Virus record (IMG/VR): IMGVR_UViG_3300009181_000149
Location: 1-40,203 of that record
DNA from: a virus
Length of the DNA: 40,203 nucleotides
Reading direction: 5' to 3' (one strand)
Positions within the stretch are counted from its first letter, which is position 1, and the number at the start of each line of letters is the position of its first letter. The notes beneath the pieces are model-generated. The model was not told where the DNA came from and did not search any database. It saw nothing but the letters and a program-made list of their open reading frames with translations. A program made the position numbers and the translations under genes. Positions 1 through 40,203 of this stretch are shown here, piece after piece.

Positions 1-654
1 AAGGAACAAGGAGGGGAACTACCTCCACCACCGGCAGACCCAGCAGCAGGAGCACCACCGGCGGACGCAGGAGCACCACCGGCAGACCCAGCAGCAGGAG
101 CACCACCGGCGGACGCAGGAGCACCACCCGCAGACGCAGCGGCAGGAGGTGCTGATGAGATTCCGGAACCTGTTGATGTAGAGAATGATCCAGATGTTGA
201 AGAAGTTGGAGGAGAAGATTCTGAAGATAAGGGAGGAGATGAGGACACGGAAGAGATTGATATCACAGATTTAATTACTGCACAACAAGAGATTAAAGCA
301 AAACAAGATGAATTTATGGATGGTATATTTTCCAAATTGGATGATCTAACAAGTAAATTAGAAAATATGGATCAGATATTAAATAAGATTGATAGTCTTG
401 AAAATAAGTTTGATAAGTATCGTGAAAAAACACCTGAAGAAAAATTAATGTTAAGGTCTTTAGATTCTTATCCGTATAACCAAAAACTAACTGATTTTTT
501 TGATGATAAAAAAGGTGAGATGGAAGAAACGGGTAAAAACGAATATGTCTTAACATCTGATGAAGTTCAAAATTTTTCACCAGGCGAAATCAAAAAAACA
601 TTTAACATCTATAATGCCGACGATAACGAAGAAAACGGTAATATTAAAATGTAA
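1..654 (+). CDS. Acidic coiled-coil protein with Pro/Ala repeat (5' truncated)
   Basis: An open frame runs from the first base of the window to TAA at 652-654, so the start lies outside and 217 residues are visible. Visible residues 12-57 are a Pro/Ala/Gly/Asp repeat (16-residue unit, GAPPAD core). A strongly acidic stretch follows to about residue 97. Then comes a Lys/Glu/Leu-rich, coiled-coil-like segment (about 95-140) and a short polar C-terminal domain. The layout of flexible linker, acid region and coiled coil suits a structural or scaffold-type phage protein, but I do not recognise the family. The first 170 bases are far more GC-rich than the rest of the window. An ATG at 316 gives a shorter frame, but the uninterrupted upstream frame with its repeat argues that 316 is internal. 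Transcription appears to stop just after the gene at a double hairpin. Confidence 0.7.
   Translation, partial: KEQGGELPPPPADPAAGAPPADAGAPPADPAAGAPPADAGAPPADAAAGGADEIPEPVDVENDPDVEEVGGEDSEDKGGDEDTEEIDITDLITAQQEIKAKQDEFMDGIFSKLDDLTSKLENMDQILNKIDSLENKFDKYREKTPEEKLMLRSLDSYPYNQKLTDFFDDKKGEMEETGKNEYVLTSDEVQNFSPGEIKKTFNIYNADDNEENGNIKM
34..147 (+). repeat. 48-bp GC-rich tandem repeat inside coding sequence
   Basis: Copy 1 is 34-81, copy 2 is 82-129, and a partial, diverged third copy starts at 130. The 48-bp period equals 16 codons, so the repeat stays in frame and encodes a Pro/Ala-rich linker. The two full copies are nearly identical, which implies recent duplication or slippage. Confidence 0.85.
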
Positions 655-661
655 AAAACAC

Positions 662-715
662 TTCCGAAACCACCATTTCGGAAATGAAGGGTTCGTTTAT
701 ACGGACCCTTTTTTT
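662..715 (+). terminator. Tandem hairpins, Rho-independent terminator
   Basis: A first hairpin pairs TTCCGAAA (662-669) with TTTCGGAA (676-683). A second has a 10-bp stem (687-696 with 701-710, one G-T pair), a 4-base loop and a T tract to 715. The second is a textbook intrinsic terminator. It separates the upstream acidic protein gene from the promoter of the replication block. Confidence 0.85.
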
Positions 716-716
716 A

Positions 717-747
717 TTTGACATTTTATAAAAATCACTTATAATTG
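717..747 (+). promoter_or_regulatory. Promoter for the SSB/replication block
   Basis: TTTG at 717-720, 19 bases, then TATAATTG at 740-747. This fits the Bacteroidota primary-sigma consensus TTTG-N19-TAnnTTTG with one mismatch. The same bases also read TTGACA (718-723), N16, TATAAT (740-745), a sigma70-type promoter. The expected start near 752 would leave about 33 bases of leader before the ATG at 785. It follows directly after the terminator T tract. Confidence 0.75.
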
Positions 748-784
748 TTATAGATAAAAGAGTTAAAATTTAAAAACAAAATCT

Positions 785-1639
785 ATGGCAAATTCAATTG
801 ACGCGGTACTCGCACAGTACGAAAAGAACTCAACACCGAGTTCACAAAAACAAAGTATTTCACAAGAAGACAGGTTGAAAAAATACTTTTCAGCAATTCT
901 TCAAAAGAATGAAAAATCAGCACAACGAAGAATTCGTATCCTACCTACAAAAGATGGATCATCCCCATTTGTGGAAGTTTGGTATCACGAAATTCAAGTT
1001 AATGGACAATGGGTAAAATTGTATGACCCTGAAAAAAACAACAACGAACGTTCACCACTTACAGAAGTTTATAACGAATTAATGGCGACAGGTAAAAAAG
1101 AAGACAAAGATTTGGCATCACAATACCGTTCACGTTTATTTTATATCGTTAAAGTTATTGACCGTGACAACGAACAAGACGGAGTTAAGTTTTGGAGATT
1201 TAAACACAACTACAAACAAGAAGGTGTGTTGGATAAAATCTTACCAATATGGAAAGCGAAAGGTGACCTTACAGATTCTGAAAAAGGACGTGACTTAATC
1301 ATCGAACTTATCAAAGCAAAAACACCACAAGGTAAAGAATACACTGTAGTTCAAACTATTATGTACGATGATCCTGCACCGATCCACGAAGATAAAGGAA
1401 TTATGGAAGGTTGGATGACAGACGAACTCACTTGGAATGATGCTTACTCTAAAAAACCTGTTGAATATTTAGAAGCAGTTGCAATTGGAGAAACACCAAT
1501 GTGGAGTTCTGAACTTAAAAAATATATTTACGGTGAAGAAGCTGAGATCTCTCTTGGTGGAGGAACTGAAACAAAAGTAGAAACACCAATCGTTGATCCA
1601 CAGGCAAACGATGAAGCCGATGAAAACTTACCATTCTAA
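785..1639 (+). CDS. 32: gp32-like single-stranded DNA-binding protein
   Basis: A 284-residue protein that matches the T4 gp32 family by my reading: a basic N-terminal arm, a core rich in aromatic and basic residues (for example RRIRILPTKDG, WRFKHNY) and an acidic C-terminal tail. It would coat ssDNA during replication and recombination and contact UvsX and the helicase. I see no Cys residues, so the structural zinc site of T4 gp32 is absent. The last residues (DENLPF) look like the host-type SSB tip DDDxPF, which in bacterial SSBs recruits partner proteins. It is first in the block, directly behind the promoter at 717-747, with an A-rich leader and no Shine-Dalgarno sequence. The neighbouring uvsX, FEN and helicase genes strongly support the call. 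Confidence 0.85.
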   Translation: MANSIDAVLAQYEKNSTPSSQKQSISQEDRLKKYFSAILQKNEKSAQRRIRILPTKDGSSPFVEVWYHEIQVNGQWVKLYDPEKNNNERSPLTEVYNELMATGKKEDKDLASQYRSRLFYIVKVIDRDNEQDGVKFWRFKHNYKQEGVLDKILPIWKAKGDLTDSEKGRDLIIELIKAKTPQGKEYTVVQTIMYDDPAPIHEDKGIMEGWMTDELTWNDAYSKKPVEYLEAVAIGETPMWSSELKKYIYGEEAEISLGGGTETKVETPIVDPQANDEADENLPF

Positions 1640-1649
1640 TTTATAATAT

Positions 1650-1946
1650 ATGAGTAAAATAACAGAAAAAATGTATGAAGCTCTGACCTTGAGATATAGG
1701 TCAGAGATGGCAGAAGCCGAGGCGACACTCCTAATTTATTTTAATAACCCTGTTGGTATTGGAGAACATCCACAACATTTAGAGGAGATGGATAAGTTTG
1801 TTGAAAAAATGACAAACGCTAAAGATAAACTTGATATGTTAGAAACAGTTTACAAATACAACGTAAAAAGAGGTGAAAAGTTTGAAATAACTGAAGACAT
1901 GTTAAAACTATTAAACGAACAAAAAGAAGAAGAGAATGGCAATTAA
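1650..1946 (+). CDS. Small helical protein between SSB and UvsX
   Basis: A 98-residue, charged, mostly helical protein. Its middle carries the only distinctive stretch (YFNNPVGIGEHPQHLEEMD), after which the sequence looks coiled-coil-like. It starts 10 bases after the SSB stop and overlaps the start of uvsX by 11 bases, so the three are probably translated as a unit. I do not recognise a named family. The position between an SSB and a recombinase, plus the small helical build, is what one would expect for a recombination mediator (UvsY-like role), but the sequence offers no direct proof. The start at 1650 is the first ATG after the SSB stop and has an AT-rich leader. Confidence 0.75.
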   Translation: MSKITEKMYEALTLRYRSEMAEAEATLLIYFNNPVGIGEHPQHLEEMDKFVEKMTNAKDKLDMLETVYKYNVKRGEKFEITEDMLKLLNEQKEEENGN

Positions 1947-2928
1947 GAAGAAAGTCATATCATTAGATAGTATTAAAGATAAATTCTCAACCAAAACAAA
2001 ATATAAACCTGAGAGTTTTTATAATTGTGGTGATGCGTTTATGGAAGCCTGTGGATTACCGGGACCTGTTATGGGAGGAATAAATATGTTTTTAGGACAC
2101 TCTAACACATCAAAAACCACGGCAATGATACTTGCGGCTGCGGACGCACAAAGAAGAGGTCACCTACCTGTCTTAATCATAACTGAGAAAAAATGGAGTT
2201 GGGAACACGCAATCGAATTAGGATTACAAGCAGAAAAAAATGAAGACGGTGAATATGACGGTATGTTTATATTTAACGATTCATTTGATGTGATAGAACA
2301 GGCGACCGAATTTATTAACGACATATTGGATGCACAAGAAAACGGAGACATCCCTTATAATATTTTATTTCTTTGGGATTCAATCGGATCCATTCCATGT
2401 CAGATGACATTTGATGGTAAAGGTGGTGGAATGCATAACGCGAAAGTATTAGCTGATAAAATTGGAATGGGTATCCACTCAAGAATTTCTAAATCAAAAA
2501 AAGAAGATTACCCATACTATAATACTTTAGTGATATTAAATCAGCCTTGGGTTCTACTTCCTGACAATCCATTTGGACAACCTGAGATTCAAGCAAAAGG
2601 TGGTACGGCAATATGGTTGGCGAGTAGTTTAGTGTTTCTTTTTGGTAATCAGAAAAAAGCAGGAATTAGTCACATAGACGCAACTAAAAACGGTAGAAAA
2701 GTATCGTTCGCTATTAGGACTAAGGTATCTATTTTAAAAAATCACGTTAATGGTATTGGTTATAAGGATGGTAAGATCGTTGCGGTACCTCATGGATATA
2801 TTTCCGACACAAAAGATGCGTTGGATAAATACAAAAAAGAATACTCAGATTATTGGGTTACAAAAATGGGAGACGCAAACTATTCTTTAGATGAGTCTGC
2901 AGGATATGATGACGAGACGGTAGATTAG
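1936..2928 (+). CDS. uvsX: UvsX/RecA-like recombinase
   Basis: A 330-residue RecA-fold ATPase. The Walker A loop is GHSNTSKTT at residues 54-62, a probable catalytic Glu is at 84 (ITEKK), and Walker B is LFLWD at 144-148. A conserved downstream stretch reads LNQPWV and KGGTAIWLAS, as in UvsX proteins. It should form filaments on ssDNA and catalyse strand exchange for recombination-dependent replication and repair. The C-terminal end is acidic (YDDETVD). It overlaps the preceding small gene by 11 bases. The Walker A loop differs from the T4 form but keeps the Gly, Lys and Thr that bind phosphate. Confidence 0.9.
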   Translation: MAIKKKVISLDSIKDKFSTKTKYKPESFYNCGDAFMEACGLPGPVMGGINMFLGHSNTSKTTAMILAAADAQRRGHLPVLIITEKKWSWEHAIELGLQAEKNEDGEYDGMFIFNDSFDVIEQATEFINDILDAQENGDIPYNILFLWDSIGSIPCQMTFDGKGGGMHNAKVLADKIGMGIHSRISKSKKEDYPYYNTLVILNQPWVLLPDNPFGQPEIQAKGGTAIWLASSLVFLFGNQKKAGISHIDATKNGRKVSFAIRTKVSILKNHVNGIGYKDGKIVAVPHGYISDTKDALDKYKKEYSDYWVTKMGDANYSLDESAGYDDETVD

Positions 2929-2959
2929 AAAAAAAGTAGTATCAGTAAATAAAATACAA

Positions 2960-3967
2960 ATGATTAAAACCCTATTAATTGACGGGAATAATTTATTAAA
3001 AATTGGGTTTCACGGAGTTAAAGGTTATTTTAATGGTGTTGAACATGTGGGTGGTATTTGGCATTTCTTAAATACCACTCGCAGATTCATCGACGAAGAA
3101 AATTTTGATAAAGTTATTGTTGCTTGGGATGGAGTAACAAGTACCTCACAAAGGAGATTATTTTACCCCAACTATAAATTAAATAGAAAGGCACCAACAG
3201 ACAAGAACTTAGAGTTATCATTTAACAAACAAAAACTAAGAGTAAAACAATACTTAGAGGAAATGTTTGTTAGACAGATTGAGTTTGAAAATTCAGAAGC
3301 GGATGATTTAATTGCTTACTATTGCCAAATATCTAAAGGAGAACAAAAGACTATCTTTAGTGGTGATAGAGACCTAACACAACTTATCTCGGAAGATGTG
3401 ACCATATACTCACCTAATACCAAAAAGTATTATAAGAATGGAGATAACATCAAACTACACGAAATTGAGATACCTCACTATAATGTAAAAACATTTAAGA
3501 TAGTTTCCGGTGATAAATCAGATAATATTGATGGTATATATTACTTAGGTGAAAAAACTTTTGTGAAGTTATTTCCTGAGATACTTGAAAGAGAGGTTTC
3601 TTTTACCGATATTTTAACAAGAGGTGAAGAACTTCTAAAAGAACAAAAAGAAAATACAGTCCTAAAAAATTTACTGACGGGTAAAACAAAGGGTGGTATA
3701 TTTGGTGACGAGTTTTTTAAGGTCAATAAAATGATCGTGGATTTATCGGAACCGTTGATTAGTAAAGAAGGAAAAGAATTGGTTGAACTATATTACTCTG
3801 AGTCGTTGGATCCTGACGGAAGAGGGTATAAGAATCTAATTCGGATGATGATGGATGATGGATTATTTAAATACCTACCGAAAGGTGACGATCAGTGGGT
3901 ATATTTTTTAAAACCATTTTTAAAGTTAACAAGAAAAGAAAAAACAAAATTCAAAACAAAAAAGTAA
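2960..3967 (+). CDS. rnh: 5'-3' exonuclease / FEN (T4 RNase H-like)
   Basis: A 335-residue PIN/FEN-type nuclease that would remove RNA primers and flaps from lagging-strand fragments. Metal-binding acids are visible in the expected order: D8 (LLIDGNN), D57 (AWDG), E113/D115/D116 (SEADDLIA), D136/D138 (SGDRDLTQL), and D185/D188 (VSGDKSDNI), followed by helix-hairpin-helix-like sequence. Residues around 70-78 (NYKLNRK) form the usual basic arch. Length is close to T4 RNase H (about 305) with a longer C-terminus. It starts 31 bases after uvsX and ends 4 bases before the next gene, so it is in the replication operon. Confidence 0.9.
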   Translation: MIKTLLIDGNNLLKIGFHGVKGYFNGVEHVGGIWHFLNTTRRFIDEENFDKVIVAWDGVTSTSQRRLFYPNYKLNRKAPTDKNLELSFNKQKLRVKQYLEEMFVRQIEFENSEADDLIAYYCQISKGEQKTIFSGDRDLTQLISEDVTIYSPNTKKYYKNGDNIKLHEIEIPHYNVKTFKIVSGDKSDNIDGIYYLGEKTFVKLFPEILEREVSFTDILTRGEELLKEQKENTVLKNLLTGKTKGGIFGDEFFKVNKMIVDLSEPLISKEGKELVELYYSESLDPDGRGYKNLIRMMMDDGLFKYLPKGDDQWVYFLKPFLKLTRKEKTKFKTKK

Positions 3968-3971
3968 AATT

Positions 3972-4424
3972 ATGAAAGAGCAGAATGATGTAACAAAGGT
4001 TGAATTCCTAATGACACTTAATAATAATTTTGTGGTACAAAGGTTTTTTAATGTGAAAGGTTTTAACGAAAAGGCTAAAAATAGCGTTGAGTTAACCGAT
4101 TATATTAAAGATTTATCTGACTACTTAAAAACAAAATTAAGAAACAAGTGTGTGGTTTATATGTTGGAAAACAGATACCAAATTGAGGAAGACCCAACCA
4201 TTTTAGAAACATCAAACACGGACGGACCCGAAACATTTAACATTATTTTAAAGGTAGGTAATGAGACAATTTGTCATAGGATCATTGATGCAAAACTATA
4301 CCCACCAAAGGTAAGATATACGCTGGACATACGACCAGACATAAAAAACATTTTAAGAGAACTTACTGACATTTTATCAGATAAAAATTTATCTTTTGAG
4401 ATGATGAATTATTCGTTGGCGTAA
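3972..4424 (+). CDS. Unrecognised 150-residue protein in replication block
   Basis: I do not recognise a family. The protein has a mixed alpha/beta pattern with alternating hydrophobic strands (for example FNIILKVGNETICHRIIDAK) and an amphipathic C-terminal helix. There is no signal peptide or membrane segment. It sits 4 bases after the FEN gene and 38 bases before the helicase gene. In T4 the helicase loader gp59 and the late-transcription factor gp33 lie in this neighbourhood, so an accessory replication or transcription role is possible, but that is position-only reasoning. Confidence 0.75.
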   Translation: MKEQNDVTKVEFLMTLNNNFVVQRFFNVKGFNEKAKNSVELTDYIKDLSDYLKTKLRNKCVVYMLENRYQIEEDPTILETSNTDGPETFNIILKVGNETICHRIIDAKLYPPKVRYTLDIRPDIKNILRELTDILSDKNLSFEMMNYSLA

Positions 4425-4427
4425 TAG

Positions 4428-4435
4428 TATTTATT
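4428..4435 (+). promoter_or_regulatory. TATTTATT box upstream of helicase gene (variant)
   Basis: One mismatch to the TATTTATA box seen before structural genes. It starts 35 bases before the helicase ATG at 4463, farther than most copies. It may be incidental AT-rich sequence. Confidence 0.25.
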
Positions 4436-4462
4436 AAAACACAGAACAAAAATCTATAAAAT

Positions 4463-5845
4463 ATGTCAGACAAAAAGAACTTCGGATACTTAGGAAATAC
4501 TTTTCAAATACAACTTTTAAATAATATAGTAACATACAAAGATTTCGCTAATTCCATAATTGAAGTTATTGACCCACACTATTTTGATAACCAATATTTT
4601 AGAATCATTTGTCAAATGATTAGAGAATATTATACAAAATATGAGCATACTCCGACATTTGATACACTTGAACAACTAACAAAATCAGAAATCAGCTCAC
4701 CTATGGCTCAAAAGAGTATTTTAGATACAATAGAACAGGTTAAGAACGTCGCTGACGAAGGTTCAATATTTGTTCAAGAAAAGTCCTTAAAATTCTGTAA
4801 ACAACAAGAGCTCCAAAAAGTAATGACAAAGACTCAGTCAATCATTGATAAAGGTGATTTTGAGAGTTACGATAAGTTAGAAGAAATGGTTAGAGGGGCT
4901 CTACAAGTTGGTGAAGTAGATAAAGGAACTGCGGATGTGTTTTTTAACCTTGATGAGGTATTAAATGATGATTACAGACATCCAATTCCTATTGGAGTCC
5001 CCGGTATAGATAATTTATTAAAAGGAGGATTAGCCAAAGGAGAAATTGGCGTTATTTTAGCCCCTACCGGAGTTGGTAAATCAACATTCACAACCAAAAT
5101 TGCAAACCACGCATTTAACTTAGGATATAACGTCCTTCAGATATTTTTTGAAGACAACCCTAAAATCATCCAAAGAAAACACATAACACTTTGGACTGGA
5201 ATTCATCCTGATGATTTAACTGAAAATAGAGTTGAGGTAATGGAAAAAGTTAAACAGATTCAATCAACAAGAAAAAATAAGTTGATTATGAAAAAGTTAT
5301 CTTCCGATACCGTAACTATGAATCAGATTAAAAATCAAGTTAGGAAAATGATTGCTGAAGGGACAAAAATTGATATGGTAATTTTAGATTATATTGATTG
5401 TGTTGTACCTGACAAAAATTTGGGTGACGAATGGAAAAGTGAAGGTTCAGTTATGAGAGGATTTGAGGCGATGTGTCACGAATTAGACATCGCTGGGTGG
5501 ACGGCAACACAAGGGAATAGAAGCTCAATATCGTCAGAGGTTGTAACAACAGACCAAATGGGTGGATCAATTAAAAAGGCACAAGTTGGTCACGTAATAA
5601 TTACGGTGGCTAAGAGTCTACAACAAAAAGAGATGAATTTAGCAACCATCGCAATCACCAAATCAAGAATTGGTAAAGATGGTGTTATATTTGAAAACTG
5701 TAAATTTGATAACGGTATGTTAGAAATTGACACTGAACAAAGTGTAACGTTTCTTGGACACGAGGAACAAAAAGAAGAAAGAAACCGTAGCCGAATCAAA
5801 GAACTTTTAGAAAAGAAAAAACAAAAAGAACAACAAGAATCTTAA
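4463..5845 (+). CDS. 41: Replicative DNA helicase (DnaB/gp41-like)
   Basis: A 460-residue hexameric-helicase-type protein. The N-terminal 150 residues are helical, like the DnaB/gp41 collar domain. The RecA-like motor follows: a GIDNLLKGGLAKGEIG lead-in (181-196), Walker A APTGVGKST (200-208), Walker B VILDY (306-310), an ATQGNRSS stretch like the family's sensor region, and a C-terminal KSRIGKDG motif typical of gp41/DnaB helicases. It would unwind DNA 5'-3' at the fork and work with the primase encoded at 38046. The C-terminal 30 residues are highly charged (EEQKEERNRSR onward), perhaps a partner-binding tail. The start at 4463 has an A-rich leader without a Shine-Dalgarno sequence. Confidence 0.92.
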   Translation: MSDKKNFGYLGNTFQIQLLNNIVTYKDFANSIIEVIDPHYFDNQYFRIICQMIREYYTKYEHTPTFDTLEQLTKSEISSPMAQKSILDTIEQVKNVADEGSIFVQEKSLKFCKQQELQKVMTKTQSIIDKGDFESYDKLEEMVRGALQVGEVDKGTADVFFNLDEVLNDDYRHPIPIGVPGIDNLLKGGLAKGEIGVILAPTGVGKSTFTTKIANHAFNLGYNVLQIFFEDNPKIIQRKHITLWTGIHPDDLTENRVEVMEKVKQIQSTRKNKLIMKKLSSDTVTMNQIKNQVRKMIAEGTKIDMVILDYIDCVVPDKNLGDEWKSEGSVMRGFEAMCHELDIAGWTATQGNRSSISSEVVTTDQMGGSIKKAQVGHVIITVAKSLQQKEMNLATIAITKSRIGKDGVIFENCKFDNGMLEIDTEQSVTFLGHEEQKEERNRSRIKELLEKKKQKEQQES

Positions 5846-5869
5846 AATAAATTATTAAAATAAATTAAA

Positions 5870-7729
5870 ATGGATATTTCTCAAAAAATATTAAGTGACA
5901 TTACTGTCTTTATGAAATACTCTAAGTTTCAACCCGAAAAGAATCGGAGAGAGACTTGGGAAGAGTTGGTAACTCGTAACAAAGAGATGCACCAACGTAA
6001 GTACCCTCACATCAAAGATGAGATAGAGGAGGTATATAAAATGGTATACGACAAGAAAATATTACCGTCAATGAGATCATTACAATTCGGTGGAAAACCA
6101 ATTGAGATATCACCAAACAGAGTTTATAATTGTGCATATATGCCAATTGATCACGTTGACTCATTCTCTGAAACAATGTTTTTACTTTTAGGTGGGACAG
6201 GTGTTGGATACTCAGTTCAAAAACATCACGTTGAAAAATTACCAGATGTTAAAAAACCAAACCCTGATAGAACAAGAAGATACCTAATTGGTGATTCTAT
6301 TGAAGGATGGGCAGACGCAATTAAAGTATTAATGGAATCATATTTAGGTTACAAATCATCAACCCCTATATTTGATTTTTCAGATATTAGACACAAAGGA
6401 GCGATGCTTGTAACATCAGGAGGAAAGGCTCCGGGACCTCAACCACTAAAAGATTGTATTCACCACATAACAAAAGTTTTAAATAACAAAAAAGATGGTG
6501 AAAAACTAACACCAATTGAAACTCACGATATTGTATGTCATATTGCAGACGCAGTACTTGCAGGTGGTATTAGAAGAGCGGCCCTTATCTCATTATTCTC
6601 GGCTGACGATGAAGAAATGATTTCTTGTAAATCAGGAAATTGGTGGGAACAAAACGCACAAAGAGGTAGAGCAAATAACTCGGCAGTACTTCTTCGTCAC
6701 AAAATCACAAAAGAATTTTTTATGGATTTGTGGAAACGTATTGAGTTATCAGGGGCAGGAGAACCAGGAATCTACTTATCTAACGATAAAGATTGGGGAA
6801 CAAACCCTTGTTGTGAGATAGGACTTCGTCCATTTCAATTCTGTAACTTATGTGAAGTAAATGCGTCTGATATTGAATCACAAGAGGACTTTGATAAAAG
6901 AGTTAGAGCGGCTGCGTTCATTGGAACACTACAAGCGGGGTACACTGACTTTCATTATTTGAGAGACATTTGGAAACGAACAACTGAAAAAGATGCGTTG
7001 ATCGGTGTTGGAATGACAGGTATTGGATCAGGAGTTGTTTTAGGATATGATATGAAAAAAGCGGCTAAGGCGGTTAAAGAAGAAAACGAAAGAGTTGCAA
7101 CACTTATTGGGATTAATAAATCAGCAAGAACGACAACTGTTAAGCCATCAGGTACCTCATCGTTGGTATTGGGGACATCATCAGGAATCCATGCTTGGCA
7201 TAATGACTTCTATTTAAGAAGAATCCGTGTAGGTAAAAACGAATCAATCTATTCTTATTTGGCGATTAATCACCCTGAGTTGATTGAAGATGAGTTTTTC
7301 CGTCCTCACGATACCGCAGTTATTGGTATACCACAAAAAGCACCCGAAGGAGCGATTATAAGACACGAGTCTGTATTCCAAATGTTAGAAAGAGTTAAAA
7401 AAGTATCTCAAGAATGGATTAAACCTGGACATAGAAACGGACAAAACTCTCACAACGTATCGGCAACGGTTTCAATTAAAGAAGACGAGTGGGATTTAGT
7501 AGGTGAATGGATGTGGAATGAGCGTAATTACTACAATGGTTTGTCGGTATTACCTTATTCTAATCATACCTATAAGCAAGCACCTTATGAGGATTGCACT
7601 AAAGAAGAGTATGAAAGATTACTTAAATCATTAACAAATGTTGATTTAACAAAAGTTATTGAATTACAAGATAATACTGATCTAAGAGGAGAGGTCGCTT
7701 GTGGGTCATCTGGATGTGAGATTGTTTAA
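5870..7729 (+). CDS. nrdJ: Class II (adenosylcobalamin) ribonucleotide reductase
   Basis: A 619-residue monomeric class II reductase that makes deoxyribonucleotides from ribonucleotides using a B12 cofactor. Visible residues: C88 (YNCAYMP) and C325 (FCNL) are the likely active-site redox pair. C314 and E316 (NPCCEIG) are the thiyl-radical Cys and catalytic Glu. C611 and C616 (ACGSSGC) form the C-terminal shuttle pair that regenerates the active site. A TVKPSGTSS loop (about 425-433) is typical of the family. It is shorter than the Lactobacillus-type enzyme (about 740 residues). The usual Gly in NPCGEI is Cys here. No separate small radical subunit is in the window, consistent with class II. 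It lies behind the helicase in the replication block and would feed it with dNTPs. Confidence 0.9.
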   Translation: MDISQKILSDITVFMKYSKFQPEKNRRETWEELVTRNKEMHQRKYPHIKDEIEEVYKMVYDKKILPSMRSLQFGGKPIEISPNRVYNCAYMPIDHVDSFSETMFLLLGGTGVGYSVQKHHVEKLPDVKKPNPDRTRRYLIGDSIEGWADAIKVLMESYLGYKSSTPIFDFSDIRHKGAMLVTSGGKAPGPQPLKDCIHHITKVLNNKKDGEKLTPIETHDIVCHIADAVLAGGIRRAALISLFSADDEEMISCKSGNWWEQNAQRGRANNSAVLLRHKITKEFFMDLWKRIELSGAGEPGIYLSNDKDWGTNPCCEIGLRPFQFCNLCEVNASDIESQEDFDKRVRAAAFIGTLQAGYTDFHYLRDIWKRTTEKDALIGVGMTGIGSGVVLGYDMKKAAKAVKEENERVATLIGINKSARTTTVKPSGTSSLVLGTSSGIHAWHNDFYLRRIRVGKNESIYSYLAINHPELIEDEFFRPHDTAVIGIPQKAPEGAIIRHESVFQMLERVKKVSQEWIKPGHRNGQNSHNVSATVSIKEDEWDLVGEWMWNERNYYNGLSVLPYSNHTYKQAPYEDCTKEEYERLLKSLTNVDLTKVIELQDNTDLRGEVACGSSGCEIV

Positions 7730-7732
7730 GTT

Positions 7733-7813
7733 ATGAAAGCACAATGGGGAAATAATATAACGCTAACATACCAAGTATTGTTGGCGTTTTATAACCAAAG
7801 AAAAAATAACTAA
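7733..7813 (+). CDS. Possible 26-residue small ORF filling the gap
   Basis: ATG at 7733 follows the reductase stop by 3 bases, and TAA at 7811-7813 ends 1 base before the next ATG (7815). The product would be a 26-residue polar peptide beginning MKAQWGNN. It fills the gap exactly, but the same DNA forms a terminator-like hairpin (7759-7790), which could equally explain the gap. Confidence 0.25.
   Translation: MKAQWGNNITLTYQVLLAFYNQRKNN
7759..7790 (+). terminator. Hairpin after reductase gene, weak terminator
   Basis: AACGCTAAC (7759-7767) pairs with GTTGGCGTT (7780-7788) with one G-T pair. The loop adds three more pairs (ATA with TAT) next to a one-base bulge. Only four T residues follow (7787-7790), so termination would be partial. 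Confidence 0.45.
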
Positions 7814-7814
7814 T

Positions 7815-8039
7815 ATGAATGTAGGAGCATCAAACGATTGGGTACAACAATTATACGTTAGAGAATTCGGACCAAAACTACAACCAAACGAGTTCTATTA
7901 CGATAAAGAAGGTAGAATGGTTATGACTGAAGAATATCATACACGTAGAGGTAGTTGTTGTGGTAACGGATGTTTAAAATGTCCGTACGAACCCAGACAC
8001 GAAAAAGGAAATAAAGTTTTACAAGAATCCCGACATTAA
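7815..8039 (+). CDS. DUF5522-like Cys-rich small protein
   Basis: A 74-residue protein matching the DUF5522 family as I remember it: a FYYDKEGRMVMTEEYH stretch followed by RRGSCCGNGCLKCPY. The four Cys residues (CC-N3-C-N2-C, about residues 54-61) suggest a metal-binding knuckle, but the biochemical role of the family is unknown to me. The family is common in Bacteroidota chromosomes, which supports that host group and suggests acquisition from a host. It follows the B12-dependent reductase by 85 bases. A terminator hairpin overlaps its last codons. Confidence 0.75.
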   Translation: MNVGASNDWVQQLYVREFGPKLQPNEFYYDKEGRMVMTEEYHTRRGSCCGNGCLKCPYEPRHEKGNKVLQESRH

Positions 8040-8052
8040 GTTGGGATTTTTT
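8026..8052 (+). terminator. Rho-independent terminator overlapping the CDS end
   Basis: AATCCCGAC (8026-8034) pairs with GTTGGGATT (8040-8048, one G-T pair) around a 5-base loop that contains the stop codon. T residues run to 8052. It ends the first replication block. Confidence 0.85.
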
Positions 8053-8063
8053 ATTTTATGATA

Positions 8064-8071
8064 TATTTATA
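8064..8071 (+). promoter_or_regulatory. TATTTATA box upstream of 8086 gene
   Basis: A perfect TATTTATA lies 14 bases before the ATG at 8086, just after a terminator, where a new promoter is needed. No -35 match is evident. Confidence 0.45.
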
Positions 8072-8085
8072 ATTAAATTGGTAAT

Positions 8086-8619
8086 ATGGCAAAAATTATA
8101 AGACTTACAGAGTCAGATTTAAAAAGAATCGTTAAAAGGGTATTAAAAGAGGAAAAAGAAATTTTACCGGAGATTAGTGGAAGGGCGATTAACACAACCA
8201 CAGGTGAAGAACAAAAATTTAAATTGATAGGGTCTTTAAGTGATTATGGTGATAGTATAGGGAAAAAATATGTTTATAACAATTATGATGATAGTATTTT
8301 AAAGACGGCTATTGGTGATACGACTAAAATTGAATTTATAGTTCCTTTTATGTTAAAAAATATTAGAGAAGACGGTCTTGGTCAAATTAAAGATCTTAAA
8401 GTTGATAATATTTCTGAAAATGAAACAAAAATAACATTAACCGCAGAAAAGAAAAAACCTTTGGTTAATTTAATCGGTAAACAAAAATACGACGACATTG
8501 AAATTAAGATATCGTTTAAAAAATTTGAAAAACCAATTGTGGATTCGGGACAGGAAACAAAAATTGAAGAAAGTATTAGAAGAATATTAAAAAAAACCAA
8601 CACTAAAGGATATTATTAA
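8086..8619 (+). CDS. Hypothetical protein with N-terminal amphipathic helix
   Basis: A 177-residue protein of unrecognised function. It opens with a basic amphipathic helix (IIRLTESDLKRIVKRVLKE, residues 4-22), a signature I recall from the start of many otherwise unrelated Bacteroidota-phage proteins. The middle is a beta-rich domain with alternating strands, and the C-terminus holds a second short amphipathic helix (IEESIRRILKK). The start motif may act as a targeting or docking tag, analogous in idea to the capsid-targeting sequence of T4 internal proteins; this is inference. It forms its own transcription unit, with a terminator on each side. Confidence 0.75.
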   Translation: MAKIIRLTESDLKRIVKRVLKEEKEILPEISGRAINTTTGEEQKFKLIGSLSDYGDSIGKKYVYNNYDDSILKTAIGDTTKIEFIVPFMLKNIREDGLGQIKDLKVDNISENETKITLTAEKKKPLVNLIGKQKYDDIEIKISFKKFEKPIVDSGQETKIEESIRRILKKTNTKGYY

Positions 8620-8623
8620 AAAT

Positions 8624-8649
8624 AAACCCACCTAACAAGTGGGTTTTTT
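8624..8649 (+). terminator. Rho-independent terminator
   Basis: AAACCCAC (8624-8631) pairs with GTGGGTTT (8639-8646) around a 7-base loop. A run of six T residues ends at 8649. It isolates the 8086 gene from the baseplate block. Confidence 0.88.
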
Positions 8650-8682
8650 ATTTATATAAAATTTACCAACACTATATTTATA
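8649..8682 (+). promoter_or_regulatory. Two TATTTATA boxes before the gp25 gene
   Basis: Perfect copies sit at 8649-8656 and 8675-8682. The second ends 4 bases before the ATG at 8687, so if it is a -10 element the transcript would start at or next to the ATG. The first would give a leader of about 25 bases. This is the start of the long structural block. Confidence 0.5.
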
Positions 8683-8686
8683 TGAT

Positions 8687-9148
8687 ATGGCAGATGGTAT
8701 AACATACGGTATTATATTCCCCTTTAGACAGAGTGTAACTGGTAAATATTTGGCTTTATCTGAAGAAACAAATGAGGAGATTAGGAGTAATTTAATCTTC
8801 TTATTATTAACAAGAAAGGGAAGTCGATATTATTTACCTGATTTTGGTACTAGGTTATATGAATATATTTTTGAACCATTAGATGGTGAAACATTTGATA
8901 GTATTAAAACAGAAATACAAGATTCTGTTGATAAATACATACCAAATTTAACAATACAAAATATAACTATAGAACCTTATGTTGACTCTGAACCTTCTCT
9001 TGGTGAATTACCATCAGAACAGTTTGATATTCCCGTTTATAGGGTACCGGGAGCAAATACGGAAGAATACACCGCTAAAGTTAAAATTGAATATACCGAC
9101 AACACCAATGCGTTTGGGTCTAGAGAATTCGTAATAATTAATATATAA
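8687..9148 (+). CDS. 25: Baseplate wedge protein gp25-like
   Basis: A 153-residue protein of the GPW/gp25 family, which forms the sheath-contacting core of contractile-tail baseplates. Family marks visible: IIFPFRQS near the start, EEIRSNLIFLLLTRKGSRY (about 31-49), PDFGTRLYEYIFEP (about 51-64), and a C-terminal strand EYTAKVKIEYT. It has about 20 more residues than T4 gp25, mostly in the loop before the last strands. It is immediately upstream of the gp6-like gene, the same order as in T4. It shows that the virus has a contractile (myovirus) tail. Confidence 0.9.
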   Translation: MADGITYGIIFPFRQSVTGKYLALSEETNEEIRSNLIFLLLTRKGSRYYLPDFGTRLYEYIFEPLDGETFDSIKTEIQDSVDKYIPNLTIQNITIEPYVDSEPSLGELPSEQFDIPVYRVPGANTEEYTAKVKIEYTDNTNAFGSREFVIINI

Positions 9149-9153
9149 TTGAT

Positions 9154-10995
9154 ATGGCTAATAAAAAAATATCGTATACTGAAAGAGATTTTGAAGGTAT
9201 AAGACAGGAGTTAATAAATTACACACAACAGTATTATCCCGAATTAATACAGAACTTTAATGATGCTTCGGTATTTTCGGTTATGATGGATTTGAATGCC
9301 GCGGTTACGGATAATTTACAGTTTCATATAGATAGAAGTATACAAGAAACGGTTTTACAATACGCACAACAAAGATCGTCGGTCTTTAATATTGCAAGAA
9401 CTTATGGTTTAAAAATACCAGGATTTAGACCCTCAGTTGCTATTGCAGACATTTCAATCACAGTACCCCGAGCAAATGGGGATTCAGAAGACACCGCATA
9501 CTTAGGTGTTCTAAGGGCCGGATCACAATTCGGGGGTGGAGGAACAATATTTGAGAATGTATATGATATTGATTTCTCTTCCGATTTTAATAATGAGGGA
9601 TTTGTTAATAGAACAAAAGTACCGACATTTGACCAAAATAATAGTATAATAAATTATGTTATAACAAAACGAGAGGTTATTGTTAATGGAGTAACTAAAA
9701 TATTTAAAACAGTCGTTAATTCAAATAACGTCGTACCTTTCTATAATTTCTTTTTACCCGAAAAAAATGTTTTAGGAGTCACATCAATAATACAAAAAGA
9801 CGGCACTTCTTATCAAAACACACCAACATATGCCGAATTTACCGGAACTGATGGTAGGTGGTACGAGGTGGATGCGTTGGCTGAAGATACAGTATTTATT
9901 GAAGACCCAACAAAACCCGTTGATGAAACAGGGGTTAAAGTTGGTAAATATATAAAAACAGATAATAGGTTTATTACTGAATATACACCTGAAGGATTTT
10001 TAAAGATACAATTTGGTGCCGGAACAACTACACCAAACGAACAATTACAACAATTTACAAGAGTTGGTGTACCTCTAAAGTTACAAAACTACCAAAACAA
10101 TATTGGACTTGGATTAACGGTAATACCAAATACGACACTATTTGTACAATATAGAGTTGGTGGGGGAATCACATCTAATATTGGTGTTGGGGCAATAACT
10201 CAGGTTATTACTACGGATCTTTATATTAACGGACCATCGAGTAGTATCAACAATAGTGTAACACAGTCGTTAAGTGTTAAAAACATTACCGCTGCGATAG
10301 GTGGAGCAAATCAACCAACCATAGAAGAAGTTAGAAATATGGTCAGCTTTAACTTCTCCGCACAAAAAAGGGCAGTAACTATAAATGATTACAAATCGTT
10401 AATTGATACGATGCCGGGTCAATTTGGTGCACCAGCAAAAGTATCAATTGCCGAAATAGATAATAAAGTTGCGATTAAAATACTATCATACGACGATACG
10501 GGTGTTTTAACTCAAACCGTATCTAACAACTTAAAAACAAATTTAGCAACATACCTTTCTAAATATAGAATGTTAAATGACTACATATCTATTGAGGTGG
10601 CAAAGGTAATTGATCTTGAATTGGAGTTTTTTGTTGCGTTAGATAATCCTGGATCACAATCACAAGTTATTACACAAATAATCAGTGACGTTAACACATA
10701 TATGTCACCAGCAAATAGAGAATTGGGGCAAAATTTAAATATATCCGAACTAAGAAGAATGGTACAAGATATTGGTGGTGTTAATACTTTGACAGACATT
10801 AAGGTATATAATAAGGTCGGAGGATCATACTCATCATCAGAAACATCGCAACGATATATTAACAACACAACAAAACAAATAGAAACAATAGATGACACGG
10901 TATTTGCAGAACCGGATCAAATATATCAAGTGCGTTTTCCAAGAACGGACATTAAAGTTAGGGTTAAGAATCTAAGTACAGTCGACTTCTCATAA
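9154..10995 (+). CDS. 6: Baseplate wedge protein gp6/J-like
   Basis: A 613-residue protein of the baseplate J/gp6 family, the scissor-like wedge subunit that links gp25 to the outer baseplate. The N-terminal region reads YTERDFEGIRQELINYTQ and DASVFSVMMDLNAAVTDNL (family-typical helices). The centre is beta-rich, and the C-terminal half has the J-type domain (YKSLIDTMPGQFGAPAKVSI onward). Length is near T4 gp6 (660). It begins 5 bases after the gp25 stop. No signal peptide or Cys is apparent. Confidence 0.88.
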   Translation: MANKKISYTERDFEGIRQELINYTQQYYPELIQNFNDASVFSVMMDLNAAVTDNLQFHIDRSIQETVLQYAQQRSSVFNIARTYGLKIPGFRPSVAIADISITVPRANGDSEDTAYLGVLRAGSQFGGGGTIFENVYDIDFSSDFNNEGFVNRTKVPTFDQNNSIINYVITKREVIVNGVTKIFKTVVNSNNVVPFYNFFLPEKNVLGVTSIIQKDGTSYQNTPTYAEFTGTDGRWYEVDALAEDTVFIEDPTKPVDETGVKVGKYIKTDNRFITEYTPEGFLKIQFGAGTTTPNEQLQQFTRVGVPLKLQNYQNNIGLGLTVIPNTTLFVQYRVGGGITSNIGVGAITQVITTDLYINGPSSSINNSVTQSLSVKNITAAIGGANQPTIEEVRNMVSFNFSAQKRAVTINDYKSLIDTMPGQFGAPAKVSIAEIDNKVAIKILSYDDTGVLTQTVSNNLKTNLATYLSKYRMLNDYISIEVAKVIDLELEFFVALDNPGSQSQVITQIISDVNTYMSPANRELGQNLNISELRRMVQDIGGVNTLTDIKVYNKVGGSYSSSETSQRYINNTTKQIETIDDTVFAEPDQIYQVRFPRTDIKVRVKNLSTVDFS

Positions 10996-11045
10996 GATTA
11001 TTTATTTTGGGCAAAATACACCTATTTTAAAAGTACCAACATAAC

Positions 11046-11053
11046 TATTTATC
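11046..11053 (+). promoter_or_regulatory. TATTTATC box before the 1753-residue gene
   Basis: One mismatch to TATTTATA, 13 bases before the ATG at 11067. Another near match (TATTTATT) lies at 10999-11006 in the same 71-base gap. Confidence 0.35.
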
Positions 11054-11066
11054 AACAAAGAAACTT

Positions 11067-14000
11067 ATGGCTAAAAACTATAGATTAAGAACTACACCCG
11101 GCATAGACAAGGATATCAGGATTAAAATAGATCAAGACTTTGATTTTATTGAAATTTTATCATTAAAATTAAAACAATCCGAAGTATATACAAGATTCTG
11201 TGCGGATTACGGGGTGGTTGCTGGAAGAGTTATCGCTAATGGGGGTTATGGTGTACCTAATGTTACCATATCTTTATTTGTACCACTATTACCTGAAGAC
11301 GAAACTGATTCTGTCATCTCAACACTATACCCATATAAAAAATTAACAGACAAAAATGAGGATGGGTATAGATATAATTTATTACCTTACGTCCAAGAAT
11401 ATGGAGGGCACAACCCAACAGGAACGTTTCCTGACAGAGAAGATGTATTAACGAGAAGTGAGGTATTAGAAGTTTACGAAAAATATTATAAATATACGGT
11501 CAGAACAAATGAAAGCGGTGACTTTATGATTGTTGGAGTACCTTTAGGACAACAAACTTTGGTTATGGATATGGATGTATCAAACATTGGGTGTTTTTCA
11601 TTAAGACCATCCGATTTGGTCAGAATGGGTATGGGAACCGAAAGTCAATTTGAAGGGTCTTCATTTAAATCATCAACCGATTTGGATTCATTACCTCAGA
11701 TAGTTAATCAAAAAAAGGAAATCGAAGTATCTTCTTTTTGGGGTGAGGAAGATTTATGTAATGTTGGAATTACAAGAACCGATTTTGATTTAAGAGATTT
11801 GGGTATTCAAATAGAACCACAAGCAATATTTATGGGGTCAATGTTTTCTACAACGGATGAAGACGCATTACAATCAAACTGTAAACCAAAATTTGATACA
11901 GGTAACCTTTGTGATTTGGTAACGGCACCAGGAACAATATTGGCTATTAGACAAACAATATATACAGACACAGGTGGATTTCCTATACTTGAACAATATA
12001 AACTACCTGAAGGTGGTAACATAATTGATAGTGACGGTACTTGGTTAATCGAGATGCCGATGAACTTGGATTACATAACCACAAATGAATTTGGAGAACA
12101 AATAATTTCTAACGACCCATCAATAGGTATACCGACTAAGGCTAAATACCGATTTAAAGTACAGTACCAAAATGAGGGGTTTGGTGCCAGTACTCAAAGA
12201 GCCGACTATTTAGTACCGAATATCCGAGAATATGGGTGGAGTGGTGGTACGGCTGATGATGGACCAGCGAGTGATTTACTACAAAAACAATCATACGCAT
12301 TTAGTCTTGATTGGACTGATTATGGCGACACAGGAACCACAATAGGTCTAAAAATGATTTCAGATGCTATTAATTGTGAAGATAAGTTTTTTGAATTTAA
12401 TTATAATAGAGTTTATACCGTTTCTAACTTTATAGATAGGTGGAAATGGGGATTCAATAGATCAAGACATTTAGGTATAAAAGAAATCACAAACCGAGAT
12501 TGCTCAACAACAACAAATAGAATGCCGGTTAATGATGGTGTTAGAAATTTTGATTTAATATTTTTTCTTTTTAATTTAACTATCACTATATTCACACCAT
12601 TAATATATGTTTTTATACCTTTAATGCACGTTATGGCTAGGTTTTGGCCGATCGCTAAATGGGCTTTAGCAATTGGTTTACCAATATTATTAGGTTATTT
12701 ATCTGTATTTTTTGTTGGTACTGCTATTGGTGCGTTTCCAGCCATTGGTTTAATGATTTTGGCTGCGGTCACAGCCATCGTTTTTGGTTTGGCTACCGCA
12801 TTTTTTATCATAAAGGTTAGTCCATTAATTGTTAACACATCAAGTCTTAACGGTATTAGCCTACCGTCAATGTCTTATCCCGATTGTGAAGCTTGTTCTT
12901 GTGAACCACAATCATTGAACTTGGAACAGATTGTTGGTGACGGAACAACAGGGACATTATCGGTTATTACCGTTAGGGAAAGTCAAATTTATACAAGAAA
13001 AAATTCATCATTTTTATGTGACGTTAACTCCAACACATTTTGGGGTAACACTCCAAACGAATCTAATTGTGCTGATGATGATTGTAATACTAGTTCCGCT
13101 TTTTGTGAAGTGAGAACGGATACTTTAGGTTCAGGTCAAAACGCTCAATCACAAAAATATACATTAAATAGTTATGGAATTAAATATGCAATCGCTGGAT
13201 ACCCAAATTCGGAAGTTCAAGGTACACCAATAAATAGATGTTTTTGGCAACCAGGACAAATCATACTTCAAAAGGATATCACCTACTCACACAGGTTAAA
13301 TTTAGCCAACATTAGACAAAGGTATTTCGATAATCCATCATATTTTTCAAATGTAATAACCACAACGGTTGATAATGATGGGTACCCATCGGACCCATTT
13401 ACCGATAATGTCATTGTTTTACTTTGCGATGCGAATACGGTGGATAATTTACCTGCAGGTTCATTAATTAGTTTTAATAATCCGGATAATGTGAATGATA
13501 ATAACGTTAGTGGTTATAACGTTAGTGGAGTTACGGAAAACCAATTTGGAAGCAATTCAATTACAGGGACATCCCTATTAACAACGACCATAGTACAGAA
13601 TTTTATAAAACCAGACACATCTAGCGGAACGGCTAATTTAACCATTACAGGTTCAACAACTGGGAGAACATATAATTACAAAGGAGGTATGGAGTATTTT
13701 CAGGTGATTACTGGTATGACCGTTCAGCAATCAGAAACCTTCACAACAACATCCAATCAAAACTATATGAGATTTTTCTTTTTAAATGCGAGACAAAGAA
13801 TATCGTATAGAAAGTCTTGTGGACTCGAACCTGCGGTTGAATCGTTTATTAATCCATTACAGGTGAATGGAAACGAATATAAAAATTTAAATGTTATATT
13901 TTTAGTTAGGGGGGTTGACCCGTTCACTGAAAAACAAGTGATTAAATATGACGTTTCTAAATTATTTGGTCAACCAAATAATACACATACAATTAGAGGT

Positions 14001-16328
14001 AATTACTACTTGAATATACCAATACAAGAAAATAGTGGAAATCTTAGTAGTGATTGGTGGATTAATAAAAAGAGTCCAGAATCACACGAAGTACCATATT
14101 CGTCATCTAAATTATATCACAGTCCATTTAATTTTAGACCTGACCCAAACTTATATTCGGCATTCACTGCAAACACAATACAATATTATTCATCGTTAGA
14201 TAGAAAAAGTACTCTATATGGTGGGTATTCGGCATTTAATAATGATGAGTATAATTGTAATGGTTCAAATAATACTAACGGTAATATACCATATAATCTT
14301 AGTATTGCAGGATTCTCTCCTTTATTTTTAAGGGAACCAAATAATAATAACCCATATAGTATGTGGTACGATACGGGGTTAAGTGATGTCCCAACGGCAG
14401 GAAACCCTAATAATAGTTACCTTCTTAGGTATATGACTAGTAGTAATGTGGAGGATACTACACGACAAGGAAATGTGGAAGGAGGGTCTTTTATGTTTAC
14501 AGACATACCATATAATCTGTTACATACAAGGTTAGATCTTGGTAGTGAAGCAACCGTAGATACATTTATAAATGGTAATTGTGCTGGAGTACCAAACAAC
14601 ATTAAAAACTATAGAAGACCCAGATTATTTGCACCGGCATACCAACAGACCAGCCCAAATTTGTCCGTAAATATAACATTTGATCAAACCGTAAATAACG
14701 CAAGAATGATTATTAGATCTGATAGGTTACCAACATCCGATAGTATTCAAGTAAATGGTAATAATAGGTACTCTTTATACCAAAATGATAATTTTACAAT
14801 ATATAGAATTTTAGATAATGGAGAAACTCAACAATTAGGTGGACCACAATCAGACACTACAGGAAACTCTCAAGACTATGCTGACGATGCGAACTCAGGG
14901 TCAACATCCGTACTATCGACATTTAGTTGTGAAGGGATGGTTCCACTACCTTGTTATAGTGGATACGGTGAAAACTTTGGAGTTAAGACACCTTGCGCCG
15001 AAAATGAAAACCCAACAAGAATAAGTAGAGGTTGTTATAAATTAATACAAGAACCGTATTTGAATGGTGGTTCTATAGATAGAGATTTTAAAAACTTTTT
15101 AGAGTGGAAAACAAGATTTAGATTTATGTTTGGTGCTTGTAGAGGAATCATAAGTCACGTATTCCAAAATAACTGGGTTAACGGGTCTTTATATTCATTC
15201 GCATTTAAAAAGAAAACAATATTTGATTCTAACAATAACCCAAGTAAATATGTTTTTTGTGGATCAAAAGATGTGAATTTGGTACCACAAAGACCAAATC
15301 AAGGTCCGGTTTATCTAAATGACTCAACAAACACTTTTTATTATAGATCGACACCGTACGTATTAACACAAACAGGAGTTAATGTTAGTGGTTATTTTAT
15401 TGGTCAAGAACCTAGAATTGATAACCTTTTAGGTGGTTGGGGTCCGGCTAAAAATTATTTTGGTAAAGGATTAAATCAAAGAAATTTACATTTCCCAACA
15501 ACTATTATGGATTTAGGTCCGAGAGACCAATTTGCTAAGGAGATATGTTTAAACCCACAATTGGAGAATTATTTGGTGGAAACCATACAATCAACATCTT
15601 TTAACGACACAAGTGATTTGTTATTGTTATTTATTGTTTCTAGGTTAGTTAATAGTGGATCTTGGGGACAACTTGTTAATTTGGGTGATGCGTCAATCAA
15701 CCAATTATTTTCAAGAAGTGACGGCAGAATTGACGGGGACATCGCACAATTATTTAGTATCAATTCAGAGTACGGTATTTTACCATTTAACGAACAGTTT
15801 TATGGTAACGACGATATTGTTTTAGGATCTGCGACTGAGGTATTTTTAGGTGTGTTGTTTTCTGCAACAACACAAAATAGAATCGCTTTAACACCAGGTA
15901 CAGCAACGTTTGGAAATGTACAACAATTAATTGGATATCCAAAAACACAAACAGTACCAATGTATAATTGGGAGATAAGAAACGATCAAGGAAATGCAAC
16001 AGTAAGTACATCCACAATTTTTGGTACACAATATAATGATTGGTTAACTGACACACCTTTAAGTAACCCTAAAAGAATGTATTCTACACCATACCAAGAA
16101 ATGTCATTTAATGGTGCGGATTATTTCCAAGCTACCAACGGGCCGAGTACGGGATATATAATGAATTATGATATTACAGGTCAAAGAGATTCAGCGTGGG
16201 GAAACCCATCTAACCAAAATAAAGCAAACTTTGTTGTTGGTGCTCCTTATCATTTTTATTTCGGTTTAGGTAAAGGTAAAACCGCATTAAATAGATTTAT
16301 AACTAAGTATATTATAGGTACCGAATAA
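11067..16328 (+). CDS. Giant baseplate/tail protein with membrane-like block
   Basis: A 1753-residue protein following gp6, the slot held by gp7 in T4, so a baseplate wedge role is likely, though I cannot see direct similarity. Residues 50-75 and about 141-172 look like a carboxypeptidase-regulatory/transthyretin-type beta sandwich split by an insertion (VVAGRVIANGG; TNESGDFMIVGVPLG). About 496-590 is a long hydrophobic block with roughly four membrane-spanning-length segments, highly unusual for a baseplate protein. A Cys cluster follows (CEACSC) together with more Cys-bearing loops (600-680). The rest is Asn/Ser/Tyr-rich beta sequence typical of tail proteins. It ends 1 base before the next ATG. 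The hydrophobic block could insert into the host envelope during DNA delivery; this is inference. Confidence 0.8.
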   Translation: MAKNYRLRTTPGIDKDIRIKIDQDFDFIEILSLKLKQSEVYTRFCADYGVVAGRVIANGGYGVPNVTISLFVPLLPEDETDSVISTLYPYKKLTDKNEDGYRYNLLPYVQEYGGHNPTGTFPDREDVLTRSEVLEVYEKYYKYTVRTNESGDFMIVGVPLGQQTLVMDMDVSNIGCFSLRPSDLVRMGMGTESQFEGSSFKSSTDLDSLPQIVNQKKEIEVSSFWGEEDLCNVGITRTDFDLRDLGIQIEPQAIFMGSMFSTTDEDALQSNCKPKFDTGNLCDLVTAPGTILAIRQTIYTDTGGFPILEQYKLPEGGNIIDSDGTWLIEMPMNLDYITTNEFGEQIISNDPSIGIPTKAKYRFKVQYQNEGFGASTQRADYLVPNIREYGWSGGTADDGPASDLLQKQSYAFSLDWTDYGDTGTTIGLKMISDAINCEDKFFEFNYNRVYTVSNFIDRWKWGFNRSRHLGIKEITNRDCSTTTNRMPVNDGVRNFDLIFFLFNLTITIFTPLIYVFIPLMHVMARFWPIAKWALAIGLPILLGYLSVFFVGTAIGAFPAIGLMILAAVTAIVFGLATAFFIIKVSPLIVNTSSLNGISLPSMSYPDCEACSCEPQSLNLEQIVGDGTTGTLSVITVRESQIYTRKNSSFLCDVNSNTFWGNTPNESNCADDDCNTSSAFCEVRTDTLGSGQNAQSQKYTLNSYGIKYAIAGYPNSEVQGTPINRCFWQPGQIILQKDITYSHRLNLANIRQRYFDNPSYFSNVITTTVDNDGYPSDPFTDNVIVLLCDANTVDNLPAGSLISFNNPDNVNDNNVSGYNVSGVTENQFGSNSITGTSLLTTTIVQNFIKPDTSSGTANLTITGSTTGRTYNYKGGMEYFQVITGMTVQQSETFTTTSNQNYMRFFFLNARQRISYRKSCGLEPAVESFINPLQVNGNEYKNLNVIFLVRGVDPFTEKQVIKYDVSKLFGQPNNTHTIRGNYYLNIPIQENSGNLSSDWWINKKSPESHEVPYSSSKLYHSPFNFRPDPNLYSAFTANTIQYYSSLDRKSTLYGGYSAFNNDEYNCNGSNNTNGNIPYNLSIAGFSPLFLREPNNNNPYSMWYDTGLSDVPTAGNPNNSYLLRYMTSSNVEDTTRQGNVEGGSFMFTDIPYNLLHTRLDLGSEATVDTFINGNCAGVPNNIKNYRRPRLFAPAYQQTSPNLSVNITFDQTVNNARMIIRSDRLPTSDSIQVNGNNRYSLYQNDNFTIYRILDNGETQQLGGPQSDTTGNSQDYADDANSGSTSVLSTFSCEGMVPLPCYSGYGENFGVKTPCAENENPTRISRGCYKLIQEPYLNGGSIDRDFKNFLEWKTRFRFMFGACRGIISHVFQNNWVNGSLYSFAFKKKTIFDSNNNPSKYVFCGSKDVNLVPQRPNQGPVYLNDSTNTFYYRSTPYVLTQTGVNVSGYFIGQEPRIDNLLGGWGPAKNYFGKGLNQRNLHFPTTIMDLGPRDQFAKEICLNPQLENYLVETIQSTSFNDTSDLLLLFIVSRLVNSGSWGQLVNLGDASINQLFSRSDGRIDGDIAQLFSINSEYGILPFNEQFYGNDDIVLGSATEVFLGVLFSATTQNRIALTPGTATFGNVQQLIGYPKTQTVPMYNWEIRNDQGNATVSTSTIFGTQYNDWLTDTPLSNPKRMYSTPYQEMSFNGADYFQATNGPSTGYIMNYDITGQRDSAWGNPSNQNKANFVVGAPYHFYFGLGKGKTALNRFITKYIIGTE

Positions 16329-16329
16329 T

Positions 16330-18084
16330 ATGAGAAAACAAGACGAAATACGAATAGTTTTAGGTGATAAACGATATGCTGGATCTTCAAACCAACCGGT
16401 AGAAATTCAATTGCCGTTAATTGGTGAAAGAAGGGAGATGGTACAAGGAGATCGATCAACCTTAATTGACTTACAAGAGATATTTGATGGGGAAAGGCAA
16501 AACTCAAGTAAATTTAGATTAAATGGTAAAATTGTTAATATTTTTGATAATGTGGTTTCAGGTAAAACGAATTATACGCCATTTAAAAATAACCTTTATT
16601 ATCTTGACTCAGTAACATCCATTAATACTGGTGTATGGAAAGGGTATCCACAATATGATGAATTTTCTTTAATTAGAGACAAATCAATACCAGGACACAT
16701 TTCATTTGTTGCTAAAAGTGCAACGACTTATAATTGGGCTACATATGTGTCGTATGCTTATAGTAGTACTACCGCACAAACAATGTCTTATGTTGATGAA
16801 AAATTTAATGTTACAAACGCAAACTTTAATGTTTCAGACGGTATACCCTTCGTAATTAAAACAGATACCTTTAACGGTAAAGATTTGGTTTATTTTTATT
16901 GTGGTACTAATCATAATTTAACAGTCGGACAATACGTAAAATTGAATATCACCATAGATGGTAAAGATACGTTCCAAGTGTATAGTTTGGGTGACGACAC
17001 GTATAGGTCAGACTTGAGGGTTTTTGCAATATATAATTTAAAATTCACACCATCCGAAGTGGTTACAGGTCGTTTTGGAAACCTTAAAAGAATTATTAAT
17101 ATAGATAATACGGGAGAAACCACTTCAAGATATTATGTCAGGTTACATAAGATTTTAACAAATAACGATGAGACATTTTTAACTAAAATGGGGTTTGAAA
17201 ATAACGCATTCCCAATCAAAAGACAATTGGAATATTCGGCATTAACGCCAAACCAACAACAACGTATATCAGTCAAAGATGGATCACAAAGTTATGGGTT
17301 TACAGTAAACAAAGATATCGATACTTTTAGTTTAATAGATAATAACGGTAAACCTGTTAGTGAACTTTTTATTACAATAGTTAATCGTGGATATATGGGT
17401 TGGTTTAACAAACCACCACAATCATTACAAAGAGCGTTAGATATTGGATGGGAGTTTAATTTTTTAAAGAACTCAGTAGATCCTTGGTGGAATCACACAT
17501 CAACCGATAATAAAGATAACATTTCAGTTAGTTCATACCAACAAAACGGGTACACTTTTTATTATAATAATTTTTTGAATGTGGATGATGTTATTATGGG
17601 GGATTTTTGTGAATACAACGATACTGATCAATTAGAATATGTTTTATCTCCGTTATATCACAAGTATTCATACAACCCTGACGTATTTAGTGTTGCACAA
17701 CCAATACCGAACGGATCTCAAGGGATTGCTATTGGTATATACAATTATGTTAATACCGTTCTTTATCCCCCTGGATATATGTATAAACCACATTATTCAA
17801 TACCTATTAGGGTTTTTAGTGATTATATCGAAAGTGCAAACTTTGAGGATATAGATTCGGTTCCATTTTATTCGTATTACTCAAACAACGATACTAAATT
17901 TTATTGGAGAGATTTGTATCAATATGGGTTTGTTGATAACGAAGGTTTAGGGTTAAATATACCATTTATAAACGGAGCACATTATCCATTTAAGGATATT
18001 AACTTCATTCATTACCCAACCAAAAGAAACACATCATTGATTGTAAATGAGATAAACATACCAACAACCGACCCTTGTGAATAA
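16330..18084 (+). CDS. Unrecognised structural protein (584 residues)
   Basis: No family recognised. The sequence is Asn/Tyr/Phe-rich and beta-rich with no membrane segment, as in baseplate or tail-fibre attachment proteins. The N-terminus (RKQDEIRIVLGDKRYAGSS) is charged, and the C-terminus ends in a Pro/Thr/Cys tail (TTDPCE). It is separated from the giant gene by 1 base and overlaps the next gene by 8 bases, so it is translated within the baseplate cluster. In T4 order this is near gp8/gp9; I cannot confirm homology to either. Confidence 0.75.
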   Translation: MRKQDEIRIVLGDKRYAGSSNQPVEIQLPLIGERREMVQGDRSTLIDLQEIFDGERQNSSKFRLNGKIVNIFDNVVSGKTNYTPFKNNLYYLDSVTSINTGVWKGYPQYDEFSLIRDKSIPGHISFVAKSATTYNWATYVSYAYSSTTAQTMSYVDEKFNVTNANFNVSDGIPFVIKTDTFNGKDLVYFYCGTNHNLTVGQYVKLNITIDGKDTFQVYSLGDDTYRSDLRVFAIYNLKFTPSEVVTGRFGNLKRIINIDNTGETTSRYYVRLHKILTNNDETFLTKMGFENNAFPIKRQLEYSALTPNQQQRISVKDGSQSYGFTVNKDIDTFSLIDNNGKPVSELFITIVNRGYMGWFNKPPQSLQRALDIGWEFNFLKNSVDPWWNHTSTDNKDNISVSSYQQNGYTFYYNNFLNVDDVIMGDFCEYNDTDQLEYVLSPLYHKYSYNPDVFSVAQPIPNGSQGIAIGIYNYVNTVLYPPGYMYKPHYSIPIRVFSDYIESANFEDIDSVPFYSYYSNNDTKFYWRDLYQYGFVDNEGLGLNIPFINGAHYPFKDINFIHYPTKRNTSLIVNEINIPTTDPCE

Positions 18085-18949
18085 TAATTATTTTAGAAAG
18101 ACCATAACAACGCAAGACCAATACATCAATATACCTATTGAGATTAATTTTGATATGACAGGTAGAGAAGATGGGATTGCAAATTTTGAGAATGAAGTTA
18201 TTTCAGAGGTTATAAACCCGATGGCCGATTTTGAGGTTACAAAATTTGCACACTCTGAATGGAATTTTAATGCGAATATACAAACACCGTTTGGTCAAAT
18301 AAGTATTAGTTCGGGAGGTACCGACATTAATTATGAATTTTATTTTTTTGATTATTTAACGGGAGTTACGGGATCAAGCATAACTAATTGGGGTACCGAT
18401 TATGAAAATGCAACATTTACCGACAGTGAGATTTATTATTTCTCAAACTCATTCAAAGGGAGTTTCTTTAAGTTGGATTTTTATGATTCACCACAAAACG
18501 AATCACAAACCCTCTTATTAAGTGTAATCTTACCAACACAACAAGGATTAAAAGAACCGGGAACAATTGGTCCACCACTTAACCAAACGAACGTTACGGT
18601 TAAAAAACCTAAATTTGTTTTAGATTCTATTGGTGCCGACAAGGAAGGGTTTTATGTGTATTGGTTAAAAGATATTAATTACTTAAACGTCACCGAATTT
18701 TACGTTAGTGCCAAATTTTTTAACGCTAAAATCGGTCAATTCATTAGATTAATGAATAAACCACAATCGACATTCATTGGTCAAAATATGTTTAATATAG
18801 ATAAAACACAATATTTTTACTACAAATATGTGTTGGACTACGATACATTTGATTATATGGTTTATAGTTATAATAGTAATTTTCAAAACGCTCAGAGAGT
18901 GGGTACCGGAGTAAATCCGATAAAATGGTATGAATATGTTAACCCATAA
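18077..18949 (+). CDS. Unrecognised structural protein (290 residues, GTG start)
   Basis: The frame overlaps the preceding gene by 8 bases and begins with GTG at 18077; the next in-frame ATG is 26 codons in and would drop a well-formed beginning. The protein is beta-rich and aromatic (SISSGGTDINYEFYFFDY) with no Cys and no membrane segment. It ends in a TAATG overlap with the following gene, so the two are translationally coupled. Probably a baseplate or tail component by context only. Confidence 0.7.
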   Translation: MNNNYFRKTITTQDQYINIPIEINFDMTGREDGIANFENEVISEVINPMADFEVTKFAHSEWNFNANIQTPFGQISISSGGTDINYEFYFFDYLTGVTGSSITNWGTDYENATFTDSEIYYFSNSFKGSFFKLDFYDSPQNESQTLLLSVILPTQQGLKEPGTIGPPLNQTNVTVKKPKFVLDSIGADKEGFYVYWLKDINYLNVTEFYVSAKFFNAKIGQFIRLMNKPQSTFIGQNMFNIDKTQYFYYKYVLDYDTFDYMVYSYNSNFQNAQRVGTGVNPIKWYEYVNP

Positions 18950-20031
18950 TGGATTCTGAAAGATCAAATATAATTATTTCGCCTGAGGTATTAGATAGAG
19001 ACATATTTAATATCACATATGATGGTAACACCTTTGGTGTGTACTCAGGACTTACACAAGTATTGAGTGGAGGGACTAACGGAGATTCATTATTAACTGG
19101 ATTAACTATTCCTATTTTATTTACACAATCATATAACGATATTGGATATTATAGTGACTTTGACGGTTTAATTAACCAACAAGATATTGTAACTAACTTT
19201 GTGATATCAGGAACACCAGCAACACCGTATACGATTAGATTATATAATAGTGCTGGTTACTCGTACAATAATTTTTTAGATCTTGCAACCTATAAAGTTG
19301 ATTGGGGTGACGGATTGGTTGGGTCGGTATTGAGCGTTAATCAGAGTAGTTTAGATCACACTTACGCATCAACACCACAGAATTATATAGTTAAATTAAC
19401 ACAATATAATCCTTGGGGTATAACCCAAGTAGAAAAGACACTAACGTTACCATTTACCGGTGTAACAATAGATAATCAGTTAGGTAATGTTACCTTTACA
19501 CAACAAGGGGGTAATTGGTCAGGAATTCCGATTAATTATAATTTTATTTTTACGGGGGACAGTGAAAATAATATACCCGCACAAATATCAAGTTCATACA
19601 CCCAAGTACCATTTATAGTATCAGGATACACCAACTCAAGACTTAGTTTATTAAAGAGATGGGGGCCAAATCCGTACACCACAGGATACATTTTACAACC
19701 AATGATGGGAGTTGTTGGGTACGTACAAGATATCACACCAACATATACAGCATACACCATCAACAACATTGATTATTATGATTTTAATAATGGTAAAACG
19801 TTATTTATGGTTAATTCATCTGGTATAACGGCAAACGACATTGTGGTTTCAGCCATTACAAAAGATGAAATATTATTAGATTTTGTTATGGATCCAGAAA
19901 TACAATCTGATGTTTTCGTTGAAAGGGGGAAATATAGTGGGACTGAAAATTTACAAAGACTTGGTGAGGTTGACAATATCGGTGATTTGGTAAGATATGG
20001 TTATGGTTATTTTAAAATCAATAACACATAA
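18949..20031 (+). CDS. Structural protein with PKD-like domain
   Basis: A 360-residue protein starting at the ATG of a TAATG overlap. Residues about 104-150 form a PKD-type Ig-like domain, marked by YKVDWGDG and then DHTYAS and NYIVKLTQYNPWG. PKD domains mediate protein or carbohydrate contacts on cell surfaces and phage tails. The remainder is beta-rich without Cys. It belongs to the baseplate/tail cluster; attachment or receptor-binding support is a reasonable inference. Confidence 0.75.
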   Translation: MDSERSNIIISPEVLDRDIFNITYDGNTFGVYSGLTQVLSGGTNGDSLLTGLTIPILFTQSYNDIGYYSDFDGLINQQDIVTNFVISGTPATPYTIRLYNSAGYSYNNFLDLATYKVDWGDGLVGSVLSVNQSSLDHTYASTPQNYIVKLTQYNPWGITQVEKTLTLPFTGVTIDNQLGNVTFTQQGGNWSGIPINYNFIFTGDSENNIPAQISSSYTQVPFIVSGYTNSRLSLLKRWGPNPYTTGYILQPMMGVVGYVQDITPTYTAYTINNIDYYDFNNGKTLFMVNSSGITANDIVVSAITKDEILLDFVMDPEIQSDVFVERGKYSGTENLQRLGEVDNIGDLVRYGYGYFKINNT

Positions 20032-20046
20032 AAACAATATAAACTC

Positions 20047-20054
20047 TATTTATA
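20047..20054 (+). promoter_or_regulatory. TATTTATA box before 20063 gene
   Basis: A perfect box 8 bases before the ATG. Here it runs into TATAAATA (20051-20058), so the T4 late-promoter sequence is also present on the same strand. Confidence 0.5.
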
Positions 20055-20062
20055 AATAAAAA

Positions 20063-20971
20063 ATGGCATTAGGAACATACGGAACGGTTAGACCTGCAGA
20101 TGTATCCCCACAAGACGTGGATATTATTCTGAATTACACACCATCAAGGGACGTGACCAATAATTTTGTGTTAAAAAAATTAAACAGCGCGAACATTTTA
20201 ACACCTTATTATCACAATGGAGATACTGGTGGGGTTGCGGGTAAAGAAATATTAGGTGGTTTATATAATCTTAGATTACCAGCAAATGAATTTAATCGAG
20301 TTGGTATATATACCTTATATATTAAACCAGCAGAAATAAGAACAACTATCACCGATTGTGGCATATTATCGGCATTACCTAATGTTAAGGGAATAATAAT
20401 CAACATAAATGACGTACCTGAGCAATATAGGAATAAATTCACAAATCAAGGACTTGTTGGTTTTAGGATTGAATATTTAAATAGTGATGGAACAAAGATT
20501 CCTAATTTTTATAGACTTGTTACGTCTTCTTTTTATTGTGAACCAATCGTTACAGACCAAACAAACACATCGCAAAAATCAATTAGATATAGGTATTTGG
20601 ATAGTGGAAGTGATTTGTTATTTTGTACATTATCACCATCAGCATCACCAACAAATAAACCAAGTGCAACACCATTTATAGGACAACCAAACCAACGAAT
20701 TATTGTTAGTAATACTTTCTTTAATCCGATAACAATGGATATTCAAATTGCTGATCACGATATAGATACGTTGGCAATCGCACTTTATGGTAACCAAACT
20801 AAAAGTATTGAAGACGGCATATACACATTATATGATAGTGCTGGTAACATATATAAACAATACAACTTATTTGAAGTTAGAGACAACTTTAATGAACTAT
20901 TATATGAGGTTAGACAAGATAGGGGTCTTAATATCGATTTCAGTAAAAACTTTACAAATATTATTAGTTAA
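20063..20971 (+). CDS. Unrecognised structural protein (302 residues)
   Basis: No family recognised. The protein starts MALGTYGTVRPADVSPQDV and is beta-rich. A short Ser/Pro/Thr linker (SPSASPTNKPSATP, about residues 193-206) separates two domains, echoing on a small scale the Thr/Pro tracts of the adhesin genes downstream. The C-terminal domain ends in an amphipathic, charged stretch (ELLYEVRQDRGLNIDFSKN). It is coupled to the next gene by a TAATG overlap. Baseplate or fibre-connector role by context. Confidence 0.75.
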   Translation: MALGTYGTVRPADVSPQDVDIILNYTPSRDVTNNFVLKKLNSANILTPYYHNGDTGGVAGKEILGGLYNLRLPANEFNRVGIYTLYIKPAEIRTTITDCGILSALPNVKGIIININDVPEQYRNKFTNQGLVGFRIEYLNSDGTKIPNFYRLVTSSFYCEPIVTDQTNTSQKSIRYRYLDSGSDLLFCTLSPSASPTNKPSATPFIGQPNQRIIVSNTFFNPITMDIQIADHDIDTLAIALYGNQTKSIEDGIYTLYDSAGNIYKQYNLFEVRDNFNELLYEVRQDRGLNIDFSKNFTNIIS

Positions 20972-23900
20972 TGGCGAAAACTAAATTCATATGTCCATCA
21001 CCACCACCTGTAGGTTCGGGTACATTTTCTGACGATTTAGTTGGTTTACAATTAGTTTCAGGAGGAGGATTGACGCTTGGTAATTTTGAATTCACAACTT
21101 CGGTTTATGAAAAGGTAAGTAGAACTTTTGATACTGGTGTTTTTTCGGATCCATTTAATTTGGAGAATTTAAATATTGAAAGTATTGCCGAAACCAAACT
21201 TATTATTGAAAAAAACTTTAGAGTTTACCCTAATTTTGATTTAGCACAAATAACAAGTTTTTCATTATACGGATCACTAAGTAAAAGAATATCTGCTTCG
21301 GTTAATAGAGTTATTAATTATTTTCCTGCGGCGATTGAGGTTTATTATAGTAATTACATTTTACAAACGGGTAATACTGCATATAATATTACTTACAACA
21401 CAATTAATGATGAGACTACATTTGATACGGACTCTTCTTTTTTCAAAAATCCATTTGATATTGACTACTCGGTAAATGCGAAGATTAATGTTGATAATAG
21501 ACCGATACCGGTTTCAAAATACAGAGACATAACAAATAACTTTGAAAGTTTTTCATTATATGTTAATAACTTAAATACCGAATTTAATGTTGTTGATTTA
21601 GAACCAACACAATCCGTTACAGGAGGAACATTGACGATAACCGTTAAAGGTAAACCATTTACCTCAACAACCACGACAGACACCTTAGTTATAAAACCAA
21701 ATAATTTAGTTACCGAACAAATATTTCAGGATGCTTTTGATGAGGTTGAGGATTACATTTTAAATAGGAATGCGTACCCAAAATATACCGCAACATTTAG
21801 TTATCCGGATTATGACAGTAATGGTAATTATATTTTATTTAATAAGAGTTTAACTTGGAATACAGATGGTCTTTGGAATTTAGATATCAGGACCAATTAT
21901 TTTGATAATTATTTGACCGAATTACAGTATATTACAGAAAGATTGGATGAGTACAAAACAAACTTAATAAGTCGGTTTTTAACTTCAGGATCATTAAAGG
22001 AGTTTGATACGATAGACCAAAAAATTGAAAAAACATTACAGATTTATGGTAGAAGTTTTGATGAGACTAAAAAATTCATTGATGCTTTAGCAAACATTAC
22101 ATCGGTTAACTATATCGTAAAGAACGACATACCCTCACAACTATTAGGTAATTTGGCGGCAACATTAGGGATCGACCCTAATATTTCACCAATAACTAAT
22201 GATTCATTATTGGAGTCTATATTTACAACTACAAACGATATTATTTATCCGGGTCAATCTAAAGAACAGACACCCACAGAGTTAAACTATCAGTATTATA
22301 GGAATTTAATATTAAATGCTGGATTCTTATTTAGATCAAAAGGTACTCGCACTTCTATTGAGTATATTATGAGGATGATTGGAGCACCTGATGCACTAAT
22401 TGAGTTTAATGAATATATCTATTTAGCAGACCAAAAAATATCGGTAGATGATTTTTATGAAAAATATGCAAAATTATCAGGAGGTACCACATATGTTGAA
22501 ACACCAGTTTTAGATAGTACAAACATATTCTCAATATTAGGTACCCAATACACCGGATTTACAAAATCGGGAGTTGTGAATAGGACATTGGTTGGTTTAG
22601 AATATTACCCAATCAATATAAATACTGGTTACCCTGAACCACCAACAAATAACGACTCATTCTTTTTTCAAAAAGGTGCTGGATGGTTTGAAACCACACC
22701 GGATCACAGATCAGCAGAGGAGATTGATTATAACCTTTCTAATTTTTCAGTTTCACCATCAATTGTTATTACAAAATTAAAACCATTTACATACGGACAA
22801 GATTATATTGATAGATTTGATAAATTTCCATCTATGGATTTAGGTTATGGATTGACAAGAACGATTGATAATAAAAAATCTTGGAAATTAGAAGATATTG
22901 GGTTAAGAAAAAGTACAGACATTAACACACCAACTAACTATTTGATTGAAGATAGTGGTCAGGTTGTTAATGTTAAGAATATGGAATTGTATCTTAATAT
23001 GGGTCAAGGAATTACGTATGACATTTGGGAGATGTCTGCAAAATATGGGTACCCAATCCCTAATTCAGGGTTAACAGCACCATACCCAACACCAGGATTA
23101 AATGATTGGACGGTTATTGATCCAAAACCAAATCAAAAGACATTTTTTGAGTTCGCTCAAACATTCTATAATAATTTAATTAACGTTAGAAATAGACAAA
23201 CAATATCGGACGGTAAGACTGGTGGATATCCAGCATTACAGTCAATATTTTGGAAATACTTACAAACCGATCAAACATTAAACATACCAAACAATAAATT
23301 CACATACCAAAAAATGATTGATTTCACTTTGGGGTTAGGTGATTATTGGGTTAGGTTGGTTGAACAATTTGTTCCGGCAACCACAATTTGGAATACAGGG
23401 CAAAAAATGGATAACACCATTTTTAACAGACAAAAATTCGTATGGAGAAGACAAAGAGGGTGTACCTTTATATTCGGTGACCTTAAAAATACTGATTGCC
23501 TACCGTGTATTTATGATGGATCACCATACACATACGATTGTATTGATCAAACAACACAATGTAGTTTACCAACGTTTGATCCGGTTACGGTTTTAAATGC
23601 GAAAATAAATGATTTATATACGAGTAGTGGGTTTACAAGTGCTAACTGTGACTCAACGACGATGATATCGACGTGGTATGTTGATTTAACACTGACAGAT
23701 ACGGTCACAAATATTGAGGACACTTTAATATCTGAACCGTTTTATGTTGGGTACGGTCAAAGTGCTATAGATTTAACCACAGGATTACCTTTATCGTATT
23801 ATGATGTGATAAATGCGATTGATAGTAAATTACAGTATTTATATCAATACGGATTAAACTATTATTTTTCTGGTGGTGTTTTAACAATTAGTAATTCTAG

Positions 23901-23973
23901 TTGTTATGATAATTTTACAAATAAACAACTAAATCTATATATTGGTTTAGATTTACAAATTAATTGTGGTTAA
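20971..23973 (+). CDS. Large tail/baseplate protein with RSKGT segment
   Basis: A 1000-residue protein starting at a TAATG overlap. Residues about 443-480 contain [20 protein letters not shown] and a following G-A-P-D turn, resembling the conserved helix of gpI-type baseplate proteins (RSKGT...). Another conserved-looking stretch is [16 protein letters not shown] near residue 795. The last 140 residues form a Cys-containing module ending in LTISNSSC and then DLQINCG, which looks related to a module before the Thr/Pro stalk of the next gene. The product probably bridges baseplate and receptor-binding proteins. The family call is partial. Confidence 0.75.
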
Positions 23974-26750
23974 TGGCTTGTATTACAGGATTTACTAGTG
24001 GTGGTTATTATAATTATACCGATTGTTGTGGTGTAATACAAACAGGGTTTGCTAATAATTTAGATCCTGTTTGTATTAATACGACATATTCTGGATCAGC
24101 AGTTGGGTTAGTATTGAATATATCAAGTACGTGTACTCAAAATTGTAGTACAGGACCGTTAGGTTATACGTTTTCAGTCACAGGAGTCTGTGGTAACCCC
24201 ACAGGGACTGTAAGATTCACACCAACGGGAGGGGTGTCACCATACACGATAGATCCAATCTCACCATTGGGTAACGGTCTAACAGCACAAACAAACTCAA
24301 CACAAATAACCTTTACAGGCCTTACTGGTGGTACATACGTTTTTAAGTTAAACGACTCTTTAGGGTCACAAAATACCGAAATCTTTATAAATGTATTGGT
24401 TTCGAGTTGTTTTACCGCCAATATTTATGGAACTGAAGGGACTAGTTGTGGTCAAGACAACGGAACGTTTTATGTTAGTGCGACATCAGTAAATGCACCA
24501 TATAATGTTGTTATATATAGTGGTGTCTCTGATTATGTTAGGACAGATTCAGTACTTCAATTCCCTTATCAAATTGCTGGGTTACCGGCATCAACATATC
24601 ATACAGTTGTGTATGATTATGGATTGGGAACTGCTAGAACGGAGAATACTTTAATAACTGGTAGTACAAACATTAGTTATGGTTTATGGGTTGTTAATGC
24701 GGGTACTTGTGTTATTAATACAGGTAAAATTGCAGTAACAGGGATAACAGGTACAGGTCCGTACACGTATTTATGGTCAGACGGACAAACAACACAATTG
24801 GCAACCGGATTAACTGCTGGAAATTATTCAGTGACAGTTACCGATTTTTATGGGTGTTCGGTTACCCAATCAACAACAGTAGGAATTGCGGATCCAATAG
24901 GTGTATTATCTATAACACCAACAAACCCAACTTGTTTTGCGTCTGATGGATCATTATCTATAACAATGTCGGGAGGAACCTTACCTTATTTTTATTCGGC
25001 AAATACAGGTGAGGTCGGATACACCTTATCGAACACATTCACACTAAATTCCTTACCTTCGGCATCATATACCATTTTAGTTAGAGACGCAAACTATTGT
25101 CCTTATTATGTTACAACCGCCCTAAATACAATATCAGGGTTTAATGTTATTGGTAATACAATAACAAACTCAGTTTGTAACCAAAATAGTGGATCAATAA
25201 CGACATACATAAACGGACTTGTTGGGTTTTATTTATATGATTTATCAGGTTTAACAACAAATCAGAATTATAGTTTTTATACCCAAAGTCAAAACGTTAC
25301 GTTCCCTAATTTACCAAACGACACTTACCTTTTAACAATATCGGGTGAAAGTGCTGGTTGTGGTTATAGTCAAACATTATCTGTTAATTCTGTTGAGAAA
25401 TTTACTGTTGATGTTATAACTACAGGAGTAACTTGTGGATTAAGTAATGGTAGTTTTACGGTTAACGTTGGTACGGGATATACTAATTGGCCTGTTGGAG
25501 GACAATTAGATTATATTTTAAGTAATGGGGATTCAATTATTGATACAACACTTAGTTCCGTAACGTTTACCAATCTAACTACAGGTCAATATACGTTAGA
25601 TGTTAGAGATGAGGATAATTGTGTGGTATCTGAAACGTTTACAATAACCACCACACCCCAACTTGATAGTGCGGTTTACCCCACTAATTGTATATTTGGT
25701 GGTGACGGTAGTGCAAACGTCTCAATATATGATGGTACACCACCATTTACATATAGTTGGTCAAGTAATGTTAGTTCGGCACAAACGGGAAATACGGTGA
25801 CCGGATTGTCAGGTGGTTCATATACTGTTACCGTTGTTGATGCTTCGGGATGTACAAATTATCACACATTTCAGATTGACTGTACTTTTACAACCGTAAC
25901 TGGATTTACAAGATATAACATCTGTTCAAATAGTTTCACAACAACTTCGGGAACAAAAAGAGGCCTTTCTGAAATGATTAATGAGGGGTATTTAGACCTA
26001 ACTTCGGGTTATACTAACTGTGTACTTAACAGTGCCGACTTAGAGTGTGAGATCATTATAAACGGTAGTGCTTACACACAAACATTTTTTGTTACAAATG
26101 ACTCCACTTGGCAATCAACGATTGAATCAATATTATCATCAATCCCACAAGTCGGGGAGTATAGTGTGAATTTATTAAATAATACCCTACAAATACAATC
26201 AAATTGTGTGGGAGGAGTTGATCCGTTAGGAAACGCCAATTTTAGTTTGTCTTTAAATATTGATTACAATATTTCTTGTCAAAACATTTTACCGACACCA
26301 ACCCCTAGTCCGACACCAACCGCAACACCAACACCAACACCTAGCCCGACACCAACCGCAACTCCTGGACCAACCGCAACTCCTGGACCAACACCAACCC
26401 CTAGTCCGACACCAACCCCTAGTCCGACACCAACCGCAACACCAACACCTACCACAGTTTATTATACTTGGTTTTATAATGGATATTTATCGTATTCTTC
26501 AAGTGACAACACAGTATGTACCGCAACAGGTTGTTCACTTAAACTATATACATCAACACCAACAGTAATAGTTGGTACCGTATTATATACTAATCCGGCA
26601 TTAACAATACCGGCAGTTGGATTTAATGTTGGACCATCAAACGGAGGTTTTGGTAGATGTTATTTATCTAACGACTGTCCAATTGTTGGTACGAGATACG
26701 TAACACAAGTTAACGGTTCTGGTCAAGTATTAAATGTTTATTCGTGTTAA
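23973..26750 (+). CDS. Adhesin with seven SprB-like repeats and Thr/Pro stalk
   Basis: A 925-residue protein. I chose ATG 23973 because it forms a TAATG overlap with the preceding gene; a TTG nine bases earlier is less likely. Seven Ig-like repeats follow one another, each opening with Cys-x3-5-G and closing with a G-x-Y-x-V/L-x-V-x-D-x-x-G/N-C strand (clearest: [10 protein letters not shown], then [17 protein letters not shown]). They resemble the SprB repeat of flavobacterial gliding adhesins. A module related to the end of the upstream protein comes next, then a 55-residue Thr/Pro/Ser/Ala tract (774-828), then a Cys-containing C-terminal module ([17 protein letters not shown]) shared with the 31689 protein. 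Likely a long surface adhesin or fibre at the tail tip. Confidence 0.82.
26292..26456 (+). repeat. Thr/Pro hexanucleotide-type repeat (stalk)
   Basis: 55 codons built mainly from CC(A/T/G)-AC(A/C) pairs with Ser, Ala and Gly variants, giving a [13 protein letters not shown]-type chain. The six-base unit keeps the frame when copies are gained or lost. Confidence 0.9.
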
Positions 26751-26753
26751 AAA

Positions 26754-27038
26754 ATGGCATACTCGATAGACATAACCAATTTATCAGGAGGGACAGCACC
26801 TGTTAGTCTGTATGCTTGTGACGAATACGGTAATAACTGTACATTTTTAGGTTATAGTACTGGTATTTATATTTTACCGTCGTTATTACAGACGGCAACA
26901 ACCATTATGGTAAAATCGGTTGATAGTACGGGTTGTATCTTCTTTAAGTTAATAACTTGTGACGTTGAAACGTACGTAATATTAACAGAGTTAGGTGATT
27001 TCTTATCTACTGAGGGTGGCGATACTTTGGTTTTTTAA
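26754..27038 (+). CDS. Small single-domain Ig-like protein, copy 1
   Basis: A 94-residue protein that looks like one stand-alone beta-sandwich repeat: ITNLSGGTAPVSLYACDEYG at the start, a second Cys in the middle, IMVKSVDSTGCIFFKL toward the end. It shares this plan with the proteins at 27059 and 33319 (G-G/T-x2-P-x2-L/I-x2-C-D, then a D-S/T-x-G-C strand). It begins 3 bases after the adhesin stop. No signal peptide. Probably a virion decoration or fibre-tip subunit. Confidence 0.75.
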   Translation: MAYSIDITNLSGGTAPVSLYACDEYGNNCTFLGYSTGIYILPSLLQTATTIMVKSVDSTGCIFFKLITCDVETYVILTELGDFLSTEGGDTLVF

Positions 27039-27047
27039 TAACAAAAG

Positions 27048-27055
27048 TATTTATA
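27048..27055 (+). promoter_or_regulatory. TATTTATA box 3 bases before ATG 27059
   Basis: A perfect box, overlapping TATAAATA at 27052-27059. A TTTG lies at 27026-27029, 18 bases upstream. A start seven bases beyond a -10 here would fall on the ATG itself. Confidence 0.5.
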
Positions 27056-27058
27056 AAT

Positions 27059-27346
27059 ATGATAATCCAAATAACAGGAGATACGGGAGGACTAGAACCC
27101 TACGACATTTATTTATGTGACCCAACAAACGTGGCTTGTTTCTATATATCAGGACTAACATCTATACCGGCAACCGTTGAATTTGATAGTCAATATTATT
27201 TTCCAAACGAAGACTTATTATATTTACGGATCGTTGATACCAACGGGTGTGTTTATTCGACACCGCTGGATTGTGTTGGATTTAAGGCGTTCCAAGATGC
27301 TATATATTTTAAATTTATGGACGACATACCGTACGCATTCCAATAA
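27059..27346 (+). CDS. Small single-domain Ig-like protein, copy 2
   Basis: A 95-residue relative of the 26754 and 33319 proteins: GDTGGLEPYDIYLCDPTN at the start, ATVEFDSQYYF in the middle, LYLRIVDTNGCVYSTPLDC at the end. The C-terminal 20 residues (FQDAIYFKFMDDIPYAFQ) are hydrophobic and aromatic, unlike copy 3, and might dock it on a partner. It has its own upstream box, so it may be expressed independently of copy 1. Confidence 0.75.
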   Translation: MIIQITGDTGGLEPYDIYLCDPTNVACFYISGLTSIPATVEFDSQYYFPNEDLLYLRIVDTNGCVYSTPLDCVGFKAFQDAIYFKFMDDIPYAFQ

Positions 27347-27360
27347 AAAAAAAATTAATA

Positions 27361-27368
27361 TATTTATA
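27361..27368 (+). promoter_or_regulatory. TATTTATA box before the fibre gene
   Basis: A perfect box 9 bases before the ATG at 27378, preceded by a run of A residues (27344-27354). Confidence 0.5.
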
Positions 27369-27377
27369 AAATAAAAG

Positions 27378-29564
27378 ATGCCAACATATCAATTATTAAC
27401 GGACAGAACAATAGCTCAATCTACGGCGATTACACCCACTACGCTAATACATATCGTAACGACTGCAGACACAACACAAAGCATATATGGATCATCATTT
27501 AAAGTGGAATTACGACAGTTATCAACAATATTTAAAGATACGTTTGTTACTGGAGGAACGTATAGTTCGGGTACTGCAACGTTTACAAATAGTACTGGTG
27601 GTACATTTAACGTAACTGGATTTTTTACAGGAAATACGGACATTAGAGTAACGGGTGCGACCTATTCAAATAATTCTTTTACATATAGAAATAATACAGG
27701 AGGAACGTTTTCTGTATTATTTAATACTGTTACGGGTTTAACAACTAATGGTAATTTAACAGTTACAGGAACAACCTCATCAAATACTATTTCAGCAACA
27801 ACATACCAAAACTTACCGACAGATGTTAGAGTTACCGGTGGAACGTATTCAAACAATTCTTTTACATATAGAAATAATACAGGAGGGACGTTTTCTGTAT
27901 TATTTAATACTGTAACCGGTTTAACATCCACAGGAACTATAAGTAGTAATACAATATCTGCAACAACCTACCAAAACTTACCAACAGATATTAGAGTCAC
28001 AGGTGGAACGTATTCCGCAGGAACTATCTTATTCACTAACAATACCGGTGGGACTTTTAATGTAACCGGATTAACCACAGGATCAACATCTACCATAAGT
28101 GGGAATTTTTTACCATTAAGTGGTGGAACTGTGACAGGAAATACAATATTTACAAGTGGTTTAACCGCCAATACAATATCTGCAACAACATACCAAAATT
28201 TACCAACAGATATTAGAGTGACAGGGGCGACTTATTCAAACAATATTTTTACACATACAAATAATACAGGAGGAACATACAGTGTTTTATTTAATACTGT
28301 AACCGGTTTAACATCCACAGGAACTATAAGTAGTAATACGGTATCGGCAACAACCTACCAAAACTTACCAACAGATATTAGGGTAACCGGATCAACATAC
28401 TCTAATAATACGTTTACTAGTACGAATAATACAGGAGGAACATACAGTGTTTTATTTAATACAGTGACTGGGCTAACGGTTAACGGTGACTTATCGGTTA
28501 CAGGGAATACGGGGTTAGGAACCACATCAGCAAACACAATATTGGAACTCTATGGGGATAACGGATCAACGTTAAGGAATGTTTTAAGATTTACAGATTC
28601 CGACACAACTGTTGGTGTTGTTCCTCAATTTATAGGTAAATTAGAATTTAATGGTAACGAAACGAGTGGTACAGGGGTGAAATGTTTTATTGGAGGGATT
28701 CAAAATTCTGCAGCTCAAGGATCGTTGGTTTTTGGTACTACGGGAACAACAGGGTCACTAACAGGAGGAACACTAACCTCAACCGAAAGAATGAGAATTG
28801 ATAGTGATGGTAATGTTGGTATTAATGACACAACACCATCTTATAGGTTAGAAGTGTCATCTGGTGTTGAATCAGTTGATGAGGTAGTATCTCACTTTAG
28901 AAACGACGCATCAAAAGGGTTATTATTTATACCAGTGGCAAATAATGACTCATTTAACTTTAACACAACGTCAGGTGATACTGTATTGGTCTCCACGACA
29001 GGGCAACCATTGGTAATTGGTTCTAAAGATGGTGCTGCGTTTAGATTTAGTGGTGCAGCGGCGGCATTATCGGCAAATACAATAACAACCGGAAATAGAT
29101 TAGGAATTGGGTCGGTATTCTATTCAAGTACAGAACAACCATCGGAAGGTTTAGATGTTAACGGTAGTGCTAGATTTAGAGCGATAGGATCAACCGCATC
29201 GGCAGGTGCACTTCACTACACCGCAAACGGTACCCTAACAACAAATACGTCAGACCAAAGACTAAAAGAAAATATAGAACCACTTACAAATTCTTTATCT
29301 AACGTCTTAAAATTAAGTGGTGTTACCTATAATTGGATTGGTATTGAAGGTAAAAGAGTTGGTTTCATTGCACAAGAAGTTGAAAAAGTAATACCAGAAT
29401 TAGTATTTACCAATAATAATACTGAAGAAAAATACAAAGGTATCCATCAAGATAATATGGTTGCGGTTTTAGTTGAGTCAATCAAAGAACAACAAGAAAT
29501 GATAGAAGATTTAAAAGCGGAAATTACAAATTTAAAACTAAGAATTACTAATTTAGAATCTTAA
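27378..29564 (+). CDS. Tail fibre with repeats and S74 intramolecular chaperone
   Basis: A 728-residue trimeric-fibre-type protein. An N-terminal region of about 85 residues is followed by at least five imperfect repeats (about 55-74 residues each; core ATTYQNLPTDIRVTGGTYS), then a globular region with a fibre-like ERMRIDSDGNVGI motif. The last 104 residues are an S74 endosialidase-type chaperone: SDQRLKENI, then YNWIGIEGKRVGFIAQEVE, then a terminal coiled coil (IEDLKAEITNLKLRITNLE). By analogy the chaperone cleaves itself off at S625 after folding the trimer. This is a likely host-range determinant. The next gene is a glycosyltransferase, and sugar modification of this fibre is possible. Confidence 0.87.
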   Translation: MPTYQLLTDRTIAQSTAITPTTLIHIVTTADTTQSIYGSSFKVELRQLSTIFKDTFVTGGTYSSGTATFTNSTGGTFNVTGFFTGNTDIRVTGATYSNNSFTYRNNTGGTFSVLFNTVTGLTTNGNLTVTGTTSSNTISATTYQNLPTDVRVTGGTYSNNSFTYRNNTGGTFSVLFNTVTGLTSTGTISSNTISATTYQNLPTDIRVTGGTYSAGTILFTNNTGGTFNVTGLTTGSTSTISGNFLPLSGGTVTGNTIFTSGLTANTISATTYQNLPTDIRVTGATYSNNIFTHTNNTGGTYSVLFNTVTGLTSTGTISSNTVSATTYQNLPTDIRVTGSTYSNNTFTSTNNTGGTYSVLFNTVTGLTVNGDLSVTGNTGLGTTSANTILELYGDNGSTLRNVLRFTDSDTTVGVVPQFIGKLEFNGNETSGTGVKCFIGGIQNSAAQGSLVFGTTGTTGSLTGGTLTSTERMRIDSDGNVGINDTTPSYRLEVSSGVESVDEVVSHFRNDASKGLLFIPVANNDSFNFNTTSGDTVLVSTTGQPLVIGSKDGAAFRFSGAAAALSANTITTGNRLGIGSVFYSSTEQPSEGLDVNGSARFRAIGSTASAGALHYTANGTLTTNTSDQRLKENIEPLTNSLSNVLKLSGVTYNWIGIEGKRVGFIAQEVEKVIPELVFTNNNTEEKYKGIHQDNMVAVLVESIKEQQEMIEDLKAEITNLKLRITNLES
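27639..28510 (+). repeat. Five imperfect tandem repeats in fibre gene
   Basis: Units begin at 27639, 27822, 27987, 28209 and 28374 (spacings 183, 165, 222 and 165 bases, all whole codons). A stretch of over 35 bases containing GTAACCGGTTTAACATCCAC is identical between units 2 and 4, which points to recent copying. A weaker unit lies just upstream near 27547. Confidence 0.85.
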
Positions 29565-29570
29565 AATTTA

Positions 29571-29599
29571 TTTACAAACAATTTTCAAAACACTATTTT
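29571..29599 (+). promoter_or_regulatory. Possible promoter for the glycosyltransferase pair
   Basis: TTTACA (29571-29576), 17 bases, TATTTT (29594-29599). The predicted start, about seven bases on, coincides with the ATG at 29606, so the mRNA would be leaderless. Confidence 0.4.
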
Positions 29600-29605
29600 T
29601 AGTTT

Positions 29606-30844
29606 ATGAAAATATTTATTCAGATTGCTGCTTATAGAGACCCCGAATTAATACCAACCATCAAATCCTGTATAGAAAACGCAAAACATCCAGAAAATTT
29701 AGTTTTTGGTATTTGTAGACAATTTCATCCCGATGATAAATTTGACGATTTAACTGAATATGAAAAAGATGATAGGTTTCGTATTTTAAATGTTCCTTAT
29801 CAAAACTCAACCGGAGTTTGTTGGGCTAGAAATCAAGTACAACAACTATATAAGGATGAGGAGTTTACATTACAAATTGATTCTCATATGCGGTTTGAAA
29901 AAGAATGGGATGAGACCTTAATTGGGATGATTAAACAACTACAAGAGATTGGAGTACCAAAACCATTATTAACTGGTTACGTCTCTTCTTATGACCCAAA
30001 AACATATCCTGAAGGTCGGGTTAATGTGCCTTGGAGAATGGTGTTTGATAAGTTCATACCCGAAGGTGCGGTTTTCTTTTTACCCGAAACAATACCAAAT
30101 TGGCAAGACATAACAATACCTGTACCCGCAAGGTTTTACTCGGCACATTTTTGTTTTACATTAGGTCAGTTCTCAAAAGAAGTCCAACACAACCCCGAAT
30201 TTTATTTTCACGGAGAAGAGATTTCGGTAACGGTGAGAGCGTTTACTCACGGATACGATTTATTTCACCCCCACAGAGTTGTAATATGGCATGAGTACAC
30301 AAGAGAAGGAAGAACCAAACAATGGGATGACGATAAGGAATGGTATATTAAAAATGAAAACTCACATTTATTAAATAGGAAACTGTTTGGTATGGATGGA
30401 GAAAAACAAGAAGGTCACGAAGGTAAATACGGTTTAGGAAAAGAAAGAACATTAAGAGACTATGAAAAATATTCTGGTTTATATTTTGAGAAAAGATCAG
30501 TACAGGAATATACATTACAAAAACAATACCCACCAAACCCCGATATATTGGATAATACAGTGTGGGAAAATAGTTTTTCAACAACATTTAATTATGAGAT
30601 AAAATTAAATAAAGATAGTTTTACTGAAAATGATTACGATTTTTGGGCCGTAATTTTTCACGATGAGAATAATCAAGAATTATACCGAAAAGACGCAACA
30701 GAAAACGAGATACCATTTTTACTATCTAAAGATGAAATAACAATAAAAAGAGAGTTTTTAACCTATTCAAAACCAAAAGGATGGACGGTTTGGCCCCACT
30801 CAAAATCAAAAGAATGGTTAGAAAAAATAACAGGAACAATATGA
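29606..30844 (+). CDS. GT60-type GlcNAc transferase-like glycosyltransferase
   Basis: A 412-residue glycosyltransferase resembling the 'GlcNAc' family (PF11397, CAZy GT60) as I recall it: MKIFIQIAAYRDPELIPTIK start, a GICRQF strand, QIDSHMRF with D92-S-H94 as the likely metal/nucleotide-sugar motif, and YFHGEEISVTVRAFTHGYDL followed by HPHRVVIWHEY (about 200-231) as acceptor/catalytic region. Known eukaryotic members transfer GlcNAc from UDP-GlcNAc to Thr of Thr/Pro-rich mucins or to hydroxyproline. About 110 extra C-terminal residues of unknown function follow the catalytic part. No signal peptide or membrane segment, so it would act in the host cytoplasm. It is flanked by fibre and adhesin genes, whose Thr/Pro tracts are candidate substrates, and overlaps the next gene by 4 bases. 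Confidence 0.82.
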   Translation: MKIFIQIAAYRDPELIPTIKSCIENAKHPENLVFGICRQFHPDDKFDDLTEYEKDDRFRILNVPYQNSTGVCWARNQVQQLYKDEEFTLQIDSHMRFEKEWDETLIGMIKQLQEIGVPKPLLTGYVSSYDPKTYPEGRVNVPWRMVFDKFIPEGAVFFLPETIPNWQDITIPVPARFYSAHFCFTLGQFSKEVQHNPEFYFHGEEISVTVRAFTHGYDLFHPHRVVIWHEYTREGRTKQWDDDKEWYIKNENSHLLNRKLFGMDGEKQEGHEGKYGLGKERTLRDYEKYSGLYFEKRSVQEYTLQKQYPPNPDILDNTVWENSFSTTFNYEIKLNKDSFTENDYDFWAVIFHDENNQELYRKDATENEIPFLLSKDEITIKREFLTYSKPKGWTVWPHSKSKEWLEKITGTI

Positions 30845-31632
30845 TAAAAACCCCAACAATTGTGACAGCACTTTTTGATATAGGTAGAGATAAATGGTCT
30901 AACTATGGATTGTCTTACCATACATATATGATGTGGATGAGGAATTTACTATATTTTGACACAAATATGGTTATATACACTGAAGAAAAATTTAAAGATT
31001 TTGTAATAGACCAAAGAAAACAAATCGACCCGAACTTAGAAAAAACCATAGTTATTACTGACACTTTAGATAATTTAAATTCCTATCAAATGTTTTACGA
31101 TGAGGTTAAAACATTAATGGAGGATGAGGGATTTAAAAATAAAAGACATTTTAATGTTCCTGAAATGACAGAACCCCTTTATAACATTATTATTTTTAAC
31201 AAATTGTACTTTATTAAACGATCAATAAGTGAAGGTCATTTTAATTCTGATATGTTTATTTGGTGCGATGCTGGTGTTTTAAGAGACGGAGAGCCATTAA
31301 TTAAAAAAGGGTTCCCCAACTTAAATAAGATTAATAATGGGTATGATAAACAAATAACATTTTTTAGTCACCACGAAGAATTCTCAATTAACGATAGACC
31401 TTTTCACCTATTTTCACAGTTTAGGTACATTCACGGAGGTTGTTTCTTTGTCCCAAACAATAAAAAAATTGATAAATTAATAGAAAATTTCAATACGTTA
31501 GTTTCCGAACACCTAAAAAATGGGTATGTTGGTAGCGAAGAAAAGTATTTAGATTTTTGTTATTTAGATAACAAAGACGAATATAACATAGTTAAATCGG
31601 ATTGGAGACAATATTTTGACCTATTTAGTTAA
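30841..31632 (+). CDS. HtrL/YibB-type putative glycosyltransferase
   Basis: A 263-residue protein matching the HtrL_YibB family: PTIVTALFDIGRDKW at the start, NMVIYTEE (about 42-49), and IWCDAGVLRDG with W141 and D143-A-G145 as the probable active-site motif. Family members are found in sugar-polymer loci and are thought to be glycosyltransferases. I chose ATG 30841 because it overlaps the previous stop in ATGA; a longer in-frame start at 30781 lies inside the previous gene. Coupling to the GT60-type gene suggests that the two add successive sugars to the same target. Confidence 0.8.
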   Translation: MIKTPTIVTALFDIGRDKWSNYGLSYHTYMMWMRNLLYFDTNMVIYTEEKFKDFVIDQRKQIDPNLEKTIVITDTLDNLNSYQMFYDEVKTLMEDEGFKNKRHFNVPEMTEPLYNIIIFNKLYFIKRSISEGHFNSDMFIWCDAGVLRDGEPLIKKGFPNLNKINNGYDKQITFFSHHEEFSINDRPFHLFSQFRYIHGGCFFVPNNKKIDKLIENFNTLVSEHLKNGYVGSEEKYLDFCYLDNKDEYNIVKSDWRQYFDLFS

Positions 31633-31661
31633 AATAACCTACAATAAAATAAACTTTTGAT

Positions 31662-31669
31662 TATTTATA
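31662..31669 (+). promoter_or_regulatory. TATTTATA box before the second adhesin cluster
   Basis: A perfect box 19 bases before the ATG at 31689, followed by a 16-base palindrome. Confidence 0.45.
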
Positions 31670-31672
31670 TTA

Positions 31673-31688
31673 TAAAGTTTAAACTTTA
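31673..31688 (+). promoter_or_regulatory. 16-base perfect palindrome abutting ATG 31689
   Basis: TAAAGTTTAAACTTTA reads the same on both strands and ends at the base before the start codon. It could be an operator for a dimeric regulator or a small RNA hairpin that affects initiation. Confidence 0.4.
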
Positions 31689-33314
31689 ATGGCTAATTTA
31701 AAATTTCAGGGGTGTTGTTACCCCGGATATCAATACGTAACACTAGACACATCTTGGGTCGCTACCGGAGGTACCGCAACCACAGGTCTAACATATCATT
31801 TCTCAGGTGACCCTGTGGTCCCTAATGGGTGTTATACTATTGTTTCTGCGTTCACATCGGGGTTTAGCTCAACCACATTTACTACCTTAACCGGGGTATA
31901 CACGATACAAGCGAATTGTTCATCTGCTTTGTGTTCAACAGGTAATTGTTGTAGTAATATTTCGTGCATTAGTATACCACTTAATCAATATTCAGGGATA
32001 TCAGGAACATACCGTGTTTCGGGTAACTATAACGGTTACCCTTTTTGGACGGGAGGTACAACACCTGGTTATTTATTTTTTAATTCATCAAAATGGTGTT
32101 TATCGTCAGGTTTTAGTTCCTCGTGTATTTTTTATGGTGCAGAACCCACAACCGCAATTTGTCCAAATATTGATGAAACGGTATTATATAGTGGTACGTG
32201 TTTCCCAACACCAACACCATATGATCCGTGTTCTATATTGGATTTTGATATTGTATTGGAATGTGCGTTTCCTACACCGACCGCAACCCCAACACCAACA
32301 CCAACACCAACACCCACTCCTACACCGACCGCAACCCCTAATATTTGTTCTGGGTTTACGGTCGGAATATCGTTTTCAGCTGTAACACCAACCCCTACAC
32401 CGACACCAACCCCTACACCGACTCCTGTGGTATACCCATACAACATTACTTCTGGTGTGACGTTTGTTATTGATAGTGGTAATTTTGTTTGTGTTAATGT
32501 GAACAAATTAGTGGACTGTAATAGTAGTGATGTATATTTTGTTTCGGGACCTATAATATTTACAGGATCACCAATTACCACAGGAACTACCATTTTGGCG
32601 TTAATTAACGATCAATATAAATGTTTAACATATACCGAAAACACTTTTGGTAGTCCGGCCGATTATTTACAAGGAGTAGTTAGTATTCAAGCAAGTGGAT
32701 GTACGGGATGTGTTGCACCAACACCTACACCGACCGCAACTCCAACACCGACACCTACACCAACCCCTACCGCAACTCCGGTACCAACACAAACATACCC
32801 AACAAATACGGTATTCGTGTTCACTTCTTGTACAAATACATCAATGATAATACAATACTCATACCCACCATCAAACGTTACTGTTGGGGGTATATTAAGA
32901 ACTGTTTCAGGTGAATGCTACACATATATTGGGGACTACTTATCGTACACACCACCATCTGGATTTATATGGTCTTATGTTGAAACATTTACAGCAACAA
33001 CCGCAACAACATACACTAATTGTGTATCTTGTTTAACCCCTACACCAACACCAACACAATCATATAATTTATGGAGAGGTCGTGGTGAGTTTTCAGTTTC
33101 TTGTCCTGTTTGTGAATTAACAAATGGTGGATCACAAATGACATTCTATACGTCAGCTTCTGATTCTGTATTACAAAATGATGTGTATGTTTATGAAAAT
33201 CAATCATTGACGACACCAGTAATTGTTGATTATATAAAATATGGAACTAAAATATATAACGTAGATGTTAATGGAAAATTAACTGAATTTTGTACAGTAA
33301 ACGGAAATTGTTAA
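31689..33314 (+). CDS. Cys-rich modular adhesin with Thr/Pro tracts
   Basis: A 541-residue protein in which small Cys-bearing beta modules alternate with Thr/Pro tracts: a short one near 172-177, then residues 195-217, 233-246, about 344-369, and about 450-457. Modules tend to end in a C-x2-C pair just before a tract (GCTGCVAPTPTPT; NCVSCLTPTPTP). One module (NGYPFW, then SSKWCLSSG) recurs in the 33549 protein. The C-terminal module (MTFYTS; VYVYENQSLTTPV) matches the end of the 23973 protein. There is no signal peptide or membrane anchor. Likely a surface stalk or adhesin of the virion, and a prime candidate substrate for the two glycosyltransferases encoded just upstream. Confidence 0.8.
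   Translation: MANLKFQGCCYPGYQYVTLDTSWVATGGTATTGLTYHFSGDPVVPNGCYTIVSAFTSGFSSTTFTTLTGVYTIQANCSSALCSTGNCCSNISCISIPLNQYSGISGTYRVSGNYNGYPFWTGGTTPGYLFFNSSKWCLSSGFSSSCIFYGAEPTTAICPNIDETVLYSGTCFPTPTPYDPCSILDFDIVLECAFPTPTATPTPTPTPTPTPTPTATPNICSGFTVGISFSAVTPTPTPTPTPTPTPVVYPYNITSGVTFVIDSGNFVCVNVNKLVDCNSSDVYFVSGPIIFTGSPITTGTTILALINDQYKCLTYTENTFGSPADYLQGVVSIQASGCTGCVAPTPTPTATPTPTPTPTPTATPVPTQTYPTNTVFVFTSCTNTSMIIQYSYPPSNVTVGGILRTVSGECYTYIGDYLSYTPPSGFIWSYVETFTATTATTYTNCVSCLTPTPTPTQSYNLWRGRGEFSVSCPVCELTNGGSQMTFYTSASDSVLQNDVYVYENQSLTTPVIVDYIKYGTKIYNVDVNGKLTEFCTVNGNC
32271..32426 (+). repeat. Two Thr/Pro repeat tracts
   Basis: 32271-32339 encodes 23 residues, including a pure CCAACA hexamer run near 32289-32313. 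32385-32426 encodes 14 Thr/Pro residues. A Cys/Phe-bearing spacer of 15 residues separates them. Confidence 0.9.
32718..32795 (+). repeat. Thr/Pro repeat tract
   Basis: 26 codons of alternating Pro and Thr with two Ala and a Val-Pro-Thr-Gln end, directly after a C-x2-C pair. A last short tract follows near 33036-33059. Confidence 0.88.
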
Positions 33315-33318
33315 AAAT

Positions 33319-33534
33319 ATGTCAACACAAATATCATTAACCGCAACAACAGGAACATTACCATTAAATCTTTGGATTTGTGATATGACAGGATCAAGTG
33401 CGACTTGTGTTTATTACGACACAATATACACATTACCATACAGTTTTATATTACCATCGGTATATGAAACGTACCCATCATATACTTTAAAACTTATAGA
33501 TTCTAATGGATGTATATATGAGGAATCAACTTAA
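33319..33534 (+). CDS. Small single-domain Ig-like protein, copy 3
   Basis: A 71-residue relative of the 26754 and 27059 proteins: TATTGTLPLNLWICDMTG at the start, LPYSFILPSVYE in the middle, YTLKLIDSNGCIYEE at the end. It stops right after the last strand and lacks the C-terminal extensions of the other two. It begins 4 bases after the adhesin stop, the same arrangement as copy 1 behind the 23973 adhesin. This repeated pairing suggests that the small protein is a partner or cap of the adhesin. Confidence 0.75.
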   Translation: MSTQISLTATTGTLPLNLWICDMTGSSATCVYYDTIYTLPYSFILPSVYETYPSYTLKLIDSNGCIYEEST

Positions 33535-33542
33535 TATAAATA
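33535..33542 (+). promoter_or_regulatory. TATAAATA box before 33549 gene
   Basis: A perfect T4 late-promoter sequence, 6 bases before the ATG; it overlaps the TAA of the previous gene. Confidence 0.4.
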
Positions 33543-33548
33543 AAACTT

Positions 33549-35156
33549 ATGGCAGGATATAGTGCAAATACATGCGATATTATTACATTGTTCCCTTTAG
33601 GGGTACAATGTAGTGTTACTAGTGCATATACACCATTTACAGTTGATGGTGCAATCGCATTAATAATAACAGGAGGTACCCCACCTTATAATATTACTTG
33701 GGAAAATGGTTCTCATTCACAAATACTTGCGGGTGTTGGCGCTGGAGATTACACATCAACAGTCACTGACTATTATGGTGATTTTACCGCAACCACAACT
33801 TGTACCGTACCTTATAGTACTTTTTATTTAGAGGAATTCTATAATTGTAATGACGTTAATAGTAAAATTTATTATGTTGCAAATTTAGAGAACCAAACAC
33901 AAACAGGAGTAACATTTACGATTAATGCTCAATTGGGGTGTTGGGTAGGAAATGGATTAACGTTATATTCGGGACAAACATATTATAATTATAATGTTAT
34001 TACATCATCCGGACCATTTAGTTCTTGTACCGAATGTTTACCAACAACCCCACAACTAGAAAGTACTTCAGGTTTATGTCTCACAACAACATCTTACGCT
34101 GGTTTTCCTGTGACTGTAACGACTAATCAATATCAATTCTACTCCGCAAGTACAATCAATGGATACCCATCTTGGTCAAGTAATACATTAACTATGTATT
34201 ATAATACAGGGGCAACACAATGGATGGTTTCTGGATGGACGAATCCGGGTATACCATTACTACAATCAACACTGTCACCACCAATTGGTATTTGGACGTA
34301 TAATGGTGTTGCAGGATCCGCAAACGTAACTCAAGGGGCGTGTACATCCGCATTCCAAATAACCACAAATACAATAAACCCGACTTGTGAGGGAGTAAGT
34401 GACGGTAAAATAATAATAACATCGGTAGTTGGGGGAACATCACCATACACATACTCAATAAATGGGATATCATACCAATCGTCTAATATATTTTTAGGAT
34501 TGGCTGATGGGACGTATACCGTATATGTAAAAGATATCATTGGTAATGTTAGTACCAAGCAAGTGGTTTTAACTAATCAAACACCAATAACAAACTATCA
34601 AGTTACTTTAAATTTAGTACCACCAAACCCACCAGTCACAATCAGCACAGGATCAAGAGAAGCGACATATAATTGGGAAGTTGGGGTAACACCAACATTA
34701 CCTATAGGACGGGAAATTAATTTTACAATTTTCCATACATCATCTTTTTCTGCTGGGACTTCAGCATCTGCAAATCCAACACTGATATACGTTAATACCA
34801 CAGGAACAACAGGTGGTGGACAATATTTAACGTCATCACAAACACAAACAACAAATAATTTCACAACAATCGATTGTCACCCTAACTTTTATACGACAGG
34901 AATTACTAGAATATATACGGCTAAAATCGTCGGCACAGGTAAGGTTACGGGTCAAGTCTTTATGAAAGTTGTAGCACCCAATGGTGATAGTAATTGTGCT
35001 CCATACGCTAAGATAAATGATAGTATTACGGTGAATGGTACCGTATTGGTTAATGGTGGACCGTGTGAGACGGTAATAACACCAATAAACACGTTAAGTT
35101 TTGGTCTTAGTAAACAAGGTAATCTTGTTATTAACCCATTAAACCCTAACGCATAA
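33549..35156 (+). CDS. Adhesin-like protein with SprB-like repeats
   Basis: A 535-residue protein. An SprB-like repeat (GGTPPYNITWENG, then GVGAGDYTSTVTDYYG) occupies about 38-85. A Cys module ending in CTECLPTTP (to about 166) follows, then a module with NGYPSW and WMVSGW shared with the 31689 protein. A second SprB-like repeat (GGTSPYTYSINGI, then GLADGTYTVYVKDIIG) is at about 295-330. The C-terminal half is a beta-rich domain with a Thr-rich loop. It has no long Thr/Pro tract. Probably part of the same receptor-binding apparatus as the other adhesins. Confidence 0.78.
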   Translation: MAGYSANTCDIITLFPLGVQCSVTSAYTPFTVDGAIALIITGGTPPYNITWENGSHSQILAGVGAGDYTSTVTDYYGDFTATTTCTVPYSTFYLEEFYNCNDVNSKIYYVANLENQTQTGVTFTINAQLGCWVGNGLTLYSGQTYYNYNVITSSGPFSSCTECLPTTPQLESTSGLCLTTTSYAGFPVTVTTNQYQFYSASTINGYPSWSSNTLTMYYNTGATQWMVSGWTNPGIPLLQSTLSPPIGIWTYNGVAGSANVTQGACTSAFQITTNTINPTCEGVSDGKIIITSVVGGTSPYTYSINGISYQSSNIFLGLADGTYTVYVKDIIGNVSTKQVVLTNQTPITNYQVTLNLVPPNPPVTISTGSREATYNWEVGVTPTLPIGREINFTIFHTSSFSAGTSASANPTLIYVNTTGTTGGGQYLTSSQTQTTNNFTTIDCHPNFYTTGITRIYTAKIVGTGKVTGQVFMKVVAPNGDSNCAPYAKINDSITVNGTVLVNGGPCETVITPINTLSFGLSKQGNLVINPLNPNA

Positions 35157-35171
35157 AAATAATAAAATAAG

Positions 35172-35179
35172 TATTTATA
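35172..35179 (+). promoter_or_regulatory. TATTTATA box 3 bases before ATG 35183
   Basis: A perfect box. If it is a -10 element, the transcript would begin at the ATG. Confidence 0.5.
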
Positions 35180-35182
35180 GGT

Positions 35183-37366
35183 ATGTCATATATTATAAAA
35201 ACAACAAGTGGATTAATTAATACGATATTAACAGACGCAGCAAGAAAAAAGATATCACAAGGAAAGTTTGACATCTCTTATTTTCAGGTGGGTGATAGTG
35301 AGGTTTGTTATAATTGCATATCAAACCAAAATTATGTTAATTTAAATATTTTGGCACCACAATATAATGCGGACAATTTAGTACCAGCACCTGAATATAA
35401 TCGATTAAATGTAAAATATCCATTATTTGTTGATCCAAATTCGGGTAGTACTTTTGGTATCCCTTACGACTCATCTTTTGTTGATAACATTTATAATTCG
35501 GCAGCACCTAGAGGTTTTTTTACCGGTAATACTCTATATACGACATCAGCATATACTATAAACCCTAACTTTATTGTGGGTAATAGTAGTTTAGTGTCAG
35601 GAAATACAATTGTGTTATCAGCAAATACAGTTAACGCTTCAGTTTCGGGTACGGTAACTCCTGGTATGTTCTTAACCTTATTTACAAGGACATATAATGC
35701 GTTAAGTGGAAGTTCACCTATGTTTACATATGTGGTTGTTGGTATTACAGGAAATACGTCAACAGCAAGTACAGTTACGGTACGAGTAGATAGACAACTA
35801 CCTAATTTCTCATCTATGGGTTATAGTGGAAATAGTAATGTAGTTTTTTATCCGTCAGGGATGACAGTTATTTATGATTCGGTAACACCCGAACCGTATT
35901 GGGCAACAAATGTGTTTAATTTTGAGACTAACTGTGATGTTTCACAAAGTGATGTAAAAGTTTGGAATATGAACATTCCGTGGACTGAATCACCGGCAGG
36001 GGTATTCAATAATTCAGTACAAAATTATAATTATTATAGTGCATCGACATATGTAGGAACTAAAGAATATTTAGGTTACAAAACAAATGACGGACAAGTA
36101 GATACCGGATCAGTGTATTTTAATAATTCGATGGGTGATAAAATAGTCGTACCACCGGTAGATCAAAAAGCGATAGCAATTGTTCACTATACTAACCAAT
36201 CTATTGATAATTTTTATGGTGAAAAATTCGCACAACAAGAGTATGATCCTGCGAATCCAGGAGCAACAGGACAAGCAAGAAATTTAAAGATTGGAATTCC
36301 ATGGTTAATGTGGCATAAAAACCCTAACAGAACGATAGGAGAATATTTTTATACAGACCCTAGTGGGTTTACCGAAGACCTATTTCAAACGTATTATATT
36401 AAGTCTAAAAAAAGTGCGGACTTTAATAATCCGGGTATTAGATATTATAACCTTTGGGATACTCACGTAACATCAACAGGGTTCCCTAATCGAGTAGGTA
36501 AAGTTTTTCCTGATTTAAAAATGATTATTTTTGATGATGATGAAATTGTGTCATCTTTAAATTATAAAACAAACAGATCTTGGACGTTACCGGCACCAAA
36601 AGTAGGAACAATTATACCAAACGCGTGTGATGGTGTATTGGGTGATACTGAAGGGTTAGTTAGTGCCAATACTGAGTCGGTGTTTGTTACATATAGATTC
36701 AATAATTCCGCCTTTACAAACTCCCTACATTGTAATTACTACACAAAACAAACACCTATACTATACGACCCAACACAAAGCACTTACAACATATTTTTAA
36801 AATTTGGAAATGAGTTCTCATTTTTGAAGTCAAACACCTCAACAACACCAACAGGATTCACCGCAAATGAAATGAAAGTTCTTGTGCAGAAAGTTAGTAG
36901 TGGAACCACAAGACCTATTCCGACACAATGGAGAGAAATTAATGTTATGAGTCAACTATCGGCAACAACAACAAGTGGATTCTTAACGTTGAGTGGGTTA
37001 ACAGGAACCACATTCCAAATAACAAAAGATATGTATGATAACGCATCAATATATAATCTATCCAACTATATTAATATGCCGACACTTAATCAGTCAGGGG
37101 TGACATTAAATTTCGGAGGAGAATATTATTTTTACGGTACAATTCAAACGGATATACAGGCAACAATATATGTTATGAATTATCTTTGTAATTTAGGACA
37201 AACCCAATTTTTAAAATCATCTAACCCAACTTGGGACGGAACACCACCTTATGTGACGGAAGTAGGTCTTTACAATGCAGATAAAGAACTTATGGTTATT
37301 TCTAAGATACAATCACCTGAAAAAAGACAGGGGATCCAACAGTATCCAGTTAAACTTGATTTTTAA
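35183..37366 (+). CDS. Tail fibre/baseplate-like protein (727 residues)
   Basis: The N-terminus (IIKTTSGLINTILTDAARKK, then FDISYFQVGDSEV) has the look of phage tail-fibre or baseplate-attachment domains that begin with a helix and an 'xVGDG' strand. The centre is Asn/Ser/Thr-rich beta sequence. The C-terminus (YVTEVGLYNADKELMVISKI) resembles the tail-fibre 'EiGLYDxxGxLi' motif. No membrane segment. It is the last structural gene of the cluster and stops 6 bases before the RuvC-like gene. I would expect it at the fibre-baseplate junction; the family assignment is tentative. Confidence 0.75.
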   Translation: MSYIIKTTSGLINTILTDAARKKISQGKFDISYFQVGDSEVCYNCISNQNYVNLNILAPQYNADNLVPAPEYNRLNVKYPLFVDPNSGSTFGIPYDSSFVDNIYNSAAPRGFFTGNTLYTTSAYTINPNFIVGNSSLVSGNTIVLSANTVNASVSGTVTPGMFLTLFTRTYNALSGSSPMFTYVVVGITGNTSTASTVTVRVDRQLPNFSSMGYSGNSNVVFYPSGMTVIYDSVTPEPYWATNVFNFETNCDVSQSDVKVWNMNIPWTESPAGVFNNSVQNYNYYSASTYVGTKEYLGYKTNDGQVDTGSVYFNNSMGDKIVVPPVDQKAIAIVHYTNQSIDNFYGEKFAQQEYDPANPGATGQARNLKIGIPWLMWHKNPNRTIGEYFYTDPSGFTEDLFQTYYIKSKKSADFNNPGIRYYNLWDTHVTSTGFPNRVGKVFPDLKMIIFDDDEIVSSLNYKTNRSWTLPAPKVGTIIPNACDGVLGDTEGLVSANTESVFVTYRFNNSAFTNSLHCNYYTKQTPILYDPTQSTYNIFLKFGNEFSFLKSNTSTTPTGFTANEMKVLVQKVSSGTTRPIPTQWREINVMSQLSATTTSGFLTLSGLTGTTFQITKDMYDNASIYNLSNYINMPTLNQSGVTLNFGGEYYFYGTIQTDIQATIYVMNYLCNLGQTQFLKSSNPTWDGTPPYVTEVGLYNADKELMVISKIQSPEKRQGIQQYPVKLDF

Positions 37367-37372
37367 AATAAT

Positions 37373-37978
37373 ATGGAAGAAAAAAGGGATTTAAAGAACT
37401 CACCAAAAGTTCTTGGTTTAGATATATCAACAAAAACAACGGGGTGGAGTTTATTTGACATTAAAACTCAAGAATTATTAGAATTAACCCATTTTTCACC
37501 GGTAATTAAACCAAAACCCGAAGACAAAATTGAAGAATTATTGTTAAAGGTTGTTGCCTTTGAAGAAAAACTAATTAATTATAAAAATTTAGGTATAACC
37601 AAAGTTGTTATTGAAGAACCTCTCCTAAATTCAAACAACGTTTGGACCGTAGGAGTTCTATTAAGGTATAATTCAATGATTACAAAATCAATTTATGATA
37701 TTTTAGGGATTGTACCATCTTACATATCAACATATAACTCAAGAAAATTTGCTTGGCCTGATTTGGTACAACAAAACGATAAGGGTAAACACGTTTTATT
37801 TGGGGGACTACCAAAAGATATAGATAAGAAAGAAATTATTTGGAGAAAGGTTTCAAACAAAGAACCACAAATTACTTGGTTATACACCAAAAACAATACC
37901 CTTAAAAAAGAATGTTACGATATGTCCGATTCGTATACTTGTGTTTTAGGTTATATGAAACAAGAAAACATTTGGTAA
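37373..37978 (+). CDS. RuvC-like (RNase H-fold) nuclease
   Basis: A 201-residue protein with the RuvC-type catalytic pattern: D17 in VLGLDISTKTTGWSLFD, E81/E82 in VVIEEPLL, and D183/D186 in YDMSDSYTC near the C-terminus. Such enzymes cut Holliday junctions or other branched DNA; phages with recombination-dependent replication need one to clear concatemers before packaging, and T4 uses an unrelated enzyme (endonuclease VII). It opens the second DNA-metabolism block and is followed by a terminator. The start at 37373 is 6 bases after the fibre stop. Confidence 0.82.
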   Translation: MEEKRDLKNSPKVLGLDISTKTTGWSLFDIKTQELLELTHFSPVIKPKPEDKIEELLLKVVAFEEKLINYKNLGITKVVIEEPLLNSNNVWTVGVLLRYNSMITKSIYDILGIVPSYISTYNSRKFAWPDLVQQNDKGKHVLFGGLPKDIDKKEIIWRKVSNKEPQITWLYTKNNTLKKECYDMSDSYTCVLGYMKQENIW

Positions 37979-37984
37979 ATTATT

Positions 37985-38011
37985 AACCCACCCCATAAAG
38001 GTGGGTTTTTT
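37985..38011 (+). terminator. Rho-independent terminator
   Basis: AACCCACC (37985-37992) pairs with GGTGGGTT (38000-38007) around a 7-base loop. The T run spans 38006-38011. Confidence 0.88.
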
Positions 38012-38016
38012 ATTGT

Positions 38017-38045
38017 TTGACAAAACCGATCCATATACTTATCTT
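38017..38045 (+). promoter_or_regulatory. Promoter for the primase block
   Basis: TTGACA (38017-38022), 17 bases, TATCTT (38040-38045), directly after a terminator, as at 717. The predicted start near 38052 falls on the second of two close ATGs (38046 and 38052), suggesting a leaderless mRNA. Confidence 0.6.
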
Positions 38046-38972
38046 ATGTTTATGGATGATGAATCACTTTTGATAGACTTAATACTGACGATGTTTGGTG
38101 AACCAAAAAGCATCAACGAATATTCAGGACAAATATCCGTTGACTGTCCGGTTTGTTCATATGATATTAAAGCGTTATCAAAAACTGACGGAAAAGGTAA
38201 TCTTGAAATAAATTACCAAAACCACGTTTATAAATGTTGGGGATGTTCAGAAACTCACGACACTCACGGACATTTAGGTAAGTTAATTGATAAATACGGA
38301 TCAAAAAAAGACAAAAAAACCTACAAGTTAATCAGACCTGATAAGTTTGAAAAGAAAGAAAAGGTATTTAAAGAATTAGAACTACCAAAGGAATATAAAA
38401 AGTTTGAAGAAATCCACCCCCTACATATACCAAGAAAAGAGGCGTTTAACTATCTCAAAAAACGAGGAATTACACAAGAAATCATAGACAAATACCAAAT
38501 CGGACTTTGTATTGAAGGAGAATATGCTGGTAGAATAATAGTCCCATCATTTAATAAAAAAGGCGATCTAAACTTTTTTGTCTCTAGGTCTTGGAATCCC
38601 AAATCAAGACTTAAATATAAAAACCCCGAAGCTGCGAAGGACTTTTTGATTTTTAATGAAAGTTTGGTTGATTTTAAGAAGGACATCTATATTGTTGAAG
38701 GTGTTTTTGACTCATTCTTTTTGGATAACTCAATTGCATTACTTGGAAAGTACATCAACGACAATATGTGGGAAAAACTATATACCAAAGCAAAAAAAGA
38801 TATCATTATCTGTTTGGATGGTGACGCTTATGATGATGCAAAAAAACTATACGATAAACTAAACGGAGGTGCTCTCTACAATAGGGTAAAACTTGTCAAA
38901 CTACCAAAAGATAAGGATGTTTGTGATTTAAGAGGTGATATTACTCCATATTATATACAAGAAAAAGAATGA
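38046..38972 (+). CDS. 61: DNA primase (DnaG/gp61-like)
   Basis: A 308-residue primase counted from ATG 38046. A zinc ribbon C34-x2-C37 and C64-x2-C67 (DCPVC; KCWGC) is followed by a linker and a Toprim core with E218 (YIVEGVFD) and D258-x-D260 (CLDGDAYDD). It would lay RNA primers for lagging-strand synthesis together with the helicase at 4463. A longer frame from GTG 38001 lies inside the terminator hairpin and is rejected. ATG 38052 is equally possible if the mRNA is leaderless. It overlaps the next gene by 4 bases (ATGA). Confidence 0.88.
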   Translation: MFMDDESLLIDLILTMFGEPKSINEYSGQISVDCPVCSYDIKALSKTDGKGNLEINYQNHVYKCWGCSETHDTHGHLGKLIDKYGSKKDKKTYKLIRPDKFEKKEKVFKELELPKEYKKFEEIHPLHIPRKEAFNYLKKRGITQEIIDKYQIGLCIEGEYAGRIIVPSFNKKGDLNFFVSRSWNPKSRLKYKNPEAAKDFLIFNESLVDFKKDIYIVEGVFDSFFLDNSIALLGKYINDNMWEKLYTKAKKDIIICLDGDAYDDAKKLYDKLNGGALYNRVKLVKLPKDKDVCDLRGDITPYYIQEKE

Positions 38973-39835
38973 ATTTAAAAGAAATAGCAAAAGAAATACG
39001 AGATATCTTATCAGAAAGACAAAAAGAGTTAGAATTAACTTTTGAAGAAGAGAAACATAGATACACCATGAAAGATATTGATGGAACAATCAGAGATGAT
39101 TTTCCTTCAGTATCAAAAGTGATGAAGTTATTTTATGATGATTTTCCTACTGAGGAGGCGGCAAGAAACGTCGCTAAAGGTGATCCATATGTTATGCAAA
39201 CCTTAATTGAGGAATGGGCAGAAGCTGGTAGAATTTCTACCAATATGGGGAGTAGGGTTCACTACGAATTAGAGATTGAAACATTAAAAAGGTGTGGACT
39301 TAATAAAGAGGTAAGACAGCCGATCTATGAGTGTGATATGGGAATGATTATGAAGGGTGATCGTATGATAAAGGCGGGATATAAGTTTTTAAAACTTATG
39401 GAAGAACGAGGAGCAGTACTTTTGGATACGGAGATCGTTTTAGGTCATCCTGAACTTGGTTACACAGGACAACCCGATAAGGTATGGATAATGTTTAATA
39501 AACAAAAAACTGGATTTGGATTGGTAATAACAGATTGGAAAACCAACAAGAAAAAAAATATGGAATCCAACAACTACACAAAACCAATGAAAGAACCGTT
39601 TAAATACCTACCAAACAACGCTCTTGGTCACTATAATACACAACTACCATTATACGGTAAACTACTCTTAAAAATGTTAGAAGGGAGTAAATATGAGGAT
39701 ATTAGTTTTTATGGTTGTGTGATTATACATCTTACTGATGAACAAGATTTTACCGAATACCGAGTTTCAAAAGAAGTTGTGGACACAATTATGAAGATGG
39801 ATATAAAGACAAAGTTGACAACATTAAAAAAATAA
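38969..39835 (+). CDS. PD-(D/E)XK nuclease (RecB/Cas4-type)
   Basis: A 288-residue nuclease of the PD-(D/E)XK superfamily. The order of motifs fits: GSRVHYELE (94-102, with H98), E155 (LLDTEIVLG), D170 (GYTGQPDKV), D189-x-K191 (ITDWKTNK), and H221/Q225 with a Tyr four residues on (HYNTQLPLY). Such phage enzymes are exonucleases or resection nucleases acting on DNA ends. It is translationally coupled to the primase, which suggests a replication or recombination role. No Fe-S Cys cluster is visible, unlike Cas4. Confidence 0.82.
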   Translation: MNLKEIAKEIRDILSERQKELELTFEEEKHRYTMKDIDGTIRDDFPSVSKVMKLFYDDFPTEEAARNVAKGDPYVMQTLIEEWAEAGRISTNMGSRVHYELEIETLKRCGLNKEVRQPIYECDMGMIMKGDRMIKAGYKFLKLMEERGAVLLDTEIVLGHPELGYTGQPDKVWIMFNKQKTGFGLVITDWKTNKKKNMESNNYTKPMKEPFKYLPNNALGHYNTQLPLYGKLLLKMLEGSKYEDISFYGCVIIHLTDEQDFTEYRVSKEVVDTIMKMDIKTKLTTLKK

Positions 39836-39843
39836 ATTATATT
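39815..39843 (+). promoter_or_regulatory. Possible promoter inside the end of the nuclease gene
   Basis: TTGACA (39815-39820), 17 bases, TATATT (39838-39843). Both spacing and boxes fit sigma70. The predicted start, about 39850, is at ATG 39849, again with no leader. Confidence 0.45.
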
Positions 39844-39848
39844 AAACT

Positions 39849-39938
39849 ATGGAAAGTACAATAACACCTATTTGGTACACCAACACAAGTTGGGACCATT
39901 CAACAATTAAAATAAACATAAATTATATTATAAAATAA
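39849..39938 (+). CDS. Possible 29-residue small protein
   Basis: ATG 39849 to TAA 39936-39938, beginning MESTITPIWYTN, overlapping the next gene in TAATG. The coupling to its neighbour and the promoter-like boxes just upstream favour a real gene; the short length argues for caution. No similarity recognised. Confidence 0.4.
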   Translation: MESTITPIWYTNTSWDHSTIKININYIIK

Positions 39939-40153
39939 TGGACGAAATAATCAAACCAAAAATCAATCTAAAAGATCAACCAACCGTTGAGTGTGAGAAA
40001 TGTAAATCAATTTACTTTAAAGAAGTAACGATTTTGAAAAAAGTGCCAAAGTTATTGACTGGTAGTCACGAAGATACAATAGTACCCTTTCCAACATATA
40101 TGTGTAGTGAATGTGGTAATATAAACGAAGACTTTAAATTATTTGACAACTAA
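39938..40153 (+). CDS. Small zinc-ribbon protein
   Basis: A 71-residue protein with two Cys pairs, C-x2-C (VECEKCKS, about 19-22) and C-x2-C (YMCSECGN, about 56-59), separated by a beta-rich stretch with Lys and Pro. This is a zinc-ribbon arrangement, as in small transcription or DNA-binding accessory proteins. I cannot name the family. It is joined to the genes on both sides by TAATG overlaps. Confidence 0.75.
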   Translation: MDEIIKPKINLKDQPTVECEKCKSIYFKEVTILKKVPKLLTGSHEDTIVPFPTYMCSECGNINEDFKLFDN

Positions 40154-40203
40154 TGGTAATCGGTAAAATGACAATATCTGAAGCGTTTCCACACCTTAAA
40201 AGT
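40153..40203 (+). CDS. Start of a further gene (3' truncated by window)
   Basis: ATG 40153 overlaps the previous stop in TAATG and opens a frame (MVIGKMTISEAFPHLKS) that runs past the window end. Seventeen codons are visible, too few to assign a function. Confidence 0.5.
   Translation, partial: MVIGKMTISEAFPHLKS

Follow-up and report, generated by a model that had tools for sequence, protein, structure and literature searches.

The window analysed here, a 40,203-nucleotide stretch of DNA, is a piece of a large aquatic phage in which two glycosyltransferase-type genes sit between two proteins with Thr-Pro tracts. All of the genes considered lie on the plus strand. Two conserved proteins of the tail or baseplate region, one of 1000 residues (20971-23973) and one of 727 residues (35183-37366), serve as neutral markers. 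The intervening genes encode a 928-residue protein with SprB repeats (PF13573, 4e-14) and a C-terminal Thr-Pro tract (23964-26750); a small beta-domain protein (26754-27038); another small protein of this type (27059-27346); a tail fibre with a C-terminal S74 chaperone domain (27378-29564; PF13884, 4e-18, and PHROG tail fibre families); a GT60-type glycosyltransferase (29606-30844); an HtrL/YibB-family protein (30841-31632); a 541-residue Thr-Pro-tract protein (31689-33314); and a second SprB-repeat protein, a syntenic neighbour that has no tract (33549-35156; PF13573, 1e-11). Where relatives encode a small protein related to that at 26754-27038 directly 5' of GT60, it often has a Thr-Pro tail. 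The initial annotation had described a GT60-type gene and a coupled HtrL gene between two Thr/Pro-tract proteins, and the reading frames, coordinates, ATGA coupling and Pfam matches all agree with this description. Because the protein at 27378-29564, between the two tract proteins, is an S74-chaperone tail fibre, we regard the locus as a tail-adhesin region, and the window is best explained as part of that region of a jumbo phage. The phage host is probably, if tentatively, a member of the Bacteroidota. Both tract proteins are putative virion adhesins and candidate glycosylation substrates, the 541-residue protein being the main candidate.

The tract of the 928-residue protein comprises 55 residues, Thr/Pro with a few Ser, Ala or Gly among them (26292-26456), and DNA repeats are also present there. 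A tract scan of the 541-residue protein identified three conserved tracts that join its other segments (32271-32339, 32385-32426 and 32715-32780), and a further short TPTPTPTQ lies near 33040-33060. Runs of [TSA]P reach a length of 14 in both proteins and did not exceed 6 in any of 5000 composition-preserving shuffles, and the window tracts have the long repeated Thr/Ser/Pro-rich segments beyond chance expectation that are one of two marks of a mucin-like domain, dense O-glycosylation being the other. Thr and Pro codons are mixed inside the tracts, which are therefore not pure short DNA repeats. Among about 40 orthologues of the 541-residue protein (41-78% identity), tracts 1 and 2 keep their positions (residues ~185-215 and ~220-250) and the third is in the same place in most (~340-365); in one orthologue (L210) the tracts are almost absent. 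An antisense open reading frame for a 153-residue Gly-Val protein (32132-32593) was set aside as a reverse reading of tract DNA.

The GT60-type gene encodes a soluble protein of 412 residues (ATG to TGA) that matches PF11397 ('GlcNAc') at 2.4e-67 and 228.4 bits, relative to a curated Pfam cut-off of 21, and PHROG 24687 ('glycosyltransferase') at 1e-157. In an alignment of 54 phage sequences, the DSH metal motif at residues 92-94 (D92/S93/H94) and the pair W228-H229 are invariant. The AF2 model (pLDDT 92.1) contains an extra beta domain at the C terminus, at about residues 315-412. The leading PDB matches of this model in Foldseek are GT27 polypeptide GalNAc-transferases (2ffu, 3e-11), and several of the matched structures hold UDP and mucin peptides. 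As modelled, the enzyme has a GT-A fold akin to that of the polypeptide GalNAc-transferases, the starters of animal mucin glycosylation. GT27 enzymes act on Thr/Ser in Pro-rich peptides and share a DxH-type metal motif with the phage enzyme; however, identity is 10-18%, the phage protein has no visible ricin lectin domain and is not in a Golgi, and the likeness is one of fold only. By analogy, the enzyme is a putative user of UDP-GlcNAc as donor and of Thr or hydroxyproline as acceptor.

The HtrL frame begins at an ATG at 30841 that overlaps the GT60 stop codon (ATGA). Its product matches PF09612 (HtrL_YibB) at 9.4e-27 and 94.7 bits (cut-off 24.1) but scores 104.9 bits against the NCBIfam YibB equivalog model, below the cut-off of 264.9, and is therefore an HtrL family member rather than YibB itself. 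The AF2 model (pLDDT 92.7) matches retaining GT-A transferases in Foldseek at 1e-5, suggesting a putative glycosyltransferase with a GT-A-like fold. The GT60-type assignment of the initial annotation was supported, with a predicted fold closest to GT27 for GT60 and a GT-A glycosyltransferase-like fold for HtrL. Single-sequence and profile searches of PDB sequences with the two proteins returned nothing or kinetochore-subunit noise.

We assessed how often GT60 and Thr-Pro tracts occur together across genomes. Of 13 independent long phage records, 9 have their one GT60 gene no more than 2 kb from a tract, whereas random placement of GT60 in these records gives an expectation of 0.70 (tail probability 6e-10); this genome-wide test is inflated because tracts and adhesin genes tend to be clustered within a phage genome. 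A tract is present within 2 kb in 20 of the 32 GT60 clusters with 5-kb flanks, and in clusters that have a tract the nearest one is always on the strand of GT60. A within-locus test gave a mean rank of 0.22 (p 1e-5), with a bias that arises because the loci are centred on GT60. When contigs were chosen by the Thr-Pro pattern alone, PF11397 was found in 9 of 50, in 5 of them within 2 kb, compared with 0 of 40 Thr-Ala control contigs (p 0.004). Contigs of the window clade chosen by a neutral tail protein have GT60 in 48 of 52 cases, nearly always directly 5' of the Thr-Pro protein. The adjacency of GT60 to Thr-Pro tracts is non-random, and the pairing that the initial annotation expected in related phages is found in the long records, the clusters and the clade contigs alike.

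The association has exceptions in both directions. No tract lies within 10 kb in 8 of the 32 GT60 clusters with full flanks, the tracts of three records (G006, G016 and G017) are 22-67 kb from GT60, and one record (G005) has GT60 but no tract. Conversely, 41 of the 50 Thr-Pro-pattern contigs have a tract but no GT60 that we could find, as does the 270-kb record G012, and four related contigs (L119/L172, L132/L169, L170 and L173) encode Thr-Pro proteins with no GT60 in the 30-53 kb that they cover. The initial annotation had held that widespread occurrence of the transferases apart from any Thr/Pro protein would count against its proposal; this applies only in part, to the distant and tractless loci. 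An impression that most loci of the 64-68% GT60 group are tractless came from 20-residue windows, and was overturned by a shorter definition and whole-record scans.

The enzymes at this locus are exchangeable. In L188 and L191 the tail proteins are 97-99% identical (99% for the Thr-Pro protein) and the GT60s are just 52% identical; the enzyme has therefore been exchanged while its slot was kept. When GT60 is replaced, it usually gives way to another GT60. Elsewhere, GT60 stands first and a long HtrL last in gene runs that hold GT10, GT11, GT7-C, GT25 and FkbM genes between them; GLF is also among the cassette genes, and the cassettes of XacN1 and Jiulongibacter include a carbamoyltransferase. 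Such GT60-to-HtrL runs recur, and enzyme exchange happens at a fixed locus. The slot exchange, the multi-gene glycan cassettes and the bacterial relatives described below form a larger picture that was absent from the initial annotation. A part for hydroxyproline, mentioned there as an acceptor of eukaryotic GT60 enzymes, found no support: a PF13640 2OG-dioxygenase is present in 5 of 19 records and never beside GT60, the closest being 4 kb away in a record without tracts. We rejected the hydroxyproline route as a general mechanism because these dioxygenases are missing from most records.

Some bacterial GT60s also adjoin Thr-Pro/Ser-rich proteins. Those at four loci (L484, L485, L490 and L502) have twin-arginine-like N termini, judged by eye from an RRxF/L motif with a hydrophobic stretch after it, with no NCBIfam Tat model above its cut-off. 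The partner proteins have little in common except the tract, and at the majority of bacterial GT60 loci no tract lies close by. Strong PF11397 matches occur in 1 of 396 Bacteroidota genomes, the seed genome itself, and this survey is unusable for an adjacency test because the family is too rare there. The Tat pathway exports proteins already completed in the cytosol, so Tat-like signals on the Thr-Pro proteins fit cytosolic glycosylation.

Because GT60 repeatedly adjoins Thr-Pro-tract proteins in many phages and some bacteria, it is probable that these phages place a sugar coat on portions of the attachment proteins they encode. The reading that we favour, with somewhat better than even confidence, is that soluble phage enzymes O-glycosylate the Thr-Pro stalks of the adhesins before these are assembled into the virion. 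The two glycosyltransferases would be made in the host cytosol, presumably late in infection. GT60 would move a first sugar, by GT60/GT27 analogy a HexNAc, from a nucleotide sugar to Thr in the tracts of the flanking adhesins, and HtrL may then attach a second; in relatives, the extra genes could supply fucose, galactose, methyl, carbamoyl or sulfate groups. The sugared tracts would form extended, protease-resistant stalks between folded domains prior to virion building, and swapping enzyme genes would alter the glycan type while leaving the adhesins unchanged. The case for the tracts as the acceptor is one of association. A broader proposal, to our minds short of an even chance, is that GT60 and HtrL represent an undescribed cytosolic mucin-type O-glycosylation module, in which a soluble polypeptide transferase and variable extenders decorate Thr-Pro tracts before Tat export in bacteria or virion assembly in phages, the phages swapping enzymes to change glycan type.

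The same gene arrangement could also arise if the enzymes glycosylate virion proteins away from the tracts, such as the small beta-domain proteins, the S74 fibre or a head protein, with the tracts being flexible linkers. Even where no tract is close, GT60 loci adjoin fibre-like genes and small proteins like that at 27059, the GT60 of the 64-68% group is retained at some loci where tracts are short or absent, and the four related contigs noted above have tracts but no GT60. However, GT60 adjoins tracts in unrelated lineages, including bacteria whose partner protein shares little else, and its fold is nearest to enzymes that act on Thr/Ser/Pro-rich peptides, so that we judge off-tract targets unlikely. 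Rather less likely still is that there is no biochemical link, and that recombination hot spots at tail adhesins gather both low-complexity Thr-Pro linkers and glycosyltransferase morons. Recombination at the locus is evident, and tracts also occur in contigs where no GT60 was found; yet GT60 accompanies Thr-Pro and not Thr-Ala tracts, its usual replacement is another GT60, and the pairs are also found on bacterial chromosomes.

Two further alternatives place the acceptor outside the virion proteins. Alteration of a host surface glycan (capsule or LPS) during infection, for superinfection block or release, would suit the occurrence of HtrL in bacterial LOS/LPS loci (PMC4172580) and the resemblance of cassettes with GLF, GT10, GT11 and GT25 to surface-glycan clusters. 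We consider it improbable, as the characterized members of GT60/GT27 use polypeptide acceptors, a scan of cassette genes brought no membrane flippase or gtrAB-like gene to notice, and the transferase genes sit among virion genes. Glycosylation of phage DNA, which phage glycosyltransferases often perform and for which the C terminus of the long HtrL gives a weak TAGT match (0.004-0.06), seems very improbable given the peptide-acting fold and family, the placement of the genes inside the tail module and the lack of any recognized base-hypermodification gene in the window.

Glycosylation of adhesin tracts has partial parallels. Secreted cellulases of bacteria and fungi bear O-glycans on Pro-Thr linkers which, like the phage tracts, join folded domains, although we know of no dedicated neighbouring GT60 in those systems. 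The GT60 polypeptide alpha-GlcNAc-transferases, those of the Dictyostelium Gnt1/Skp1 pathway and the trypanosome mucin initiators, share PF11397 with the phage enzyme, which differs in being phage or bacterial, in having no adjoining prolyl hydroxylase, in its HtrL second enzyme and in its extra C-terminal beta domain. In the protist Skp1 pathway a soluble cytosolic initiator is followed by galactosyl- and fucosyltransferases (PMC8724618), an initiator-first order resembling that of the GT60-first phage cassettes.

The initial annotation went too far in knowing of no such phage system: the glycosylation of phage virions as such has precedents, because glycoproteins, at least two, have been reported in the virion of the jumbo phage XacN1 (PMC5852040). 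The XacN1 GT60 is 43.7% identical to that of the window, with an HtrL-like gene downstream and Thr-Pro tracts at the end of the neighbouring ORF325, but this phage belongs to another group and infects Xanthomonas, its GT60 is ~9 kb from the tract gene, and the tie of its glycoproteins to the tracts or to GT60 is not experimental. Mycobacteriophage virion glycosylation has also been published (Freeman et al. 2023, as cited in PMC12619734) and likewise involves phage glycosyltransferases; as far as that citing account goes, its glycans are on capsid and tail proteins, at the C termini of capsid and tail-tube proteins, whereas here the candidates are adhesin tracts. The window shares with phage virion glycosylation systems a glycosyltransferase gene beside virion genes. 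Our searches of the open-access literature found no papers on phage GT60 or on phage Thr-Pro-tract glycosylation.

Only a few phages with glycosylated virions have been described, and the targets mapped in them are capsid and tail-tube proteins. If the favoured reading is correct, a dedicated peptide transferase for adhesin stalks, shared with bacterial Thr-Pro-rich proteins, would represent a simple counterpart to mucin-type glycosylation that works outside a Golgi. Such an enzyme would account for the GT60 and HtrL genes of many jumbo phages, give the uncharacterized HtrL family a testable role and bear on protease resistance or receptor finding by phage adhesins. As a soluble O-glycosylation cassette it would be assayable in E. 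coli.

The 40,203-base virus record carries a contractile-tail and adhesin module flanked by replication genes (5'-3' exonuclease, DnaB-like helicase, RNR-like and DnaG-like). The central gene order starts with a 1000-residue tail protein (20971) and an SprB-repeat protein with a Thr-Pro tract at its end (23964). Next come two small beta-domain proteins (26754-27038 and 27059-27346) and an S74 tail fibre (27378), then the genes for a GT60-type transferase (29606) and HtrL (30841), which overlap at ATGA, and for a protein (31689) that contains three Thr-Pro tracts. It then runs through another small beta-domain protein (33319-33534) and a second SprB protein (33549) to a 727-residue tail protein (35183). 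The coordinates of the initial annotation were correct when checked against the window. None of 5000 shuffles of these proteins reached the observed Thr-Pro tracts, which use a mixture of codons. The three small beta-domain proteins are related to one another; among relatives, the member directly 5' of GT60 frequently carries a Thr-Pro tail, as in L015, L136, L175 and L057.

Both enzyme genes match their families (GT60, PF11397, 2.4e-67; HtrL, PF09612, 9.4e-27) and gave confident structure models (pLDDT 92.1 and 92.7). The leading PDB matches of the GT60 model are polypeptide GalNAc-transferases, several in structures containing UDP and mucin peptides, although the identity is only 10-18% and the TM-score about 0.5. 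Two motifs, the metal-binding DSH and a WH, do not vary among 54 phage GT60 sequences. HtrL is probably also a glycosyltransferase, because its model matches retaining GT-A transferases (XXYLT1, LARGE1 and blood-group GT6 enzymes; about 1e-5 to 1e-4). In many relatives HtrL is about 557 residues long, and in the bacterial locus L484 its second half matches Glycos_transf_2 (6e-6).

The initial annotation had proposed a search for the pairing of transferase and Thr-Pro adhesin in related phages, and three designs addressed it. When GT60 loci were clustered at 90% identity (57 clusters), a tract lay within 2 kb of GT60 in 20 of the 32 clusters with 5 kb on each side, the nearest one always on the GT60 strand. 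Among 21 whole long records, 20 contained PF11397, each as a single copy; with records reduced to one per group, leaving 13 independent ones, the gene lay within 2 kb of a TP octamer in 9 (expected 0.70; tail probability 6e-10), a result inflated by adhesin-gene clustering. Finally, PF11397 occurred in 9/50 contigs picked by Thr-Pro pattern alone (within 2 kb in five) and in 0/40 picked by Thr-Ala pattern, a comparison confounded by phage type and contig size. Chance placement is excluded; none of the designs proves a biochemical link between GT60 and the tracts.

Using the 35183 tail protein as a neutral marker, we found GT60 in 48 of 52 window-clade contigs, nearly always directly 5' of a 31689-type protein; the enzyme is orthologous (60-80%) in some and of a divergent type (about 40%) in the others. 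Between contigs L188 and L191, tail proteins are 97-99% identical and GT60 52%; for L193 and L199 it is the other way round. The slot stays constant and the enzyme is swapped, as in serotype switching. The exceptions (L119/L172, L132/L169, L170 and L173) have tracts and lack GT60 on contigs of 30-53 kb. Three of the four also lack the third tract, which is uninformative because the GT60 carriers L176 and L182 are without it too.

In other lineages, GT60 starts and a long HtrL ends a run of genes, enclosing FkbM methyltransferase, GT7-C and GT11 in L034 and GT10 in L021. The order in L039 is GT60, GT10, GT11, FkbM, GT25; L216 has a sulfotransferase-like gene and GT25 ahead of HtrL, and L174 has GT34. 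In the same slot L210 encodes a UDP-galactopyranose mutase (GLF, 1e-76; 4422-5525), which suggests that its glycan contains galactofuranose. A gene of 264-274 residues (MKIGAFYQSGHKLVACYKALEQLRKVYP...), with no Pfam match, follows the divergent GT60 type at L091:19579-20388 and L175:3894-4715 and may be another glycosyltransferase replacing HtrL.

The Xanthomonas jumbo phage XacN1 is reported to have at least two glycoproteins, for which its own transferases ORF328 and ORF334 were suggested (PMC5852040). ORF334 is a GT60, 43.7% identical to that of the window. These glycoproteins support virion glycosylation in GT60 phages, with no assignment to the GT60 enzyme or to tracts. In XacN1 and in RAS14, another GT60-bearing phage, GT60 shares a block with an HtrL-like gene, and XacN1 has an annotated carbamoyltransferase between the two; the block adjoins a giant gene encoding Thr-Pro tracts at its 3' end.

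The closest cellular GT60s include Bacteroidota contigs where GT60 and the gene for a Thr-Pro/Ser-rich protein are divergently oriented, the protein beginning with a twin-arginine-like sequence: L484 (NRRKALKTILGASS, with a T9SS tail), L485 (TRRRVLRSILSAS) and L490 from the isolate Jiulongibacter sediminis (NRRLALRELFLGSS), each with HtrL downstream within a few kb. An Acidobacteriota MAG (L502) has SRRTFVRRLAGG and tracts directly upstream of GT60, and a Prosthecobacter MAG (L505) a divergently oriented tract protein without a signal. These Tat-like signals were assigned by eye, no model scoring above its cut-off. Because Tat exports proteins already finished in the cytosol, such partners suit a soluble GT60. 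Since GT60 is rare in Bacteroidota (1/396 genomes), phages could be among its main carriers.

Taken together, the best explanation, which we hold to be somewhat more probable than its alternatives combined, is cytosolic O-glycosylation of Thr-Pro stalks on virion adhesins. The core of the initial proposal is retained; its acceptor, sugar and benefit we only infer. Glycosylation of phage virions as such has precedents. The apparent novelty lies in the family of the enzyme, the type of substrate, the exchangeable cassettes and the Tat-like partners in bacteria.

Several bacteria (L490, at 5942-6862 and 7965-9227; L487, L500, L508 and L511) have two GT60-family genes, in tandem or around a Thr-Pro protein, suggesting paired transferases; the second copy is about 30-41% identical to the window GT60. 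The C-terminal beta domain of GT60 (residues about 315-412; 30548-30841) may recognise the tract. Bacterial GT60s that adjoin Thr-Pro proteins (L484, L485, L490, L502, L505, L514 and L516) align over their full length, this domain included, and many that lack a match to it have no such neighbour. Elsewhere in the window, the product of 5870-7729 may be a divergent RNR, from a weak, partial match to the B12-dependent type (barrel 4.5e-9; insertion domain 9e-7), and the left edge (26-148) holds a GC-rich tandem repeat with a 48-bp unit and 96% match.
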